Shown: positions 1 through 64,000 of the stretch, piece by piece
How the letters are laid out: each line of letters begins with the position of its first letter
Position numbering within the stretch: the stretch's first letter is position 1
Source of the DNA: a bacterium EF100-94H03 bin56
GTDB taxonomy: Bacteria > Pseudomonadota > Alphaproteobacteria > SP197
DNA: 64,000 nucleotides
Assembly: GCA_002238685.1 (NCBI GenBank)
Contig: MPMV01000020.1
Location: 1-64,000, forward strand
Direction of reading: 5' to 3'
The notes under the pieces: generated by a model
Database searches by the model: none
The model's input: only the letters and a program-made list of their open reading frames with translations
What the model was told of the DNA's origin: nothing
Made by a program: the position numbers and the translations under genes

Positions 1-39
1 CCTCGGCGACCGCGAGCGCACAACACCGCTGTCTGACAT
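1..39 (-). CDS. possible 5' end of a gene cut by the left edge
   Basis: On the minus strand an ATG at 39-37 opens a frame that runs off the left edge after 13 codons (MSDSGVVRSRSPR). It is preceded at a good distance by a purine-rich GAAGGGAGAG Shine-Dalgarno-like stretch at about 44-53, which is the main reason for calling it. Thirteen codons are too few to recognise a family. Confidence 0.3.
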   Translation of the reverse strand, partial: MSDSGVVRSRSPR

Positions 40-521
40 GAAACTCTCCCTTCGCGCGTGTGACAAAACGCCAAGGGATACCGCGACTGATCAGGAGCTC
101 AACACCGTCCCAGAATGACCGGATACGGCTCAACATCAGGAGAAAGTAGACCTGTCCGGGTGACAGGTCACCTCCTCTCAATATCCGGTCAGTGGTCCGC
201 GACACGGCTTTGCTTGTCGTACGGTAGAAGCCACCGTGCAAGCGTGTTCAGACGTGGGCCAGCCATGAATTGAAGTTCCGGGATCACGCTACGAAGAATG
301 CGAGTAAGCGATTTCGGGACGTCCTTGACGCCGGGCGTCCCGTACGCCTGACCAGCCCTTGATTGTCAGGCTTCCTGCGTTGCCTTTGCGGGCACGACCC
401 TGCTGACGTCGGATGTCATTGGATTATCGGCGAAGTGGCCCTTCCACAGACGTGGCGGAGCATGAAACCTGACGCCGACAACGCGCCAGAGGATGGGACT
501 GCCGTGGCAACGCCGGCATCA
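40..521. other. region without a supported gene
   Basis: No reading frame here has a recognisable product or convincing start, and the short frames look like chance. The only structure seen is a small perfect stem-loop at 150-168 (ACCTGTC, 5-base loop, GACAGGT). It has no T-run and its role is unknown. Confidence 0.5.
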
Positions 522-1175
522 TCATCGATTGGGCCGGCAGCCGGAAAAGGGCGAGCGTGACATCGCGAAACGGGCTATCGGTCCCGGTCGCAGTCGGGGC
601 AGGCGTGCCTTCAGCCCGTTGATGGACATGACATCGGCGATGCGTCGGTCGAGAAAGGCCCAGGTCTTTTCGCGGCCCGGGCTGTCGTCGTTGAGCCAGC
701 ACAGCAGCGTGGCCGTATGGACGCCCGCCAGCAGCAGGCGCTTCGTGTAGTAGTTGAAGTCGGTTGCCGTGTCTCCGGCGGCATGCCAGATGGCGTCGAC
801 CGTACGCCAGAGAGCCCTGGCGCCGGAAGGTCCGGTCTTCACGGCGGTGGCCCTCAACACCGCCTCACGATGTCCGTCATCGACCTCAAGGCGGAATCTC
901 ACCGCCGCGGCGATGCGGTCGCGCACCCTCATGTCTTTCAGGTTGATCCGGGAGAGCCCGTCAAGCATGGCGCGGTCCCCCTCGGCGAAAAAGAAGGACA
1001 CCATCTCGTCGGCCCCTTCCGGAAACAGCCGCCGTGCCTCGCCGACCGCCATGCCGGCATCGCCGGCGCCGGCATCGATCGACGCTCGGGTCCAGCCTTC
1101 AAAGGGTACGTGGGGAAGAGTGGCGGCGAGAAGACGCCGCCGGAGATCCTGCCTGTCGGGGGAAGCCGTCGTCAT
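522..1175 (-). CDS. COQ9 family protein (ubiquinone biosynthesis)
   Basis: 217 residues resembling the COQ9 family, which binds lipid and presents ubiquinone intermediates to the hydroxylase COQ7 in mitochondria and is common in alphaproteobacteria. Seen here: a helical N-terminal part reminiscent of a TetR fold (LRRRLLAATLPHVPFEGWT) and the family-typical stretch around residues 135-175 (TVDAIWHAAGDTATDFNYY). The ATG shares four bases (ATGA) with the stop of the upstream deformylase gene, so the two are probably translationally coupled. The last residues are arginine-rich. The family call is by similarity of these stretches, so the identity is likely; the exact role in this organism is inferred. 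Confidence 0.85.
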   Translation of the reverse strand: MTTASPDRQDLRRRLLAATLPHVPFEGWTRASIDAGAGDAGMAVGEARRLFPEGADEMVSFFFAEGDRAMLDGLSRINLKDMRVRDRIAAAVRFRLEVDDGHREAVLRATAVKTGPSGARALWRTVDAIWHAAGDTATDFNYYTKRLLLAGVHTATLLCWLNDDSPGREKTWAFLDRRIADVMSINGLKARLPRLRPGPIARFAMSRSPFSGCRPNR

Positions 1176-1690
1176 GTCTCGTCCTCGTCGACGCGCCAGT
1201 GCCGCTCCGAACTGAAGACGAGATGTCGCATGTCCGTCATCCGCTGCGGGTAGAGGATGCCGTCGAGATGGTCGAATTCGTGCTGGACCACCACCGCATG
1301 GTAGCCGTCCACGGTCCTTGAGACCTCTGTGCCGTCAGGCGTGGTGCCGACATAGCTCACCCTGGGCGCTCGCGGTACAAGCCCCTGCAGCCCGGGAACG
1401 GAGAGACATCCCTCCCAGCCCTCGACCCGCTCGTCCGTGAGAATCTCGTGGCGCGGATTGACAAGCGCCAGGACCGGATCTTCCTCCGGGGCATCGGGAG
1501 GCATGAACACCACGATGCGCAAGGGGACATGGACCTGGGGAGCGGCGAGACCCACGCCGTGAGCATCGTGCATGGTTTCAATCATGTCTTCGACGAGGGA
1601 GCGCACCTCGGGCGCCGTCGGATCAGCCACCTCTTCGGCGCGTTGCGCCAGCACCGGGTGCCCCATGCGCGCGATCTTCAGCAAGGCCAT
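1172..1690 (-). CDS. def: peptide deformylase
   Basis: 172 residues. Removes the N-formyl group from nascent proteins in the cytoplasm. All three family motifs are present: GVGLAAPQ at about residues 45-52, EGCLSVPG at 93-100 (metal-ligand Cys95) and QHEFDHLDG at 136-144 (His137, Glu138, His141). The start is the ATG at 1690, giving the usual [10 protein letters not shown] beginning; a longer frame extends upstream but only overlaps the neighbour. The gene overlaps the metallo-hydrolase gene by 13 bases and COQ9 by 4, forming a compact three-gene unit. It is not in the usual def-fmt arrangement, so it may be a second deformylase. Confidence 0.95.
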   Translation of the reverse strand: MALLKIARMGHPVLAQRAEEVADPTAPEVRSLVEDMIETMHDAHGVGLAAPQVHVPLRIVVFMPPDAPEEDPVLALVNPRHEILTDERVEGWEGCLSVPGLQGLVPRAPRVSYVGTTPDGTEVSRTVDGYHAVVVQHEFDHLDGILYPQRMTDMRHLVFSSERHWRVDEDET

Positions 1691-2583
1691 CCGACGGCCT
1701 CCTCGCCGTGCACCATGCCGCCTCCAAGGTAGCGGCAGCCGAAACCCGTGCGGGCGGAATAGACATGCCCGGCCGAGGGCGCCGGAAAGTGCTGTGTCAG
1801 CATCAGGGTGCCGGTGTCGGCCAGCAGTTCGAGGATGCGGCGACGGGTCGCCGCCGCCATCACCGGATCGTGGTCCCAGACGGGACTCCATTCGGGATGG
1901 GGCAACTGAAGGGGCGAGTGGATGAGATCGCCGACCATGATGGCCCGCTCCCCCCCGGAAACGAGATGGGTGGCGACGTGACCCGGCGTGTGTCCGGGTG
2001 TTGGCTCAAGGCGGATCATGTCGTCAAGTTCGTGGTCCATGGCGACGACCTCGCCCTGACCGGCCTCGAGTACCGGTGAGACACTTTCCCGCCAGACCGA
2101 ATCACCCTGCTGTGCCGCGGCCTCGGCGGCATCGAGTTCCTCCTGGCAGAAGAGGTAGCGGGCACATGGAAACGTGGGCACCCACAACCCGTTCTCCAGC
2201 CGCGTGTTCCAGCCGGCGTGATCGTAGTGAAGATGGCTGCAGAGCACGATGTCGATGTCGCTTGCACAAACCCCGAGTGCCGCCAGGTCGTCGAGAAGCC
2301 GGTAATGGGTCTGCTGGTGAAAGGACGGCAGCGAGGGGTGGGTCTTGTGGTTGCCGACACAGGTATCAAGCAGGATGGTGCAGCGGGGTGTGCGCACGAG
2401 CCAGGCATGGATCGGCATGATGGTGCCGCCCGTCACCGGATCGATGGCAGCCGGCTGCAGCCACCCCAGGTAGGGCGTCAGCGCCTCGGGTGTGGCGTCG
2501 GGAAAGTCGAGATGGGGGACGTCGCCGATGTCCGAAGACTCCTCGATCCGGTCGAGGCGGATATCTCCAAGCATCACCGTCAT
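1678..2583 (-). CDS. MBL-fold metallo-hydrolase
   Basis: 301 residues of the metallo-beta-lactamase fold. The zinc motif HLHYDH is at about residues 117-122, with further metal-site histidines in GHTPGH and in TQHFPAP near the C-terminus. This layout resembles AHL-lactonase-like and related hydrolases, but the substrate cannot be read from the sequence. The ATG at 2583 has a GAGGGA ribosome site just upstream; a GTG at 2610 would add nine residues and is the alternative. It overlaps def by 13 bases on the same strand and is divergent from rpsU. Confidence 0.85.
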
Positions 2584-2696
2584 CGGTTCCCTCTGCCATG
2601 CACCCTTCACAAGTCCCTCGATGCCATGCTAATAGCACACGTGCGAGCATATCACGATGCCGGCGGCCGCCCGGCCGAACCTTGAGGAGAAGACCC

Positions 2697-2906
2697 ATCG
2701 TTCACATCATTGTCCGCGACAACAATGTCGACCAGGCCCTGCGGGCGCTGAAGAAGAAACTGCAGCGCGAGGGCGTCTATCGTGAAATGAAGCTGCGCCG
2801 CCACTTCGAAAAGCCGTCGGAGAAGAAGAAGCGCGAGCGCGCCGAAGGTGTGCGCCGGGCCCGCAAGATGGCCCGCAAGCGGGCTCTGAGGGAAGGCAAC
2901 GCCTGA
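2697..2906 (+). CDS. rpsU: 30S ribosomal protein S21 with apparent ATC start
   Basis: 69 residues matching ribosomal protein S21 ([20 protein letters not shown], then [20 protein letters not shown] and a basic tail). Alphaproteobacterial S21 usually starts M-V-x-[VI]-[LI]-V-R-D-N-N; here the frame reads [10 protein letters not shown] with ATC at 2697 where ATG is expected. A strong GAGGAGA ribosome site ends at 2690, six bases before the ATC. The only other in-frame initiators nearby are TTG at 2682, which would overlap the ribosome site, and ATT at 2709. No in-frame ATG or GTG lies within the normal range. An ATC (or ATT) initiation, or a sequencing error, is the simplest reading. Confidence 0.9.
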
Positions 2907-2913
2907 CCCCCTC

Positions 2914-4299
2914 TCAAAGTCCCTTCACAATATCCTCGACCATCTTCCTCGCATCCGCGAACAGCATCATGGTGTTGTCGCGATAGAACAGCGGGTTGTC
3001 GATGCCGGCATATCCCGGCGAAAGCGATCGCTTGACCACCATGACGGCGGCCGCATTCTCCGCATTGAGTACCGGCATGCCGGCAATCGGACACGACGGA
3101 TCGGTCTTGGCCAGGGGATTGCAGACATCGTTGGCGCCGATCACGAAGGCGACGTCGGCCGTGGCGAACTGTGAATTGATTTCCTCGAGTTCGAAGACCT
3201 CGTCATAGGGAATGTTGGCTTCAGCGAGCAGGACATTCATGTGCCCGGGCATGCGCCCGGCGACGGGGTGGATGGCGTAGGCCACCTCGACGCCATTGTC
3301 CTTGAGCTTGTCGGCCAGGTCCCTCAGGGCGTGCTGTGCCTGGGCAACCGCCATGCCGTATCCGGGAATGATGATCGCCTTGCGGGCATTCTGCAGGATA
3401 AAAGCCGCGTCGTCGGCGCTGCCCTGATTCACCTTGCGCTGGCCGGCTGCCGTGTCCACCGGTCCGGCACCACCGAATCCGCCCAGGATGACGTTGAAGA
3501 AGGAACGGTTCATGCCCTTGCACATGATGTAACTCAGGATGGCGCCGGAAGAACCGACGAGGGCGCCGGTGATGATGAGGAGTTCGTTCTCCAGGGTGAA
3601 GCCGATACCGGCCGCCGCCCAGCCGGAGTAGCTGTTGAGCATGGAAACAACCACCGGCATGTCCGCACCGCCGATCGGGACGATGAGGGTGACACCGATC
3701 AGGAAGGCCAGAGCGGCGACAATCCAGAAGGCGTCCGTGTTGCCGTCGGCGGCAAACCACACGCCGGCAGCGGCCATGACGACGCCGATCAGCAGGTTGA
3801 GAAGATGCTGTCCCCGGAAGACCATCGGTGCGCCGGACACAAGCCCCTGGAGCTTGGCGAAGGCGACCACGGAACCGGAAAAGGTGATAGCGCCGATCGC
3901 CATGCCGAGGATCATCTCGATCCTGCTGTCGAGCCGGATGGCGCCGTCGGCGCCGACAATGCCGTAGGCTTGCGGAGAATAGAGCGCCGCCGCGGCGACG
4001 AGAACGGCCGCCAGGCCCACGAGGCTGTGAAAGGCCGCCACCAGCTGCGGCATCGCCGTCATCCGGATGTTGAAGGCGATGGCCGTGCCGATGCCGCCGC
4101 CGATGACAAGACCGGCAACGATCCACCAGTAGGACATGACGGAAGGATCGGCAATCGTCACCGCCACGGCGATGACCATGCCGATCATGCCGACGAGATT
4201 GCCCCGGCGCGATGATCCCGGCGCCGAGAGGCCCTTCAGCGCCAGGATGAAGCAGACCGCCGCAACCAGATAGGCGAGGGCCGCCAGGTCGGCGGTCAT
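2914..4299 (-). CDS. pntB: NAD(P) transhydrogenase subunit beta
   Basis: 461 residues. This is the membrane-plus-NADP(H)-binding subunit of the proton-translocating transhydrogenase, which makes NADPH from NADH using the proton motive force. The N-terminal half has about nine hydrophobic segments. The C-terminal domain III carries the NADP-binding loop [15 protein letters not shown] and the motif [13 protein letters not shown]. It overlaps the preceding pntAB by four bases (ATGA), so the three pnt genes form one operon reading leftward. It converges on rpsU with only seven bases between stops. Confidence 0.95.
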
Positions 4300-4610
4300 G
4301 GATCCTGTCCCCTGGCGCCGTCCTTCCTGCGGAACATCTCCAGCATGCGCTGGGTCACGGCAAAGCCGCCGAAGATGTTGATGGCCGCCAGGGTGACGGC
4401 GATGAAACCAAGGACCCCCGAGAGGTCCATTCCTGCCGGGCCGGCAGCGATCAGCGCACCGACGATGATGACGCTGGAAATCGCGTTGGTGACCGACATC
4501 AGGGGCGTATGGAGTGCCGGGGTCACGGCCCAGACAACGTGGTACCCGACAAAGATGGCGAGCACGAAGATCGTCAACCGGAAGAACAACGGATCGACAG
4601 CGGCTTCCAT
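4296..4610 (-). CDS. pntAB: NAD(P) transhydrogenase subunit alpha part 2
   Basis: 104 residues. Small membrane subunit (alpha-2) typical of the split three-subunit transhydrogenase of alphaproteobacteria. Three hydrophobic segments are visible ([52 protein letters not shown]), together with the family signature [14 protein letters not shown]. The ATG at 4610 gives the usual short N-terminus; a longer frame to 4664 only overlaps pntAA. It sits between pntAA (4-base gap) and pntB (4-base overlap). Confidence 0.95.
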
Positions 4611-4614
4611 GAAC

Positions 4615-5763
4615 TCAGCTCTCCTTCGTGTCGCAGAGCAGGGGGTGGACAAGCACGCCGTCACGCATCACGCACATTCCGCTGATGACCTCGTCTGCGT
4701 GGTCAAGCGCCAGGCGTCCGGCTGCGGTATCGATGAAGGGCGTGATGAGATTGAAGAGGTTGCGTGCATAGAAGTTCGAAGCATCGGCCGCCAGGCGTCC
4801 CGCCACGTTGGAGAATCCGACAATGGTGACGCCGTCGGCATCGACCACCTCGTCACGACGGCTGCCATCGCAATTGCCACCGTCCTCGACCGCGAGATCG
4901 ACGATGACCGAACCGGGTTTCATGTGCCGGACCATGGCGGCGGTCACGAGCCGCGGCGCCGGGCGCCCGGGGATGCGCGCGGTGGTGATGCAGATGTCGG
5001 CCTTCTTGAGGGCGCCCGCGATCACCTCACCCTGGCGGGCGAGAAAGGCATCATCCATCTCCCGCGCATAGCCTCCCCGGGTCTCGGCGTCATCGGCGCC
5101 GGGGACCTCCACGAAGCTGGCGCCGAGGCTCTCCACCTCCTCCTTGACGGCCGCCCGTACATCGAAGGCCTCGACCACGGCGCCAAGTCGCCGTGCGGTG
5201 GCAATGGCCTGGAGCCCCGCCACGCCGGCGCCAAGAACCAGCACCCGCGCCGGCGCGATGGTTCCGGCGGCAGTCATCATCATGGGCATGGCGCGGCCGA
5301 AGAACATGCAGGCGTCCAGCACCGCCTTGTAGCCGGCCAGGCTGGCCTGGGAGGTCAGGGCGTCCATGGACTGGGCGCGGCTGATTCTAGGGATCAGCTC
5401 CATGGCCAGAACGGTCAGCCGCCTGGCGGCGTATCCGGCATACTGTTCGCGGTCGACGAGGGGATTGATGAGACCGACGACGACACACCCTTCCGGGATG
5501 AGGACCACCTCGTCGATTTCGTCCGTCGTGACCGGTCGGCTGACCTTGAAGACGACGTCGGCACCTGCCAGTACATCTCCAGCATCGGCAGACATGATGG
5601 CGCCAGCCTGGAGAAATGTGTCATCCGTCCAGCCCGAGGCCTCGCCTGCTCCCGCTTCAATGGCAACATCGACACCCTGGTTCTTCAGCCTTTTGACCAT
5701 GTCCGGGGAGGCGGCAACCCTGGTCTCGCCGGGGTGACGCTCCCGCAATACTGCACACTTCAT
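4615..5763 (-). CDS. pntAA: NAD(P) transhydrogenase subunit alpha part 1
   Basis: 382 residues. Soluble NAD(H)-binding alpha-1 subunit. Family features: [20 protein letters not shown] at the N-terminus, the [20 protein letters not shown] segment, the dinucleotide loop [17 protein letters not shown] followed by EAFDVR, and [18 protein letters not shown]. The ATG at 5763 gives the standard [13 protein letters not shown] start; 11 extra upstream codons exist but are not needed. It is the first gene of the pnt operon. The upstream DUF3726 gene is 81 bases away on the same strand, so read-through from the long upstream operon is possible. Confidence 0.95.
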
Positions 5764-5844
5764 CGGCTGTCCGGATTGGTGGGTGACGGGCACCACATCT
5801 TGGCGAAGACACCGGACAATGTGAAGGGGAGCATGATGATGCTG

Positions 5845-6552
5845 TCAGGTCCCGTCGGCCGGCCCCGCGCCAGCGCTTCGCGACCGCTCGGTCGAGGGCA
5901 CCAGTGTCTTGTAGTAGTAGGCGAGAATGCCGGACCAGGCCGTGCTGTCGACAGCAATTCCGTGTTCCAGTGCCGCTTTTCTTCCCTCGTCGATGACGTG
6001 CAGGGGCGCGCAGTCGGGAACGGCGGCGCCCGGTGCATTCGCCATGATCGTCACTGCTGCCCGGTCGCAGGTGGCGCCTCCCTTAACCGCCACCTTTCCC
6101 CCGGCGACGTCGATGACCGTTCCGGCGCCTGCATGCATGACAAGGCGGGCGTGGCCCAAACCGGAAGCGGCCGCGGCGCCTGCAAGAAGAAGCGGGACAT
6201 CCACCTCGTCGACTTGGAGTGTCACAGGTTCGGCCGGCTCCATGGAGAGCCGGTCCATGATGACGGGGCCGGCGAAGATCGCCGACACCATCCGGCCTTC
6301 GCGGCAGGCGATCCGACCCTCCCGGATCACGAGGTCACCGCTGCTTTGACCCCCGGCCAGGGCATCGAGCGCCGGCAGCGCTGCCCGGGCCGGGTCCATG
6401 CGGATGAAGGCAAGCCACGATGCGGTGGCGGCAAACTCCTCGCAGATGCCGACGGGGGCGCCGGCGCCGGCGGCGGCACGGGCGAGGTGGAAGAGGACCT
6501 CGTTGAGCGAGAGAAGGTCACGAGACGCTGTCACGGACAGGGGAAGATCCAT
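5845..6552 (-). CDS. DUF3726 family protein
   Basis: 235 residues. The N-terminus (LSLNEVLFHLARAAAGAGAP then CEEFAATASWLAFIRMD) and the C-terminus (ILAYYYKTLVPSTERSRSAG) match the layout I know for the uncharacterised family DUF3726. No signal peptide or membrane segment and no catalytic motif is evident. Its ATG lies 22 bases inside the upstream 556-residue gene, which in turn overlaps a flavin monooxygenase gene by 4 bases, so the three are probably co-translated. Function unknown; the context suggests a partner of the monooxygenase pathway. Confidence 0.75.
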   Translation of the reverse strand: MDLPLSVTASRDLLSLNEVLFHLARAAAGAGAPVGICEEFAATASWLAFIRMDPARAALPALDALAGGQSSGDLVIREGRIACREGRMVSAIFAGPVIMDRLSMEPAEPVTLQVDEVDVPLLLAGAAAASGLGHARLVMHAGAGTVIDVAGGKVAVKGGATCDRAAVTIMANAPGAAVPDCAPLHVIDEGRKAALEHGIAVDSTAWSGILAYYYKTLVPSTERSRSAGAGPADGT

Positions 6553-8201
6553 TGCGGCTCCGTGCCACCGGTGATGTCGGCGGGGAGCGGTGCCCCCTGA
6601 TACATGGTCACGCGGGTCCAGAGGTCGGACTTGGGATCGAATCCGTTGGCGCCGAAGAAGGCCAGCTTGAAACGCAGGATGTCGACCGGACGCCGGTCAG
6701 CCGCCAGAAGATTGTCGCGAATTTCCGCGTAGGGCAGGTGGGCGAGGTGCTGGACGCGGCGCACCGTGCTTCGCCACTCCGGCGCCGTGACAAGAAAGTC
6801 GGCGACGCTGATCCGCGGATCGTGATCGAGGAGTCCCGCCCTTAGCATGGCGACATCGCGGCCGATGGCCACGGCCATTTCCAGGTCGGCACCGGGCTCG
6901 GTGTAGCGATCCCCCACGCGAGGTTCGAGCTTTTCCTGCGAGTAGTACCAGAATCGCTGGCGGGACTCCGGGGCGGCATGGTCGATGGCGAGAGCCCAGC
7001 CGTAGTTGTCGTCGATGAGGTTGATGAGGTCGCCCAGCGGCATGGCCGCCTTCAAGGCCGGCAGACCGCCGGAACTCATGGACTCGCACAGCCCGTCGAT
7101 CAGGGTGCCCTGGTGCTCAAGCAACAAGGCCACCACCATTTCCTGGCCTTCGAGGGAGAATCGCCGCGACGCGAGACGCCAGAGAGCATCAAAGGGCCGT
7201 TCGCCGTCGAGCCCGTCGTCGCACCACGTGTCGAGGCGGGCGAGATCGTCGCCGAGCCTCGAGATGCGTGCCGACTGCTCGGGATCGTCGACCGCCCAGG
7301 CAGCGACATGGCGCCGTGCGTCGTCCAGGAGTTCGCGGAACTCCGCGATGGTGTCGGGGGTGGCCCGTTCCACCTTCCGCACGCGCAAGAGGGCGTTTTC
7401 CCGCGCCATGACCCAGTTGTTGATCAACAGGGGGTGTTTGACAAGAAAGGGAGCCATGCCCAGGCCTGTGGCATTGCCGATACCGAGCGTTCTCGCAAGA
7501 TCTTCCGAGAGTTCCGCTGCTTTGAGCCCTGACCGTTGCCGGGCCATGTGATTGACGAGATCGACGCTCATCCAGCGGATGAGATAGACGGCGAGAAGTT
7601 CGGCCTGGAAGGGTCCCCGCAGTTCCTCCCGTCCGGCGATCCGGCCGCGGTCGGCGCAGCCGAATTTTCCGCTTCCGTAGACCGCTGTCGTACGCATCAG
7701 GTAACCCACGTCGCGCAGGAGATCGCGACAGGGCTGCCGGCCGCCGGCCAGGCTGTCCACCACGTGATCGAAGATCCTGCCGCTCCTGTTGGCCCGCGCC
7801 AGGACCAGTTCACTGGCCCTGAATCGCCCCGCCTCCTGACGGGGCGTATTCGCTTCGAGGCGTTCGATGTCGGCGGCGCCGGGGACACCGTCAAAGAGCG
7901 AGAATGTGGTGTCCCAGACGTTGGCGATGACCCGGTCGGTTCTCTCCCGGGGGTCGATGGACCCCGAAAACCCCACCAGGGTGTAGGTCCGGTGCCGGCC
8001 GTGGACGGCGTGGAGGGTGACACCTGTCCCGTTGTGATCAAGATCGAGGCGCATTCTCTCGAAACGCCAGCGTTCCCGGATCATGCGACGGACCAGCTGG
8101 CGCATGAAGCTCAGCCGTGTGGGGAAGGATGCTCCCATGCGTTCGAGGCGCATGACCTCGCCAGGAGGGCGCAGCTGCGGCACGTCTTCAGCCGCCGTCA
8201 T
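6531..8201 (-). CDS. conserved-looking protein of unknown function, 556 residues
   Basis: I do not recognise this family. The protein looks soluble, mixed alpha/beta and rich in Arg and Leu, with no signal peptide. An N-terminal basic helix region (FMRQLVRRMIRERWRFERMR) is followed by beta-rich text (TLHAVHGRHRTYTLVGFSGS). The middle is helical (AELLAVYLIRWMSVDLVNHM), and the C-terminal third includes LINLIDDNYGWALAIDHAAP and RFWYYSQEKLEPRVGD. It overlaps the upstream monooxygenase gene by ATGA and the downstream DUF3726 gene by 22 bases. Codon use looks like its neighbours, so it is a real gene. A role with the monooxygenase or DUF3726 is inferred from coupling only. Confidence 0.8.
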   Translation of the reverse strand: MTAAEDVPQLRPPGEVMRLERMGASFPTRLSFMRQLVRRMIRERWRFERMRLDLDHNGTGVTLHAVHGRHRTYTLVGFSGSIDPRERTDRVIANVWDTTFSLFDGVPGAADIERLEANTPRQEAGRFRASELVLARANRSGRIFDHVVDSLAGGRQPCRDLLRDVGYLMRTTAVYGSGKFGCADRGRIAGREELRGPFQAELLAVYLIRWMSVDLVNHMARQRSGLKAAELSEDLARTLGIGNATGLGMAPFLVKHPLLINNWVMARENALLRVRKVERATPDTIAEFRELLDDARRHVAAWAVDDPEQSARISRLGDDLARLDTWCDDGLDGERPFDALWRLASRRFSLEGQEMVVALLLEHQGTLIDGLCESMSSGGLPALKAAMPLGDLINLIDDNYGWALAIDHAAPESRQRFWYYSQEKLEPRVGDRYTEPGADLEMAVAIGRDVAMLRAGLLDHDPRISVADFLVTAPEWRSTVRRVQHLAHLPYAEIRDNLLAADRRPVDILRFKLAFFGANGFDPKSDLWTRVTMYQGAPLPADITGGTEPQWIFPCP

Positions 8202-9658
8202 CGCGTGCCGGTGAGTTCGAGTGTTCCGTCCTCGATCGGTGAGCGTCTCACCAGACGGACATCAAGAGCGTAGTCCTGGGTGTTGCGCCACGGATCGCGG
8301 TCCCCCTGCCGGGGCAGGAAGTCGAGGGCGCGCAGGATGTAGCCCGCCGGAAAGTCGTCGATCCACGGCCGTGGTGTCATGCACCGGTGTTCGTCGCCAA
8401 GCCGCGGTGTGGCCTGCCGCTTGCCGGTCCTGTCCATGGTGTTGATCAGGCGGCAGGCCCAGGCGGCTGTCAGGTCGGCGCGCAGGGTCCAGCTGGCATT
8501 GATGTAACCGAATGTCTGAACGAGATTGGGGACATCCGAGAGCATCATGCCCTTGTAGGACCAGTGTTCGGGCGGATGCACGGCGGCACCGTCAACGGAA
8601 AGCCTGACGCCGTTGAGGATCTTCATCCTCAGGCCCGTGGCAACAACGATGACGTCGGCGTCCACGGTCTCGCCGCCGCTGAGCTCCAGGCCTGCATGAG
8701 TGAACCTCCGAATGGTGTCGGTCCGGACGGTTGCGTGTCCGCTGTTGATGGCCTTGTAGAGATCATCGTCGGGAATGAGACACAGGCGCTGGTCCCAGGG
8801 GCCATAGCGGGGAGAGAAGTGCTTTGAGACATCAATGTCCGGTTTGAGCGCCCGGCGTACGAGACCGACGAGTTCGGCCTTCACGCTCTCCGGTTCGGTT
8901 CGGGTCCTGCGATAGAAATGCACATCCCGCCTGATGTTGCGCCACCGCGTGATGGCATAGGCCAGACGGTTCGGCAGGTATCTGGCGAGGAGGTTGGCGA
9001 GCCTGTCCACGCTCGGCCAGGACAACACGTACGTCGGGGAACGCTGGACCATGACGACGTGAGCGGCTCCGGCCATCGTCAGTGCCGGCACCAGGGTCAT
9101 GGCCGTTGCACCGGAACCGATGACGGCAAACCGTTTTTCCCGGCAATCCAGATCGTCCGGCCAGAACTGCGGATGCACGATGGTTCCGGAAAACCGGTCC
9201 TCCCCTTCCCAGGCGGGCCGATAGGGATCGTCGTAGTCATAGTATCCGCCGCACAGCAGCAGCATGTTGCACCTCAGACGAACGATCGTGTCCTCATGTT
9301 CCGCCTCGATGGTCCACAAGGCTTCGCTGCTCGACCACGATGCCGCCGTCACGCGATGGCCGAAGCGGACATGGCGCCTAATATCGAATTCGTCCGCCGT
9401 CTCGTTGATGTACCGCAGGATCGACGGGCCATCGGCAATGGCCCGGGCTTCCAGCCACGGCTTGAATGCAAAGCCCAGCGTGTGCATGTCGCTGTCGGAA
9501 CGCACGCCCGGATAGCGGAAGAGATCCCAGGTGCCACCGATGGTCTCCCGGCCCTCGAGAATGGTGAAACTCTTCGACGGACAGTGGCGCATAAGGTGCC
9601 ATGCACTGCCGACTCCGGAAAGCCCGGCGCCGACGATGACGGTATCGATCTGTTCCAT
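8198..9658 (-). CDS. flavin-containing monooxygenase, EthA-type Baeyer-Villiger
   Basis: 486 residues. FAD loop GAGLSGVG at residues 10-17 and GGTWDLFRYPG at 41-51, followed by RSDSDMHTLGF. Together with the second dinucleotide loop GSGATA at 181-186, this text is characteristic of the EthA/MymA branch of Baeyer-Villiger monooxygenases. The class fingerprint FSGTIVHPQFWP is at 156-167. Such enzymes use NADPH and O2 to turn ketones into esters, or oxidise S or N atoms. It is translationally coupled to the 556-residue gene downstream. Upstream lies an esterase 90 bases away, the expected partner for hydrolysing an ester product. Confidence 0.9.
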   Translation of the reverse strand: MEQIDTVIVGAGLSGVGSAWHLMRHCPSKSFTILEGRETIGGTWDLFRYPGVRSDSDMHTLGFAFKPWLEARAIADGPSILRYINETADEFDIRRHVRFGHRVTAASWSSSEALWTIEAEHEDTIVRLRCNMLLLCGGYYDYDDPYRPAWEGEDRFSGTIVHPQFWPDDLDCREKRFAVIGSGATAMTLVPALTMAGAAHVVMVQRSPTYVLSWPSVDRLANLLARYLPNRLAYAITRWRNIRRDVHFYRRTRTEPESVKAELVGLVRRALKPDIDVSKHFSPRYGPWDQRLCLIPDDDLYKAINSGHATVRTDTIRRFTHAGLELSGGETVDADVIVVATGLRMKILNGVRLSVDGAAVHPPEHWSYKGMMLSDVPNLVQTFGYINASWTLRADLTAAWACRLINTMDRTGKRQATPRLGDEHRCMTPRPWIDDFPAGYILRALDFLPRQGDRDPWRNTQDYALDVRLVRRSPIEDGTLELTGTR

Positions 9659-9748
9659 CGGCTCGCCCTGCTTGATCCGCCAAGATTAGAGGTTGCGGTC
9701 CGGTCGGCAAACACCGCTTCGGGCGCGGCCGCCGTCATCTGGCGGGAG

Positions 9749-10678
9749 TCACTGCCGCATAAGGGCCCGGGAGACAGAGCGGCCGCATGCGGCGAGCGCC
9801 GCGTCGGCTTCTTCGCGCACCACTCCGCGCAAGAGAAGAAACCCGTGGACCATGTCCTCGTACTCGACGAGTTCGACGGGAACGCCCGCTGCCTCGAGTT
9901 TTCCCGCATAGGCCACACCTTCGTCTCGCAACGGGTCGAAACCGCAGACCATGACGGTGGCGGGTGGCTGATCGGAGAAGTCGGTGGCCCTCAGAGGCGA
10001 GCACAACGGACTGTCGAAATCCGTTTCGTCGCGGGTGTAGGACGCGACATAGAATGGCATGAGGTCGAGAAAGAAGCCCTTCGAGTAGAGGCGGAAAGAC
10101 TCGGTATCGGCCTTCATGTCGACATTGGGATAGAGAAGCAGCTGGTGGCGGAAGCAGGGTCCTTGCCGTTCCCTCGCGAGACGGATCACGCCGGCGGAGA
10201 AATTGCCACCGGCGCTGTCTCCGCCAATGCCGAGCCGTTCGTCATCGATGCCGAATTCGGCGGAACGAGAAACGATTCGGCACGCTGCGGCGTAGCAGTC
10301 CTCGAGGGGCTCGGGGAACTTCGCTTCCGGTGAAAGCCGGTACTCGACGGAAAAGACCACTGCGCCGGCGTTCGAGGCCAGAAGGCGGCAGATCGAGTCG
10401 TGGGTTTCGATCGACCCTCTGACATAGCCGCCGCCATGAAGGAAGATCAGGGCGGGGCGACGATCCCCCGGCGATGGTTCGTAGACACGAACCGGTATCG
10501 TCCCGGTTCCACCAGCCAGGACGACGTCCGTCGCCCGCCAGATGGTCGGCCTGGGGGCATCGAGCGCGGCGAGTTCCCTGCGTAGCGCTTCGCGAGATGC
10601 CGGCAGATCCCCCAGGAGCGAATCGGCTTCGCCGGAGGCCGTTGCGAGGAACATCGCGAGATTGGGATGAATCGCCAT
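9749..10678 (-). CDS. alpha/beta hydrolase, hormone-sensitive-lipase type esterase
   Basis: 309 residues. The oxyanion motif HGGG is at 81-84, the nucleophile elbow GDSAGG at 153-158 (Ser155), and the likely acid and base are Asp248 (GFDPLRDEG) and His278 (DMVHGF). No signal peptide, so cytoplasmic. It lies between two Baeyer-Villiger-type monooxygenase genes on the same strand, which suggests it hydrolyses the ester made by one of them. The substrate is not known. Confidence 0.9.
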   Translation of the reverse strand: MAIHPNLAMFLATASGEADSLLGDLPASREALRRELAALDAPRPTIWRATDVVLAGGTGTIPVRVYEPSPGDRRPALIFLHGGGYVRGSIETHDSICRLLASNAGAVVFSVEYRLSPEAKFPEPLEDCYAAACRIVSRSAEFGIDDERLGIGGDSAGGNFSAGVIRLARERQGPCFRHQLLLYPNVDMKADTESFRLYSKGFFLDLMPFYVASYTRDETDFDSPLCSPLRATDFSDQPPATVMVCGFDPLRDEGVAYAGKLEAAGVPVELVEYEDMVHGFLLLRGVVREEADAALAACGRSVSRALMRQ

Positions 10679-10712
10679 GCGGCCTCCGGTTGCACTCGCT
10701 CCAGGGACCGGA

Positions 10713-12374
10713 TCAGTTCAGGTTGAATCCGGTATAGCCGTTATCCATGACATTGCGGCAGATATCGGAATAGTCCTTGTGTCCCGCGGTGAACGCCAGG
10801 AAGCGGCGTGGCTTGCCCGCTACATTCGCGCCTATCCACCAGGAATCGGCCTGCGGATAGAGCGTGTCCTCGATGAGTTCCGTAACCCCGCTCGTCCAGT
10901 TGTCCTGGGCATGCCGGTCGGCCTCGATGCGCCTGTGGTTCCTCCGGCGCATGTAACCGATACAGTCCGCGATCCATTCGACATGCAGTTCGAACGAGGC
11001 GAACATGTTCGTGAAGACGGAGGGGCTCCCCGGTCCGGTAATGGTGAAGAGGTTGGGGAATCCGGACATGGCGAGTCCCAGGTAGGTCGACGCTCCGTCC
11101 TTCCACTCATCGGCCAGTTTCCTGCCGTCGCGGCCGGTGATGCCGGCTGCCAGCAGGGCGCCGGTCATCGCATCGAAACCGGTGGCGACGATCACGACAT
11201 CGAAGGCGTGTTCCCTGTCGCCGGCAACGAGCCCATCGTCCGTGAACTCCCTGACAGGGGTCTTCCTGGTGTCCACCAGGTGGACATTGGGCCGGTTGTA
11301 AATCTCGTAGTATCCGGTATCCACGCAAGTGCGCTTCGTTCCAATCGGGAAATGCATCGAACACAGTGTGTCCGCCGTCTCCGGATCCCGCACGATCAAG
11401 CGTATCTTGTTCCTGACGAACTCCGCGATCTCGAAATTCGTTTCGGCGTTCAGGGTGGTATCGGAAAACGCCATGTTGAAGAGAAGGCCGCCGTGGTTCC
11501 ACCGGGACTCGAGCTGCGCGTGGCGGTCCTCGGTTGAAAGGTTGCAGCCCTTCCGGAAGGTCGCAGGATTGGTGTCAAGGATGATGCCCATGAATGACTG
11601 TCTGCGCTTCGCCATCAGGTCCTCGAAGTTCTCCCTGAACACGGTGCGGTCCGCGTCCGTCAACGGCCTGTTCCAGGCCGGTATGCTGTAGTGTGCGCCA
11701 CGCTGGAACACGTGGAGACTCCCGGCCACCGGCGAGACGGCTGTTGCCGCCTGTATTCCGGACGCGCCGGAACCGATGACGGCGACGCGCTTGCCGTCGA
11801 AGGAGACATCGTGATGGGGCCACAGGCCCGTATGGTACATTTCTCCGCGAAACCGCTCCTCGCCCTTGAAATGCGGCTTTTTCGGTACCGAGAGAGGGCC
11901 GGTCGCCATCACGACGAACTGCGCAAGGACGACCTCGCCGGATGTGGTTTCCAAGCGCCAGACATCGTCGGTGTCGATGAAATCGACGGAACTGATCTTC
12001 GAGTTGAAGCGGATGAAGGGCCGCAGTCCGTAACGCTCGCAGACGTGTCGGGCATACTCCAGAATCTCGGGCTGGGCGGCGTATCGTTCCGTCCAGTCCC
12101 AGTCCTCGGCGAGCTTCCGGTCGAAGGAATAGGAGTAGAACAGGCTTTCGACATCGCATCTGGCGCCCGGATACCGGTTCCAGTACCACGTTCCGCCGAC
12201 ATCGTCTCCGGTTTCGAACGCGACTGCCGCAAGGCCCATCCGGCGCGCCTTGTGAAGCATGTAGAGGCCCGAAAACCCGGCGCCCACGACTGCGACATCG
12301 AAGGTTTCGAGCGACCCGGCGTCCGTCTTAGCCGCAGTCTCGTTCTTGCGATTCAAGTCACTCGTCCGGCTCAT
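10713..12374 (-). CDS. flavin-containing monooxygenase, cyclohexanone-monooxygenase type
   Basis: 553 residues from the ATG at 12374. The FAD loop GAGFSGLY is at 31-38. GGTWYWNRYPGARCDVES at about 60-77 and the Baeyer-Villiger fingerprint FRGEMYHTGLWPH at 175-187 place it in the CHMO/PAMO branch, distinct from the EthA-like enzyme nearby. NADPH loop GSGASGIQAA follows. It probably converts a ketone to an ester or lactone. The start overlaps the 3' end of the alcohol dehydrogenase gene by 17 bases; the frame extends to 12416 but the extra residues have no family look. Confidence 0.9.
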   Translation of the reverse strand: MSRTSDLNRKNETAAKTDAGSLETFDVAVVGAGFSGLYMLHKARRMGLAAVAFETGDDVGGTWYWNRYPGARCDVESLFYSYSFDRKLAEDWDWTERYAAQPEILEYARHVCERYGLRPFIRFNSKISSVDFIDTDDVWRLETTSGEVVLAQFVVMATGPLSVPKKPHFKGEERFRGEMYHTGLWPHHDVSFDGKRVAVIGSGASGIQAATAVSPVAGSLHVFQRGAHYSIPAWNRPLTDADRTVFRENFEDLMAKRRQSFMGIILDTNPATFRKGCNLSTEDRHAQLESRWNHGGLLFNMAFSDTTLNAETNFEIAEFVRNKIRLIVRDPETADTLCSMHFPIGTKRTCVDTGYYEIYNRPNVHLVDTRKTPVREFTDDGLVAGDREHAFDVVIVATGFDAMTGALLAAGITGRDGRKLADEWKDGASTYLGLAMSGFPNLFTITGPGSPSVFTNMFASFELHVEWIADCIGYMRRRNHRRIEADRHAQDNWTSGVTELIEDTLYPQADSWWIGANVAGKPRRFLAFTAGHKDYSDICRNVMDNGYTGFNLN

Positions 12375-13413
12375 GGAATCGGTCGACAATGGTGATTCCC
12401 GAATCCCGGAACGCACTCATGCGGGGAAGGAACTGCGACACCTTGTCGAGCGGTATCCTCCGGGCGATGGTCCGTTCGGGTTGCAGCCTGTTCTGTTCGA
12501 TCATCCTGATGAGCTTCGGGTAGAGGTGAGGTGGCATGCAGTAGCTCCCCACGATCTCGAGTTCGTTCCGGACCACCGCGCCCATTGGAATGGCAGCATG
12601 GTAGTCGTCTTCCAGCATGAGCCCGATCTGGACATGCCGGCCCTGCTTTCTGAGGCAATTGATCGAATTGCGACAGGTGAGAGTGCTGCCAAGGGCGTCG
12701 ACCGACACGTGTGCGCCTCCCGACGTCAGCTCCCTGATGGCACCGGCAATGTCGGATTCGCTCCTCGCGTTCAGGGTTGCCGATGCGCCCGCCGATCGCG
12801 CAAGGGCCAGTTTCTCCTCCGTGATGTCGACCGCGATGGCGTTCGCGCCGAGCGCATCGGCGATCATGATCGCGGCAAGGCCGATGCCGCCTGCTCCATG
12901 GACTGCGACCCAGTCGCCGGGCTGAACATTCGCCCGCATTCCGATGGCGCGGAAGGATGTGGAGAACCGGCACCCCAATCCCGCGGCCACCTCGAATGAA
13001 AGCGATTCGGGCACATGGACGAGATTGAAGTCGGCTCGGTCGACGGATACATACTCCGCATGGGAACCCCATCGGCGAAAGCCCGGTTGAAACTGGTCGT
13101 CGCAAAGATGGTGGTTGCCGCGGGCGCAGGATGCGCAGACTCCACAGACCCCCATCGGCGGCATGGTGACGCGATCGCCGGTCTTCCAGTTGCTGACATC
13201 CGCCCCGGCCTCGCAGACAATTCCCGCGAACTCGTGGCCGGGAACATGAGGTAGCCTGACATCGGGATCGTGACCCGACCAGGCATGCCAGTCGCTCCGG
13301 CACAGTCCGCTTGCCCTGACCTTCACGATCACGCCGTCCCGGGCAGGTTCCGGATCGGGAACGTTCCTGACCGTGACCGGTCCACCGAAAGTCTCGTATA
13401 CCGCTGCGCGCAT
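12358..13413 (-). CDS. zinc-dependent alcohol dehydrogenase (MDR family)
   Basis: 351 residues. Catalytic zinc ligands Cys38 (SGLCRSDWH) and His60-Glu61 (VPGHE); structural zinc cysteines 90, 93, 96 and 104 (CGVCASC...HHLC); nucleotide loop GAGGIG in the middle. It oxidises an alcohol to an aldehyde or ketone with NAD(P). The order dehydrogenase - Baeyer-Villiger monooxygenase - esterase is the classic enzyme set for degrading a secondary alcohol, which supports a pathway role. Its stop overlaps the monooxygenase start by 17 bases, and it begins six bases after the glutamine-synthetase-like gene ends. Confidence 0.92.
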   Translation of the reverse strand: MRAAVYETFGGPVTVRNVPDPEPARDGVIVKVRASGLCRSDWHAWSGHDPDVRLPHVPGHEFAGIVCEAGADVSNWKTGDRVTMPPMGVCGVCASCARGNHHLCDDQFQPGFRRWGSHAEYVSVDRADFNLVHVPESLSFEVAAGLGCRFSTSFRAIGMRANVQPGDWVAVHGAGGIGLAAIMIADALGANAIAVDITEEKLALARSAGASATLNARSESDIAGAIRELTSGGAHVSVDALGSTLTCRNSINCLRKQGRHVQIGLMLEDDYHAAIPMGAVVRNELEIVGSYCMPPHLYPKLIRMIEQNRLQPERTIARRIPLDKVSQFLPRMSAFRDSGITIVDRFHEPDE

Positions 13414-13419
13414 TTTTCT

Positions 13420-14712
13420 TCAGAAACTCTCAAGATAGCGTTCGGTCTCGATGTCCGTGACAACGTCGGCAACGAAATCCCGCTCCCGTTCAGCCTGGTT
13501 CACGAGAATTTCGAGCCGGTCGGCTCCCAGAAGGTCGAGCAGGAAGCCCGAGTCCCGTGCCTTGACGATGGCGACGTCAATGGTCGTCGGCAACACATCG
13601 TAGCCTGTCGCGACATAGGCATTTCCGACATGGGGCGGGGTCGGTTCGAGGCCCTGTTCGATCCCGTCGAGTCCTGCGGCAATCTGCGAGGCGAACAGAT
13701 AATAGGGATTGCAGTCGGCTGACCCGTCGCGCACTTCGATCCGAAGGGTCTGCGGAGAATGGCCGATGATGCGTATCCCGGTCGACCGGTTGTCGTATCC
13801 CCACGAATTGTTGACAGGGCTGAAACTCTCGGGACGCCGGCGCCGGTAGGCGTTCGGGGTTGTCGAGCCGATCAGCGCCGTTTCCGCCATTCTCATCTGT
13901 ATCCCTGCGAGATAGGAGAGCCCCGTTCGGGAAAGCGCCCCGCCTTCGTCGTGGAAGACGGCCTTGCCGTCCTGCCAGAGCGAGTGGTGAAGGTGAAATC
14001 CGCTGCCGGACTCGCCGGTGATGGGCTTGGCCATGAAGGTGGCGAGATAGCCTTGCGAATGGGCGATCTGTTTCACCAGGCCCCTGAAGGCGACAGTCCT
14101 GTCGGCCGTTTCCAGGGCCTCGCCGTACTCGATGTTCACCTCGACCTGACCCGCGGCATACTCCGGATTCGACTGCTCGACCGGGATGCCGACGTCGTTG
14201 AGATGACGCCGTATCGGTCCGACGACATGTTCGAGCTCGGCGGCCCGTGTCAGGTTGTAGACCTGAATCCCCCGGTCCCGCGGACGCTTGGTCTCCGGAT
14301 CCAGGAGATAGAATTCGAGCTCGCTGCCGATCTTGACCTCGAACCCCATCGCCGAAGCCCGTTCGAGAACGTCGAGGAGAACGCCGCGTGGATCGATCGG
14401 AACGGGCCTGTGATCCGCATCCTCGACTCGTCCCATGCAGAAGGCGACGCCCTCCTCCCAGGGCAGGCGCCAGACCTTGCCGAAAGGAAACATGTGGCAG
14501 TCGTGATAGCCGGTTTCCATGTTGCAGTAGGGGGTGTCCCAGACGTCGCATGTCATGTCGATCGCGAAGATGGCGGCCGACAGGGCAATGCCACTTTCAC
14601 GAACGACCGGCCAACGCGATGCCGGTACCCGCTTTCCCCTGAGAATCCCGTTGAGGTCGCCTGCGCCCATGGAGACGGTATGGATGCCTTCAGGCAGTAC
14701 AAATTGGCCCAC
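13420..14712 (-). CDS. glutamine synthetase family ligase, PuuA/GlnA-like
   Basis: 430 residues from a GTG at 14712 preceded by GAGGGAGAAGGC. The frame is open far upstream but only overlaps the permease genes there. Family motifs: GSELEFYLLD (metal Glu), ESNP-like EQSNPEYAAGQVEVNIEYG, HLHHSLW after GSGF, and the ATP-phosphate stretch RRRPESFSPVNNSWGYDNRS. A 430-residue protein beside a polyamine-type importer fits the gamma-glutamylpolyamine synthetase branch better than the housekeeping enzyme. It would ligate glutamate to an imported amine. The precise substrate is inferred. Confidence 0.9.
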   Translation of the reverse strand: MGQFVLPEGIHTVSMGAGDLNGILRGKRVPASRWPVVRESGIALSAAIFAIDMTCDVWDTPYCNMETGYHDCHMFPFGKVWRLPWEEGVAFCMGRVEDADHRPVPIDPRGVLLDVLERASAMGFEVKIGSELEFYLLDPETKRPRDRGIQVYNLTRAAELEHVVGPIRRHLNDVGIPVEQSNPEYAAGQVEVNIEYGEALETADRTVAFRGLVKQIAHSQGYLATFMAKPITGESGSGFHLHHSLWQDGKAVFHDEGGALSRTGLSYLAGIQMRMAETALIGSTTPNAYRRRRPESFSPVNNSWGYDNRSTGIRIIGHSPQTLRIEVRDGSADCNPYYLFASQIAAGLDGIEQGLEPTPPHVGNAYVATGYDVLPTTIDVAIVKARDSGFLLDLLGADRLEILVNQAERERDFVADVVTDIETERYLESF

Positions 14713-14753
14713 TTCGCCTTCTCCCTCTTCAAAGGCCCTGCAACGCCGACCGC

Positions 14754-15614
14754 TCAACGTATCTCTGGCTTCCTGGAAAGGATGTAGATCGACACCCCGA
14801 CGATCAGCATCGAGGCAAAGATGACACAGGAACCGATCGCATTGATCTCCGGGGTGATGCCCTGGCGCATCATGGACCAGATGTACATCGGAAGCGTGTT
14901 GGTGTTCCCGTTGATGAAATAGGTCAGCGCAAGCTCGTCGAACGACACGATCAGGATGATCATGCAGGAGCCGATCAGCGTCGTCCTGATGTTGGGCAGC
15001 GTCACGTACCAGAATGTCTCGAGCGGCGTCGCTCCGAGATCGGCCGACGCCTCCTCGATGCGGCGGTCGAAGTAGGTCAGGCGCGCAAAGAGATTCGCCA
15101 CCACGATCGATGACATGAGTGTTCCATGGCCGATCATGATGGTGTGAAGCCCCAGACTGACGCCCCAGAAAGTAAAGTAGTTGAGAAGGCATATGCCCAG
15201 CGTCAGGGCCGGAAGGGAGATCGGCATCAGCACGATCCGCTGCAGCGCGACCTTTCCGGGGAAATCCCAGCGCATCAGCGCGAAAGCCGTGGGGATGCCC
15301 ACGGCATTGGCGATGATGACGGCCGCGAAGGCGACAACGATGCTGTTGAAGAGCGCCTCCATCATGAAGGCGTTCTGGAAGGCCTTTTCGTACCACGAGA
15401 ACGTGAAGCCGGTCAGCGGAAACACGGTCAGGTCGTTCGTGTTGAAACTGAACACCATCAGGACGATCAGGGGCAGATAGAGGAAGACGAGCGAACAGCA
15501 TGCCAGGATCATCACGAAAGAGGTCGTCGCCGATGTCGGCTTCTTCCTCCTTTCCGGGAGAATCGAACGGGCTCCCGGAACCGAAACCCCCGTCATTGTC
15601 GAAACAAGAGCCAT
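14754..15614 (-). CDS. ABC transporter permease, PotC-like
   Basis: 286 residues with about six hydrophobic segments (first FVMILACCSLVFLYLPLIVL). The permease EAA loop reads EEASADLGATPLETFWYVTL. It is the second permease of a spermidine/putrescine-type importer, moving substrate across the inner membrane. It starts nine bases after the PotB-like gene ends and is followed 41 bases later by the glutamine-synthetase-like gene. Confidence 0.92.
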   Translation of the reverse strand: MALVSTMTGVSVPGARSILPERRKKPTSATTSFVMILACCSLVFLYLPLIVLMVFSFNTNDLTVFPLTGFTFSWYEKAFQNAFMMEALFNSIVVAFAAVIIANAVGIPTAFALMRWDFPGKVALQRIVLMPISLPALTLGICLLNYFTFWGVSLGLHTIMIGHGTLMSSIVVANLFARLTYFDRRIEEASADLGATPLETFWYVTLPNIRTTLIGSCMIILIVSFDELALTYFINGNTNTLPMYIWSMMRQGITPEINAIGSCVIFASMLIVGVSIYILSRKPEIR

Positions 15615-15623
15615 TCCGATCTC

Positions 15624-16493
15624 CTATTCGATGTTCACCTTGCCAACCCGTTCGGCCTGGTTGGAAGCGCTGAGAAGGATCACGAAGATCACGAGCAGAA
15701 CGACGGTGATGGCCGCGCCGAGCGGCCAGTTGAGCGCCATGCCGTACTGGGTCAGCACGACGTTCGCGATCATGTTGGCGGACGGGCCGCCTACGAGGAT
15801 CGGCGACACGAAGTCTCCCACGGCAAGGCAGAACGCCAGTGTCCAGCCGGCAATGATGCCGGGAATGGCCAGGCGCAGTGTCACGTTCAGGAACGTATGG
15901 AACGAGTTGGCGCCGAGGTCGCGGGATGCCTCTATGAGGCTTCTCGGAATCTTGTCCAGGGACGAATAGATGGGCAGCATCATCAACGGCATGCAGATAT
16001 AGCCGATAGTGATGACCATGGCGTACTGGTTGTAGAGGAAGAACATGACCGGCTCGTCGACGATGCCCAGCCACAGCAAGGCCGAATTCAACACGCCTTC
16101 CGTGCCGAGGATTGTCTTCCAGGTATAGGAACGAAGAACGTAGGAGACCCACAGCGGTATCAGCATCCCCATGTAGAGGAGCAGTTTGACGGCCCTGCTC
16201 TCCACCTTGAAGACGATGAAATAGACCAGCGGGAAACCGATCAGGAACGAGAACAAACAGCTCATCAACGCGATTCTGACGCTCCGGGCAATCACCACGA
16301 CATACTGGTTGTTGGTCAGGAGTTCCTCGTAGTTGCCGAACTGGAAATCCGGACGGAAGGTGGGAAATTCCTGGGTCCAGAAACTCATGGAGGCCATGAC
16401 ACCGAGGGACCCCAGGACGATTCCGCCCCACCACAGGGCGGGAAGCGAGAAGACAGCGAAAAAGTCGAGGGCGGTCCTCAGCCGGCGGCTCAT
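15624..16493 (-). CDS. ABC transporter permease, PotB-like
   Basis: 289 residues with six predicted membrane segments (first FFAVFSLPALWWGGIVLGSL). The EAA loop reads IEASRDLGANSFHTFLNVTL. First permease of the polyamine-type importer. Three bases separate its ATG from the stop of the ATPase gene. Confidence 0.92.
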   Translation of the reverse strand: MSRRLRTALDFFAVFSLPALWWGGIVLGSLGVMASMSFWTQEFPTFRPDFQFGNYEELLTNNQYVVVIARSVRIALMSCLFSFLIGFPLVYFIVFKVESRAVKLLLYMGMLIPLWVSYVLRSYTWKTILGTEGVLNSALLWLGIVDEPVMFFLYNQYAMVITIGYICMPLMMLPIYSSLDKIPRSLIEASRDLGANSFHTFLNVTLRLAIPGIIAGWTLAFCLAVGDFVSPILVGGPSANMIANVVLTQYGMALNWPLGAAITVVLLVIFVILLSASNQAERVGKVNIE

Positions 16494-16496
16494 CGT

Positions 16497-17600
16497 TCAG
16501 GCCTCGCCTGAAGCATCCACGTGACCGTCGAACAAAACGACCGAATCGGGATCGACATGAAGTTCGATCCGATCGCCGACCTTGGGAATCTCCCCCCGTG
16601 CGCCTTTCCATGACAGGGGCGTGATCATCGACAGCGGGGCCTTTGCTCCGACATCGACAAGGATCTGCATTGCTTCTCCCCGGTAGAAACTCTCGGTCAC
16701 GCGGCCGCTGAAACTGCTCGCCGTGATCTCCCGCCGATGAAGGCCGATCCGCTCGGGCCTGATGGACATGGTGATGGGTTTGCCGACCTCGGCGCTCCGG
16801 CCGTTTGACGCCACCTCAAGGCTGGCATCGCCGAAAGCGATTCGCAGGGAACCGCCGGTCGCCGACTCAACCCTGCCGGGAACAAGGTTCGATGCACCCA
16901 GGAAACTCGCGACATAGGGTGTTGCGGGATGGTTGTAGAGGTCTTCCGGCGACCCCGACTCCACCACGACACCATCTTTCATCACGATGATCTCGTCGGA
17001 CATTACGAGAGCTTCCGCCTGATCGTGTGTCACCATGAGGAAGGTCAGGCCCGCTCTCTGCTGCAGTTCCCTAAGCTCGATCTGCATCGTGGCGCGAAGC
17101 TCGGCGTCGAGCGCGGAAAGCGGTTCATCGAGAAGGAGGACCTTGGGGTGCCGTACTAGGGCCCGAGCCAGGGCCACACGCTGCCTCTGGCCGATGGAAA
17201 GTTCATGGGGTTTCGACCGGGCCTTGTGACCCAGCTGGATCATGTCCAGCGCTTTTTTCAGTTCCTTCGCCGCATCGAGTTTCCTGCCGTCGCCGAAACG
17301 CAGGCCGTAGCCGATGTTCTCCTCGACCGTCATGTGCGGGAACAGCGCAAAGTCCTGGAACATTACGTTGAGCTTGCGGGTGTGGGGCGGGAAATCTGTG
17401 ATGTCCTCGCCGTCCAGGAGAATGTGGCCGCGATCCGGATATTCGAAACCACCGATCATGCGCAGGGTCGTCGTCTTGCCGCAACCTGACGGCCCCAGCA
17501 TCGTCACGTATCTGCCGTGCTTGACACTCAGGCTGAGATTGTCGACCGCGGTCAGAGTGCCGAAGGTCTTCGTGACCTGCTGCAGTTCGATGATGTCCAC
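16497..17600 (-). CDS. ABC transporter ATP-binding protein, PotA-like
   Basis: 367 residues from a GTG at 17600, chosen because GAGGAG sits six bases upstream and it gives the usual MDIIELQQVTKTFG start. Walker A GPSGCGKTT, signature LSIGQRQRVALARAL, Walker B VLLLDEPLSALD, H-loop THD, and a C-terminal TOBE-like region (SIRPERIGLHRRE onward), as in PotA. It energises the two permeases downstream. Confidence 0.93.
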   Translation of the reverse strand: MDIIELQQVTKTFGTLTAVDNLSLSVKHGRYVTMLGPSGCGKTTTLRMIGGFEYPDRGHILLDGEDITDFPPHTRKLNVMFQDFALFPHMTVEENIGYGLRFGDGRKLDAAKELKKALDMIQLGHKARSKPHELSIGQRQRVALARALVRHPKVLLLDEPLSALDAELRATMQIELRELQQRAGLTFLMVTHDQAEALVMSDEIIVMKDGVVVESGSPEDLYNHPATPYVASFLGASNLVPGRVESATGGSLRIAFGDASLEVASNGRSAEVGKPITMSIRPERIGLHRREITASSFSGRVTESFYRGEAMQILVDVGAKAPLSMITPLSWKGARGEIPKVGDRIELHVDPDSVVLFDGHVDASGEA

Positions 17601-17626
17601 GCCTGGCTCCTCGATCGCGTATCGGC

Positions 17627-17660
17627 CCCGGGCAGGCGATGAAAATGTCTCCTGTCCGGG
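17627..17660 (-). promoter_or_regulatory. stem-loop between binding-protein and ATPase genes
   Basis: Two 10-base arms (17627-17636 and 17651-17660) pair with one G-T wobble around a 14-base loop. They lie 36 bases after the potD-like stop and 26 bases before the potA-like start. There is no T-run. Such hairpins after a binding-protein gene commonly stabilise that part of the mRNA or lower downstream expression, so the binding protein is made in excess. The function here is inferred. Confidence 0.5.
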
Positions 17661-17695
17661 ACCGGATTCCGCAAACGCAAGCCGTGGACGGCGGG

Positions 17696-18760
17696 CTACT
17701 CCGCCGCCTTCACGGCATTCCACACTTCAATCATCTTCGCGGGCCGGGCGGGTTCGCGCCACAGCACGAGGCTATCGATGTATTCGGGCTGATGCTGATG
17801 ACGGCCGGTAAACTCCTCCTCCGACATGCAGGATTCCACCAGTGGACTGGCTGCCGAGAAACCCGAGAACAGGGACATGCCGCACTGCCCCTCGGGGCTC
17901 GCCGCAAAGTTGAGCCACTGGTAAACGCACTCCATGTCCTGGGCGTCCGTCGTGATCTGCCAGCCGTCCATCCAGCCGTCAGCGAGTTCCTTGGGCAGGT
18001 ATTCCACCATGGGAATTCCCTTGGCCTGCAGTTCGGCGACCTGGTATCCGCCCCACGTGTTCGAAATCCAGATCTCGCCGTTGGCGGCGAGGTTGATGTG
18101 ATCGCCCGCCTGAGACCAGTAGGTCCGCAACAGCTTCTTCTGTTCAATGAGTTTCTGCTGGACTTCGGCCAGTTGTTCGTCCGAGAGATCGAAGACGTTG
18201 ACATCGGTGCCGAAGAGATAGCGCGCAACGGGATAGATGTTCGACTTGTCATCCCACAGGCTGATCCTGCCTGCATACTTCTCGTCGAAGATCACGGCAA
18301 TCGAATCAAGTTCCTCGTCCACCTTGTCTGTTCGATACATCATCGGGATCGATCCCCACGCGTTGGGCTGCGCAATGACCGTTCCGTCTTCCAAGGTTAT
18401 GCCCGGGTTGTTCTGAAGGTTCTCATAGAGATTCTGGAAGTGCTCCAGCTTGCCGGTGTCGATGGGCGCGATCTTCCCCAGTTTCCAGAGGATTGTCGTG
18501 GTATCGACTGACGGTGAGACCAGGTCGTACCGGTCGCCGGCGGCGATCTTCGCGATGATCTCGTCGTTCGAGCCGACCAGAGTGGGTTTGAGTTCACAGC
18601 CCGTCGCTTCCTGCCAGTCAGCCGTAAAGCTCTCGTCGGCATAGGAGACCCATGTCAGGAGACTGAGTTCGCCGGCATTTGCCTGGACTGCGGCAAGGCT
18701 GGTGGCGGCACCGAGCGCGCATGCTGCAGCAAGCTGCTTGAGTTTGGTATTCCTTGACAT
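17696..18760 (-). CDS. periplasmic polyamine-type ABC substrate-binding protein, PotD-like
   Basis: 354 residues from the ATG at 18760. A signal peptide is clear (MSRNTKLKQLAAACALGA, ending near VQANA before GELSLLTW). The mature protein has PotD/PotF-family text: ELSLLTWVSYADESF, AAGDRYDLVSPSVDTT, NAWGSIPMMYRTDKVDE and CVYQWLNFAASPE. First gene of the importer operon. The exact ligand (putrescine, spermidine or another amine) cannot be read off. Confidence 0.92.
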   Translation of the reverse strand: MSRNTKLKQLAAACALGAATSLAAVQANAGELSLLTWVSYADESFTADWQEATGCELKPTLVGSNDEIIAKIAAGDRYDLVSPSVDTTTILWKLGKIAPIDTGKLEHFQNLYENLQNNPGITLEDGTVIAQPNAWGSIPMMYRTDKVDEELDSIAVIFDEKYAGRISLWDDKSNIYPVARYLFGTDVNVFDLSDEQLAEVQQKLIEQKKLLRTYWSQAGDHINLAANGEIWISNTWGGYQVAELQAKGIPMVEYLPKELADGWMDGWQITTDAQDMECVYQWLNFAASPEGQCGMSLFSGFSAASPLVESCMSEEEFTGRHQHQPEYIDSLVLWREPARPAKMIEVWNAVKAAE

Positions 18761-18784
18761 GATCCACCCCGTCTTCCGTTGTTG

Positions 18785-18836
18785 AAAAAGTGCCGTCTGT
18801 CCCTGCACGGCGGGGCGCGGAGTCGATCCCTCCGCG
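18785..18836 (-). terminator. probable terminator of the MFS gene
   Basis: Read on the minus strand, a perfect 7-bp hairpin (CGCGGAG, 7-base loop, CTCCGCG; 18836-18816) is followed by a 5-bp hairpin (GCCGT/ACGGC; 18811-18792) and then a short T5 run (18789-18785). This lies between the MFS stop and the potD-like start and probably separates their transcripts. Confidence 0.55.
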
Positions 18837-18871
18837 TTCGAAGCACAGCTTACTTCGGGACTACATACCGA

Positions 18872-20104
18872 TCAACCGCGCCGCGGGTTCGACACGGCTC
18901 GCCTTCGCCACCATGTCACCAGCGGCAGGGGCAAGAGAAGGAGATGGAACAAGAACACGGCGCCGGCGAGACCGTGAGGGTCCCACAGATCCATGGCGAG
19001 CCCGCCGAGTGCGGGACCCAGGATGGAGCCCGAACAGAACATCAGTCCGAAGACCGTTGTCGCCGATGGCAGGTCCGCGCCACGGAACCGGTCGCCTACC
19101 AGCATGATCGCGATGCCGTAGTGCGCCGCCCGGACGCCTCCGAAGATCATGAGATAGCTGATGAGAAGGACTCCGCCGATATCGTCGATCCATGGAATCC
19201 CCGGTGTCCCGACACTGCGCATTTCCGGGATCCAGGGCAGGAGCAGAGACGCCAGCGCGCCTGCCGCGGTGCAAACGGCAAGCAGCAGCGTCCGGTCGAA
19301 GCGCGATGCGAGCCAGGCAAGCAGGAAGGTCATGGCTGCACCGCCCCATCCCTGCCATCCCAGCATGCGCGCGGAGAGCGCCTCGTCCATGCCGAGACGC
19401 AATCCGTAGACCGCCAGCAACGCCATGAAGGTGCTTCCGATCATGCCGAACATGAGGTTCGCCACCATGGGTACCGGCGCCAGGCGGACATACTGGTGAA
19501 GACTTGCTGATGGCCGTTCTCCGGGCGCGATCCGAATTCCCCGCGCGACCACGAGGGGGAGGATGATAAAGCCGATCATGATCGCCGCGGTCACGAACGG
19601 TGTAGCACCCTGCGAGCCCACTTCCGCGAGTATGAAGGGACCCGCCGCAAATCCCACGGCAACCGCAAACATGAAGACACTGATCGTGCGGCCGCGATTC
19701 CGGTCGTCGGATTCGTGGTTGAGCCAGGTCTCGCCGGTCGTCCACATCATGGACTGTGCGGCCCCCAGGGCCAGGCGCAGTGGAAACCAGATCCAGACGT
19801 CGATGAAGAGCGCCATAAGAGCGATACTGGCCAGCGCCAGCACCGCACCGATCATCATGAGCCGCGCGGGACCCAGGCGCCGCATGAGACCGGGCAGCAC
19901 CGGCATGATGACGAAGATGCCGGCCATCTGCATGGCGCCGCTGAGGCCGATCAGTGCGCCGCCGACTCCCCGGTCTTCGAGAACGAAGGAAAGAAACTGG
20001 CCGGAGAAACCATAGAAGGTGGCAATGGCGGCCATGCTCGCGATGACGGCTGCAAGCCCCGTGACACGCCGGCTCCGTGCGGTGGATCCGGCGTCCATAT
20101 CCAT
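18872..20104 (-). CDS. MFS transporter
   Basis: 410 residues from the ATG at 20104, which has a GGCGGAG ribosome site. About twelve hydrophobic segments in two halves, starting VTGLAAVIASMAAIATFYGFS. The loop text LMRRLGPARLMMIGAVLA after the second or third segment is typical of the family. It is transcribed in the same direction as the polyamine operon but separated by a likely terminator. The substrate is unknown. Confidence 0.88.
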   Translation of the reverse strand: MDMDAGSTARSRRVTGLAAVIASMAAIATFYGFSGQFLSFVLEDRGVGGALIGLSGAMQMAGIFVIMPVLPGLMRRLGPARLMMIGAVLALASIALMALFIDVWIWFPLRLALGAAQSMMWTTGETWLNHESDDRNRGRTISVFMFAVAVGFAAGPFILAEVGSQGATPFVTAAIMIGFIILPLVVARGIRIAPGERPSASLHQYVRLAPVPMVANLMFGMIGSTFMALLAVYGLRLGMDEALSARMLGWQGWGGAAMTFLLAWLASRFDRTLLLAVCTAAGALASLLLPWIPEMRSVGTPGIPWIDDIGGVLLISYLMIFGGVRAAHYGIAIMLVGDRFRGADLPSATTVFGLMFCSGSILGPALGGLAMDLWDPHGLAGAVFLFHLLLLPLPLVTWWRRRAVSNPRRG

Positions 20105-20281
20105 CACAGCTCCGCCGGGCAGAGTGTCCGGTTGACCTGGCACGTATCAACCTGCAGGGAGCGCATGGACGAAGCACCGGGAGCAATCCGGCAATGTGTG
20201 ATCTCCGTGAACATCAAGGCAGAATGGAAGTTGTGTCCAGAGTTTTCTGCAATTTCGTCATGGCAGGCGGTTGTGTGGAGA

Positions 20282-20319
20282 GCCCCGACCCCTCCCGAGT
20301 GCCCGGGAGGGGTCGGGGC
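20282..20319. repeat. perfect 16-bp inverted repeat
   Basis: GCCCCGACCCCTCCCG (20282-20297), six-base loop AGTGCC, then the exact reverse complement (20304-20319). Extremely GC-rich and perfect, with no T-run on either side. It lies just beyond the end of a decayed binding-protein gene. It could be a dispersed palindromic element or an RNA stabiliser. No second copy was noticed in the window. Confidence 0.8.
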
Positions 20320-20331
20320 ACGGCGACGCCA

Positions 20332-20610
20332 GAACCCCGCCGTGACCTCATTGAGCAGGCGGGCGTACTTCTGTTCGACATGTCCTTCGATGGGGGCGAA
20401 GCAGATGCCGTTGTTGAGCAGGGCTTTGGGCGTGCTGAGCCGTAGCACCAGGTGAAGATGCCTTCATGGAAATGCCGAGCTCGATTGACACCTCCTGGGC
20501 CCGCAGGTGCACGTTGGAGTCGTTCCTGCCTTAGGCCGCGACGAGTTCGCTTGCCGCGAGAGCCTGGTCGATCTCCGACACGTCGCCCCAGTAGAAGCGC
20601 AGGTTGCCGT
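20332..20610 (-). pseudogene. remnant of a PotD-like substrate-binding protein
   Basis: On the minus strand three pieces fit the C-terminal third of a PotD-like protein. LRFYWGDVSEIDQALAASEL at about 20610-20545 is followed by a stop. Then comes EGIFTWCYG at about 20468-20440. In another frame LSTPKALLNNGICFAPIEG and EQKYARLLNEVTAGF end at 20332. The intact paralogue at 32390-33511 has the equivalents VRFYWNEQTTALQGITSGE, EGLISYVCGLA and LFDEIRAGF. The pieces are split by a stop codon, a deletion and a frame change, and the normal stop after AGF is gone, so this is a dead gene. Confidence 0.6.
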
Positions 20611-20789
20611 GACGGCGAGCGCCGGTTGGCCACACCGGCGGCACGGTACGGAAACGAGTGTTTTCGCGATCTCTGCCGGCAGTGCCTGGACTACAACGAA
20701 ACCTGCATGTGCCGCGCAATCGCGAGTTTCGCCCTGATCCCCGAATCCAGTGCATCCGCAGGCTGCCATACATCCTTCCCGTGCTTCGT

Positions 20790-21170
20790 TCGGGCGGCTT
20801 CGGCGACAGCGCGGAGGCTGCCGGGGACGACGTCGTGCGACCGTACTACGTGATCTTCGACCTCATCGGCGGCGGCATGGGCGGCGTCGAGGGACGCGAT
20901 GGCCTCGACGCCGTCGACAGTCATGGCGGTAACTGCGCGCTGCTGTCCGCCGAGGTCATGGAATCACTCACACCCGTACGTGTTCTCAATACGGAACTCG
21001 CGGCGGGATCGGGAGGGGCGGGCGCCTTTCGCGGGAGCCTGGGCATTTTCAGGGACTACGAGATTCTCTCCGACAACGGCATTCCCACCGGCTACTCTAC
21101 TGCCGGCAGACCCGGCACGACACCGCGCTATGGGGAATCGGCGGCGGCGACGGCAGCTTTGCGGCGTTGA
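20790..21170 (+). pseudogene. remnant of hydantoinase B/oxoprolinase family gene (C-terminal part)
   Basis: The frame reads IFDLIGGGMGGVEGRDGLDA, then AEVMESLTPVRVLNTEL, SGGAGAFRGSLGIFRDYEIL. This is the well-known C-terminal core of hydantoinase B subunits (GGGxG..GRDG.DAV, P.EV.E...P.RV..YEL, SGGAG.[FY]RGGLG..R.Y..L). Only about 110 codons survive of a family usually over 500 residues, with no valid start. The end diverges into unrelated text before TGA at 21168. No hyuA partner is nearby. Confidence 0.7.
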
Positions 21171-21398
21171 TTCGTAATCAGGAAAGGCGTTCATGCCTCT
21201 GCTCGGCCTCGCCATCCGTGGCAGCGAGGATGAACTCGTTGTCGGGCAGGCTTTCCGGCGCGCTCAGGCCAAACAAATCTCCTTGATGATTGTCGGTCGA
21301 AAGCCGTAAGGATCGCCTGTCAGGGTCAAACCCCGCCTCGTGTTCCGTCACCCGGGCTTTGGCACTAGACTTGAGACTGGCGTGTGCGGACGGGTTCT

Positions 21399-21731
21399 AT
21401 GCCGAGAATGACCTTCATTGTGCAAAGTGGGGAGCGCGTCGAGATCGATGCACCCGAAGGACTCTCCCTTCTCGAGATCGCAAGGCAGCACGATATCGAC
21501 ATCGAGGGCGCCTGCGAGGGATCCCTGGCCTGTTCCACGTGCCACGTCATTGTCGATGCGGAGGACTTCGAGCGCCTTGAGGATCCCAGCGAGGACGAGG
21601 AGGACATGCTCGATCTTGCCTTCGGCCTCACCCGCACTTCCCGTCTGGGATGCCAGATTCTGCTGACCGAGGAACTCGACGGACTGACGGTGACGTTGCC
21701 CCAGGAAACCCGCAACATGCTCTTCGAGTGA
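21399..21731 (+). CDS. 2Fe-2S ferredoxin, adrenodoxin/ISC type
   Basis: 110 residues. The four iron-sulfur cysteines are Cys39, Cys45, Cys48 ([15 protein letters not shown]) and Cys85 (RLGCQI), the spacing of ISC/adrenodoxin-type ferredoxins. The acidic stretch [13 protein letters not shown] between them is also typical and docks partner proteins. ATG at 21399 is chosen; GTG 21384 and ATG 21408 are alternatives and no strong ribosome site decides. mnmA starts one base after its stop. It could serve Fe-S assembly or donate electrons to oxygenases such as the P450 at 33.8 kb. Confidence 0.9.
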
Positions 21732-21732
21732 C

Positions 21733-22833
21733 ATGATTGCGGACTGTTCCAGGGGCGGCCGCGTCATTGTCGCCATGTCCGGAGGGGTCGACAGTTCCGT
21801 AGTCGCCGCCCTCCTCAAGTATGAGGGTCATGAGACCATCGGCGTGACGCTGCAACTCTACGATCAGGGCAGGACGGTCTCGCGTCCTGGCGCCTGCTGT
21901 GCGGGAGCCGACATCCGCGATGCCCGCCGCGTGGCAGCCATGCTCGACATTCCGCACTATGTTCTCGACTACCGCACACGGTTCCGGACATCCGTGATGG
22001 AGGCGTTTGCCGACAGCTACCTTGCCGGTGAAACTCCGGTCCCGTGCGTGCTCTGCAACCAGGGAGTCAAGTTCTCCGACCTGCTGGGGACGACGCGGGA
22101 ACTCGGTGGAGATTGCCTGGCTACCGGACACTACGTACGCCGCATCGAGGGAAGTGACGGACCGGAACTCCACTGCGGCGCCGAAACCGGCCGCGACCAG
22201 AGCTACTTTCTCTTCCGGACAACCCGGCACCAGTTGCAGGACCTGCGGTTTCCGCTCGGCGGCATGACCAAGGACGAGGTGCGCGCCTGCGCCAGTCGGT
22301 TCGGGCTTGCGGTGTCTGCCAAGCCGGACAGCCAGGACATCTGCTTTGTGCCGCAGGGGCGCTACACCGATGTCGTTGACCGCCTTCGTCCCGGCGCCAT
22401 GGAAGCGGGCACGATCGTCGATCTGTCGGGCCGCGTCCTGGGCCATCATGACGGAGTCGCCCAATACACGGTCGGGCAGAGGCGGCGGCTCGGCATCGCG
22501 ACGGGTGAACCGCTCTTTGTCGTTCGCCTGGACCCGGAACGCCGCCAGGTGGTCGTTGGTCCCCGCGAGGCCCTCGTGTCGTCGGCTCTCACCATGCGTG
22601 ACGTCAACTGGCTCGGCCGGGGAGCGTTGCCACGGGATGGCATGGCCTGCCACGTCCAGTTGCGCTCGCGCCAGGAGCGCCTGCCGGCGCGCGTGCTGCC
22701 CCTTGGAGACAACCGCGCCAGAGTCGAACTCATCCGGCCCGCCGAGGCCATCGCTCCGGGCCAGGCCTGCGTCATGTATGACGGCAGCCGCGTTCTCGGC
22801 GGCGGCTGGATCGAACGAGAAGAGTTGGATTGA
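21733..22833 (+). CDS. mnmA: tRNA 2-thiouridine(34) synthase MnmA
   Basis: 366 residues. Adds sulfur to the wobble uridine of Lys, Glu and Gln tRNAs. Family marks: the PP-loop [14 protein letters not shown] near residue 15, the catalytic Cys in [13 protein letters not shown], the second Cys in [25 protein letters not shown], and the C-terminal beta domain beginning around [17 protein letters not shown]. Ends with a normal C-terminus. Probably co-transcribed with the ferredoxin gene upstream. Confidence 0.96.
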
Positions 22834-22898
22834 CGGGACGGCACTCCATGCCACAGTGCGGGAGTCCCAACTCCTGCCACTGACGGGAGAATCCGGCC

Positions 22899-23753
22899 AT
22901 GGCGAAAACCGGCAACATCCGGCCTCTGGCAGGTCATATCGGCGCGGTAGTCGCCGGGATCGATCTCAGGCGCCTTGACGGCGGCACGGTCGCGGCCCTG
23001 CGCGAGGCATGGCTCGAACACAAGGTCCTGTTCTTTCCGCGCCAGGAGTTGTCGGCCGATGAACTGGTGCGTGCGGCGTCCTGCTTCGGCGAGGTCGATC
23101 CGCCGCATTCCGGACTTGAACACCACCCCGACAATTGCGCCGTGATGATCGCGGCGAGCCGCAAGGGGCATGGGGGCGGCAAGTACAACGCCATCTGGCA
23201 CAGCGACGTCACATTCGACGAGAAGCCGCCGGCAGCCTCGATGCTTCAGGCCGAGACCCTGCCCCCTGTGGGCGGAGACACACTCTTCACGTCAATGGAG
23301 GCGGCCTTCGACGCACTGTCACAGCGCCTGAAGACGGCAATCGAGGGCCTGGAGGCATTCCATGATGGCATTCCCAACTTCACCCCCTACCTTCTCGATC
23401 CGGGTACGCCGGACGGACCCCGGCGTCTGGACAATCTCAAGCGCGAGCACGCCGGATGCGTTCACCCGGTGGTGGTGCGCCACCCCGAGACAGGCCGCCG
23501 GGCGCTCTTCGTCAACCGTGCCTTCACCCAGCGGATCCTCGGACTGCCGGACATCGAGAGCCGCGGAGTGCTGAATCTCCTGATCGAGCATTGCGAACAG
23601 GCGACATTCCAGGTTCGCTGGTCCTGGTCGAGAGGCGATGTCGCGATCTGGGACAACCGCTCTACCATGCACTACGCCGCCTTCGATTATGGTCGCCATG
23701 ACCGGATCATGCACCGCGTGACCCTGAAGGGCGCCCGTCCCCTGGCGGCATGA
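22899..23753 (+). CDS. TauD/TfdA family Fe(II)/2-oxoglutarate dioxygenase
   Basis: 284 residues. Iron ligands His101-x-Asp103 (IWHSDVTFDEKPP) and distal His258 (STMHYAAFDYG), with the 2-oxoglutarate-binding Arg273 in MHRVTL, as in TauD. It oxidises a small organic substrate with O2 and 2-oxoglutarate; the substrate is unknown (taurine, other sulfonates, herbicide-like ethers and quaternary amines occur in the family). A decayed second copy follows immediately, so the locus has undergone tandem duplication. Confidence 0.92.
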   Translation: MAKTGNIRPLAGHIGAVVAGIDLRRLDGGTVAALREAWLEHKVLFFPRQELSADELVRAASCFGEVDPPHSGLEHHPDNCAVMIAASRKGHGGGKYNAIWHSDVTFDEKPPAASMLQAETLPPVGGDTLFTSMEAAFDALSQRLKTAIEGLEAFHDGIPNFTPYLLDPGTPDGPRRLDNLKREHAGCVHPVVVRHPETGRRALFVNRAFTQRILGLPDIESRGVLNLLIEHCEQATFQVRWSWSRGDVAIWDNRSTMHYAAFDYGRHDRIMHRVTLKGARPLAA

Positions 23754-23806
23754 CGTCCTCGCCCGCGTTGGTGGGTCTGCAGGATATGGGGCCGGACATG
23801 GTGGCG

Positions 23807-24220
23807 ATGGGTAACATCCGTCCCCTGACCGATCATATCTGCGCGGAGATCTCCGGAATCGGTCTCAGGCACCCTGACGACGGCACGGTCGCGGCGCTTG
23901 CGCGAGGCTTGGCTCGAACACAAGGTCCTGTTCTTTCCACGCCGGGGAACGTCGGCTGACGAACTGGCGCATGCGGCCTCGCGGTTCGCCGACATCGAGC
24001 CGCCGCACCCCGAATCAGGGCGCCCGGCGCCAATCGTGGCTTCACCAGTCGGATTGCCGGATATCGAGAGCCGCGGAGTGCTGAACCTTCTTCCTTCTCG
24101 AGCACTGCGAGAAGGTGTCATTCCAGGCGTGCTGGACCTGGTCGAAGGGTGACGTGGCATTCCGGGACAACCGCTGCACGTACGCAGCCAGGGACTACGG
24201 TGCGAAAGAACGGGTCACAC
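23807..24220 (+). pseudogene. decayed tandem copy of the TauD/TfdA dioxygenase gene
   Basis: The text MGNIRPLTDHICAEISGIGL, WLEHKVLFFPR, PDIESRGVLNLL and WSKGDVAFRDNRCTYAARDYG parallels the intact upstream gene (GNIRPLAGHIGAVVAGIDL, WLEHKVLFFPR, PDIESRGVLNLL, WSRGDVAIWDNRSTMHYAAFDYG). These segments sit in different frames. A base insertion near 23900 and changes near 24095-24105 shift the frame. About 130 codons containing the HxD iron site are missing between 24018 and 24050, and the distal His is lost. Its 3' end runs into the stop of the convergent cupin gene. Confidence 0.85.
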
Positions 24221-25057
24221 CCTCTCGCTGCCTGACGCCGGGCCTGGAGGCAGCGCATCGCCGCTGGCGGCCAGGGTGCCCTCGGCATCGTGCTGTTCGT
24301 CTCCCGTCAGCGCCGGGCAGAAGACGGACAGCAGGCGGAGGTCACTGCGGGCATGCATGCTGTGGCGGTCCTCGGGACCGACGCAGTACATCATTCCCGG
24401 CTCCATTTTCCAGGTCTCCCCGGAGCCAAGGTCCGTTACCTCTCCCGTGCCGTCGAGAACATAGTTCGCCTCCCGATGGTGCCTGTACCACAGGACATTG
24501 CGGCTGCCCGCCGCGAGGCGGACGTCACTCAGGGAGAACCCGACACGATCGTCGCGCAGCAGCATGCGCACCGTCGTTGCACTGCCGCCGGCCACGGAAA
24601 GCTGGCGACCCTGGCGAACAAGATCGTCGACGGTCCTCACGAACATGCGCTCCCTTCCTACGGGAACAGGACCGGTCGGCGGGTAGGAGCCGTCGCTGTC
24701 GTGTGCCTCGTCCCCGGCAAGGGGCGGATTGAAGACACTGACGACATGCAGGTCGTCGTCGGGGTCGACGAGGTGACGATCCTTCGGTCCGACCGTGTAG
24801 AGGGTGCCTGGAGCCAGAGGCCAGCTCCGGTCCCGTTCGAGGTCACGCACCGTGCCCCGACCGGCAACGATGTAGTTCGCTTCCCAGTGGTGCCTGTACC
24901 ACAGGACGCTGGACATGCCGTCGGCGACCCGCACATCCGACATGGTGAAACCCATGCCGTCGGGAATGGTGAGAAAGCGTGTCGAGCGGGCCCTGCCTTC
25001 ACACAGGACCTTTTCGGCGCCGGCACGGCGCCGCTCGTTGAGCGTACGAACGAACAT
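24215..25057 (-). CDS. tandem ectoine-synthase-like cupin protein
   Basis: 280 residues made of two EctC-like modules (about 1-130 and 138-270). Each has the EctC order: MFVRT start; WYRHH followed by the metal Glu (Glu59 / Glu196); PGTLYTVGPKDRH or PGMMYCVGPEDRH (Tyr87, His95 / Tyr224, His232); then a [SV]F.P.L[AT]GDE.HD..G ending. Ordinary ectoine synthases are a single module of about 130 residues. Both halves keep the residues known to hold iron in EctC. No ectA or ectB lies in the window, so ectoine synthesis is not implied. The Rieske oxygenase gene precedes it by one base, so they are probably co-transcribed. Confidence 0.85.
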   Translation of the reverse strand: MFVRTLNERRRAGAEKVLCEGRARSTRFLTIPDGMGFTMSDVRVADGMSSVLWYRHHWEANYIVAGRGTVRDLERDRSWPLAPGTLYTVGPKDRHLVDPDDDLHVVSVFNPPLAGDEAHDSDGSYPPTGPVPVGRERMFVRTVDDLVRQGRQLSVAGGSATTVRMLLRDDRVGFSLSDVRLAAGSRNVLWYRHHREANYVLDGTGEVTDLGSGETWKMEPGMMYCVGPEDRHSMHARSDLRLLSVFCPALTGDEQHDAEGTLAASGDALPPGPASGSERV

Positions 25058-25058
25058 G

Positions 25059-26231
25059 TCAGCCTCCGCCCGAGGGATCGGGATCGTCCGGCAGAGCGGT
25101 GCTGCCGGTGATGCGTCTGGCGAGATACTGGCAGAACTCGAAGTTGGGACGTTCCAGATAACTCAGGTGTCCGGGGCGTGCCAGGCGCGCCCTGGTGCCG
25201 TTGAACACGGCTTGGGTCCCCACCCTGTCCTCCGCGTTGACGGCATCGAGGATCTTCTTGGCCTCGGCGACGTGTTCGGCCCCTGCCGGATCGTTGATGA
25301 AATCAGGCGCCATGCCGCCGCCGTAGAGAATCCTCACCCGGCCGGCGCCTTCCGGCTGCAGTGAGAGATACCAGAAATATCCCGGAGTCAGGGTGATCAT
25401 GTGGCTGGGGTAGACGGTGATCAGTGCCGTGGTCCGGCGCCATTCGCCCTCCAGGTAGGTGCAGTCGGGATGGGCGTTGGCAAGGGGGAAATCGGATTCC
25501 TTGGTGATCCAGTGATAGTTGAACACCGCATTTCCGGCCGGCATGTCCATCTCCTCGACCTTCGACTGGTTGCCGATGGTCCCGCGATGGAGCTGGAAGA
25601 GGTGATAGCTCTCCATGAAGTTCTCGGCCAGGACCTTCCAGTTCGTCTCCCAGACATGCTCTTCCCGGAAGGTCTCGGTGTAGTCGGCGAAGCGGTAGCG
25701 GTCCGTGACGATCTCCCCCACCGGTCGAAACAGGTCCTGCGGCGGCGCAATGTCGGGATCCAGCGTGACGTAGATCCAGCCATCCCAGAGTTCGCAGCGA
25801 ACGCGGGGCAGGCAGTAGTCCCGTCTGTCGAAGGCCGGGCTTGCGTCCATCCACGGGGCATGGCGCAGGCGGCCGTCGAGGCCGTAGGACCAGGCATGGT
25901 AGGGGCAGGTGATGACCTTGCGGTTGCCGCGTCCGGCCAGCAGCAGGCTCATCCGGTGCCGGCAGACGTTGGAGAAGGCCCTGACCTCTCCGGCATGATC
26001 GCGCACGATGAAGATCGGCTCGTCGACGAGCCTGAAGGCGAGATAGTCACCCCTTTCGGGAATGGCGTCGGCCCGGCCGGCACAGATCCACTCCCTGGAG
26101 AAGACCCGCTCCTTTTCCAGGGCCAGGAACGCCTCGCTGGAATAGATGCCGGGAGGTGCCGCCCGCGCTTCAGCGAAGGGACGTTCCGCGTTGGCCTTCA
26201 GTTCGCCAAGGAGTGTCTCGATTGCCGTCAT
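25059..26231 (-). CDS. Rieske non-heme iron oxygenase, alpha subunit
   Basis: 390 residues from the ATG at 26231. Rieske ligands Cys90-x-His92 and Cys109-x2-His112 (SNVCRHRMS...ITCPYHAWSYG). The catalytic iron site begins in NWKVLAENFMESYHLFQLH (His210, His215, with Glu207 as the usual bridging acid). The NWK..EN.MESYH wording resembles glycine-betaine, stachydrine and carnitine monooxygenases more than aromatic-ring dioxygenases. Its reductase is not adjacent. A longer open frame to 26882 only overlaps the PhyH gene. It probably hydroxylates a small amine-type substrate; this is inferred. Confidence 0.9.
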   Translation of the reverse strand: MTAIETLLGELKANAERPFAEARAAPPGIYSSEAFLALEKERVFSREWICAGRADAIPERGDYLAFRLVDEPIFIVRDHAGEVRAFSNVCRHRMSLLLAGRGNRKVITCPYHAWSYGLDGRLRHAPWMDASPAFDRRDYCLPRVRCELWDGWIYVTLDPDIAPPQDLFRPVGEIVTDRYRFADYTETFREEHVWETNWKVLAENFMESYHLFQLHRGTIGNQSKVEEMDMPAGNAVFNYHWITKESDFPLANAHPDCTYLEGEWRRTTALITVYPSHMITLTPGYFWYLSLQPEGAGRVRILYGGGMAPDFINDPAGAEHVAEAKKILDAVNAEDRVGTQAVFNGTRARLARPGHLSYLERPNFEFCQYLARRITGSTALPDDPDPSGGG

Positions 26232-26329
26232 CAGATGGGAAACAGTCCCGCTGCCAGCCGGCATCATTGCCAAATCGACGCATCCGGACAACCATTCCCG
26301 TCGCTGTCGGCGGGCAATCGAAGTGCCCG

Positions 26330-27169
26330 TCAGTCCCAGACCCAGACGTCGAGACCGTTGTCCAGTTCGCCCTCGGGTCCACCCATGATGCGCGACGCAC
26401 CGATGCGGTGTCCGTAGCCGAGAATGTCGCCGTGCTTGGCGTAGCCCAGAAGCCGGCGGATGGTCTTGTCGTAGCGCGCCGCGACCTCCGGTGGCACAGC
26501 GAGGTACTGGTTCACCTCCTGTCGGAGCCAGCCCAGTGCATAGGTGTTGATGAGACCCGTGCGCGGTCCGTTCGATCGGTTGGCCCCTCCGCCGTGCCAC
26601 AAGGAACCCATGTAGAAGAGGGCCGAACCCTTGGGCATCGGCGCCGGCACGACGCACATGAGGGCGTGGTCGCCGTAGTCGGCGAGGAAGTGGCTTCCCA
26701 GAGCGACACGGGTCGCGCCGTTCTCTTCGGTGAAATCGTCGATTGCCCACATCACGCCGATCTGGAATTCCATGCCCGGAATGCGGATCGGATAAATCGT
26801 GTCGTCGCGGTGGAGAACCTGGTCGCTCTCGCCGGGAAGAATTTCGATCCCTGTGGCGCTGCCGATCCGGTAGGCAAGACAATGCGGAAGAAGGATGGCG
26901 TCAGCCACATCCAGCACCAGTGGATGGCCAACCATCTTGGCCGCGGCAGGCGAGTAGCCCAGCACACTCGAGATGCGCAAGGTGCGGTAGCCGTTGAAGT
27001 CGTTCTCCTGTTGGCGCCCGCGTTGGTCGAATTCGGGCCGCATTTCCGCCACGCAACGGTCGACAGCGTCTACGTCGAGAAGTTCGGTCACGACCGCCGC
27101 ACCAGCGGTGCGCAGGGCGGCCACAACAGCAGACGCCGGCGCCGCCGCGTCAAAGACTGGAAGCTCCAT
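26330..27169 (-). CDS. phytanoyl-CoA dioxygenase (PhyH) family protein
   Basis: 279 residues from the ATG at 27169, which has GGAGGTGA just upstream; a TTG at 27190 is less likely. Iron motif His120-x-Asp122 (QVLHRDDTIYP), then FQIGVMWAIDDFTEENGATR.. , a typical PhyH stretch (D.T.ENG.....GSH), and LWHGGGANRS with the distal His and 2-oxoglutarate Arg. It hydroxylates an unknown substrate. The ectoine hydroxylase signature (FxWHSDFETWH) is absent, so it is not EctD. Same strand as the Rieske and cupin genes; divergent from the SDR gene. Confidence 0.9.
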   Translation of the reverse strand: MELPVFDAAAPASAVVAALRTAGAAVVTELLDVDAVDRCVAEMRPEFDQRGRQQENDFNGYRTLRISSVLGYSPAAAKMVGHPLVLDVADAILLPHCLAYRIGSATGIEILPGESDQVLHRDDTIYPIRIPGMEFQIGVMWAIDDFTEENGATRVALGSHFLADYGDHALMCVVPAPMPKGSALFYMGSLWHGGGANRSNGPRTGLINTYALGWLRQEVNQYLAVPPEVAARYDKTIRRLLGYAKHGDILGYGHRIGASRIMGGPEGELDNGLDVWVWD

Positions 27170-27352
27170 CGCCGTCACCTCCGGCAGCAAAATCCGGATC
27201 GCGCCTCCGGTCGCGGCGCGATCCTCGGATCGTGCGAATGATAGGGCAGGTGGAAGCTGTCAAACCAGCAGTAAATGACCCTCGTGCAAACGGCGGATTG
27301 GTACCATTTTCCGGTATGTCATGCCGCCGCCATCTGTGCCATGATCCAGGTC

Positions 27353-28078
27353 ATGAGCGACCGTCCAGTCTGTGTCATTGTCGGAGCCGGTGAGGGCCTT
27401 GGCCGCTCACTTGCGGCGCGTTTCGCTTCCGGTGGTTGCGACATCGCCCTGGTGTCGCGTACACGCTCGGGCAGCGAGGCTGCCCTGGAGCACGCCCGGG
27501 CCGCCAACGATGCCGTCGACGTGCAGTTCTTTGCCGCAGACGCCACCCGTCCGGTATCCGTGGAGGACGCCATGGCGAAGGTGGCAGATCGGATGGGGGC
27601 CATCGAGGTCCTCATCTACAACGCCCGGGGGGACTTCATCCGTTGCGATCCGCTGGACATGACGTATGCCCAGCTCGAGGAGGTGTTCCAGGTGGAGGTG
27701 ATGGGCGCCTTTGCTGCGGCCCGGTCGGTGTTGCCGGCCATGCGCGCGAAGGGAAGGGGCACGATCATGTTTTCGAGTGCCACCGCGGCCTTTCGCGGTT
27801 CCGCCACCCACCCCCTCTATGCCATCGGCAAGTTCGGCCTGAGAGCCCTGGCGCAGTGCCTGGCGAAGGCCCATGCCGGGGATGGTGTGCATGTCGTTCA
27901 CATGAGACTCGACTGTGACCTCGACGTGCCGGTCATGCGGCGGCTCTATGATGATCCGGCAACCCTGGCCGATACCGATGGCGTGGCCGAGACCTACTGG
28001 TGGGTGCATCTCCAGCCGCCTTCGGCGTGGAGCAACGAGGTGGAACTCAGACCCTTCAGCGAGACGTGGACCATCTGA
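27353..28078 (+). CDS. short-chain dehydrogenase/reductase (SDR)
   Basis: 241 residues from ATG 27353 (ATG 27341 is in frame and possible). Cofactor loop GAGEGLGRSLA, NAR in place of the usual NNAG (IYNARGDF), and catalytic Tyr-x3-Lys in PLYAIGKFGLRALA preceded by FSSATA. It oxidises or reduces an alcohol/carbonyl with NAD(P). The missing NNAG Asn-Asn pair is a mild variation. It is followed within 20 bases by the double GFA gene. Confidence 0.88.
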   Translation: MSDRPVCVIVGAGEGLGRSLAARFASGGCDIALVSRTRSGSEAALEHARAANDAVDVQFFAADATRPVSVEDAMAKVADRMGAIEVLIYNARGDFIRCDPLDMTYAQLEEVFQVEVMGAFAAARSVLPAMRAKGRGTIMFSSATAAFRGSATHPLYAIGKFGLRALAQCLAKAHAGDGVHVVHMRLDCDLDVPVMRRLYDDPATLADTDGVAETYWWVHLQPPSAWSNEVELRPFSETWTI

Positions 28079-28096
28079 ATCGGGAGGATGAGGAAC

Positions 28097-28939
28097 ATGA
28101 ACACCGGGCAATGCCTGTGCGGCGGTGTCACCTGGGAACTCGCGGCCGAGCCGTTCCAGGCGTTCAATTGTCACTGCAAGTTGTGCCGCAAGGCCCATGG
28201 AACGGCCTTCGGAACCTACTGGTTCGTGCGCCCGGAGGAGATTCGTCTGACAGGCGGCGAGGACATCACGGTCAGTTACCGTTCGTCCCACATGCTGGTC
28301 CGGAAGTTTTGCGGAGTGTGCGGCTCGGTGGTCCCCTATGGCGGCGACGTCGGTGACATCGCCGTCGCGCCGGGTGGCTGTCATGACGACGGCAAGCCAT
28401 CGGACTGCAACGTCTTCGTTCCCCATGGTGCGCCCTGGCACCGGGTGACGGGAGATCTGCCCTGTCATGACGACTACCCGCTGGAAACGGGCTATCCGAG
28501 GGTCGAGGAAGATCCGGTGCCGCCACCGCCACCGGGGATCGTGCGCGGTTGGTGCATGTGCGGTAGCGTCGCCTTCCAGACGACCGATTCCTACATGAGG
28601 GCCTGGAACTGCCATTGCAGCCGCTGTCGGCGGGGCCGCGCAGCGGCCCACTCCTCGGATGCCCTGATCGACCTCCGGCACCTGCAGTTCACGCAAGGCG
28701 AGGACCACCTGAAGAGCTTCCGCGTACCGGGCGCCCGCTACTACACGCAGGTCTTTTGCGATCTGTGCGGATCGAAGATGCCGCATGTCGACCCGGAGCA
28801 CGGGGTCGCGATCGTGCCCCTTGGCATTCTCGAGGATGATCCCGGTGTCAGACCCGGCATCCACGTCTTTGTCGCCTCCATGGCCGGGTGGCACGAGATC
28901 ACCGACGACCTGGAGCAGCATGACGGGGCGCCTGTCTGA
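28097..28939 (+). CDS. protein with two GFA (glutathione-dependent formaldehyde-activating) domains
   Basis: 280 residues; ATG 28097 preceded by GAGG is preferred over ATG 28088. Two zinc modules of the GFA family: first CLCGGVTW, FNCHCKLCRKAHG and FCGVCGS; second WCMCGSVAFQ, WNCHCSRCRRGRA and FCDLCGSKMPH, joined by a proline-rich linker (PPPPPGI). GFA proteins are linked to formaldehyde and glutathione adducts, though most are uncharacterised. Next to oxygenases that could release formaldehyde by demethylation this is suggestive, but unproven. Convergent with the regulator gene. Confidence 0.88.
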   Translation: MNTGQCLCGGVTWELAAEPFQAFNCHCKLCRKAHGTAFGTYWFVRPEEIRLTGGEDITVSYRSSHMLVRKFCGVCGSVVPYGGDVGDIAVAPGGCHDDGKPSDCNVFVPHGAPWHRVTGDLPCHDDYPLETGYPRVEEDPVPPPPPGIVRGWCMCGSVAFQTTDSYMRAWNCHCSRCRRGRAAAHSSDALIDLRHLQFTQGEDHLKSFRVPGARYYTQVFCDLCGSKMPHVDPEHGVAIVPLGILEDDPGVRPGIHVFVASMAGWHEITDDLEQHDGAPV

Positions 28940-28964
28940 GAGAACCCTCGGGCACGTGCTCCGT

Positions 28965-29978
28965 TCAGGGTCGTGCGGTGGGTGTCAGGCGCTTGTAGTG
29001 CAGGTGCTGGTAGATCGAGACCTCGATCGACATGACGCCGTCCAGGGGCCGGATGTCGTTGTCGACGATGGCCAGAAGTTCCGCCTCGTCGCGACAGGCT
29101 ATCTCGGAGAAGATGTCGAACCGTCCGGCGCAGATTGCGACATAGGTGACATGGGAGAGACTTGACAGGCCGTCGGCGACGTCGCGCGCCGGAACGCCGT
29201 TGCCGACACGCACGGCGACCCAGGCGACGGTTCCGTAGCCCAGGCTCATCGGGTTGACGATGGCAATGACGCTGACGACACCGTCTTCGGCCATGCCGTT
29301 GAACCTGTTGCGGACCTGGGATTCCGAGATGCCGAGCCTGTCGGCCACCGCCTGCAGCGGCATGCGTCCGTTTTCCGACAGTGCCTTGACGATGTCGCGG
29401 TCCGTTCTGGCGAGGGTGCGCGGGACCACGCCTGCTTCCTGCAGGGACTTGCGCCGCGCCGCCCCGAAGTTTGCCAGCTGATAGTAGAGCGACAGATAGG
29501 GGAAACTCTCGATGGTCCGGATGCCGCCGATCGCGCCGATCCGGTTCTCGATCACATCCTGCAGTTCACGGCGGTCGCGACAGATGACTTCGGCGAAGAG
29601 GCCATAGCGGCCCGTGGCGACCACGACATAGTCGATGACGGCAACGGACAGCAGTTTTCTGGCCGTCTGCGAGGCCGGCGCGGCGGGGTCGAGGACAAGG
29701 CCGAGGAGGGCGGAGCTGTGATATCCAAGGGCGCGCGGATCGGTTACGGCGGCAATCTGGATGACTTCGGAATCTAGGAGGTGCCTCATCCGGCTGCGCA
29801 CGGTCTTCTCGGTGAGGCCCGTTGCCCTGGCGATCCGCGCGAAGGACCGCCGGCCATCCTCCTGGAGGTGTTCGACGATGGCGCGGTCAGAAGGATCGAG
29901 GGCCGGAGCCTGTCTGAGAAAGGCGCCCGGCAGCAAGGACGTCTCCACTGATGGCGGCCCCGACCTAGCGATCGACAA
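28965..29978 (-). CDS. tandem Lrp/AsnC family transcriptional regulator
   Basis: 337 residues, about twice the normal 150-160, built of two Lrp/AsnC units. Unit 1: helix-turn-helix DRAIVEHLQEDGRRSFARIA..TGLTEKTVRSRM, then an effector domain with GYHSSALLGLVLD. Unit 2: helix-turn-helix DRDIVKALSENGRMPLQAVA, GISESQVRNRFN, then GYGTVAWVAVRV. It likely senses a small metabolite and controls nearby catabolic genes. Its start overlaps the 3' end of the hydrolase gene by 14 bases. A 20-base palindrome at 30892-30911 in the divergent hydrolase/LLM region is a candidate operator. Confidence 0.9.
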   Translation of the reverse strand: MSIARSGPPSVETSLLPGAFLRQAPALDPSDRAIVEHLQEDGRRSFARIARATGLTEKTVRSRMRHLLDSEVIQIAAVTDPRALGYHSSALLGLVLDPAAPASQTARKLLSVAVIDYVVVATGRYGLFAEVICRDRRELQDVIENRIGAIGGIRTIESFPYLSLYYQLANFGAARRKSLQEAGVVPRTLARTDRDIVKALSENGRMPLQAVADRLGISESQVRNRFNGMAEDGVVSVIAIVNPMSLGYGTVAWVAVRVGNGVPARDVADGLSSLSHVTYVAICAGRFDIFSEIACRDEAELLAIVDNDIRPLDGVMSIEVSIYQHLHYKRLTPTARP

Positions 29979-30822
29979 GTTTCAGTGAACGGGAGAACAC
30001 CTCGCTGGTGGATTCCGCCAGGCGTTCGAGTTCACCGAAATGGTTTTCTCCGGGAACGTCGTAACGTTCCATTGCTCTGCGCTCCGTGCGGAACCTGTCG
30101 CAGTAGGCATCCGACTGGCGGGCGAATTCCGGGGTTTCGTTGCCACCGGCAATGACGAGCTGGGGCGCGTTGCTGTGCATCTTCATGAACAAGGGACTCT
30201 CGCGCCTTGCCTCGGCGACATCCATTCGTGGTCCGGCATTGATCGACGTGTGAACCAGGGGTTCGAGTTCGAAGATTCCCGAGATTGGCAAGGCCGACCG
30301 GACAAGGTCGACTGGCAGGGCGGAATCGAAGGCCGGCCAGTCCGTCGCCATCATCATCGCCGTCATGTGTCCGCCGGCCGAATGTCCCATGACCGACAGA
30401 CGCTCGCGATCGAACCCGAGATCTTGCGAATTGTGCCACAGCCAGGCGATGCACCGCCGCACCTGGGGCGCGATGTCGCCGATGCGGCATGCCGGTGTGA
30501 GCGTGTAGTTGATCATCGCGACATTGACCCCGGCGTCGAGGAACGCCTCGGCGACGAAGCTGTACATGTTCTTGTCGCCGCGTTGCCAGTAGCCGCCGTG
30601 GATGTAGACGAGGAGCGGACCGGCCGCGGCGGCGCGAAAGAGATCGAGCGTCTCGCGTTCCCCGCTTCCATAGGCGAGATCGATCGCCACATCACGGGAG
30701 TCGCGCAGTGCCGCTCCGCGCTTGAGCCAGCGCGCCACCACGGCATCGAAGTCCGCCTCCTTGCTGCGCAGCTCGTACTGGTACTCCAGCTCTTCGGCAT
30801 TCATGCCGCGGTAGAGGTCCAT
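29965..30822 (-). CDS. alpha/beta hydrolase, kynurenine-formamidase-like
   Basis: 285 residues from ATG 30822; upstream open frame has no protein-like text. Oxyanion region YIHGGYWQRGDK, nucleophile elbow GHSAGGH, and a C-terminal GENHF histidine. The HGGYW.RGDK wording resembles arylformamidase/kynurenine formamidase-type hydrolases. It could cleave an amide or ester produced by the LLM monooxygenase transcribed divergently from it. Probably co-transcribed with the AsnC-type regulator. Confidence 0.87.
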   Translation of the reverse strand: MDLYRGMNAEELEYQYELRSKEADFDAVVARWLKRGAALRDSRDVAIDLAYGSGERETLDLFRAAAAGPLLVYIHGGYWQRGDKNMYSFVAEAFLDAGVNVAMINYTLTPACRIGDIAPQVRRCIAWLWHNSQDLGFDRERLSVMGHSAGGHMTAMMMATDWPAFDSALPVDLVRSALPISGIFELEPLVHTSINAGPRMDVAEARRESPLFMKMHSNAPQLVIAGGNETPEFARQSDAYCDRFRTERRAMERYDVPGENHFGELERLAESTSEVFSRSLKLVDR

Positions 30823-30891
30823 CGTCGTTGCCCTGCAGGTATGAGAACGGGACTGTATGACGAAAAAAGACATTGACGCAAGATGATTCGG

Positions 30892-30911
30892 CGAATTACG
30901 GTTGTAATACG
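30892..30911. promoter_or_regulatory. 20-base imperfect palindrome, candidate AsnC operator
   Basis: CGAATTACGGTTGTAATACG: arms pair in seven of eight positions around GGTT, with a perfect ATTAC/GTAAT core. It lies in the AT-richer 116-base gap between the divergent hydrolase-regulator and LLM genes. Position and symmetry fit an Lrp/AsnC-type site. Binding is inferred. Confidence 0.4.
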
Positions 30912-30938
30912 GGAAAAAATCGTGAAATGGGGAAAACA

Positions 30939-32027
30939 ATGCAGGTCGGCCTCTTGCAGGAAGCGGAAATGATGGAGGGTGTCGACGTCGCCCAGCGTTA
31001 CTGGGAGATGATCGAGGAGGTGGCACTCGCCGACAGTCTCGGATTTTCCTGCTGGGGCACGTCCGAGCAGCACTTCAGCCCACCCCGTTTTGCCGTTGCC
31101 GCTCCCGAGGTGCTCTATGCGGCGGTGGCCCAGCACACCGAGACCATCAGGCTGCGTGTCATGTGTGCGGTGCTGCTGGCGTGGAACCACCCGATCCTGG
31201 TGGCGGAACGGCTGGCGACTCTCGACATCGTCTCGAAGGGGCGGGCCGAACTGGCGACGGCGCGGTCGAACAATGTCCATACTCTCGAGGCCTTCGGCGT
31301 CGATCCCGCCACAACCCGCGAGCAGTGGGCGGATTCCATCGAGGTCATCGTCAAGGCTTTCTGTGACGACATGCTGGAACACGATGGCCCGGTGTGGAAG
31401 ATCCCGCCGCGGGAGATCGTGCCCAAGCCCGTGCAGAAACCCCACCCCCCGCTGTCGGTCGCGGCCTCGAGCGTGCAGTCCCACGTGGTTGCCGGCGAGC
31501 GCGGTATCGGCGCCCTTTGTTTCGAGAGCTATTTCGGGTTCTCGTACCTGCAGGACTGCATCGACGGCTATCGCGCCGGCCTTGCGAAGGGAACCGGGAT
31601 GGCGCCGCGACGAACGGAGCACATGGGCCTTTATGTCGCCACCGCCTTTTGCGCCGAGACGCGCGAGGAAGCCTGCCGCATCGCCCACGATGTCGCCATG
31701 GGCTACTACCAGTTTCTCGTCGACATCTATGTGCCTCTCGGCAGGCTGCAGTCCTACGAGTATCTCGACGACAAGCTGAAGCTGCTTGTCGATCACCGGG
31801 ACGACTTCGACTATCTCCTCACGCAGACCCCGTCGATCATGATCGGCACGCCGGATGACTTCGTCCGGCGCATCGAGCGGCTCGAAGCCATGGGAATCGA
31901 CGAGATTCTCATGAGAATCGACGGCGTCGCCCACGAGGACATCATGCGGAGTTTCCAGTTGATCGGCGAGGAAGTCATCCCGCGGGTCTCGCAAACGCGC
32001 CAGGAGGGTCCGTTGCGCGTCGCTTGA
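30939..32027 (+). CDS. LLM class flavin-dependent monooxygenase
   Basis: 362 residues from ATG 30939 with GGGGAA upstream (ATG 30927 is the alternative). Luciferase-like TIM-barrel text: MQVGLLQEAEMMEGV, ADSLGFSCWGTSEQHFSP, VMCAVLLAWNHPILVAERLATLDIVSKGRAELATAR. It oxidises an organic substrate with reduced FMN (or F420) from a separate reductase. The last 50 codons reappear, damaged, at 33530-33665, so this gene or a relative was partly duplicated. Divergent from the hydrolase/regulator pair. Confidence 0.9.
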   Translation: MQVGLLQEAEMMEGVDVAQRYWEMIEEVALADSLGFSCWGTSEQHFSPPRFAVAAPEVLYAAVAQHTETIRLRVMCAVLLAWNHPILVAERLATLDIVSKGRAELATARSNNVHTLEAFGVDPATTREQWADSIEVIVKAFCDDMLEHDGPVWKIPPREIVPKPVQKPHPPLSVAASSVQSHVVAGERGIGALCFESYFGFSYLQDCIDGYRAGLAKGTGMAPRRTEHMGLYVATAFCAETREEACRIAHDVAMGYYQFLVDIYVPLGRLQSYEYLDDKLKLLVDHRDDFDYLLTQTPSIMIGTPDDFVRRIERLEAMGIDEILMRIDGVAHEDIMRSFQLIGEEVIPRVSQTRQEGPLRVA

Positions 32028-32389
32028 TGAAGGGTGGTGCAGGACACCTCTCTTCCCATGCAAGAAGGACAGTGAAGCCCCGCATGCCGTCTCATCGGCC
32101 CGATTGAAGACTGCGCCCGTTTCCCGTGGACGCAGGAGACGTGTGTCAAAGCCGGCAGAACAAATCCAACGCCGAAGGTGTCCGGTCGACCGGAAAGCCC
32201 GCGCCACCCGGCCTTTCACCACTGTCGTGCTGCGTGACGGACACTCGAATCGCCGTCCTCTTTGACCGCTCCGCCCTGCGCAACCGGAAGCGCGCAGCTT
32301 GAAACCCGGCCCACATGCAGGGCACCATTGTGACCCGGATCGTCTGGCCAATGTGGACAGATTGATCAGTTTCAGCCTGGGAGGAGAGC
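32028..32389. other. intergenic region without a supported gene
   Basis: About 360 bases between the LLM gene and the orphan binding-protein gene. No frame resembles a protein. It contains a 12-bp palindrome CCGGTCGACCGG at 32182-32193 and, at its right end, the GGGAGGAGAG ribosome site of the binding-protein gene. A promoter is expected here but none stands out. Confidence 0.5.
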
Positions 32390-33511
32390 ATGAAACTCGT
32401 ACATACCATCGACCGCATCGCGCAGGGCAAGGCGACCCGGCGCGAGATTGGCGAAATCGCCGCCCGTGCCGGCATCGTCTCCCTGGCAATCCCGGTGGTT
32501 GCGCGCCCCGCCGCTGCGCAATCGGGCGATGATCTGATGTACTTTACCTGGGGAGGCTTCGAGTCGCCGGAACTGTTCCCGGACTATGTCGAAAAGTGGG
32601 GCGAGCCGTCGACGTCATTCTACGGTGACGAGTACGAGGCCATCGAGAAACTGCGGGCCGGCTTCGAGGCCGATGTCGTATGCCCCTGCATCGACGTCAT
32701 GCCCAACTGGATGCGCGTGGGTCTGCAGCCACTTGACGAATCGCGTCTGGTCTATCTCGAAGACACCTTTGAATCGATCCGCAGCCCCGCGGCCGCCTTT
32801 GACAAGGGCGAGCGCTATTACACGCCGACCTACTATGGCTTCACGTCCTTCGTGTACCGCACGGACCTGACCGAGATCACCCCTGAGACCGAGTCCTGGG
32901 GGCTGTTCTTCGATGAGGCCTATGCCGGCCGTATGGCCATCTGGGATTCCACCGATGCCGTGGTGCCGGTCGCCGCGCTTGCCGCTGGCATCACCGACAA
33001 TCCCTACACCCCTGATGGCGACGACCTCGAGAAGGTCGAAGACCTGATGCGCAAGCAGCGCGATCTCGTGCGGTTCTACTGGAACGAGCAGACGACGGCC
33101 CTCCAGGGCATCACGTCCGGCGAGGTCGTGCTCTCCTACGCCTGGTCCGCCGCGATTCCGCCGCTCATTGAATCGGGCATTCCGTTCAAGTGGGCCCAGC
33201 CCAGGGAAGGGCTTATCTCCTACGTCTGCGGCCTCGCGCGCGCCAACCGCCAGGGCACCGATGATGAACTTGTGTACGACTTCATCAACGCCAACAGTTC
33301 ACCGGAAGCCGGTGCCTTCATGATCGAGTCCTTCGCCCTTGGGGCGGCCAACAGAAACAGCTATGGCCTTGTCGACTCGGAGACGCTGGTTCGCAACGGA
33401 CTCGAAACTCCCGAGGAGTCGCTCGCCGGATCGCATACCTACCAGTTCGTGCCTGTTGATCTGAAGCAGCGCCACATCGCACTCTTCGACGAGATTCGCG
33501 CGGGATTCTAG
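32390..33511 (+). CDS. orphan PotD-like ABC substrate-binding protein, Tat-like signal
   Basis: 373 residues. The N-terminus carries an Arg-Arg followed by a weakly hydrophobic stretch (TRREIGEIAARAGIVSLAIP) and ends PAAAQ before SGDDLMYFTW, resembling a Tat signal. Mature text is PotD-like: TPTYYGFTSFVYRTDL, VRFYWNEQTTALQGITSGEV, YVCGLARANRQG, NANSSPEAGAFM and LFDEIRAGF at the end. No permease or ATPase is adjacent. A decayed relative lies at 20.3-20.6 kb. Ligand unknown. Confidence 0.88.
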   Translation: MKLVHTIDRIAQGKATRREIGEIAARAGIVSLAIPVVARPAAAQSGDDLMYFTWGGFESPELFPDYVEKWGEPSTSFYGDEYEAIEKLRAGFEADVVCPCIDVMPNWMRVGLQPLDESRLVYLEDTFESIRSPAAAFDKGERYYTPTYYGFTSFVYRTDLTEITPETESWGLFFDEAYAGRMAIWDSTDAVVPVAALAAGITDNPYTPDGDDLEKVEDLMRKQRDLVRFYWNEQTTALQGITSGEVVLSYAWSAAIPPLIESGIPFKWAQPREGLISYVCGLARANRQGTDDELVYDFINANSSPEAGAFMIESFALGAANRNSYGLVDSETLVRNGLETPEESLAGSHTYQFVPVDLKQRHIALFDEIRAGF

Positions 33512-33529
33512 CGTTGGGACGTGCACGGC

Positions 33530-33665
33530 GATCATGATCGGCACGCCGGCGTCCGGCGCATCGGGCGGCTCGAAGCCATGGGGATCGACGGTGTCGCCCA
33601 CGAGGACATCACGCGGTGTTTCCGGTTGATCGGCGAGGAAGTCATTGCGTGCGTCTCGAGCGGGG
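33530..33665 (+). pseudogene. fragment copy of the LLM monooxygenase 3' end
   Basis: From GATCATGATCGGCACGCCGG onward this DNA matches the LLM gene at 31835-31992 nearly base for base. Shared text includes CCGGCGCATCGAGCGGCTCG with one change, GTCGCCCACGAGGACATCA and TTGATCGGCGAGGAAGTCAT. It differs by a short deletion after the first 20 bases, a 21-base deletion after GGGATCGAC and scattered substitutions. No start, no full domain: a non-coding duplication remnant placed just after the binding-protein gene. Confidence 0.85.
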
Positions 33666-33762
33666 TTCGAACGGCAACCTGACCGTGTGCCGGGACCTTC
33701 AAGGGCTTGAAGGCACGCAGTTCCTCGTCCGCGGAACAGCGAGAGGGTCACCATAGGCGGTC

Positions 33763-34977
33763 ATGCAGGAATCTCTCGACACGATCCAGCTTGCGGATCC
33801 CGGGTTCTGGGCACGCGAGGACAGGATGGCGGTGTTCGCCCGGTTCCGTCGCGAACGGCCGGTCGCTCGTCAGACCATGCCGGACGGCAGCGCCTCCTAC
33901 TGGTCGCTCACGCGCCATGCCGAGTGTCGCGACGTGTCACGCCGGACTTCGCTCTTCCGCTCGCAACACGGGACCGGCTTGGTGGCGGATGGGCCGGAAC
34001 TGGCCTACGAGATCGGCGGCATGCTGAACCGCGACGCGCCGCTGCATCCGGCTCTCAGGCGCATTCTGGCGAGGGTGTTCACGCCGCGGTTTCTGGAGAG
34101 CACGGAACAGGGCATGGATGCCGCGGCCCGCTCCGTGGTCGGCGCTGTCAGCGAGCGCGGTCACTGTGACTTTGCTCCCGACATCGCCAATCGCATGCCC
34201 CTGACGGTGATCTGCGACATGCTGTCGGTTCCCGACGGGGATGATCGCGACGAACTCGCGCGACTCACCCTGAAGGCGCTCGATCCCGTGGAGGCCGCAC
34301 AGTCGCTGGAGGCATTCCGTGTCCTCAACCGGTATGGCGAGGATCTTGCCCGAAGGCGCCGCCGGGCACCCGGTGGTGATCTCGTCAGCCGCCTGGTCGC
34401 GGCCGAGGTCGATGGCGCCGGACTCACCGACCGCGACATCGGCATCTACTTCCAGCTTCTCGTCACCGCGGGTATCGAAACCACGTCGAGTTCACTGGCG
34501 CAGGGCATGCACTTTCTTGCCACCCATCCGGCGCAGTGGCGCGACTGGCGGGAAAGCTACGATGAACTGGCGGGAACGGCGATCGAGGAGATCGTGCGCT
34601 ATGCCAGTCCGGTCGTTCACTTTGGTCGACGGGTAGAGCGCGATGTGGTCATCGGCGGCCAGCCGGTCGCGGCCGGTGACCAGGTCGTCTTCTGGTACAT
34701 ATCGGCCAATCGCGACGAGACCGTCTTCGCGCATCCCGAATGCTTCGATGTTCGGCGCTCCCCCAACGACCACGTCGGCTTTGGCGGTGGCGGTCCGCAC
34801 CACTGTCTTGGACTCCACCTTGCCCGTCGCGAAATGCATCACCTCTTCAGGGTTCTCTTCGAGACCCTGCCCGATCTCGACATCGATCTTGATGGCGCGC
34901 GCTCCCGCCACGGTCTGTTCATCAATGGCATGGAGCGGTTGCCATGCCGGTTCACACCGCGACGCATGGCGTCATGA
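33763..34977 (+). CDS. cytochrome P450
   Basis: 404 residues, a soluble bacterial-type P450. I-helix oxygen site AGIETT at 236-241 (the usual acidic Asp/Glu before Thr is kept), ExxR at 276-279 (EEIVR), and the heme loop FGGGGPHHCLG with ligand Cys348. No ferredoxin or reductase is adjacent; the adrenodoxin-type ferredoxin at 21.4 kb could serve it. It lies 250 bases after the orphan binding-protein gene, past the LLM fragment. Substrate unknown. Confidence 0.94.
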   Translation: MQESLDTIQLADPGFWAREDRMAVFARFRRERPVARQTMPDGSASYWSLTRHAECRDVSRRTSLFRSQHGTGLVADGPELAYEIGGMLNRDAPLHPALRRILARVFTPRFLESTEQGMDAAARSVVGAVSERGHCDFAPDIANRMPLTVICDMLSVPDGDDRDELARLTLKALDPVEAAQSLEAFRVLNRYGEDLARRRRRAPGGDLVSRLVAAEVDGAGLTDRDIGIYFQLLVTAGIETTSSSLAQGMHFLATHPAQWRDWRESYDELAGTAIEEIVRYASPVVHFGRRVERDVVIGGQPVAAGDQVVFWYISANRDETVFAHPECFDVRRSPNDHVGFGGGGPHHCLGLHLARREMHHLFRVLFETLPDLDIDLDGARSRHGLFINGMERLPCRFTPRRMAS

Positions 34978-35193
34978 CGCGGCAGGCATGTTCGGAGTCG
35001 GCCGACGAGCGCACGGAATGCGAATAGCCCCCTGGGCCTGGCGGGGAGCGCGGAACCCGCGCCGAAGGGGGCCTCGCAGCGCTCTCGCACGACCCGTCCG
35101 GGGGGCCACGCTGTCCGTGTCGGCGCTCGTGGATCGCTGCCGGCAGCTTGACTTCGCCAGCCGCCGCCTTGTATACGCACCCTTGCCTTCCGG

Positions 35194-35269
35194 GGCGGAG
35201 TAGCTCAGCTGGTAGAGCAGGGGAATCATAATCCCTGGGTCGGGGGTTCAAGTCCCTCCTCCGCTACCA
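35194..35269 (+). tRNA. tRNA-Met (CAU), elongator type
   Basis: 76 bases folding into a full cloverleaf ending in encoded CCA (35267-35269). Acceptor GGCGGAG pairs with CTCCGCT (one G-U). Anticodon loop ATCATAA gives CAU. The anticodon stem lacks the three consecutive G:C pairs next to the loop that mark initiator tRNA, so it is the elongator form. Confidence 0.95.
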
Positions 35270-35275
35270 CCTCCC

Positions 35276-35800
35276 TCAGTCCGACTTTTTTGTGATGGTG
35301 TCCGCGGTCGTGCGGGCGGGTTGCGATTCCATGACGGCGCGTCCCAGGTCGAGCAAGGCCTTTCTGAGCGCAGAATCCGCGACGGGTTCGACGAGACGTT
35401 CGAGATGGGCTGTTTCCGCGGCATCCAGTGTCCGTTGCGGGCGCCGCCGCGGCGGTTGGGGGGCATCGATGTAACCCTGTTTGAGCCTGATGCGGTCGAT
35501 GACGGGATCGTTTCCGGTGCCCAGATATGTGTTGATGCGATCCAGAATGACCGGCTCCTGGACCTGCATCGTGGGGGCGTGGGATGGTGTGACGATGACA
35601 GTCAGCGTGCTGCCGGAGATCTTTGCCGGCCGGCTGTTTTCGGCGGTGTCGTGATCGACAATGTCGGTCCAGTCGGTGAAGACGCGGGCGCGGGCAAAAC
35701 CCTTGCGCCGGAAGGCGCGTCCGGCAGCCTGCGGAAGGATTCGTCCCAGTGACACGAATCGTCCGTCGGTGATGCGCGTCCGGTTCTTCCTGTCAGACAT
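35276..35800 (-). CDS. DciA-like protein (DUF721)
   Basis: 174 residues. The core WTDIVDHDTAENSRPAKISG followed by TLTVIVTPSHAPTMQVQEPV and ILDRINTYLG is the DUF721/DciA fold, a KH-like domain that helps load replicative helicase DnaB where DnaC is absent. In alphaproteobacteria it is often, as here, divergent from mutY. A low-complexity proline/arginine linker (APQPPRRRPQRT) separates it from a helical tail. Confidence 0.82.
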   Translation of the reverse strand: MSDRKNRTRITDGRFVSLGRILPQAAGRAFRRKGFARARVFTDWTDIVDHDTAENSRPAKISGSTLTVIVTPSHAPTMQVQEPVILDRINTYLGTGNDPVIDRIRLKQGYIDAPQPPRRRPQRTLDAAETAHLERLVEPVADSALRKALLDLGRAVMESQPARTTADTITKKSD

Positions 35801-35837
35801 GCTGCGATGATAGCGCGGACAATGGGGAAGGCACCAA

Positions 35838-36914
35838 ATGAGTCCTGGTGACCACAGGGACGATGTCGGGCGCCTGCTGGCCTGGTATGACCGTCACGGC
35901 AGGGATCTGCCGTGGCGCACCGGGGGTGCTGGCGATCCCTACCGCGTCTGGCTTGCCGAGATCATGCTGCAACAGACCACGGTGCCGGTTGTCATTCCCT
36001 ACTACCGTCGATTCCTTGAACGCTGGCCGACACTCGACGAGCTGGCTGCCGCGGACCGGGACGAGATTCTCGCCATGTGGGCAGGTCTCGGCTACTACGC
36101 CCGTGCGGCCAGGCTTCATGACTGCGCCCGCAGGATCGTGCGTGATTTCAAGGGACGGTTTCCCGGGACCGTGGCGGAACTGAAGGATCTGCCGGGCATC
36201 GGCGTCTACACCGCCGGGGCGATTGCGGCGATTGCCTTCGGTCAGCCGGCGGCCGCGGTCGATGGCAACGTCGAACGGGTGATGGCCCGCTATCTTGCCG
36301 TTGACGAACCCGCAGGGCGCCTCCGCGGGTCCATTGCGGGGATCGTGTCGGACATGGTGCCGAGTCACCGCCCCGGCGACTTTGCCCAGGCCCTCATGGA
36401 TCTTGGCTCCATGGTGTGCACACCCCGCGCACCCCGCTGCGGCGCGTGTCCCCTCAATGGGACATGCAGGGCGAGGCTGCGCGGTCTTGTCGACAGCCTG
36501 CCCCGCCGGAGTCCCCGAAAACGGCGTCCCCGACGCCAGGCGATGGCCTTCTGGCTCGAAAGCACCGATGGCCGCGTGATGCTGACCAGGCGCGAAGGGC
36601 AATCCCTCCTGGCAGATATGCTGGAGATTCCCTCGACTCCCTGGCGTGATGATGCCTGGACTCTCGCAGAAGCGCTCACCCATGCGCCGGCGCCGGGAAA
36701 GTGGTCGCTCCTTGCCGGATCCGTGGCGCACACCTTCACCCACATCACCGTCACCTTCCGCATTGCCTGTCATCAGGGTGTTGTACCGGCCGCCGGCGAT
36801 CACTGGCACGCAAGGGAGGCATTTCCGGCTCTGGCGCTGCCCGCCATGACCTGGAAGATCATCGATCACGTTGACGCTGCCAGGCGGGCAACGGGAGCGA
36901 ACGAGCGGCGGTGA
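35838..36914 (+). CDS. mutY: A/G-specific adenine glycosylase MutY
   Basis: 358 residues. Removes adenine mispaired with 8-oxoguanine. Seen: DLPWR and [10 protein letters not shown] near the N-terminus (catalytic Glu), the helix-hairpin-helix [29 protein letters not shown] (catalytic Asp), and the iron-sulfur cluster [17 protein letters not shown]. It is followed by a NUDIX-like C-terminal domain ending around [12 protein letters not shown]. Its last 49 bases overlap the 3' end of rnhB, which runs the other way. Confidence 0.96.
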
Positions 36915-37474
36915 TGGGGCGTGGGTCCGTGGCGCTCGAGCGCACTCGCGTGCTCGCGCGTTCCGTATCCGGCGTTGCGTTGCCAGCCGAAGTCGGGAAA
37001 CCCGAGCGAAAGGTCGGTCATGATCCGGTCCCGTGTGACCTTGGCGACGATGGATGCAGCGGCGATGGAAAGGCAGGTGGCGTCACCCCTGACGACAGCG
37101 GTTGCGGGACAGGCCAGAGCCGGCACCCGGTCGCCGTCGATCAGGGCGTGTGCCGGCGCCACCGGAAGTGCGTCCACGGCCCTTGCCATGGCGAGCATGG
37201 TGGCTTCGAGAATGTTGAGGCGATCGATGTCCCCGACACCGACGCAGCCGACACCGGCCCTGGCCACATTCATCAACTGTGCCATGAGATCCTCCCGGCG
37301 TGCCGGCGAGAGCTTCTTCGAATCATCGAGGCCTTCCGGTATCTCCTGCGGATCGAGGATCACCGCCGCTGCGACCACCGGCCCGGCCCAGGACCCGCGA
37401 CCGGCTTCGTCGACACCGGCGACGGGCTGCGGCAACCGTCCTTCGCGGCCGAGATCAGGAACCGGGCCCATCAT
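36866..37474 (-). CDS. rnhB: ribonuclease HII
   Basis: 202 residues from the ATG at 37474. Degrades the RNA strand of RNA-DNA hybrids and starts ribonucleotide repair. Motifs: [19 protein letters not shown] (catalytic Asp-Glu), [31 protein letters not shown] (catalytic Asp), and [19 protein letters not shown] Ser-Trp replaces the usual Pro-Leu in GRGPLAGPV, a modest variation. It overlaps mutY by 49 bases (convergent) and the antiporter gene by 20 bases (same strand). Confidence 0.95.
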
Positions 37475-38774
37475 CCCTCTTGTCCTGGAGTGCCGGAGAA
37501 TGCTTGCGGCGACGGATGGTGGCATGCGTCCTGCGCACCCACGAGATGCCACGCTCTGCGCTGACGGCGGCAAAGGGATAGAGCCGCGCCACGAGCTCAC
37601 GCAGTGTTTCGACATTGGGGGCGAGAGACTGGATCCTGCGGGCGCTGTTGAGCCACACCGGAGAGATGATGAGGCTGAGCGCGATGACGGCGATGAACAG
37701 GCGATATCCCTCCTGATCGATGGCCCCCGTCGACAGGCCGAGGGCCACGAGCACGAAGGAGAATTCCCCGACCTGCCCCAAGGCGACACCGCCCAGCCAT
37801 GCGCGCGGCCAAGGCTCCTTCAGAAACCTCAGGATTCCCACGTTCATCGCCGTCTTTCCCAAGGTCACGAGGATAAGCATCAGGAGGATGGCTTCCAGGT
37901 TCTCCCAGATGAACATGACATCGATCAAGAGGCCGATCGACAGGAAGAACACCATCAGCAGAACGCCCTGGATGGGCAGGGTGACGCGCAGAAGGGTGGC
38001 CCGGTCCGTGCTGGAGCCGAGCACCAGACCGGCAAGGAAGGCGCCATAGGCTGTCGAAATGCCGAAGAGACCGCTGATCGCGGCCGCCCCGAAGCACAAG
38101 GCCATCACGCCGACGGCGATCAGGTCCGCCTGTCCGCGAGCCAGGGCCTCGACGGGAAGTCTGATTCCGCGCTTGCGGGCGAGGAACCACAGCAGGACAA
38201 GAAGGATCAGGATGGAACCGACTACCGTCGTGACGGAATTGAACGTGATGTCCTCTTGCGCGCCGATTGCCGATACGAACAGCATCATCGGGATGAACGC
38301 CAGATCCTGGGCGATGAGTATTCCGATGGCCCGGCGGCCGGTCTCGCTGTCGATTTCGCCGACATCCTCGAGGAGTTTGATGGTGACGGCGGTGGACGAC
38401 AGCGCCACGCCGAACCCCACCAGGACACTCAGTTCCCACGGCCAGCCCAGCGGCCAGGAGCAGAGCAGGATGACGGCTGTCGCGATGGCGATCTGCAGGC
38501 CGGTGACGATGAAGGAGAACTTGATGACGGAGCGGAAGTTCGAGACATCGAGCTCCATCCCGATGCTGAACAGGAGGAGCAGAACGCCGAGCTCGGCAAG
38601 GAAGTTGATCTGTTCCCGGTCCTCGACGAACCCCATCACCGATGGGCCGAGAACGACACCGGCGAGAATGTAGCCGACAATGGCCGGTTGGCGGAACCGT
38701 CCCAGCAGCAGACCACAGGCGAGTGCGGCGGTCACGACAATCGTGATGTCGGTCAGCTGGTTACCGTGATCCAT
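37455..38774 (-). CDS. cation:proton antiporter, CPA2 (Kef-type) family
   Basis: 439 residues with about twelve hydrophobic segments, starting [23 protein letters not shown]2 marks: [54 protein letters not shown] and [11 protein letters not shown]. It exchanges K+ or Na+ for protons across the inner membrane. It lacks the C-terminal TrkA-N NAD-binding domain of many Kef/YbaL proteins, ending in a basic tail. Upstream of and overlapping rnhB by 20 bases. Confidence 0.9.
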
Positions 38775-38836
38775 GCTTCGACTCTACCACGGAATGGACG
38801 GTCGATCGGGGCCGGGCAGCCACACCTCACCCGGTC

Positions 38837-39907
38837 TCACAAGAAGGACAGCTGCCGGGAATCGGCGGACGGGTGGATGAACTGCGTCGTGTCGAGGGAC
38901 CAGGAACGGCGATCGAGACCGTATCGCCTGCATGCCATGGAGATCCTGCGTGACACGAGGTCCGCAACCGGACCGGTCCCCGTCATTCTCCTGCCCCAGG
39001 CGGAATCATAGTCCTTGCCGCCGCGGCATTGCCTGATGAGCGCCATGACCCGTTTCGCCCGGCCCGGCTCGTGGGTGGCCAGCCATTCCTGGAACAGATC
39101 CCTGATCTCCAGCGGCAGGCGCAGCAGGACATGGCTGGCGGTCGTCGCGCCGGCAGCGGCAGCCTCCTTGATGATGGTCTCGATCTCGTGGTCGTTCAGT
39201 CCCGGGATGACCGGCGCCACCATGACACCCGTGGGGATCCCCGCCCGGCTCAGGCTTTCGATGGCCCTGAGGCGCACCATGGGCGTGGGCGCGCGGGGCT
39301 CCATGCGTCTCGCAAGGGCACGATCGAGCGTTGTGATGGAAATGTAGGCGCGGACGAGATTCATCCCCGCCATGGGAGCCAGCACATCGAGATCCCGCTC
39401 GATGAGGGCCGACTTGGTGACGATGCCGCACGGGTGCCGGCATTCGAGGAGCACCTCGAGGATCTGTCGCGTGATTCGGTAACGGCGCTCGATCGGCTGG
39501 TAGGGATCCGTGTTGCTGCCAAGGGAAATGACCTTCGGCCTGTAGCTGGGGCGTGCGAGATGTCGGCGCAGCAGGAGGGCGGCCTCCGGTTTCATCACGA
39601 GTTTCGTTTCGAAATCAAGGCCGGGCGAAAGACCGAGCCAGGCATGGGACGGTCGCGCATAGCAGTAGATGCACCCGTGTTCGCATCCGCGATAGGGGTT
39701 GATCGAATGCTCGAAGGGGATATCAGGCGACGTGTTGCGCGTCATGATACTGCGGCTTGAATCGACAGCCACTTCTGTCCGCAAGGGGGGGAGCTCTTCC
39801 TCGACGGTGTTCCAGCCGTCATCGAACGCTTCGCGCTGAAGGGTTTCAAAACGACCGGTCCGGTTGGTCACGGCCGCTCGACCCTTGTGGTGGCAGGTAT
39901 TGGACAT
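38837..39907 (-). CDS. PA0069 family radical SAM protein
   Basis: 356 residues from ATG 39907; longer frames exist but lack conserved text. Begins HHKGRAAVTNRTGRFE, typical for the family. The radical SAM cluster CEHGCIYCYARPSH binds a 4Fe-4S and S-adenosylmethionine. Then SLGSNTDPYQPIERRYRITR and ESLSRAGIPTGVMVAPVIPG, as in SplB-like proteins. Its reaction is not known. Divergent from the glycosyltransferase gene with about 50 bases between starts. Confidence 0.88.
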   Translation of the reverse strand: MSNTCHHKGRAAVTNRTGRFETLQREAFDDGWNTVEEELPPLRTEVAVDSSRSIMTRNTSPDIPFEHSINPYRGCEHGCIYCYARPSHAWLGLSPGLDFETKLVMKPEAALLLRRHLARPSYRPKVISLGSNTDPYQPIERRYRITRQILEVLLECRHPCGIVTKSALIERDLDVLAPMAGMNLVRAYISITTLDRALARRMEPRAPTPMVRLRAIESLSRAGIPTGVMVAPVIPGLNDHEIETIIKEAAAAGATTASHVLLRLPLEIRDLFQEWLATHEPGRAKRVMALIRQCRGGKDYDSAWGRRMTGTGPVADLVSRRISMACRRYGLDRRSWSLDTTQFIHPSADSRQLSFL

Positions 39908-39958
39908 GAGGGAACAATACCAGAACATGCATGGCTCCGGCAAGAGCCCGATTGCGCT

Positions 39959-40651
39959 ATGATGACGCGGATGGAGAGGCTTTCCGTCATCATTCCCGCT
40001 CTCGATGCCGCGGCCGGTCTGGGAGACGTCATCGACCGGCTCACCTGCGGGGGCGCCGCCCCGGGCGAGATCATCGTCGTTGACGGGGGATCGGCCGACG
40101 GCACAACCGATGTGGCGCGTTCCGGGGGCGCGATCGTGTTGTCGGCGCGGCGGGGCCGCGGTATCCAGATGGCGGCCGGCGCCGCCGCCGCGAAGGGCGA
40201 CTGGTTCTTGTTTCTTCATGCCGACACGGTTCCCGGGTCAGCCTGGCGAAAGGCGGCTGCGGACCTGATGGCCGGTCCCGGCGGTCGCCGTCAAGCCGGT
40301 GTGTTTCGCTTTCGCCTCGACGATCCGGCGCCATGGGCCCGGTGCGTCGAGTGGTGCGCGCGGTGCAGAAGCCGTCTCCTGGGGCTGCCCTACGGTGACC
40401 AGGGGCTGCTGATCTCCGCGGAGTTCTACGAGTCGCTTGGCGGATTCAGGCCGATGGTGATCATGGAAGACGTCGACATGGTGCGGCGCATTGGCCGCCG
40501 GCGTCTGATCACCCTGGATTGCGACGCACACACCAGCGCCGTCCGCTACCGTCGGGCCGGATACGGCATCCGCGTGGTGCGAAACGTTTTCTGCCTTGCC
40601 TGTTACTTCTGCGGTGTGCCGCCGTCGCTGATCGCCAGGATGTACGGATGA
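39959..40651 (+). CDS. glycosyltransferase, TIGR04283 type
   Basis: 230 residues. GT2 fold: SVIIPALDAAAGLGDVI, EIIVVDGGSADGTTDVA, the DxD-containing FLFLHADTVP, and GDQGLLISAEFYESLGGF. The compact size and GARRGRGIQM-like text fit the TIGR04283 family, named for its association with arsenosugar synthesis. ATGs at 39959, 39962 and 39971 are all possible; no ribosome site decides. It is coupled by ATGA overlap to the next gene, its usual partner. Confidence 0.85.
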   Translation: MMTRMERLSVIIPALDAAAGLGDVIDRLTCGGAAPGEIIVVDGGSADGTTDVARSGGAIVLSARRGRGIQMAAGAAAAKGDWFLFLHADTVPGSAWRKAAADLMAGPGGRRQAGVFRFRLDDPAPWARCVEWCARCRSRLLGLPYGDQGLLISAEFYESLGGFRPMVIMEDVDMVRRIGRRRLITLDCDAHTSAVRYRRAGYGIRVVRNVFCLACYFCGVPPSLIARMYG

Positions 40652-41250
40652 AGGCCATGCGCAGCGTCGTCGTGATGGCCCGCCCGGCGGTCGCCGGCGA
40701 GGTCAAGACCCGCCTGGCCGAAGCATTTGGCGAGCGCCTCGCCCTTGCTGTCTACAGGCTCATGCTCCGGCGTACGCTCCGGCGCGTGGCCAGAGGACCC
40801 TGGTCGACCGTGGTTGCGGTCGCACCCTCGGCAGGGCAACGGCGCCGGCACCGCTTTCGCGGGTTCGCGACGATGGCCCAGTCCGGCAGTGACCTTGGCG
40901 AAAGGATGTCGAACGCCTTTGCCGCCATGCCGCCGGGGCCCGTTGTCGTGGTTGGCACGGACATTCCCGGATTGCGTCGCCAGCACATCAGTCGCGCCTT
41001 CCGGGCCCTTGAACGTCATGAGGCGGTTTTCGGTCCGGCACTCGACGGAGGGTACTGGCTTGTCGGGCTGGCACCGCGACTGCGCGATGCCGGAATCTTC
41101 TCGCCGGTCCGCTGGTCGACGCGCCATGCTCTGGCCGACACGCTGGAGAACATTCCGACGGCCTGCGCCACTGCCCTGATCGGGACCCTGGGGGATGTTG
41201 ACACGGCGCAGGATGTCGAAAGGTGGCTTCGCGGATTGCATCCCCGGTGA
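40648..41250 (+). CDS. TIGR04282 family glycosyltransferase
   Basis: 200 residues from the ATG overlapping the previous stop. Seen: VVVMARPAVAGEVKTRLAEA at the start (nucleotide-sugar loop; the family normally reads F.K.P..G.VKTRL), VVVGTDIPGLRRQHISRAF, and FGPALDGGYWLVGL. TIGR04282 proteins pair with TIGR04283 and are thought to act in the same sugar transfer or activation. No arsenic-methylation gene is in the window, so the arsenosugar link is by family name only. Confidence 0.88.
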   Translation: MKAMRSVVVMARPAVAGEVKTRLAEAFGERLALAVYRLMLRRTLRRVARGPWSTVVAVAPSAGQRRRHRFRGFATMAQSGSDLGERMSNAFAAMPPGPVVVVGTDIPGLRRQHISRAFRALERHEAVFGPALDGGYWLVGLAPRLRDAGIFSPVRWSTRHALADTLENIPTACATALIGTLGDVDTAQDVERWLRGLHPR

Positions 41251-41369
41251 ATCCGTTGTTGAGCAAAGGCGTGCGGTTTGCGTAAAGTGGCAGTGTCCCT
41301 GTCCAATGGTACGGAAAGGGGACGGTGCAAAGAATCCCTCCGTTTTGGGGGCAAACATGGAGGAACCTC

Positions 41370-42353
41370 ATGATTGCAAGCAGAATTACAGGCGCCGTTG
41401 CAGGCGCTGCGATGACCCTTGCCGTCGCCGTCCCGGCGTTTGCCGATCACGGTGACACGGTGACGGTGGCCTATTTCCTTGAATGGCCGACGGCCAACCA
41501 GGTGGCCCAGGTCGAAAAGACCTATGACGAGGCGATGGGCGTTGACCTCGATTGGCGCGCCTTCGGCAATGGCAACGAGATGACCCAGGCCATGGTTTCA
41601 GGAGACGTGCAGATCGCCTACAGCCAGGGATTCGTGCCGTTCGTGGTCGGTGTCTCCAATGGCGCTCCGCTGAAGCTGGTGGGGATTGCCGTGACCTATG
41701 CCGAGAACGATCTGTGCATCATCCGAGAGGATGCCGGCATCACCCAGGACAATGCCACCGAACTCGAGGGCATGAAGGTGGCGACGCCCATCGGCAATGT
41801 CACCCACTACAAGCTGCTGCGCACCCTTGAACATCTCGGTGTGGATGCATCGAAGGTTAACCTGGTGCAGATGAATCCGGCCGATGCCGCCGTTGCCCTG
41901 ATCCGTGGCGATGTCGTCATGGGTTGTGCCTTCGGTGGCGCCATCGACCGCATGAGGGAAGTCGGCTTCCCGTTGATGACCGGGGCCGAACAGGAAGCGG
42001 TTGGCATCAACACCTTCGACATCATCACGGTGACCGAGGACTTCGCCAGCGAGCATCCCGACCTGGTGCAGGCCTTCATGGATGTCACCGAGGAGGCCAA
42101 CGACGCCTACAAGGCTGATCCGGGCGCTGCCCTGGCGACCATCGCCGGTGCCGCGGGCATGGACGAGGATGCCACCGGGGCGATGCTCGCCAACTTCGGT
42201 TTCCCGAGCGCGGCCGACCAGAAGGGCGCCAACTGGCTTGGTGGTGGCGTGCAGGAGATGACCAAGGGTGTCGCCGACGTCATGGTCCAGGCGGGCAACA
42301 TGGAATCCGGTCTCGACGACTATTCGGAATTCGTCGACGACAGTTTCCTTTGA
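41370..42353 (+). CDS. ABC transporter substrate-binding protein, taurine/nitrate type
   Basis: 327 residues from ATG 41370 with GGAGGAAC upstream. Signal peptide MIASRITGAVAGAAMTLAVA ending at AFA before DHGDTVTVAYF. TauA/NMT1-like text: EWPTANQVAQVEKTYDEAMG, GDVQIAYSQGFVPFVVGVSN, VATPIGNVTHYKLLRTLEHL and DVVMGCAFGGAIDRM. It delivers a small organic solute to the permease below. Taurine is one option; the ligand is not determined. Confidence 0.9.
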   Translation: MIASRITGAVAGAAMTLAVAVPAFADHGDTVTVAYFLEWPTANQVAQVEKTYDEAMGVDLDWRAFGNGNEMTQAMVSGDVQIAYSQGFVPFVVGVSNGAPLKLVGIAVTYAENDLCIIREDAGITQDNATELEGMKVATPIGNVTHYKLLRTLEHLGVDASKVNLVQMNPADAAVALIRGDVVMGCAFGGAIDRMREVGFPLMTGAEQEAVGINTFDIITVTEDFASEHPDLVQAFMDVTEEANDAYKADPGAALATIAGAAGMDEDATGAMLANFGFPSAADQKGANWLGGGVQEMTKGVADVMVQAGNMESGLDDYSEFVDDSFL

Positions 42354-42361
42354 TGTTTCCG

Positions 42362-42392
42362 GGAACCGGGCGGCATGGCGTTGCCCGGTTCC
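42362..42392 (+). promoter_or_regulatory. stem-loop after the binding-protein gene
   Basis: GGAACCGGGC (42362-42371) and its exact reverse complement (42383-42392) flank an 11-base loop, eight bases after the binding-protein stop. No T-run follows. Probably protects the upstream mRNA or partly terminates transcription, so more binding protein than ATPase and permease is made. Confidence 0.6.
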
Positions 42393-42446
42393 TGCCCTGC
42401 TGCAGGCGGTTCATCCGTTTGTGGCCGGCCTGACAAGGGGATCCGG

Positions 42447-43250
42447 ATGGCAGAGAAAGCGGAGATTGCGATCGACCGGATCTCCATGGTCTACACCCTG
42501 CCCGATTCCGAGGTTCACGCGCTCAATGACGTGTCTCTGGACATCGGCAAGGGCGAGATCTTGAGCGTTCTCGGACCCTCGGGGTGTGGCAAGACCACCC
42601 TGCTGAACATCATTGCGGGCTTCCTTTCCCCGACCAGGGGTGAGGTCCGCATTGCCGGCACGCCGGTGAAGGGCCCGGGCGCCGAGCGCGGCATGGTGTT
42701 CCAGCAGGGAGCGCTGTTCGAATGGCTTTCCGTGGCCCAGAACATCTCCTTCGGACCGAGAATGTGCGGCAGGAACCGCAAGGAGACCGTCGACACCGTG
42801 CAGCGCCTCCTGGGTATCGTCGGCCTCGTGGAGTTTGCCGACAAGCCGGTCTATCAGCTCTCGGGTGGCATGCAGCAGCGTGTGGCGCTGGCTCGATGCC
42901 TTGCCAACGACCCCGACGTCATTCTCATGGACGAACCGTTGGGCGCACTTGATGCCCTGACCCGCGAGAAGATGCAGGGTCTGGTGCTCAGACTGTGGAA
43001 GGAGACCGGAAAGACCATCCTTCTCATCACCCACTCGGTGGAGGAGGCCATCTTTCTCGGCGAGCGCCTGATCGTCATGGCGCCCCGGCCGGGGCGAATC
43101 GAAAGGGAGTTTAACCTGCCGTTCGCCACCGAAGCTCTCGAGAAGCCGGCGCGGGACGTCAAGGCCGGCAGTGAGTTCGTGTCGGTCCGCGAGGAAATCC
43201 TCTCCATGATCTGGGACATGGAGGAAGAGATCATGGGCGACAACGGGTAG
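42447..43250 (+). CDS. ABC transporter ATP-binding protein, TauB/SsuB type
   Basis: 267 residues from ATG 42447 with AAGGGG upstream. Walker A GPSGCGKTTLLN, signature LSGGMQQRVALARCL, Walker B VILMDEPLGALD, H-loop ITHSVEEA, then FLGERLIVMAPRPGRIE. This is the wording of the taurine/nitrate/sulfonate importer ATPases. Partner of the binding protein upstream and the permease 23 bases downstream. Confidence 0.94.
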   Translation: MAEKAEIAIDRISMVYTLPDSEVHALNDVSLDIGKGEILSVLGPSGCGKTTLLNIIAGFLSPTRGEVRIAGTPVKGPGAERGMVFQQGALFEWLSVAQNISFGPRMCGRNRKETVDTVQRLLGIVGLVEFADKPVYQLSGGMQQRVALARCLANDPDVILMDEPLGALDALTREKMQGLVLRLWKETGKTILLITHSVEEAIFLGERLIVMAPRPGRIEREFNLPFATEALEKPARDVKAGSEFVSVREEILSMIWDMEEEIMGDNG

Positions 43251-43273
43251 GCCCGTCACAGGGGAGGGGATCC

Positions 43274-44137
43274 ATGTCACGGCAAAAGCCTTCTGGCCTG
43301 GCGATCTGGCTCGGCCTGTCGGACAATTCGTTTACCCGCCAGAAGACCGTCAAGTTCGGCGATGCCACAGCCGTCAACTCGGGCCGGTTCTATTCGATGC
43401 TGACCCTGGCGGTTCTCATCGTGGCGTGGGTGGTCGCGTCCGTCTTCGACCTCGTCGAGCCCTTCTACTGGCCGTCGATTTCCGGGACCTGGGAACGCTT
43501 GCTCAAGATCGTTGGCGAGGGATTCCGCAACACGGCGCTTCTCGACCATGTGGGAATAAGCGTCTACCGGGTGTTGTCGGGGGTGTTCTACGGGGCGCTG
43601 GTCGGCATTCCACTCGGGTTCGCCATGGGCCTTTCCTCCATCGGCAGGGGTCTCTTCGATCCCGTGGTCGAATTCATGCGCCCGATCCCGCCCCTGGCGC
43701 TGATTCCGCTCATCATCCTGTGGTTCGGCATCGACGAGTTTGCGAAGATCTTCCTGCTGTTTCTTGCCTCGCTCTTCATCATGACGCTCGCCGCACGGTC
43801 GGGCGTGTCGAGTGTGCGCATCACCAAGGTGCACGCGGCCTATTCGCTGGGTGCCTCGAAGCTGCAGATCCTGCGTCACGTGATCCTTCCCAACGCCCTG
43901 CCGGAGATCTTTACCGGACTGAGAACATCCATGGGTGTGTGCTGGGGCACGGTCGTCGCCGCCGAACTGGTGGCCGCCGACAAGGGGCTGGGCTCGATGA
44001 TCATGATCGCCAAGAACTTCCTGCAGACAGACACCGTGGTGATCGGCATCATCCTGATCGGCATCATCGGCTACATCATCGAGCTCATCATGCGCCGCCT
44101 CGAGCAGTGGCTCATCCCGTGGCGCGGCAAGGGCTGA
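43274..44137 (+). CDS. ABC transporter permease, TauC/SsuC type
   Basis: 287 residues with six hydrophobic segments (first SMLTLAVLIVAWVVASVFDL). EAA loop VHAAYSLGASKLQILRHVIL followed by PNALPEIFTGLR and SMGVCWGTVVAAELVAADKG, the standard TauC wording. Longer cytoplasmic N-terminus (about 38 residues) than usual. Last gene of the importer operon; convergent with the FAD oxidase gene. Confidence 0.93.
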   Translation: MSRQKPSGLAIWLGLSDNSFTRQKTVKFGDATAVNSGRFYSMLTLAVLIVAWVVASVFDLVEPFYWPSISGTWERLLKIVGEGFRNTALLDHVGISVYRVLSGVFYGALVGIPLGFAMGLSSIGRGLFDPVVEFMRPIPPLALIPLIILWFGIDEFAKIFLLFLASLFIMTLAARSGVSSVRITKVHAAYSLGASKLQILRHVILPNALPEIFTGLRTSMGVCWGTVVAAELVAADKGLGSMIMIAKNFLQTDTVVIGIILIGIIGYIIELIMRRLEQWLIPWRGKG

Positions 44138-44219
44138 TCACGAAGGTCTCTGCTGCCCGACATTCCGCTCGCGGTACACTTCTGGTCTGGAAGGGGGGCG
44201 CCCGCTTGCGACAGAGTGG

Positions 44220-45647
44220 TCATTCAAGACGATCGGGAGCGATCACCTTTCCGGGATTGAGTGTGTTGGCGGGGTCGAGGGATCGCTTGAGCGTCGCCAT
44301 GAGGCCGAGTTCGGTGGCATCCTTGTAGGCATCCATCTGACGCATGCGCAGCCGGCCGACGCCGTGTTCGGCGCTGAACGAGCCACCGAAGGCGACGGCG
44401 AGTGATTCAACGATGTCGTTGACGTCGTCGGCCCGGGAGAGGAGCGCGGCGCCGTCAGCAGGGCTCACGGCGCAGAGGTTGACATGCATGTTGCCGTCAC
44501 CGAGATGCCCGTAGGGGATGATCCGGGCCTCGGGCACCCTGGCGGCGATCTGTTCGCTGACCTGATCGAGATAGTCGGCAATGGAACCTGCGGGAACGGC
44601 GACATCGTGACTGATGCTGCCGCTCATCATCGTCTGGGCCTGCGGCATGTCCTCGCGGATCTGCCAGAATGCCCGGGCCTGTGCCGTCGACTCCGCGATG
44701 ATCGCATCAGCCAGCAGCCCCTCGTCGAGGCCCTTGGCCAGTTCGTCCTCGACCACGCGTCGCAGGTCACCGTCGGGCGTGCTAGAAGCGGCTTCCATGA
44801 GGACGCAGGCGGGATGTTCTTTCGAGAACGGTGACCGGTTGGCGGGAAGTTGCGAGAAGGTCATCTCAAGGGCGCTTGCTGCCATGTACTCGAATCCCGT
44901 CACCTGGCCGCCGGTGCCGTCCTGAAGGCGCTGGAGCATGGCCAGGGCCTCTCGGGGGCCGGCCAGCCCGAGCCATGCGGTGACCTCGTCGCGCGGCAGC
45001 GGCCAGAGCTTCAGGACCGCGGCGGTGATGATGCCGAGGGTTCCCTCGGTGCCGAGGAAGAGCTGCTTGAGGTCATAGCCTGTGTTGTCCTTGCGCAGGC
45101 CCCTCAGACCGTTCCAGATACGCCCGTCGGCGAGCACGACTTCAAGGCCGAGAACGTGGTCCCTGGCATTGCCGTAGCGCAGGACATTGGTGCCACCGGC
45201 GTTGGTCGACAGGGTGCCGCCGATACGGCAGCTTCCCTCCGCGGCAAGGCTGAGCGGGTAGAGCCGGCCAGCGCCGCGCGCCGCCTCCTGGACATCCTGG
45301 AGAATGCAGCCCGCCTCGACCGTGATGGTGTTGTTCTGCGGGTCGATGGCGCGCACCCGCGTCATGCGGTTGACACTGAGAATGACCTCCTGGCCACTGT
45401 TGTCGGGGATGCCGCCTCCCACCAGGCCCGTGTTGCCCGCCTGCGGCACGATTCCGATTTCGGCGTCGGCGCAGGTGCTGACGATTGCCGCGACTTCCTC
45501 CACGGTGGCCGGACGCATGACGATTGGCGCGGCGCCCGACCACTTGTTGCGCCAGTCCCGGACATAGGGCGCGACGTCATGCGCCCCGGTGAGCCAGCCC
45601 GCCGGCCCGGTGATCGCCTTGAGCTGTTCCAGGACGGCAGGGTTCAT
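44220..45647 (-). CDS. FAD-linked 2-hydroxyacid oxidase/dehydrogenase (GlcD-like)
   Basis: 475 residues from ATG 45647. PCMH-type FAD domain: PIVMRPATVEEVAAIVSTCA, PQAGNTGLVGGGIPD, LSLAAEGSCRIGGTLSTNAG and LFLGTEGTLGIITAA. C-terminal FAD-oxidase domain ends with PYGHLGDGNMHVNL and FSAEHGVGRLRM. It oxidises a 2-hydroxyacid such as glycolate or D-lactate (D-2-hydroxyglutarate dehydrogenases share the layout). Overlaps cysQ by ATGA. Confidence 0.92.
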   Translation of the reverse strand: MNPAVLEQLKAITGPAGWLTGAHDVAPYVRDWRNKWSGAAPIVMRPATVEEVAAIVSTCADAEIGIVPQAGNTGLVGGGIPDNSGQEVILSVNRMTRVRAIDPQNNTITVEAGCILQDVQEAARGAGRLYPLSLAAEGSCRIGGTLSTNAGGTNVLRYGNARDHVLGLEVVLADGRIWNGLRGLRKDNTGYDLKQLFLGTEGTLGIITAAVLKLWPLPRDEVTAWLGLAGPREALAMLQRLQDGTGGQVTGFEYMAASALEMTFSQLPANRSPFSKEHPACVLMEAASSTPDGDLRRVVEDELAKGLDEGLLADAIIAESTAQARAFWQIREDMPQAQTMMSGSISHDVAVPAGSIADYLDQVSEQIAARVPEARIIPYGHLGDGNMHVNLCAVSPADGAALLSRADDVNDIVESLAVAFGGSFSAEHGVGRLRMRQMDAYKDATELGLMATLKRSLDPANTLNPGKVIAPDRLE

Positions 45648-46408
45648 GGCGGCGCGCTGCCCCAGGCCACGAAGGGCGGGTTGACGAATCCCGGCTTGCC
45701 ATAAAGGAAGGCGCCCCCATCCGGTTCTCTCACCGCGCCTCCGGCGGCCTCGAGGATGCCGTGCCCTGCCGCGGTATCCCATTCCATGGTACGGCCGAAA
45801 CGCGGGTAGACATCCGCCCTGCCTTCGGCCAGGAGGCAGAACTTGAGCGAACTGCCGCCGATGATCTCGTCGGTGACGGGCAGGGACTCCAGAAAGGTCT
45901 CGGAGGCCCTGTCCCGGTGGGAGCGACTCATGGCCGCCGTCATTCCGCTCTCCGGTGGCTGCCTGGTGCGGATGGCGACCGCTTCTCCGCCATTGGCCTG
46001 TCGACACCAGGACCGCGTGCCGTCACTGGCATAGATGAGACCCCTGGCTGGCGCGCCGACAACGGCCAGTGTCACCCGGCGTTCCTCGACGAGCGCGATG
46101 TTGACGGTGAATTCGCCGTTGCCGCCAAGAAACTCCCGTGTGCCGTCAAGAGGATCGACGAGCCAGAACAGCGCTCCCGCTTCCCCGGCCGGTGCCGGGC
46201 CGGACATCATCTCCTCGGCGATCACCGGAATATCCGGCGTGAGCCGGTTGAGGGCCGCGATGATCAGGGCCTCGGCAGCCTCGTCGGCATCCGTTACCGG
46301 GGATCTGTCCGCCTTCAGCCGTGCGTCGGCACGGCCGCGGTGATCCATGATGACAGAGCCGGCTCTGACCGCAACGGCCACCAGTTCGTCAAGAAGGCCG
46401 GTCCGCAT
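45644..46408 (-). CDS. cysQ: 3'(2'),5'-bisphosphate nucleotidase CysQ
   Basis: 254 residues of the inositol-monophosphatase family. Metal sites: VIAEEM, then WLVDPLDGTREFLGGNGEFT, and near the end TMEWDTAAGHGILEAAGG. It removes the 3'-phosphate from adenosine 3',5'-bisphosphate left by sulfate assimilation. The E-F-[LIV] after DGTR is typical for CysQ rather than SuhB. It begins directly against the DUF924 stop and overlaps the oxidase gene. Confidence 0.92.
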   Translation of the reverse strand: MRTGLLDELVAVAVRAGSVIMDHRGRADARLKADRSPVTDADEAAEALIIAALNRLTPDIPVIAEEMMSGPAPAGEAGALFWLVDPLDGTREFLGGNGEFTVNIALVEERRVTLAVVGAPARGLIYASDGTRSWCRQANGGEAVAIRTRQPPESGMTAAMSRSHRDRASETFLESLPVTDEIIGGSSLKFCLLAEGRADVYPRFGRTMEWDTAAGHGILEAAGGAVREPDGGAFLYGKPGFVNPPFVAWGSAPP

Positions 46409-47005
46409 CTACGAGGTGTTCCCTTCGTCCGGTTCGTTGTCCGGAAGCCAGCCGAATCCGGCACCGGGTTCGGCCAGATAGGCTTCCTCTTCGGCATTCG
46501 AGACCCGCCCCAGCATCCTGTTGCGGTGAGGGAAACGGCCGAATCGTCTGATGACATCCCTGTGGGCTTCCGCGAAATGAAGGGAGCGAGGGTCATCCAG
46601 GGTGGCAAAGAGACGCACGCTCCGATCCTGCACGGCGGGTTCCTCGGAATGTTCGAAGGGAAGATAGACAAACTTGCGTTCAACGGCTTCAAGCCCGTCG
46701 GCGTATCCACCGTCGACGGTTTCCCTCGCCAGTGCCAGAGCTGCGTCATCCGTCGAGAAGGCGGCGGCCTTGCCCCGGTAGATGTTCCGCGGGAACTGGT
46801 CGAGCACGATGATGGCGGCCAGCCGTCCGCGCGGCGTGGCGCGCCATGATGGCGGGACACCGTCCCGCCCCAGGCGGGCGTGCAATCCGCCGAACCTTCG
46901 GGCAATGGTCTCGTCGAGGTCGTCGCCGGGCTGGAACCACTCTTCCGGCGTCAGCTGGTTGAACCAGAAATCGAGGACCTCGGCAGCATCGTCGGGAAGT
47001 GACAT
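46409..47005 (-). CDS. DUF924 family protein
   Basis: 198 residues. Family wording VLDFWFNQLTPEEWF, IIVLDQFPRNIYRGKAAAFS, VYLPFEHSEEPAVQDRSVRL, and FAEAHRDVIRRFGRFPHRN. DUF924 is an all-helical protein of unknown function, distantly TPR-like. It sits between a flavin/iron-sulfur oxidoreductase and cysQ with 0-3 base gaps, so it is co-transcribed with them. Confidence 0.9.
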   Translation of the reverse strand: MSLPDDAAEVLDFWFNQLTPEEWFQPGDDLDETIARRFGGLHARLGRDGVPPSWRATPRGRLAAIIVLDQFPRNIYRGKAAAFSTDDAALALARETVDGGYADGLEAVERKFVYLPFEHSEEPAVQDRSVRLFATLDDPRSLHFAEAHRDVIRRFGRFPHRNRMLGRVSNAEEEAYLAEPGAGFGWLPDNEPDEGNTS

Positions 47006-47008
47006 CGG

Positions 47009-48970
47009 CTAGATCTCCGCAGCGACCTTGAGACCCTCGAGAACAGCCTCCTCGGCGGTTCTGGGGGCAAGACAGTCTCCGACAAGGTGCAACTCTCCCG
47101 CCCAGTCCTCAAGCTCGTCGGCAAGGTCGGTCACGGAGTGATGGCCGAGAGCCGTGACAAGTGTGTCGACGTCCTCGACAATCATGGCTTCACCACTGGT
47201 TGCGTGTTGCAGGTAGACACTGTCGGCATCGGCGCCGAAGAGGCGGGCGTAGGGGATGACCTTCACCCCCAGTTTCTGGAGAATGCCGGCCCAGTGATCG
47301 CGGACATACATCTGGATGGTCTGGCCGGGCATGTACCCGTCGACCGCCAGGGTGACGTTGCAGCCGTTGCGCGCGAGGTGCTCGGCGAGACCGAGGCCGA
47401 TCCAGTCGCACCGCCAGTCGGCGACCACCACGTTGCCGCCGACATTCGCCTCGCCCCTGACCACGGACCAGGCCTCGACGACATGGGCGTCGTCGCCTCC
47501 CTCGATGTCGACCGGCGCCGGCACCGCTCCGGTGGCGACGATGACTGCATCGGGAGCCTCCTTTTCGACCAGTTCGCGTGTCACCTTGCGGTTCCTGATG
47601 ACCTCGACGCCGGCCAGCTCCATTTCCCGGGAGAGATTGGTGACGATGCCGCCGAATTCGGCGCGGCCCGGCAGCGACTGCGCCAGCAGCGTCTGCCCAC
47701 CCAGGCGGTCCGTCGCTTCAAAGAGTGTCACCCGATGGCCACGTTCCGCGGCCACCGCTGCCGCCTTCATGCCACCGGGGCCGCCCCCAGCCACCAGGAC
47801 CTTCTTCACGCCGGCCGCCGGTTTGCGTTCGCCGTAGACGAGTTCGCGACCTGATTCAGGGTGCTGGATACACGAGATGCCGACCCCCATGTGCATGTGA
47901 CCGATACAGGCCTGGTTGCACGCAATGCAGGCGCGGATGTCGTCGACGCGGCTTTCCCTGGCCTTGTTGGCCAGCTGCGGATCACAGATCTGTGCCCGCG
48001 TCATGCCCACCATGTCGGCCTGACCGCTGGCGACAATCTCTTCGGCCTGGTGAGGCTGGTTGATCCTGCCGGCCACAAACACGGGAACCGACACCTTCTC
48101 GCGGATGGTGGCTGCATAGGGTGCCACGTAGGCATTGTCGATGAACATCGGCGGCACGATGTGAATGGAACCTCCGAGCGACGACGACGAACCGGCAATG
48201 ACATTGAAGTAATCGAGACCGCCGCCGGAATCGAGCATGCCGATGGCCTCGGTCACCGTCTCCACATCGGGGCCGTCATGGGAGCGTTCGTCGCCGGTGA
48301 TTCTCAGGCCCACGACATAGTCGTTGCCCACCTTGGCGCGGATGTTGTCGACAGTCTCCCTCAGGAAACGCACGCGGTTCTCCAGGGTTCCGCCGTACTC
48401 GTCCTCGCGCACATTGACCCGCGGGTTGAGAAACTGCGCCGGGAGATATCCGTGGCTGGCGACGATCTCGACCCCGTCGAGGCCGCCTTCGCGGAGCCTG
48501 ACGGCAGCGTCGCCATAGCTGTCGATCACATCGTGGATCATGGCGCGCGGCATGGCCCTGGGCATGATGTGGAAGCGTTCGTTGGGCACCGAAGACGGTG
48601 CCCAGGCAACCGGGGCAGTGCCGTCAATCGATTCGAACGTCTCGCGGCCCGGGTGAAAGAGCTGCCCGAAGACACGGCAGTCATGGCGGTGCACACGCTG
48701 CGCGATGTTCCGGTAACCGGGGATGCAGTCATCGGTGTTGGCCATGATGGTGTGGGATGTGTAGATCGCCGAGCCGTGGACCAGCGCCACCTCGACGATC
48801 ACCAGCCCGGCCCCGCCCCTGGCGCGGGATTCGTGGTAGGCCGCAAGTTCCTCGTTGGGCTTGTAGCCGGTCACGAGCGTCGTCATGTGACCGGTGGAGA
48901 AGATTCGGTTCCTGAAGGTCACATTCCTGATGGTTAGCGGCGAGAAGAGATTCGGAAACATGGTGGACAT
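47009..48970 (-). CDS. FMN/4Fe-4S/FAD oxidoreductase of the dienoyl-CoA reductase/TMADH type
   Basis: 653 residues from ATG 48970 with GGAGGT upstream. Old-yellow-enzyme TIM barrel (LFSPLTIRNVTFRNRIFSTG, CRVFGQLFHPGRE, SHGYLPAQFLNPRVN). It is followed by a 4Fe-4S cluster C-x2-C-x3-C-x11-C around residues 345-365, then an FAD/NAD domain (VLVAGGGPGGMKAAAVAAER). This three-part design is shared by 2,4-dienoyl-CoA reductase, trimethylamine/dimethylamine dehydrogenases and stachydrine-type demethylases. Substrate unknown. First gene of a four-gene operon. Confidence 0.9.
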   Translation of the reverse strand: MSTMFPNLFSPLTIRNVTFRNRIFSTGHMTTLVTGYKPNEELAAYHESRARGGAGLVIVEVALVHGSAIYTSHTIMANTDDCIPGYRNIAQRVHRHDCRVFGQLFHPGRETFESIDGTAPVAWAPSSVPNERFHIMPRAMPRAMIHDVIDSYGDAAVRLREGGLDGVEIVASHGYLPAQFLNPRVNVREDEYGGTLENRVRFLRETVDNIRAKVGNDYVVGLRITGDERSHDGPDVETVTEAIGMLDSGGGLDYFNVIAGSSSSLGGSIHIVPPMFIDNAYVAPYAATIREKVSVPVFVAGRINQPHQAEEIVASGQADMVGMTRAQICDPQLANKARESRVDDIRACIACNQACIGHMHMGVGISCIQHPESGRELVYGERKPAAGVKKVLVAGGGPGGMKAAAVAAERGHRVTLFEATDRLGGQTLLAQSLPGRAEFGGIVTNLSREMELAGVEVIRNRKVTRELVEKEAPDAVIVATGAVPAPVDIEGGDDAHVVEAWSVVRGEANVGGNVVVADWRCDWIGLGLAEHLARNGCNVTLAVDGYMPGQTIQMYVRDHWAGILQKLGVKVIPYARLFGADADSVYLQHATSGEAMIVEDVDTLVTALGHHSVTDLADELEDWAGELHLVGDCLAPRTAEEAVLEGLKVAAEI

Positions 48971-49147
48971 CGGGACCTCCAGGGAGCCACCGGCTACATA
49001 GCAAAATTCAAGGGCTCCGGCGAGACGCGCACCGCCCCGGGATCGATCCCGGCAAGCGAACCGAATGCCGCCACGACGACGGACAGGACTGTGCCCGCCT
49101 CATTGCTCGAGTGGCACCGCCGGAAGGCGCCGTCCGGGTGTTCTCGA

Positions 49148-50761
49148 TCAGCTGGAATGGACGACGGTTCCGTCCATCATCGTCATGCGCACGCCGGTCT
49201 GCAGCAGGACCGACGGTTCGCCGGCAAGGACGTCCCGGTCGAGCACGACGAGGTCGGCGGCGAGGCCCGGTTTCAGCATGCCGGTGCGGTGCTCCAGCCA
49301 CGCCGCCCACGCCGGTTCGCGCGTGCCGTGCAAGACGGCCTGTTCCACAGGCAGCGCCCAGTCGGGCCTGAGTGCCGGGAGGGTGTCGTCGGTGGGCGAC
49401 TTTCGCGTTGATGCCAGGTACATGTTGGGCAATGCTTCATGGGGTGCGGTAGGCGTGTCGGTGCCAAAGGCGAGGGCGGCTCCGGCGGCGAGATACAGCG
49501 GCCAGGCGAAGCTGTGATTGGCGCGCTCGGGACCCAGCACCTCGAGCCAGTGGTCGAGTATTGCCGGGTCCAGGTGAACCGGTTGCATCGAGGCGGTGAT
49601 GCCGAGTGCGCCCATGCGGGTGATCTCTTCCTCCCGAGCGTACTCCAGGTGTTCGATGCGATGACGCCTGCCTGCCGTGCGGTTCACCCGCATCGCACTC
49701 TCCAGGGCGTCGACGGCAATCCGCACGGCTTCGTCGCCGATGGCGTGGATGGCAATCTGCAGACCGGCGGCATCGGCCGCCCTGACGACAGGGTCCAGCG
49801 CCTGTGGATCCCAGATGGGTTCGGCGTCCTCCCCGGTGGCGTAGGGAGCGCTCAGGGCGGCCGTGCAGCCGTCGATGGTACCGTCCGCGATGATCTTGAT
49901 GCCACCGACACGCAGCCGGTCTCCGCGGTACGTGTTCGCCAGGTCCACGGCGCGGCGCACCTGGGCAAGTTCCGTCTCCGCCTCGCCGGTTCTGTAGATG
50001 ATCATGTGTCCCACGATTCGCGCCGTGAGACGTCCGGTTTCGTGCAGTGCGTGCATCGCCCTCAGAACGGGTTCTTCCAGGGCCATCTCCACCGCGCCGG
50101 TGATCCCCGCCCTGGCGAACGCATCCAGGGCCGCGACGATGTGCTGTTCGCGCACTTGGTCGGCGACATTCGCAAGCAGGGGTCTAACCCACATGGCACA
50201 GGCGTTTTCCAGCAGATGGCCGGTCGCTTCCCCGGTAGCCGGATCACGCACGATCTCGCCTCCAATCGGGTCCGGTGTGTCGTTGTCGATTCCGAGTTCT
50301 GCAAGGGCTGCGGAGTTCACCCATGACGAGTGAAAGTCATACGCCTCGAGATAGACCGGCCGGTCCGGGACGATGTCATCCAGCATCTGCCTGGTAGGCT
50401 TCGCATCGGGGACATCCGAATGCACCCAGTTGGTACCGAGAACCCTGGGCTCGTCGGGATGCTCATCCGCCCATGCCCTGACGCGACGCCGAATCTCGTC
50501 GAGACTTCCGGAGCCCCGCAGTTGCGCCTTCAGCATCGAGGCGCCGGTCATGGCCACGTGAACATGGCCATCGATGAAGCCGGGCAGCACCAGGCCACCG
50601 GCCACATCGATCGTCTCCTCCATGTCGTCGGAGCCAGCCGGCGGGGTGTCGCCGACGAAGAGGATACGATCGCCCTCGATGACGACGGTTGTTGCCCATG
50701 GTCGCGCCGGATCCGCCGTGAATACCCGTCCGCCCGTGATCAGCCGTCTCCTGGTCTTCAT
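49148..50761 (-). CDS. amidohydrolase family protein, YtcJ-like
   Basis: 537 residues from ATG 50761. Metal sites: GFIDGHVHVAMTG near residue 65, then HAIGDEAVRIAVDALE, RHRIEHLEYAREEEITRM, and AFGTDTPTAPHEALPNMYLA with the catalytic Asp. This is the layout of YtcJ-type metal-dependent hydrolases of uncertain substrate. No signal peptide. Divergent from the aminotransferase gene; not coupled to neighbours. Confidence 0.9.
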   Translation of the reverse strand: MKTRRRLITGGRVFTADPARPWATTVVIEGDRILFVGDTPPAGSDDMEETIDVAGGLVLPGFIDGHVHVAMTGASMLKAQLRGSGSLDEIRRRVRAWADEHPDEPRVLGTNWVHSDVPDAKPTRQMLDDIVPDRPVYLEAYDFHSSWVNSAALAELGIDNDTPDPIGGEIVRDPATGEATGHLLENACAMWVRPLLANVADQVREQHIVAALDAFARAGITGAVEMALEEPVLRAMHALHETGRLTARIVGHMIIYRTGEAETELAQVRRAVDLANTYRGDRLRVGGIKIIADGTIDGCTAALSAPYATGEDAEPIWDPQALDPVVRAADAAGLQIAIHAIGDEAVRIAVDALESAMRVNRTAGRRHRIEHLEYAREEEITRMGALGITASMQPVHLDPAILDHWLEVLGPERANHSFAWPLYLAAGAALAFGTDTPTAPHEALPNMYLASTRKSPTDDTLPALRPDWALPVEQAVLHGTREPAWAAWLEHRTGMLKPGLAADLVVLDRDVLAGEPSVLLQTGVRMTMMDGTVVHSS

Positions 50762-50914
50762 CTTTCGCTCCGATGCAGCACCACCCGGTCCCGGCAACCT
50801 GCCGTGACTGACACGATATCCCGTGTTTGGCTCGCGTCACGTCGAAAGGAGGTGAGGATGGACTGAGGCTGTGCCAGTGTAGACAGGTGCATTTCAGCCT
50901 GTCGGAGAGACGCT

Positions 50915-52240
50915 ATGGTGACACGCAGCAACACGGCCCGGAAGGCCGATCTCGAAAAGGCGGTTGCTGAGTCGTTTTCCAGATATGCGGCGCGCAATCC
51001 GCGAAGCCGGGAAGAAGACCTGAAAGCAGCCGACTACATGCCGGGCGGCAACACCCGCACGGTGATCTTTCACCCTCCCTTTCCACTGACCATCGCCAGG
51101 GGCGAAGGCCAGTACGTCGAAGATATCGACCAGAACAGATACACGAACTTTGTCGGCGAGTTCGGCGCCGGACTCTTCGGTCATTCCAATCCCGACATCG
51201 CCGCCGCCATCACGCGTGCGGTCTCGGACGGATGGGTGCTCGGTGGTCCCAACCGATACGAGCGCATTCTTGCCGCCGAACTCGTCAATCGCTTCCCTTC
51301 CATCGACAGGATCCGCTTCACCAACTCGGGCACCGAGGCCAACATGATGGCCATCAGCATATCCCGGGTGGTCTCCGGACGATCGAAGGTGATGGTGTTC
51401 GAGGGCGCCTACCATGGCGGCGTCTTCCTGTTCGCTCACGGCGGGTCCCCCATCAACGCGCCCTTCGACTATGTCATGGCGCCCTTCAATGACATGGCAG
51501 CGACCGTCGATCTTGTCGAACGTCATGGAGATGACCTCGCCTGTGTTGTCATCGAGCCGGTCCAGGGATCAGGCGGCATGATTCCGGCAGACAAGGATTT
51601 TCTCGAGGCCTTGCGGGACGTCACCCGGCGTCACGGCATCATCCTCATCTTTGACGAGGTCGTGACCAGCCGGCTCTCGGGCGGCGGGCTCCAGGAAGTC
51701 CTCGGCGTGACACCCGACATGACAACCCTTGGCAAGTACATCGGTGGTGGCGCTGCCTTCGGCGCCTTTGGTGGCCGCGCCGACATCATGGCGCGGTTCG
51801 ATCCGAGATCGCCGGAGGCGGTGGCCCATGCCGGCACCTTCAACAACAACGTCATCACCCACGCCGCCGGGGCCACGGCGATGACGCGAATCTACACGCC
51901 GGAGACCGCCGGGACGTTCAATGCCCGGGGCGACACATTTCGCGAGGACCTGAACGCAATCATCCGCCGCCATCGCCTGCCCATGGTGGTGACCGGCCTT
52001 GGCTCCATCATGCAGATCCACTGTTGCGAAGGGCCGTTGCGGAACGAGCACGACGCCGCAAGAGACGACGAGCTCAAGTCGCAGCTCCTCTTCCATGAAC
52101 TCCTCGCCCGGGGCCAGCGCATGACCTGGCGCAATTCACTGCTTCTGTGCCTGCCCATGACCGACGGCGACCTTGTGGCCTTCTGCGAGGCCTTCGGGGA
52201 TGTTCTCACCGAACACAGCCATCTCTTCGCTATGGACTGA
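50915..52240 (+). CDS. class III aminotransferase, glutamate-1-semialdehyde-aminomutase-like
   Basis: 441 residues. PLP-fold text: YMPGGNTRTVIFHPPFPL at the N-terminus, RFTNSGTEANMMAISISR, VFEGAYHGG, LIFDEVVTSRLS, then the PLP lysine in TTLGKYIGGGAAFGAFGGRA and HAGTFNNNVIT. This resembles the GSA-aminomutase branch used also for beta-amino-acid transaminases. It transfers or shifts an amino group; the substrate is uncertain. Starts about 150 bases from the divergent amidohydrolase. Confidence 0.92.
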   Translation: MVTRSNTARKADLEKAVAESFSRYAARNPRSREEDLKAADYMPGGNTRTVIFHPPFPLTIARGEGQYVEDIDQNRYTNFVGEFGAGLFGHSNPDIAAAITRAVSDGWVLGGPNRYERILAAELVNRFPSIDRIRFTNSGTEANMMAISISRVVSGRSKVMVFEGAYHGGVFLFAHGGSPINAPFDYVMAPFNDMAATVDLVERHGDDLACVVIEPVQGSGGMIPADKDFLEALRDVTRRHGIILIFDEVVTSRLSGGGLQEVLGVTPDMTTLGKYIGGGAAFGAFGGRADIMARFDPRSPEAVAHAGTFNNNVITHAAGATAMTRIYTPETAGTFNARGDTFREDLNAIIRRHRLPMVVTGLGSIMQIHCCEGPLRNEHDAARDDELKSQLLFHELLARGQRMTWRNSLLLCLPMTDGDLVAFCEAFGDVLTEHSHLFAMD

Positions 52241-52256
52241 CCCTCAACCCGGTGGA

Positions 52257-53513
52257 TCAGGAACGCGCGCCGTCGAGGTAGTCGAAGGCAGAGAGTGCGT
52301 GGCTGCGTATGACGTGGAAAAAATCGTCAAGGGGGACGTGTTCGTCACGCTGGCCCATGCCGGTGGGGAAGGGGCCGTAGACATAGGCATCGATACCCCG
52401 GTAGCGCCACAGCCTCGCATCGGTTCCGCCGAGGCTGACGATGGGTTGCGGCCGGTACCCCACCAGGGCCTCGACGTTGTCCTGAAGAATACCGACCATG
52501 TCTCCATGGGGATCGCACCAGGAGGGACCCATGTAGTTCTGTTCCTCCATCGTGACCTGGGGCCAGCGCGCCAGAACCTCTTCCACGACATGCTGAACGG
52601 TCTCCCTGTCGCACCCGACGGGCAGGCGGAAGTCGGCCTCGATCGTCGCAGAACCGGGGATCACGTTGACCTTGAGACCGGACTCGATGACACCGATGTT
52701 GCAGGTGACCTTCCCGATGATGGCGTGGGCCCCCTCTCCCATGGCCCGGTCGAGCGTATCGCGCGCATCGTCAATGGCGCGGCCGATGTTGTGGGGAGGA
52801 TCGACGTGGATGGCATCAACCGCCGCCTGGAGATCCCGGCAGAAATCCATTGCCACCAGGCTGGCACTATCGCCGGCATGGGTGTAGGCGCCGTGGGCGC
52901 CCCTGGTTGTGACATGGAATGTCACCCACCACGGCCCCTTCTCGGCAAAGCGGATGGAGTAGGGACTCGACGGCTCGCCATTGAGGCAACAGTCGCCGTG
53001 GACTTCCGGGTGATGGTCCATCAGGTAGCGCGCACCCCAGGGGCCGAATGTCTCCTCGTCGGAGACGCACGTCAGGGTCAGGCGGCCGCCCAGATGTTCG
53101 CGGAGTCTGGCAAGATACATGTAGGTGAAGATCGATGCGGACGTGCCGCACTTCATGTCTGCGGAGCCGCGGCCCCACACGGCACCGTCCTCGACGGCGC
53201 CCGACCACGGTGACCCGTGCTTCCAGGGTTCCGGCGTGGCCGGAAACACGTCGATGTGACCATTGAGCACAAGGTGGCGCCCTTCGCCGACGCCATCGAA
53301 ACTGGCGACGACATTCGGAAACATCGGTTCGGGGTCGATCACCCGGTGTGCCAGGCCGTGTTCGTCCAGAAACCGGCGGATATGTGCGACCGCCTTGCGC
53401 GTGTCGCCGGGTGGATTGGGCGTCGGCGTGGCAACGAAGTCGCTGAAGAAACCCTCCAGCGTCCGGCGATCTTCCTCGATCCAGTCGAGAAGCTGCTGCT
53501 TGAGATCGGCCAT
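52257..53513 (-). CDS. M20 family metallopeptidase, ArgE/DapE type
   Basis: 418 residues. Zinc ligands in LNGHIDVFPA (His and bridging Asp follow) and in WGRGSADMKCGTSA; acid-base Glu in CVSDEETFGPWGARY; dimerisation domain with KGPWWVTFHVTTRGAHGAYT; C-terminal SLGGTDARLWRYRG. It cleaves an N-acyl amino acid or small amide; the exact substrate is unknown. Its start shares one base with the holA stop, so it is transcribed after holA. It converges on the aminotransferase gene. Confidence 0.9.
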   Translation of the reverse strand: MADLKQQLLDWIEEDRRTLEGFFSDFVATPTPNPPGDTRKAVAHIRRFLDEHGLAHRVIDPEPMFPNVVASFDGVGEGRHLVLNGHIDVFPATPEPWKHGSPWSGAVEDGAVWGRGSADMKCGTSASIFTYMYLARLREHLGGRLTLTCVSDEETFGPWGARYLMDHHPEVHGDCCLNGEPSSPYSIRFAEKGPWWVTFHVTTRGAHGAYTHAGDSASLVAMDFCRDLQAAVDAIHVDPPHNIGRAIDDARDTLDRAMGEGAHAIIGKVTCNIGVIESGLKVNVIPGSATIEADFRLPVGCDRETVQHVVEEVLARWPQVTMEEQNYMGPSWCDPHGDMVGILQDNVEALVGYRPQPIVSLGGTDARLWRYRGIDAYVYGPFPTGMGQRDEHVPLDDFFHVIRSHALSAFDYLDGARS

Positions 53514-54547
53514 CAGTGTCCCCGTGGTGCGTTCCCGGCCGCCGTCCTGGCGATTTCGAACAACGTACGCCGGCAGATGGTGGTGTCAGGCATGCCGGTG
53601 CGGCATCGTGCCTCGGCATCGAAGAGGTAGTCGCGGGCACGGTGGACGAGAGACGCGTTCCACCGCCGGCCCGCGTCTTTCAGGGCGTTCTCGGCGCGGA
53701 AATGGAGCACGTGCGCCGACTTCATCGCCTGGGCCTCGTTGACGCCCCGCTCCTTCAGTCCGAGGACGAGTCCGAGCTGGGTCAGGTGACGGCGCACCGC
53801 GGCAAGGATGGTGGCGGGCGTTTCCCGGTTGGCCAGCGCTCTCTCGAGACTGCGGTCGAGGTCGTCGAGATTTCCGGACGAGACATTGTGGGCGATACGG
53901 TCCAGGGAGAGAAAGGAACTGTCGGCGATGGCGTCCTCGACGTCCTTTGCCGTTGCCCTCTGGCCGGGTCCGACGTAGAGAGCGAGCTTGGCAATCTCGT
54001 TGCGGGTCTGCATCCGGTCGCCGCCAAGGCAGGATACGAGAAGACGTCGTGCATCGCCGTCGGCGGTAATGCCCTGCCTGGTGAGTTCGTCGGCGATGAC
54101 TGCCTCAAGCGCCCGTCCCTCGTCGTGATAACACGCGAGGGCGGCGGTATCCTTCGCTCTCTCGAAGGCAGTGCGCAGTTTCGAGCGGGCGGCGAGTTCG
54201 GCGGCCTCGACAAGGATCAGGGTATCGCCCGTCGGAAGTTTCAGCACCTCTGCCATCGTCGAGGCGAAACTGTCTGCAACACCGCGCACCCTGACGACCC
54301 TGCGGCCGCCGGTCATGGAGAGCGACACGGCCTCTTCCATGAGTCGTGACGGATCCCTGCCCGCCTCTTCTCCGGTAAGGTCGCAGACCCGGAAGGGGTC
54401 GCGGAGATCATCAACCACACCCCCGAGCAGGATGTTGCTGCGTTCCCGGACAAGGCCCTGGTCCGCCCCGTAGATCAGTACCGCACGGATTGCGCTGCCC
54501 GGGGCACGGCAGAAGCTTTCGATCTCCCGTACCGGGATCTTCACCAT
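53513..54547 (-). CDS. holA: DNA polymerase III subunit delta
   Basis: 344 residues. Clamp-loader delta subunit, which opens the beta clamp. Family text: SAIRAVLIYGADQGLVRERS at the N-terminus, LILVEAAELAARSKLRTAFE, ALACYHDEGRALEAVIADEL and DRMQTRNEIAKLALYVG, with a helical C-terminal domain. Its position after lptE and leuS is the common alphaproteobacterial arrangement, which supports the call. Confidence 0.93.
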   Translation of the reverse strand: MVKIPVREIESFCRAPGSAIRAVLIYGADQGLVRERSNILLGGVVDDLRDPFRVCDLTGEEAGRDPSRLMEEAVSLSMTGGRRVVRVRGVADSFASTMAEVLKLPTGDTLILVEAAELAARSKLRTAFERAKDTAALACYHDEGRALEAVIADELTRQGITADGDARRLLVSCLGGDRMQTRNEIAKLALYVGPGQRATAKDVEDAIADSSFLSLDRIAHNVSSGNLDDLDRSLERALANRETPATILAAVRRHLTQLGLVLGLKERGVNEAQAMKSAHVLHFRAENALKDAGRRWNASLVHRARDYLFDAEARCRTGMPDTTICRRTLFEIARTAAGNAPRGH

Positions 54548-54609
54548 CGTTCAGGTGTCCACGACCATCGCACCGGGGACAGCGAGGACCGCAACAGGGC
54601 GGTCATGAT

Positions 54610-55146
54610 TCAGGATCCGGCAGCATCGTACTCACGGTCAAAGTGGAACGACAGGAGATAGGTGATGGTGTTGGCAAGGTCTCTCGCTGCCTTGCGTGCC
54701 GTATCCTGGCGCGCCACCTGGGAGGAATACTCCGAGACGACGACATCGTGACTGCCGGTGGACCGCGCTGTCGACTGGTAGAGTGCCTCTCCGCTCTCGA
54801 GGTCGCGCAGCGTGAACGCCGCCGTCATGACAAGATTGGACCGGGTCACGGTGTTGGAAGTTTCGATGATCAGAGGCGTGAAGCTCCGGGTGAGGGTGAC
54901 ATCGAGAACGAAGCGCGGGGGTTGCAGGCCGCTGCCCCTGGAGAACCGGTCGATGAGCTCGTTGCGCATGATCTGGCCGAGACGACGGTCGCGGCCATCA
55001 CCGATGCTATTGACCTGGATTGCCGCCAACATCGCCTGGATCGATGGCGAACCCTCACGTTCGGCCAGGAGTGGCTCGAAGCCACAGGCCGGGATGAGCA
55101 CCGCCGCCGGTATCAGGGCCAGAAATCTGCGGCGTGACGGAACCAT
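54610..55146 (-). CDS. lptE: LPS-assembly lipoprotein LptE
   Basis: 178 residues. Lipoprotein signal with lipobox IPAC (RRRFLALIPAAVLIPACGFE), then CGFEPLLAE, the usual LptE start. It plugs the outer-membrane translocon LptD in lipopolysaccharide export. The body is weakly conserved as normal for the family. It starts four bases after leuS ends and precedes holA. Confidence 0.9.
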   Translation of the reverse strand: MVPSRRRFLALIPAAVLIPACGFEPLLAEREGSPSIQAMLAAIQVNSIGDGRDRRLGQIMRNELIDRFSRGSGLQPPRFVLDVTLTRSFTPLIIETSNTVTRSNLVMTAAFTLRDLESGEALYQSTARSTGSHDVVVSEYSSQVARQDTARKAARDLANTITYLLSFHFDREYDAAGS

Positions 55147-55150
55147 CCGG

Positions 55151-57709
55151 TCAGACCACGATGTTGACGACGCGATTGGGGACCACGATCACCTTGCGGA
55201 TGGGCCGGTCGCCAATGGCCCGCTTGACGTTGTCCTCGCCAAGCGCTGCCGATCTGACGTTGTCGTTGGCCGCATCCCGGGGCATGTCGAGCCGCGCCCT
55301 CAGCCTGCCGTTGACCTGGACGGGAATTGTCACTGTTTCCGTGGTGGCGAGGTCCGGATCGGCCTCGGGCCAGGGCGTGTCGGCGATCAGGGTGTCGTGA
55401 CCGAGGCGATTCCACATCTCCTCGGCAAGGTGCGGCATCATCGGCCCGATCAGGCGCACCAGCATCTCGAACGCCTCGCGCAAGGCCTCCGGCGCACCCG
55501 GTTGCGCCGCCTCGACGCCGGCGATGGCGTTGGCAAGTTCGTGAATGCGCGCCACTGCCCGGTTGAAGTGGAACTTCTCGATATCGGCGGTGATGCCGGC
55601 AATCGTCCTGTGGACGACACGGCGCAGTTCGAGGGCATCCCCCTCGACTGACGGCACGGGTGTTCCAGGTGGTGGCAACACGTTCGCCATCTCGCTCGTC
55701 ATGCGGGCAATGCGCTGAACGAACCGGTGGGCGCCGGCGATACCGCTGTCGGTCCATTCGAGGCCACGCTCCGGCGGCGAATCCGACAGCATGAACCATC
55801 GGGCCGTATCGGCACCGTAGTCGCGGATGATGTTTTCCGGATCAACCACGTTCTTGCGTGACTTGGACATCTTCTCCGAGCGCCCGACGGTGACACCCTC
55901 GCCGGTCTCGCGGCAGCGCACGCCACCATCGTCATCCCTGACCACCTCACGCGGTTCGAGATACGAGCCATCCGCCCGACGGTAGGTCTCGTGGCCCACC
56001 ATGCCTTGGGTGAAGAGACCGGTGAAGGGCTCGTCAAAGTCGAGATAACCGCAGCGCCTGAGAGCACGCGTGAAGAAGCGCGAGTAGAGGAGATGCAGCA
56101 CGGCGTGTTCGATTCCGCCGATGTACTGGTCGACCGGCATCCAGTAGTCAATTGCGTCGCGCGTGGCCGGTGTTGCGGCATGGGGCGAACAGAAACGCAG
56201 AAAGTACCAACTCGAATCGACGAAGGTATCAAGGGTGTCGGTGTCGCGCATCGCTTGCGCGTTACAGCGCGGGCAGGTGACGTGTTTCCACGTGGGGTGA
56301 TGATCGAGCGGATTGCCCGGTCGCCCGGGTTCGATGTCGTCGGGAAGCCGGACCGGCAGATCGTCCTTAGGCACCGGGACCATGCCACAGTCGGGGCAAT
56401 GGATCACCGGAATGGGACACCCCCAGTAGCGCTGGCGCGACACCCCCCAGTCCCGCAGCCTGTAGTTGGTCTCGCGGCGTCCGGTGCCGTCCGCCTCCAT
56501 TCTCGAGGCAACCGCCTCCTTGGCTTCGGCGACGGAAAGGCCGTCAAGAAATGCCGAGTTGGCGAGCACGCCATCGCCGATGAAGGCGTCGGAAGTGACC
56601 TGGAAACCGGCGGCGTCACACTCCCGGGGCACGACCACGGGGATCACGTCCAGACCATGCGCGTTGGCAAACTCGAGATCGCGCTGGTCATGGGCAGGAC
56701 AACCGAAAATCGCTCCCGAACCATAGTCCATCAGCACGAAATTCGCGACGAAGACGGGAAGTTCGCGGCCGTCGAAGGGGTGGATTGCGACGAGGCCGGT
56801 ATCGATGCCCTTCTTGTCAGCCCGTTCGATGGCTTCCTCGCCGGTGGCCGTGCGCCGGCATTCCTCGATGAAGTTCTCCAGTCCGGGTACCGTGCGGACG
56901 AGGTCGGCGTTCCACGGGTGTTCCGGGGAAATGGCCATGAAACTGGCGCCAAAGATGGTGTCATGGCGGGTCGTGAAGACCTCGAGGCTGTCGCTGCGTC
57001 CCTTGACGGGGAACAGCATTCTCAGGCCTTCGGAGCGGCCGATCCAGTTGGACTGCATGATGCGGACCTTGTCCGGCCAGCGTTCCAGTCCCTCCAGGGC
57101 ATCCGTCAGCTCGTCGGCAAACTCCGTGATTCTCAACACCCACTGGTTGCGACGACGCTTTTCGATGAGGGCGCCTGATCGCCATCCCCTCCCGTCGATG
57201 ACCTGCTCGTTGGCGAGAACGGTGAGATCGACCGGGTCCCAGTTGACCATGGTGTCCCGGCGGTCGACGAGCCGGGCTTCGAGAAAATCGAGAAAGAGTT
57301 CCTGCTGGTGCCGGTAATACTCGGGAAGACAGGTGGTGATTTCGCGCGACCAGTCCAGGGACAGCCCCATGGACTGCAGCTGCCGGCGCATGGTGGCGAT
57401 GTTGGCCAGGGTCCATTCGCGCGGGTGGACACCCTTCTCCATGGCGGCATTTTCCGCCGGCAGGCCGAAGGCGTCCCAGCCCATGGGATGCAGAACGTTG
57501 AATCCCCGGGCCCGCTTGTAGCGGGCAACGAGGTCCCCCATGGCGTAGTTGCGCACATGCCCCATGTGAATGCGGCCACTGGGATAGGGAAACATCTCGA
57601 GGACATAAGCCTTGGGTCGCTCGTCATCCTCGACGGCGACAAAGGTCTGCCTGTCCTCCCAGACCTGTCTCCAGCGGGTCTCGGCCTCGTGGAAGTCGTA
57701 AATGTCCAT
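55151..57709 (-). CDS. leuS: leucyl-tRNA synthetase
   Basis: 852 residues from ATG 57709, giving the usual [18 protein letters not shown] start. Charges tRNA-Leu. Seen: the HIGH-type motif [20 protein letters not shown], the editing domain text [20 protein letters not shown], zinc-like [10 protein letters not shown] and CPRCNAQAM, and the KMSKS loop [15 protein letters not shown]. Ends with the C-terminal extension [22 protein letters not shown]. Followed by lptE. Confidence 0.97.
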
Positions 57710-57744
57710 CGCTGGCGCCCCCGAAGGGATCGTTTGTGATCCGC

Positions 57745-58302
57745 TCACTCGCCAAGCCAGGCGATGCGCAACAGCCGTGCCTGCGTCAGTATGGCGTTTT
57801 CGAGTGCCGTGGCCGTGTCATTGGAGACGACTGCGTCCTGCCATCCGTCGGCCTCCTGGACCTGCCGGTTGACGGCAACGCGCAGAGCCGAGGCTGTCAG
57901 CCTGGTGTCGAGTATGTAGACCGCCACCTTGAGTCGCTCCTCCGGCGATTCGGGTGGCCTGTACCAGTCGTAAATGATGACGCCACCGAAGGGATCGGCG
58001 GAAAGTGGCGGCAGAAAGGCCAGTGTGTCGAGCGACGCGCGCCACAGGAAGGCATTGACCCCGAGCCCCCCGCCCGGGCGGTCGATCTCGCCGCCGGACA
58101 ACAGGGAGTTGATGCCGCCGCTGCCGAAAATGGTCTCGCGCTCGGGATCGTCGATGTCCGGTTCGAAGCGGCCCTGGGGCGTCGTTATGGTATCCTCGAC
58201 ACCTTCGTAAGAAATGTCCTCTCCGCCGCAGGCGGCAAGGAACCCCGCCAGCACGATGGCGCCGGACGCAGGAAAACTGAGGCGTGTTCGGAGTGTGCGC
58301 AA
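57745..58302 (-). CDS. DUF3576 domain-containing lipoprotein
   Basis: 185 residues. Lipoprotein signal with lipobox LAAC ([19 protein letters not shown]). Mature text [40 protein letters not shown] and [15 protein letters not shown] matches DUF3576, a family of unknown function nearly always just upstream of leuS in alphaproteobacteria, as here. Probably an envelope protein. Confidence 0.92.
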
Positions 58303-58393
58303 GGTCAGGACTGTCCTGTGGAAATGGCTGTTCAGTCGCTCACAGTCTGTTACGGGTACAACCGGCGGGCAAGCAGATTCTCGTATCCGCCGG

Positions 58394-58720
58394 CTATCGG
58401 GCCCGCCACCTGTTGGTTGCGCCCGGATCGGCTAGTTGCGCAAGGTCGTCTTCCCTCTCCAGCCAGGCGTCCACAGCATGGGCGACATGGTCGAATCGCT
58501 CTCCAGCCCCGAGTTCCCGTGTGCGGCACTCCTCGAGACTGGAGAGAATGAGAATCTCCCGCATCGCCCGTCGCAAGACCGCCACCGGCACCGCCTCCCG
58601 CGCCGTCGCCTTCCTGATGAGGAACCGGCTGACGGATTCACCGGCAACCCGCGCCAGGTCCGTTACCCTTTCCCACTCGGTGTCCGACGCCTCGATGAAA
58701 CGCTGTCTGGTGCCTGGCAT
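58394..58720 (-). CDS. small protein with a ribbon-helix-helix-like N-terminus
   Basis: 108 residues from ATG 58720 (a longer frame reaches 58783). The N-terminal text QRFIEASDTEWERVTDLARV followed by AGESVSRFLIRKA has the strand-helix-helix pattern of ribbon-helix-helix DNA-binding proteins, as in MobC-like and antitoxin families. The rest is helical and charged. No toxin or mobilisation gene is adjacent. Function unknown; it may regulate its own region. Confidence 0.6.
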   Translation of the reverse strand: MPGTRQRFIEASDTEWERVTDLARVAGESVSRFLIRKATAREAVPVAVLRRAMREILILSSLEECRTRELGAGERFDHVAHAVDAWLEREDDLAQLADPGATNRWRAR

Positions 58721-58779
58721 GATGCAAGGTGGCCTCCGGAACATTACCGGAACAAAACATGGTGTGTCCGTTTGCGGAT

Positions 58780-59784
58780 TCAACTGCCGGAGTTCTCCCG
58801 CCGTCCCACCCGGTCAGCCATGAGGCAGAGCAGTTCCCACATCATCTGTGCACCGTTGAGTGAGGTGATGGAGGCGCTGTCAAAGGGGGGCGAGACCTCG
58901 ACGACGTCTGCGCCGATGATGTTGATGCCCATCAGCCCGCGCAGCATCTGCTGGGCCTCCCTTGTCGTGTAACCGCCGACTTCGGGCGTGCCTGTCCCAG
59001 GCGCGTAGACGGGGTCAAGGCCGTCGACATCGAAGCTCACATAGACCGGGCCATCGCCGACGACCTCGCGCGCCCGGGCGATGACGGCCTCAATTCCCAT
59101 GGCATAGAGTTCCTCGATATGAATGACGGTCATGCCACTCTCGTAGCTGAAGTCCCAGAGAACTTCCGCGGGCCCGCGGATGCCGATCTGGATGGTGCGT
59201 TCCGGATCCAGGGCTCCGTCCTCCACGGCAACCCTGAAGGGACCACCGTGGTGGTGCTTGTGGCCGAACAGTTCGGGACCGGTGTCACAGTGGGCGTCGA
59301 AGTGGACGAGCCCCACCGGTTGTCCGAGGGAGTGCTTCAGTGCCCGCATGATTGGCAGGGTGATGGAGTGGTCTCCGCCTGCGGTGAGCGGCATCACGCC
59401 GGACGCCGCCACACGGTCGTAGAACGACTCGATGTCACCCATGGCGCGTTCGAGTGCATAGACCCCCTCGATCATGACGTCGCCGATATCGGCAACCCGC
59501 GCCGCGTCGAAGGGACGAACGCCGGTCTCATGGTTGATGCGGCCCATGAGGGTGGACTGTTCGCGCAAGGCCCGGGGACCGTGGCGGGCTCCGGGGCGGT
59601 TCGTCACCGCACCGTCGAAGGGGACGCCGGCGATGCCGATGTCGATGTCACCCCATGCTTCGGGATCCTCCCGCAACTCCTGGCGCATGAATGTCGCCAC
59701 ACCTGCATAGCGGTGGCGGAACACCGCTCCCCAAGCGAGCTTGCGGGCCTCGGGAACCCCGTCATCCGTGGTGTCACTCATCAC
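58780..59784 (-). CDS. speB: agmatinase / ureohydrolase
   Basis: 334 residues. Manganese-site motifs of the family: TAGGDHSITLPIMRAL, HFDAHCDTGPELFG and SFDVDGLDPVYAPGTGTPEV. It hydrolyses agmatine to putrescine and urea; the guanidino-acid branch (guanidinobutyrase) cannot be excluded. The likely product, putrescine, fits with the polyamine-type importer elsewhere in the window. It ends just before the small RHH-like gene. Confidence 0.92.
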   Translation of the reverse strand: MMSDTTDDGVPEARKLAWGAVFRHRYAGVATFMRQELREDPEAWGDIDIGIAGVPFDGAVTNRPGARHGPRALREQSTLMGRINHETGVRPFDAARVADIGDVMIEGVYALERAMGDIESFYDRVAASGVMPLTAGGDHSITLPIMRALKHSLGQPVGLVHFDAHCDTGPELFGHKHHHGGPFRVAVEDGALDPERTIQIGIRGPAEVLWDFSYESGMTVIHIEELYAMGIEAVIARAREVVGDGPVYVSFDVDGLDPVYAPGTGTPEVGGYTTREAQQMLRGLMGINIIGADVVEVSPPFDSASITSLNGAQMMWELLCLMADRVGRRENSGS

Positions 59785-59857
59785 GTTCTTCCTGTTCCGC
59801 AGTCCCGGCCATAGTATTCATGAGGACCGGGCCTGTCGCCATCGATCAATCGCCAGG

Positions 59858-60328
59858 GTGATTCTCATTTCGCACAACACTTTCACACCCCAATTGGGAA
59901 CGTGCCTGCCCGGCGTCGTCTACGAGGGACGGGCGAGCGTCTACGGGTTGGCAACGGATCACGAAGGACGAATCCTTGCCTGCCGGCGGGGTGGTGACCG
60001 GGTGGTGCTTCCCGGGGGCGGCCTCGAGGAGGAAGAGGCCGAAGAGGATGCGCTCTGCCGGGAAGTTGCCGAGGAGACGGGCTATCAGGTTCTCGCCGTC
60101 CGTTCGCTGTGCCGGGCCTGGCAGTATCACAACCATCGCTTTGCCAAGCCGCCGGTCAACAAGCATTGCCACTTCTTCATCATGGTGGTCGCCAGGACGC
60201 CATCGTCCCCGGCGGAAGCCGATCATGTCCCGCACTGGCTTGATCCCGGGGAACTGATCGCGTCACTCACCTTCGAGAGTCATCGCTGGGCCGTCAGGGT
60301 GCTCCGCGGCATGGTCACGCCACGCTGA
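59858..60328 (+). CDS. NUDIX hydrolase
   Basis: 156 residues from a GTG at 59858; no ATG lies near enough and the ribosome site is weak, so the start is uncertain. The NUDIX box is complete: GGGLEEEEAEEDALCREVAE then ETGY. It hydrolyses a nucleoside-diphosphate-linked compound; the rest gives no substrate clue. Divergent from the agmatinase gene with about 75 bases between starts. Confidence 0.85.
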   Translation: MILISHNTFTPQLGTCLPGVVYEGRASVYGLATDHEGRILACRRGGDRVVLPGGGLEEEEAEEDALCREVAEETGYQVLAVRSLCRAWQYHNHRFAKPPVNKHCHFFIMVVARTPSSPAEADHVPHWLDPGELIASLTFESHRWAVRVLRGMVTPR

Positions 60329-60353
60329 AGGCCACCCCGGTCCCGGCATCAGG

Positions 60354-60430
60354 TGGCGCACCCGGCAGGACTCGAACCTGCGACCCCAGGATTAGGAATC
60401 CTGTGCTCTATCCAGCTGAGCTACGGGTGC
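60354..60430 (-). tRNA. tRNA-Arg (CCU)
   Basis: 77 bases on the minus strand, from GCACCCG (60430-60424) to encoded CCA (60356-60354). Cloverleaf arms pair; anticodon stem CAGGA/TCCTG encloses loop TTCCTAA, giving anticodon CCU, which reads AGG. Variable arm is short, as expected. Confidence 0.95.
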
Positions 60431-60534
60431 CCTTGGTCAGCATGGCCTGTCTACCAGAGTGATCGACAGGGTGCCACCGTCCGTGATTTGCTGCGAAGGC
60501 GCGGGCTGATAGGCTGGCAATGGAGGGGGTCGTC

Positions 60535-63500
60535 ATGCGACAGCGGGATCACCACCAGTTGACGGAACGCATCGAAGAGGTGGTTCGCCTGGTGCGAAGC
60601 GGTTTCGCGGAAGAGGCCGATCACGCGGCCCGGTTCGCCGAGATCTTCCTTGGCGGCGTCATTCACGATGACATCGAAGGCATGTCGATCGAGAACCTCT
60701 ACGGAGAGGTGGCTTCCCTGTGGCAGTTCTTTCGCCACCGCCGCGCCGGCGGGGCGAAGGTCCGGGTGTTCGATCCGGATCCGGAAGAGGACGGTTGGCA
60801 GTCGACCCACACGGTGATCGAGATTGTCAACGACGACATGCCGTTCCTCGTGGATTCCGTTGTCGCCGCACTCAATGTGCTCGGCGTCCCGGTGCTCCTG
60901 CTGATACACCCGGTGATTCACGTGACCCGCGACGACGAGGGCGCCCAGACCGGGATTGGCAGTGGTCTGGCAGAATCGGTCCTGCACGTCGAGATCACCC
61001 AGCAGCCCGTGGAGCGCCACCGGGAGATTGTCGAACGACTGCACCACGTCCTTGGCCAGGTGCGTGCCGCGGTCGAGGACTGGCGTCCCATGGTGACATG
61101 TCTCGAACGGCACATGACGGCACTCGAGACGGCGCCCCCGCCCGTGTCTGCGGGAGAGCTTGATGAGGGCCTTGCCTTCCTGAAATGGCTGCTCGACGAC
61201 CATTTCACATTCCTTGGCTACCGGGAGTACCGTTTCGAGCGGCGTGATGGCGAGGTGTTTGCCCACATCGTCGAGGAGGAAAATCGCGGCATCCTGCGCG
61301 AGGTCACCGAGGAAAGCCGCAAGCGTCACGAACAGGCGTTGCCGGAACACTTCGTGCAGTACCTGGAAAGCCGGGAACTCTTCATCATTTCCAAGGCATG
61401 GACCCGCTCGGACGTCCACCGGCCGGTCTTCATGGACTACGTCGGCCTGCGCCGGTTCAGCGACGCGGGCGAGGTCGTCGGCGAGTGCCGATTTCTTGGC
61501 CTGCTGACATCGACCGCCTACAACACGTCGCCATCCCAGATCCCCCTGCTGCGCCGGAAGGTTGCGATGGTGATGGAGCGTTCGGCAGCGACCCCGGGCA
61601 GCCACAATGCCAAGGCGCTTGGACACATTCTCGACACGTTTCCGCGTGACGAACTGTTCCAGATCGATGTCGACACCCTGGAGGCCTTCTCCCGGGGCAT
61701 CCTGCACCTCGAGCATCGCCAGCGCATCCGCCTCTTCCTGAGACGGGATTCCTATGGCCAGTTCGTCTCCTGTCTCGTCTACATTCCCCGCGAACGCTAC
61801 TCCACCGATTTGCGCCGCAGGATGGAGGCCATTCTCCTCGAGGAGCTCAACGGCAATTCGGTGGATGTGCAGACACAGGTGTCCGACGCGCCGATGGCCC
61901 GGGCCCAGTTCATCGTCCACACCCCGGACAAGGACAGGGTCGAGGGCGAACCCGCAGCCATCGAAAGGCGACTCACCGCAGCGTCGCGGACCTGGGACGA
62001 CAACCTCCACGATGCACTGACCGAGGAATTCGGCGAGGGCCGGGGGGCCGTCATCTTCCACCGCTACCGTCCGGCGATTCCCGGCGGCTACAAGGAGATG
62101 TTCAGCACTCGCCTCGCGGTCGCCGACATCCAGCGCATGGAAGCCATGGGCGACGGTGACATCGCGATGAATCTGTATCGCCGTGTCGACGCCGCCGAAG
62201 GCGACCTCAACTTCAAGGTCTATCACCGTGGGACGGCGGTGCCGCTGTCAGGAATCATGCCCATGCTCGAACACATGGGCCTGGTGGTCATAGAGGAAGC
62301 GCCCTACGAGATTCGTCCCGACGATGGCACGGTGATCTGGATTCACGATTTCCGGGTTCAGCTCGAACATGGCTGGACGGTCGACGTTGCAGAGGTGCGC
62401 CAGCGCTTCCACGAGACCTTTGCGCGGGTGTGGTCCGGCGAGATCGAGGATGACGACTTCAACAATCTCGTCCTCGTGGGCCTCGACTGGCGCCAGGTGG
62501 TCGTCCTTCGCGCCTACGCCAAGTACCTCATGCAGATCAACGCGCCCTTCAGCCAGGCCTATGTCGAGCAGACCATGGCGGCCAATCCCGCCATTGCACG
62601 CCTTCTCGTCGACTTGTTCGAGACGCGATTCGATCCCGACAAACAGGCACGGGCCCACGTACGCGGCATTACCCTGCGCGAGCGCATTCTCGAAGCGCTC
62701 GACGGCGTCAAGTCGCTGGACCAGGACCGCATCCTGCGCCGTTATCTCAACCTGATCGAGGTCACGCTGCGCACCAACTTCTACCAGACGGATGCCGACG
62801 GCGCCGTCAGGCCCTATGTGGCCTTCAAGTTCGACAGCCAGACGATTCACGGTCTGCCGGAACCCCGGCCATGGCGGGAGATCTTTGTCTATTCGACCAG
62901 GGTCGAGGCCGTTCACCTGCGAGGCGGACCGGTGGCGAGGGGCGGCATCCGCTGGTCCGACCGGCTCGAGGACTTCCGTACCGAGGTCCTGGGCCTGGTG
63001 AAGGCGCAGATGGTGAAGAATGCGGTGATCGTGCCGGTGGGGTCCAAGGGAGGCTTTGTCGTCAAGAGGCCGCCCCCTGCCAGCGCGGGGCGCGACGCCC
63101 AGCAGGCCGAGGGAATCGCCTGCTACCGGACGTTCATGGCCGGCATGCTTGATGTCACCGACAACATTTCCGGTGGCCATGTTGTCACGAGGGAGCGGTT
63201 GGTCCGCCGTGACGACGACGACCCCTACCTCGTGGTTGCCGCCGACAAGGGCACGGCAACCTTCTCTGATATCGCGAATGATGTGGCCGCCAGCTATGGC
63301 CACTGGCTCGGTGACGCCTTCGCATCGGGAGGATCGGCGGGCTACGACCACAAGACGATGGCGATCACGGCCAAGGGGGCCTGGGAGGCTGTCCGCCGCC
63401 ATTTCCGCGAGATCGGAAAGGACGTCGACTGCGAGGATTTCACGGTGATCGGTATCGGCGACATGATGGGTGACGTGTTCGGCAACGGCATGCTGCTGTC

Positions 63501-64000
63501 CCGCCATATCCGCCTTGTCGGCGCCTTCAACCACATGCACATCTTCATCGATCCGGAGCCGGATGCCGAAACCAGCTGGGAGGAACGCAAACGGCTGTTC
63601 GATCTTCCCCGGTCGACCTGGGCCGACTACGACACCGCCTGCCTGAGCGAGGGCGGCGCCATCTACGATCGCAGCGCCAAGTCCATCAGTCTGTCGCCCC
63701 AGGGTCGCAAGGCGCTTGGCATCGCCGAGGAGACGCTGACGCCCGCGGAACTCATCCACGCCATGCTGAAGGCCGATGTCGAACTGTTGTGGAACGGTGG
63801 CATCGGCACCTACATCAAGGCAGCCCACGAAAGCAATGCAAGCGTCGGCGACCGGGCCAACGATGGCGTGCGCGTCGATGGCCGTCAGGTGGGCGCCCGG
63901 GTGGTGGGCGAGGGCGGCAATCTCGGCGCCACCCAGGCGGGCCGCATCGAGTATGCACTCGCCGGCGGCCGCATCAATACGGATGCCATTGACAACTCCG
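60535..64000 (+). CDS. NAD-specific glutamate dehydrogenase, large type (cut by right edge)
   Basis: 1155 codons visible of a protein of roughly 1600 residues; the frame stays open to the window end. It is the large (about 180 kDa) NAD-dependent glutamate dehydrogenase, which converts glutamate to 2-oxoglutarate plus ammonia. Long N-terminal regulatory part with ACT-like segments (VIEIVNDDMPFLVDSVVAAL), then the catalytic core: GGPVARGGIRWSDRLEDFRT, LVKAQMVKNAVIVPVGSKGG and NGGIGTYIKA, with the NAD fold at GEGGNLGATQAGRIEYAL. ATG 60535 follows GGAGGGGG; an in-frame ATG at 60520 is the alternative. Confidence 0.96.
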   Translation, partial: MRQRDHHQLTERIEEVVRLVRSGFAEEADHAARFAEIFLGGVIHDDIEGMSIENLYGEVASLWQFFRHRRAGGAKVRVFDPDPEEDGWQSTHTVIEIVNDDMPFLVDSVVAALNVLGVPVLLLIHPVIHVTRDDEGAQTGIGSGLAESVLHVEITQQPVERHREIVERLHHVLGQVRAAVEDWRPMVTCLERHMTALETAPPPVSAGELDEGLAFLKWLLDDHFTFLGYREYRFERRDGEVFAHIVEEENRGILREVTEESRKRHEQALPEHFVQYLESRELFIISKAWTRSDVHRPVFMDYVGLRRFSDAGEVVGECRFLGLLTSTAYNTSPSQIPLLRRKVAMVMERSAATPGSHNAKALGHILDTFPRDELFQIDVDTLEAFSRGILHLEHRQRIRLFLRRDSYGQFVSCLVYIPRERYSTDLRRRMEAILLEELNGNSVDVQTQVSDAPMARAQFIVHTPDKDRVEGEPAAIERRLTAASRTWDDNLHDALTEEFGEGRGAVIFHRYRPAIPGGYKEMFSTRLAVADIQRMEAMGDGDIAMNLYRRVDAAEGDLNFKVYHRGTAVPLSGIMPMLEHMGLVVIEEAPYEIRPDDGTVIWIHDFRVQLEHGWTVDVAEVRQRFHETFARVWSGEIEDDDFNNLVLVGLDWRQVVVLRAYAKYLMQINAPFSQAYVEQTMAANPAIARLLVDLFETRFDPDKQARAHVRGITLRERILEALDGVKSLDQDRILRRYLNLIEVTLRTNFYQTDADGAVRPYVAFKFDSQTIHGLPEPRPWREIFVYSTRVEAVHLRGGPVARGGIRWSDRLEDFRTEVLGLVKAQMVKNAVIVPVGSKGGFVVKRPPPASAGRDAQQAEGIACYRTFMAGMLDVTDNISGGHVVTRERLVRRDDDDPYLVVAADKGTATFSDIANDVAASYGHWLGDAFASGGSAGYDHKTMAITAKGAWEAVRRHFREIGKDVDCEDFTVIGIGDMMGDVFGNGMLLSRHIRLVGAFNHMHIFIDPEPDAETSWEERKRLFDLPRSTWADYDTACLSEGGAIYDRSAKSISLSPQGRKALGIAEETLTPAELIHAMLKADVELLWNGGIGTYIKAAHESNASVGDRANDGVRVDGRQVGARVVGEGGNLGATQAGRIEYALAGGRINTDAIDNS

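Follow-up and report, generated by a model that had tools for sequence, protein, structure and literature searches.

Abundant carriers of carbon and nitrogen in the sea include homarine and other N-methylated ring compounds. For the reaction proposed below we take as an analogy the ring opening of trigonelline, presumably the work of the oxygenase/reductase TgnAB. The genes of the homarine catabolic operon are, we assume, those named homABCDER. The operon is reportedly described in Nat Microbiol 2026 11:1531. Our literature search returned no report of gene functions for homarine catabolism, homABCDER or trigonelline ring cleavage, and none for DUF3726. In the homarine passages of PMC12817926, PMC9038784 and PMC12093977 the genes are unnamed. 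In the passages concerned, PMC13390433 calls homarine ubiquitous and presents a role of N-methylglutamate dehydrogenase (Mgd) in its breakdown.

The locus studied here is a 12-gene cluster (Table 1) in a 64,000-nucleotide stretch of an alphaproteobacterial contig, the window of our analysis. The original prediction saw in its first three genes a fixed unit of one EthA-like oxygenase with two uncharacterised soluble partners, a 556-residue protein and a DUF3726 protein. All three reading frames are present where it placed them. The fixed unit is the pair of 556-aa protein and DUF3726.

Table 1. Genes of the cluster, with coordinates in the window
Feature	Coordinates	Strand	Remarks
DUF3726-like partner	5845..6552	minus	235 aa if started at ATG 6552, but probably 229 aa, with GTG 6534 as start
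556-aa protein	6531..8201	minus	open reading frame; catalytic candidate of the pair
EthA-like flavin monooxygenase	8198..9658	minus	486 aa open reading frame
Abhydrolase_3 esterase/lipase-type hydrolase	9749..10678	minus	family also beside the pair in G136, 34% identity
Second monooxygenase, phenylacetone-monooxygenase-like BVMO	10713..12416	minus	not seen in three sister clusters
Zinc-type alcohol dehydrogenase	12358..13413	minus	not seen in three sister clusters
Glutamine-synthetase-like ligase	13420..14790	minus	conserved in three sister clusters
ABC transporter permease (PotC-like)	14754..15614	minus	family match and sister order
ABC transporter permease (PotB-like)	15624..16493	minus	family match and sister order
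ABC transporter ATPase (PotA-like)	16497..17639	minus	longer GTG-start frame reaches 17723; sister order
Solute-binding protein (PotD-like)	17696..18808	minus	family match and sister order
MFS transporter	18872..20143	minus	sister clusters have an MFS transporter too

The pair and its optional monooxygenase

The genes of the 556-aa protein and DUF3726 are adjacent and on the same strand in the window and in 79 of the 80 sampled loci, the exception being truncated at a contig end. Among 337 genomes of the class, 47 carry the 556 family, 45 carry DUF3726 and 44 carry both (Fisher p 2e-50), the opposite of the rare co-occurrence that the original prediction had named as its refutation. The two proteins are fused in L031 (a complete plasmid) and in L105 (a MAG contig), and in a third fusion (G071/L129) the 556 part is joined to a diverged C-terminal partner. 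Diverged partners lie by the 556 gene in S. meliloti/Aminobacter (hhalign probability 79.5, E 1.5e-5) and in G136 (69.1, E 4.4e-5), and after the M19 gene in G014 (43.7, E 2.4e-4); four unrelated control proteins gave probabilities of 0.06-0.17. The partner in the haloarchaeal Natrinema scores 15.9 (E 1.6e-3) and matches Ldh_2 (PF02615) at E 4.8e-9. The pair is near-inseparable and ranges from bacteria to a salt-loving archaeon. The scan of viral contigs gave no relative of the 556-aa protein.

The monooxygenase and 556 genes overlap by 4 bases (ATGA), as predicted. The predicted overlap of 22 bases between the 556 and DUF3726 genes holds for the ATG start at 6552 and shrinks to 4 bases (GTGA) from the in-frame GTG at 6534. 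Since this GTG aligns with the ATG start of the DUF3726 genes in sister genomes, the true overlap in the window is probably 4 bases, and the product 229 aa. An exact 4-base overlap is possible in 59 of 77 loci, an upper bound, as the script takes the start nearest to 4 bases (L083, L105 and L037 are left out of the count). Production of the proteins in step, expected from the overlaps, is likely in the window but not required, since the sister genomes G001 and G007 have other genes between the two and retain both. The promoter and terminator scan gave nothing above the level of shuffled sequence, thus the transcription units are drawn from gene order alone.

The monooxygenase matches the FMO-like and NAD_binding_8 families of Pfam. 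Its N-terminal half (residues 2-269) matches BVMO structures, and its translation carries FSGTIVHPQFWP, which we take to fit the BVMO fingerprint FxGxxxHxxxWP. Both features are shared with EthA and the type I Baeyer-Villiger monooxygenases; however, the window flavoprotein stands outside the conserved pair, and EthA-like denotes family likeness. It adjoins the 556 gene in only four genomes, all from the window's genus (G000, G001, G006 and G007), where the order is kept at 87-89% identity, and in none of the 80 other loci. A match lies elsewhere in the genome in 6 further genomes of 16, and orthologues stand alone in G002, G004, G005, G009 and G019. The enzyme is an optional, clade-specific addition beside the pair, so that the oxygenase drops out of the predicted unit; an EthA-centred reading was abandoned after the neighbourhood survey.

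Sequence and predicted fold of the two proteins

The 556-aa protein has no match in Pfam or NCBIfam, and the 76 members of its family searched against Pfam give scattered weak matches, none in more than 4 members. A profile search of the PDB with the family alignment (A2) returned chance-level matches only. This bears out the earlier statement that the protein matches no known family. Neither it nor DUF3726 matches the luciferase-like oxygenase or flavin reductase families of Pfam, though the pair may still use a flavin, and in the 556-aa protein we recognise no cofactor motif and no oxygenase motif. H218, H256, E268, E354, E362 and many arginines are conserved in A2, the arginines invariant, and only two histidine columns of the family exceed 90%. 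These residues are taken from A2, which leaves out L037, L043, L061, L083 and L105 and whose homologues are 46-63% identical to the window protein; a separate 101-row column count included the out-of-frame row L128. The predicted model is confident (pLDDT 91.2, pTM 0.92) and finds no match among PDB folds with Foldseek (best E 0.2) or VIA-align (best Z 4.0). A new fold is unproven, because models above 400 aa can miss single domains in such a search. The second-ranked chain of the fold search is of the TenA type (Z 3.8), too weak for use.

The window DUF3726 protein scores 21.6 bits against PF12525 (E=2e-4; gathering score 22.1), and 71 of the 72 members of the DUF3726 alignment (A3), this protein included, match the family at E <= 0.01. 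The A3 profile, built with the window protein in it, recovers that protein at E 3.7e-46; L037, L043, L061, L083, L105, L053, L054, L058 and L109 are left out of A3. Searched against the PDB, the A3 profile gives chance-level matches only. The predicted model has the Ldh_2 fold, with VIA-align Z of 11.2-15.0 for fifteen Ldh_2 entries, 4.4 for the next unrelated chain and a Foldseek E of 2.9e-5. The earlier statement that DUF3726 has no assigned function is thus partly overtaken, as structure prediction gives the kind of protein. This fold is common to the Ldh_2 family (PF02615: YiaK, AllD, DpkA, sulfolactate dehydrogenase), but DUF3726 is about 100 aa shorter, is 7-13% identical to the solved members and has no profile match to PF02615, PF12525 being the sole family listed at E <= 1. 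It also lacks the malate/L-lactate dehydrogenase type 2 histidines: no histidine column of A3 is conserved (17/72 at best), whereas the clusters' own Ldh_2 proteins (A6) have four at 0.95. The conserved catalytic-type histidine of Ldh_2 is presumably that of the SHG motif. DUF3726 diverges fast: its homologues in A3 are only 16-42% identical to the window protein, against the 46-63% given above for the 556-aa protein.

Gene neighbourhoods and a proposed ring opening

Among the 80 loci, an M19 dipeptidase lies near the pair in 71, an aldehyde dehydrogenase in 39, a LysR regulator in 35, an Ldh_2 protein in 31, a BCCT transporter in 18 and a soxA/Mgd-like alpha subunit in 5. Of the 62 loci whose flanks each extend for 4 kb or more, 5 have no M19. 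The aldehyde dehydrogenase is nearest to the 2,5-dioxovalerate and alpha-ketoglutarate-semialdehyde dehydrogenase models, which fits the carbon skeleton needed by the scheme below. Betaine-type ABC and BCCT transporters, an MttB-type methyltransferase and polyamine-type importers stand near various members of the pair; subfamily II has IclR, RidA, aminotransferase and Pot-type importer neighbours. The company of M19, aldehyde dehydrogenase, Ldh_2, betaine-type transporters and Mgd-like genes matches the homarine catabolic operon.

We suggest, with confidence that is about even, that the 556-aa protein and DUF3726 form a two-subunit catabolic enzyme for the ring opening of an N-methylpyridinium carboxylate such as homarine (N-methylpicolinate), with the monooxygenase optional. 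This choice of reaction rests on elimination and on the trigonelline analogy, not on sequence. The scarcity of soxA/Mgd-like genes (5 of 80 loci), the aldehyde dehydrogenase in no more than 39 of 80, the five well-flanked loci lacking M19 and the want of a cofactor motif in the 556-aa protein weigh against the scheme. In the committed step the pair would cleave the C5-C6 bond of the homarine-type substrate to an N-formyl aldehyde. The aldehyde dehydrogenase would then oxidise this product, and the M19 ‘dipeptidase’ would remove the formyl group. The Ldh_2 reductase would convert the resulting imine or enamine to N-methylglutamate, from which Mgd would form glutamate. The active site would lie in the 556-aa protein; DUF3726, a shrunken protein of the Ldh_2 fold, may be a subunit with a structural role or one that handles NAD(P)H. 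Our results establish the pairing, the fusions, DUF3726's predicted fold, the neighbourhoods and the position of the window clade among M19-linked relatives, whereas the complex, homarine as substrate, the reaction and the sequence of steps are inferred.

A non-oxygenative step is a fairly unlikely alternative. The pair would then hydrate or reduce the pyridinium ring, or act as a lyase, with the opening spontaneous or due to M19; this agrees with the 556-aa protein's lack of an oxygenase motif and its mere two highly conserved histidine columns, and with the likeness of DUF3726 to NAD(P)H-dependent Ldh_2 reductases. However, DUF3726 is without the Ldh_2 histidines, and the lost carbon and the type of aldehyde dehydrogenase would better fit an oxidative C5-C6 cleavage. 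We give a similarly low chance to another substrate class (other betaines or amines), with the homarine link coincidental. The betaine-type and polyamine-type transporters, the methyltransferase and the neighbours of subfamily II speak for it, while the Mgd-like linkage, the aldehyde dehydrogenase and Ldh_2 fit N-methylglutamate as the end product, and the published role of Mgd in homarine breakdown (in the passage of PMC13390433 concerned) points the same way.

Slightly less probable still is a role of DUF3726 in maturing or regulating the 556-aa protein, as a pseudo-enzyme and not a working subunit: its faster divergence and missing conserved histidine are consistent with such a role, but the fusions in three loci and the nearly constant adjacency suit a stable 1:1 subunit. 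That all three proteins are one enzyme, in which the monooxygenase hydroxylates and the other two are its dedicated soluble partners, we regard as very improbable, since the tight overlap in the window and the order conserved within one genus are set against the monooxygenase's absence from the side of the 556 gene in all 80 other loci and its lone orthologues.

Around the window pair M19, aldehyde dehydrogenase and Ldh_2 were not found, so the homarine scheme is not simply transferable there. Elsewhere in the window genome lie an M19 gene (C42) and a canonical Ldh_2 gene (C74), and an equally strong match to the latter is absent from G001, G006 and G007. In a quickly built tree, where the long branches G_L020 and II_Natr are unsure, the window clade nests within M19-linked relatives (support 98-99). 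We suggest that the pair was recruited into a different cluster with an importer, a glutamine-synthetase-like ligase, a hydrolase and monooxygenases. The Abhydrolase_3 hydrolase may stand in for M19 there, and a related N-heterocycle is the probable substrate.

With somewhat less confidence than in the reaction, we tentatively propose that the pair represents a class of two-subunit enzymes for ring opening that has so far escaped recognition, a new-fold catalytic subunit with a pseudo-dehydrogenase, which would serve different N-heterocycle pathways of bacteria and haloarchaea as an exchangeable front-end module. In the window this module would be re-plumbed with monooxygenases and an alpha/beta-hydrolase in place of the usual downstream enzymes. 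If the pair opens rings of the homarine type, the key step of that flux is catalysed by a protein for which we found no relative in sequence or solved structure. It would also be the first assignment for DUF3726, as an Ldh_2-fold partner subunit. The system would reach a haloarchaeon and soil rhizobia, and the gene pair would be a marker for further N-heterocycle pathways, to which the window would add a new layout.

Comparison with described systems

TgnAB is likened to the pair by the proposed type of reaction: an N-methylpyridinium carboxylate would be cleaved at its C5-C6 bond, and an aldehyde dehydrogenase and then a hydrolase would act on the product. The window 556-aa protein is without a Pfam match of any kind. 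The likeness to the homarine catabolic operon, with the hom gene set assumed above, lies in gene content: the canonical loci of the pair hold LysR, aldehyde dehydrogenase, M19, the 556-aa protein, DUF3726 and Ldh_2, that is five catabolic genes and a regulator, and in both Ruegeria TM1040 and Phaeobacter there are Mgd-like genes beside the cluster. In contrast to that operon, the window copy has in place of the nearby aldehyde dehydrogenase, M19 and Ldh_2 the flavin monooxygenase, the Abhydrolase_3 hydrolase, the glutamine-synthetase-like ligase, the alcohol dehydrogenase, the second monooxygenase and a Pot-type importer.

Pairing of 556 and DUF3726

The pairing of the 556-residue protein (556) with the DUF3726-like protein is real and robust, and our confidence in it is very high. 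Relatives of 556 number at least 585 in the genome collection; the best 80, kept for the locus survey, come from Alpha- and Gammaproteobacteria (including SUP05/Thioglobus), ‘Deltaproteobacteria’ and Acidimicrobiales. At 79 of these 80 best loci a DUF3726 gene follows 556 on the same strand; at the exception, L083, the contig stops 184 bases past the 556 gene. The two are fused as a single ORF on a Mesorhizobium plasmid (L031) and a MAG contig (L105). Across 337 evenly sampled genomes of the class, with presence lists compared by eye, the 556 family is found in 47, DUF3726 in 45 and both in 44 (Fisher p 2e-50). Three of the 556-bearing genomes gave no DUF3726 match: G088 has a contig edge ~230 bases downstream of 556, the 556 of G071 has a C-terminal extension aligning to DUF3726 (prob 32, E 4.7e-4), and the end of the neighbouring protein in G136 bears the motif of the DUF3726 C-terminus (prob 69, E 4.4e-5). 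The sole DUF3726-only genome, G089, is counted by a weak match (E 6e-4).

Other genes, among them a phosphonate-type ABC importer (named by eye), part 556 from DUF3726 in the sister genomes G001 and G007; both are retained despite the split, on separate contigs in G001 and ~12 kb apart in G007 (L117 10360 to L156 2421). The G007 insert carries the importer, 2-aminoethylphosphonate-type in looks, with aminotransferase-like and dehydrogenase-like genes; the short sequence ahead of the DUF3726 start is kept.

A distant 556 subfamily II (30-36% identity; Sinorhizobium pSymB, Aminobacter, Natrinema and several relatives) likewise comes with a small nearby partner. This lies immediately after 556 in S. 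meliloti and Aminobacter, aligning with DUF3726 along its length (prob 79.5, E 1.5e-5); in G014 it comes after M19 (prob 43.7, E 2.4e-4). The partner in the haloarchaeon Natrinema is weakly DUF3726-like (prob 15.9, E 1.6e-3) and reaches E 4.8e-9 and 36.2 bits against PF02615 Ldh_2 (cut-off 38.8). Four unrelated control proteins gave prob 0.06-0.17 and E 0.35-0.77. The Natrinema partner is a link between DUF3726 and Ldh_2. On the N. versiforme plasmid pNVE500 (L151 10091-12621) the 556 homologue and this 317-aa partner lie near an aldehyde dehydrogenase and a BCCT transporter; the pSymB cluster (L154 9223-21167) comprises IclR, 556, partner, dipeptidase, Pot-type importer, aminotransferase and two RidA genes.

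The window cluster and its monooxygenase

The three minus-strand ORFs, and the 4-base overlap between the flavin monooxygenase (FMO) and 556, are as originally predicted. The predicted 22-base overlap of 556 with DUF3726 holds from the ATG but becomes 4 bases from an in-frame GTG at 6534. This GTG aligns with the sister genes' ATG and overlaps the 556 stop by 4 bases, so a length of 229 aa is probable for the DUF3726 protein.

Coordinates of the trio and of the gene run that contains it
Feature	Position	Strand	Basis
Monooxygenase (FMO)	9658..8198	minus	ORF call
556-aa ORF	8201..6531	minus	ORF call
DUF3726-like ORF	6552..5845	minus	ORF call, ATG start at 6552
Same-strand gene run, MFS transporter through DUF3726	20143..5845	minus	gene order

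The run reads MFS transporter, PotD-, PotA-, PotB- and PotC-like importer, glutamine-synthetase-like ligase, Zn-alcohol dehydrogenase, PAMO-like monooxygenase (matching 1w4x at E 1.7e-156), Abhydrolase_3 hydrolase, FMO, 556 and DUF3726. The PAMO-like enzyme, the alcohol dehydrogenase and the hydrolase together hint that a ring compound is processed by an alcohol-ketone-ester route. Among the four genomes with a window-type cluster, only that of the window has the first two (10713-13413) in it. DUF3726 is followed by genes that by eye look like those of a PntA/PntB NAD(P) transhydrogenase (2914-5796), as it is in G001, G006 and G007, even where 556 is split off; a possible role is NADPH supply.

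The original prediction took all three genes for a fixed unit of one oxygenase with two soluble partners; the pair is fixed, but the FMO is not. At E <= 1e-40 the FMO has a match in 10 of 16 genomes searched, adjoining 556 in the window genome (G000), G001, G006 and G007 and lying apart in the other six (G002, G004, G005, G008, G009, G019). At the thresholds used, neither it nor the Abhydrolase_3, ligase, alcohol dehydrogenase or PAMO-like genes occur at any of the best 80 of at least 585 loci.

Canonical neighbourhood and probable origin of the window variant

Near the pair, the best 80 of at least 585 loci show an M19 dipeptidase (71), aldehyde dehydrogenase (39), LysR regulator (35), Ldh_2 reductase (31), BCCT transporter (18), betaine-type ABC ATPase (10) and soxA/Mgd-like alpha subunit (5). 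Ruegeria TM1040 and Phaeobacter share the gene order sarcosine-oxidase-like delta/alpha/gamma, HTH regulator, LysR, aldehyde dehydrogenase, M19, BCCT, 556, DUF3726, Ldh_2.

In the tree, the four window-type 556 proteins form one clade (support 100), nearest to L036 and L039 (98), within a 13-row set (99) including M19-linked SUP05, Magnetovibrio and Deltaproteobacteria members. This nesting makes an M19-linked cluster the probable source of the window pair. The hydrolase seems exchangeable, because the usual M19 position is taken by an arginase-family gene in L036 and in G136 an Abhydrolase_3, 34% identical to that of the window, comes after the pair. L036 (3414-9142), the nearest relative outside the genus, has a hydantoinase-B-like gene (by eye) upstream.

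The window genome also holds remains of a second, canonical copy. On contig C71 (L131) a 556 N-terminus adjoins a transposase ORF (IS110-like by eye); on C74 (L158) a 35-residue DUF3726 end directly precedes an intact canonical Ldh_2; and on C42 (L136) a separate M19, 68% identical to that of Ruegeria, also adjoins a transposase ORF. Close orthologues of this M19 and Ldh_2 are absent from G001 and G006, so a window-type cluster can occur in their absence.

Structure and proposed role

The DUF3726 model (pLDDT 89.6, pTM 0.86) matches fifteen Ldh_2 entries at Z 11.2-15.0, the next dropping to 4.4 (best Foldseek E 2.9e-5); by sequence its likeness to the clusters' own Ldh_2 is faint (prob 26.5, E 7e-4, N-terminal 53 columns). 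The Ldh_2 proteins of the same clusters keep four histidines at 95%, whereas no histidine column is conserved in the DUF3726 family (17/72 in the best one). For the confident 556 model (pLDDT 91.2, pTM 0.92) we found no fold match in the PDB (Foldseek best E 0.2, VIA-align best Z 4.0) and, by profile search, no PDB sequence relative. Across 76 rows, H218 and H256 are conserved at 96-97%, and E268, E354, E362 and many arginines are invariant.

The best reading of 556 and DUF3726 is that they are the two subunits of an enzyme for N-heterocycle breakdown; that they form a shared enzyme we hold with moderate to high confidence. Chemically, converting homarine to N-methylglutamate requires the loss of ring C6, by C5-C6 cleavage to an N-formyl aldehyde followed by oxidation, deformylation and imine reduction. 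These last steps can be supplied by the aldehyde dehydrogenase, M19 and Ldh_2, so by elimination the cleavage would fall to 556 and DUF3726, a ring-opening role that we rate at about even chances. The aldehyde dehydrogenase is nearest to the 2,5-dioxovalerate and alpha-ketoglutarate-semialdehyde dehydrogenase models, below curated cut-offs. The alpha subunit passes the generic soxA subfamily model only, so its identification as Mgd is putative. One report has Mgd taking part in homarine catabolism and the regulator gene tmaR often adjoining mgd (PMC13390433).

The pair is not known in print other than through the homarine operon. This operon is reportedly named homABCDER, with N-methylglutamate and glutamate as products. 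In the window the pair stands in a new genomic layout.

Follow-up and report, generated by a model that had tools for sequence, protein, structure and literature searches.

A two-module EctC-like gene

The window, the whole 64,000-nucleotide stretch of DNA analysed here, belongs to a genome of 4.5 Mb in 102 contigs that is 98% complete. It carries a gene for a protein in which two modules related to ectoine synthase (EctC) are fused in one chain, amid genes for oxygenases (Table 1). Pfam assigns the fusion protein to Ectoine_synth over two stretches (235.6 bits, E = 1.7e-70). In a search of the genome with the PF06339 profile, the C-terminal module (24269-24646, E = 7e-35) and the N-terminal module (24677-25057, E = 2e-33) are separate matches that share one open frame without stops.

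The fusion gene is a real gene with both halves under purifying selection. Compared with three syntenic relatives, its dN/dS is 0.15-0.20, and the values for the two separate halves (0.09-0.27) are similar. On the strength of the two HMM matches and of dN/dS ≤0.2 we rejected an artefact (a shadow ORF or a chance frame); the plus-strand ORF that overlaps the gene is itself the shadow frame.

Table 1. Features of the window around the fusion gene
Feature	Size or residues	Position	Strand	Remarks
Glutamine-synthetase-like gene with adjoining ABC transporter genes		13420-18760	-	includes TOBE-domain ATPase
TauD-type 2-oxoglutarate dioxygenase		22899-23753	+	PF02668; convergent with fusion gene
Broken fragment		23754-24160		remnant of second TauD gene
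EctC-EctC fusion gene	280 aa	24215-25057	-	ATG start; two PF06339 modules
C-terminal EctC-like module	aa 138-264	24266-24646	-	putative Fe ligands E196, Y224, H232
N-terminal EctC-like module	aa 1-127	24677-25057	-	putative Fe ligands E59, Y87, H95
Rieske non-haem iron oxygenase	390 aa	25059-26231	-	PF00355 + PF00848
PhyH-type 2-oxoglutarate dioxygenase	279 aa	26330-27169	-	PF05721; upstream of Rieske gene
GFA-GFA protein		28088-28939	+	two PF04828 stretches, an internal tandem fusion
AsnC/Lrp regulator		28965-29948	-	two HTH and two ligand-binding domains in one chain

Relationship to ectoine synthase

The proteins of solved structure nearest to the fusion are all EctC (5onm, 5onn and 5ono from Paenibacillus lautus, and 5bxx), with E-values down to 1e-25 for a single protein query. 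A profile of the family finds EctC at E = 2e-34, followed only by the dimethylsulfoniopropionate (DMSP) lyase DddK with a marginal E of 7e-4. By sequence comparison EctC is the sole strong match among solved structures, and identity as a plain sugar cupin is rejected for this reason. The sequence-only reading, which had taken the protein for two fused EctC-like cupins and had set this against kinship with plain sugar cupins, is borne out on both points.

The fusion has several properties of EctC (5bxx/5by5, 5onm/5onn/5ono): both halves belong to the PF06339 cupin family and retain the Glu57/Tyr84/His92 ligands, and Tyr52, Arg25, Phe106 and the C-terminal lid motif are kept. It differs in having two modules in a chain of 280 aa instead of a single module of ~130 aa, in substitutions at Trp21, His/Asn38, Thr40, Val59 and Cys104, in belonging to a separate clade, and in the genome that encodes it. 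This genome has no match to ectA, and nothing in it passes the cut-off for ectB (only generic class-III aminotransferases, the best at 177 bits vs 552), in agreement with the earlier observation that ectA and ectB are absent.

Against the NCBIfam ectoine synthase model PRK13290 the whole fusion protein scores 245 bits, passing the cut-off of 128 only through the sum of two modules, whereas the N half (123.7 bits) and the C half (126.2 bits) alone both fall below it; a Rhizobium orphan EctC, encoded away from an ect cluster, scores 167.5 bits. Annotation pipelines would name the fusion 'ectoine synthase'; the score per module, the pocket (see below) and the missing ectA and qualifying ectB argue against this name.

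The iron site and the substrate pocket

Residues are numbered as in P. lautus EctC, with roles taken from PMC6344544; counts refer to 40 N and 41 C halves, with 20 canonical EctC proteins for comparison. The two Glu/Tyr/His triads of the window's protein, correctly placed in the sequence-only reading, align with EctC Glu57/Tyr84/His92. Glu57 is kept in 37/40 N and 39/41 C halves, His92 in 36/40 and 41/41, and Tyr84 in 39/40 and 36/41; Tyr52, His55 and Phe106 are largely kept in both. With these ligands retained, both halves of the fusion would be expected to bind iron, and the loss of iron from both, considered in the same reading, is not what the alignment suggests. In one paralogue group (L005/L040) the N half carries E57K and H92Y and has probably lost iron.

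The remainder of the pocket is altered. Trp21, present in 19 of the 20 canonical proteins, is missing from both halves of the fusion, as first noticed from the sequence alone, and from 40/40 N and 40/41 C halves across the family. Thr40, invariant in the canonical set (20/20), occurs in none of the 81 halves, which have Val, Leu, Asn or Ala instead. Ser occupies position 38 in 27/40 N and 40/41 C halves; Asn stands in place of Val59 in 77/81, and Ser in place of Cys104 in 37/40 N and 39/41 C halves (76/81). Residue 56, beside the iron-binding Glu, is mostly Leu or Phe in canonical EctC and is Trp in 62/81 halves; the C half of the window's protein has R195 here. In the window the altered residues are S40, V42, N61 and S107 in the N module (with Y54, R27 and F109 kept) and S177, V179, N198 and S244 in the C module (with Y191, R164 and F246 kept), so that at the three positions 21, 38 and 40 both halves have no Trp, Ser and Val, respectively. 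Variation is lower among the C halves (Ser-Asp-Val) than among the N halves. The change thus extends beyond the single Trp originally noted, to further pocket positions and to a new Trp beside the iron-binding Glu in most members. Judging from the per-residue counts over 81 halves, the pocket is conserved on the side that would hold amide and iron, and remodelled on the side where, in EctC, the precursor of ectoine has its α-amino and carboxylate groups.

These substitutions bear on whether the fusion could be a genuine but atypical ectoine synthase whose substrate, N-acetyl-diaminobutyrate, is taken up from neighbours, the proposal made for the solitary EctC of Pseudomonas syringae. With that orphan an ectC mutant of H. 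elongata regained ectoine production (PMC5924519), and the fusion keeps the iron ligands, Tyr52, Glu57 and Phe106. On the other hand, the alanine mutant of Trp21 alone retains 9.7% of EctC activity (PMC6344544), and the fusion has Trp21, Thr40 and residue 38 all changed. In published orphans the Trp is in place or displaced by two residues (PMC6344544), as it is in the Rhizobium orphans but not in the fusion family, which is also a separate clade with each half below the ectoine synthase cut-off. We consider ectoine synthesis by the fusion very improbable. The orphan or solitary EctC-type proteins (PMC5924519; here the Rhizobium-type L009, L010, L057 and L058) resemble the fusion in being EctC-like, in lacking an ect cluster and in having Ser at 104, but they are single modules with the Trp kept (shifted), Thr40 kept and Cys38/Cys59, and lie nearer to canonical EctC in the tree than the fusion family does.

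Predicted structure

Structure prediction and phylogeny were among the checks proposed with the sequence-only reading. An AlphaFold2 model built on a 23-sequence family alignment has a mean pLDDT of 93.1 and a pTM of 0.91 and is bicupin-like, which points to bicupin packing of the two barrels. Foldseek comparison with the PDB gave the bicupins YxaG (quercetin dioxygenase), oxalate decarboxylase and the DUF861 group of (S)-ureidoglycine aminohydrolase (4e2q, 1rc6, 1sef). This last group superposes on the model over ~250 columns at 3.4-5.5 Å. These bicupins, like the model, have two cupin barrels per chain, and both barrels superpose (TM by target ~0.7), but identity is 10-15%, membership is not supported, and no sequence match to (S)-ureidoglycine aminohydrolase was found among solved sequences. 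What the Foldseek matches share with the predicted model is the general shape of bicupins, and no reaction can be read from them.

The best structural match among viral proteins is a 299-aa protein of Mycobacterium phage Gaia annotated as L-ectoine synthase (BFVD A0A068F3J9); the viral fold search otherwise gave only generic cupins.

Phylogeny, distribution and arrays

A maximum-likelihood tree of 81 modules, from an alignment of only 132 columns, is divided by a 99/91 branch. On one side lie all the halves of two-module proteins together with the single modules of L007 and L008; on the other lie canonical EctC, the Rhizobium-type orphans and other single modules. The fusion modules are thereby split from canonical EctC. 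L007 and L008 are single-module relatives with the fusion-type pocket signature, which L068 also carries. In topology tests, C halves as one clade were rejected (p = 0.009), N halves as one clade were not (p = 0.075), and exclusion of the single modules was borderline (p = 0.061). The result for the C halves speaks against one fusion that left clean clades of N and C halves; given this asymmetry and the short alignment, modules may have been exchanged, or fused or split more than once.

The fusion is not an isolated gene, as the sequence-only reading might have left it, but one of a whole, apparently undescribed family with multi-gene arrays. Close homologues (86-89% identical) are found in L003, L004 and L006 in the same Rieske-fusion-TauD order. 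Of the host's family, 15 of 16 genomes contain PF06339, and by the match table and ORF analysis 13 have paired modules within a single ORF; in a 385-genome sample of the class two-module genes are confined to that family and one other (G114, G217, G307, G383). Among 398 sampled genomes of the phylum, a set that like the class sample is not exhaustive, no two-module EctC was seen outside the window's own genome. Plasmid-borne two-module relatives were rejected as candidates, the tblastn matches being of single-module length with two pieces of the query on one copy. We found no report of a fused, tandem or bicupin EctC in the open-access literature, the scope of our search.

Arrays of four to six two-module genes are present at L039:35-3379, L060:1334-5297 and L005:5508-11722, the last with six genes in one 6-kb stretch; some halves in the arrays are degenerate. 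G307 has four two-module genes in a row. The arrays look like expansion of substrate range or ongoing birth and death of paralogues. At L050:7145-7958 two unfused single-module EctC-like genes (126 and 136 aa), one with a diverged pocket, are adjacent; this pair, from a different branch, is a possible picture of the step before fusion.

Gene neighbourhood

The Rieske oxygenase gene lies directly upstream of the fusion gene, with one base between them, and the two are likely on the same transcript. Its best solved match is the carnitine monooxygenase CntA (E = 1e-31), with the motif NFMESYH vs NYMECYH in CntA and the Glu aligned; matches to named NCBIfam models are far below their cut-offs. The gene adjoins the fusion also in L003, L004, L006 and L052. 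The PhyH-type dioxygenase, adjacent in L003 and L006 too, has no NCBIfam match, is not an ectoine hydroxylase by any model, and is nearest among solved structures to fungal natural-product dioxygenases. The TauD-type gene, found next to the fusion in L003, L004 and L006 as well, scores 261.6 bits against the NCBIfam taurine dioxygenase model (cut-off 313) and is nearest to TauD among solved structures. Where the window has one intact TauD gene and a remnant, L003 and L006 have two intact genes in tandem.

The adjacency to the Rieske gene, together with the N halves that lack iron ligands (E57K and H92Y in the L005/L040 group), could fit a non-catalytic or sensory cupin that binds a small molecule and regulates or scaffolds the oxygenase. 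Most members, however, have kept both iron sites, and selection is purifying; the repeated expansion into arrays is more in keeping with diversification of substrates than with a scaffold, and the protein has no DNA-binding part. Such a role for the family is doubtful.

Ten other loci of the host's family carry the fusion. Eight of them have two or three AstE/aspartoacylase (AspA)-like genes, five have a Rieske gene 72-78% identical to that of the window, and five have a GcvT-like gene; an SDR, a solute-binding protein and ABC transporters also occur. In the second host family there are Rieske neighbours (L043, L046) and GcvT proteins (L042 and L049, the latter with an FAO_M domain), and in L039 a four-gene array is followed by a sarcosine-oxidase-like DAO and SoxA-like subunits (fragments). 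The neighbours differ between the two families, and L041 and L045 have no such partner close by. In the window's own genome the AspA pair, next to a dipeptide-type ABC transporter, and the GcvT gene, 77% identical, are on two further contigs, so that the linkage in this lineage is one of homology; the GcvT gene adds little context because its neighbours are ordinary trp/pyrF/accD genes. The theme shared by the neighbourhoods is removal of N-methyl and N-acyl groups.

A cupin lyase, or a partner in demethylation, acting on an onium compound (betaine, carnitine or a DMSP-like compound) by elimination and not by amide chemistry would match the CntA-like Rieske neighbour, the scores of the GcvT-like neighbours with trimethylamine N-oxide (TMAO) demethylase and DMSP demethylase models, and the weak profile match to DddK. 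Against it, the metal-binding residues are the Glu/Tyr/His of EctC, DddK is marginal beside the EctC match, and the GcvT-like as well as the Rieske proteins lie far below the cut-offs of the named models. We regard this reading as improbable.

In Halomonas, ectoine is broken down by a ring hydrolase and then by DoeB, a deacylase of the AstE/aspartoacylase family (PMC3187862), and this pairing makes the association of an EctC-like cupin with AspA-like genes suggestive. AspA-like genes accompany the fusion as DoeB accompanies DoeA in the EutD/DoeA and EutE/DoeB pathway, but the fusion is unrelated to EutD, and the AspA-like proteins match no EutE model or other model of ectoine catabolism. The sequence-only reading had suggested that the fusion might run EctC chemistry in reverse. 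As a hydrolase it would then open the tetrahydropyrimidine ring of ectoine or a close cyclic amidine, and the neighbouring deacylase would finish. There is precedent in the hydrolysis of ectoine analogues of other ring sizes by H. elongata EctC (PMC6344544), the importers and deacylases nearby fit a catabolic setting, and the genome, besides having neither ectA nor a qualifying ectB, has no EutD over the cut-off (best 396 of 613 bits). Against this, nearly every module has changes at His/Asn38, Thr40 and Trp21, the residues with which EctC holds ectoine or its precursor, and at equilibrium ectoine is almost entirely in the cyclic form (PMC6344544). The models do not identify the AspA genes as EutE/DoeB, and Rieske and demethylase neighbours would serve no purpose if ectoine, which is unmethylated, were the substrate. 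Reversal on ectoine itself or its close relatives seems unlikely to us.

Further genes of the region attracted our attention. The fusion gene, the GFA-GFA gene and the AsnC/Lrp regulator are three duplicated-and-fused genes within 6 kb. The glutamine-synthetase-like protein of the window falls between the type III GS and γ-glutamylputrescine synthetase models, below their cut-offs, and a second glutamine-synthetase-like gene lies near an array in L067.

Proposed function

The reading that we prefer, tentatively and at somewhat less than even odds, is that the fusion is an iron bicupin with EctC-type chemistry, probably hydrolytic, that takes part in breaking down an imported amino-acid derivative with N-methyl and/or N-acyl groups. 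An orphan EctC-like cupin would have been duplicated and fused to give an iron-dependent bicupin. As in EctC, each intact iron site, together with the retained Tyr/Glu pair, would polarise an amide or amidine centre, and water would be added or removed, so that a ring is opened (the more likely case) or closed, or a C=N bond hydrolysed. Its substrate would be not ectoine but another small amino-acid derivative, one that is N-methylated and/or N-acylated. In related genomes one catabolic route may comprise an importer, the quaternary-amine-type Rieske oxygenase, aspartoacylase-type deacylases, and GcvT/DmdA-like or sarcosine-oxidase-like proteins that remove methyl groups. The halves are specialised, the C half having the more conserved site; the N half of the paralogue group that has lost its iron ligands may, because of that loss, be a scaffold or regulatory half. 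A different reaction on an amino-acid derivative had been suggested at the outset, and the altered pocket and the neighbours fit it.

More broadly, and with slightly greater reserve, the proteins may form a new family of EctC-derived iron bicupins that perform an undescribed amide or amidine opening, closing or hydrolysis in the breakdown of N-methylated or N-acylated zwitterions, with the arrays as substrate-tuned versions. EctC passes for the hallmark enzyme of ectoine producers, and the literature counts the function of its solitary relatives among the unresolved questions (PMC5924519, PMC6344544). Here one branch of EctC has kept the iron ligands, rebuilt the substrate side, become two-module, and multiplied beside oxygenases, demethylation proteins and deacylases; whole-protein scores would mislabel such fused proteins as 'ectoine synthase'. 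If the proposal is true, it would provide the first function for a branch of orphan EctC proteins, and the fusion loci offer a definite genomic setting for seeking a role unrelated to ectoine for an EctC-type enzyme.
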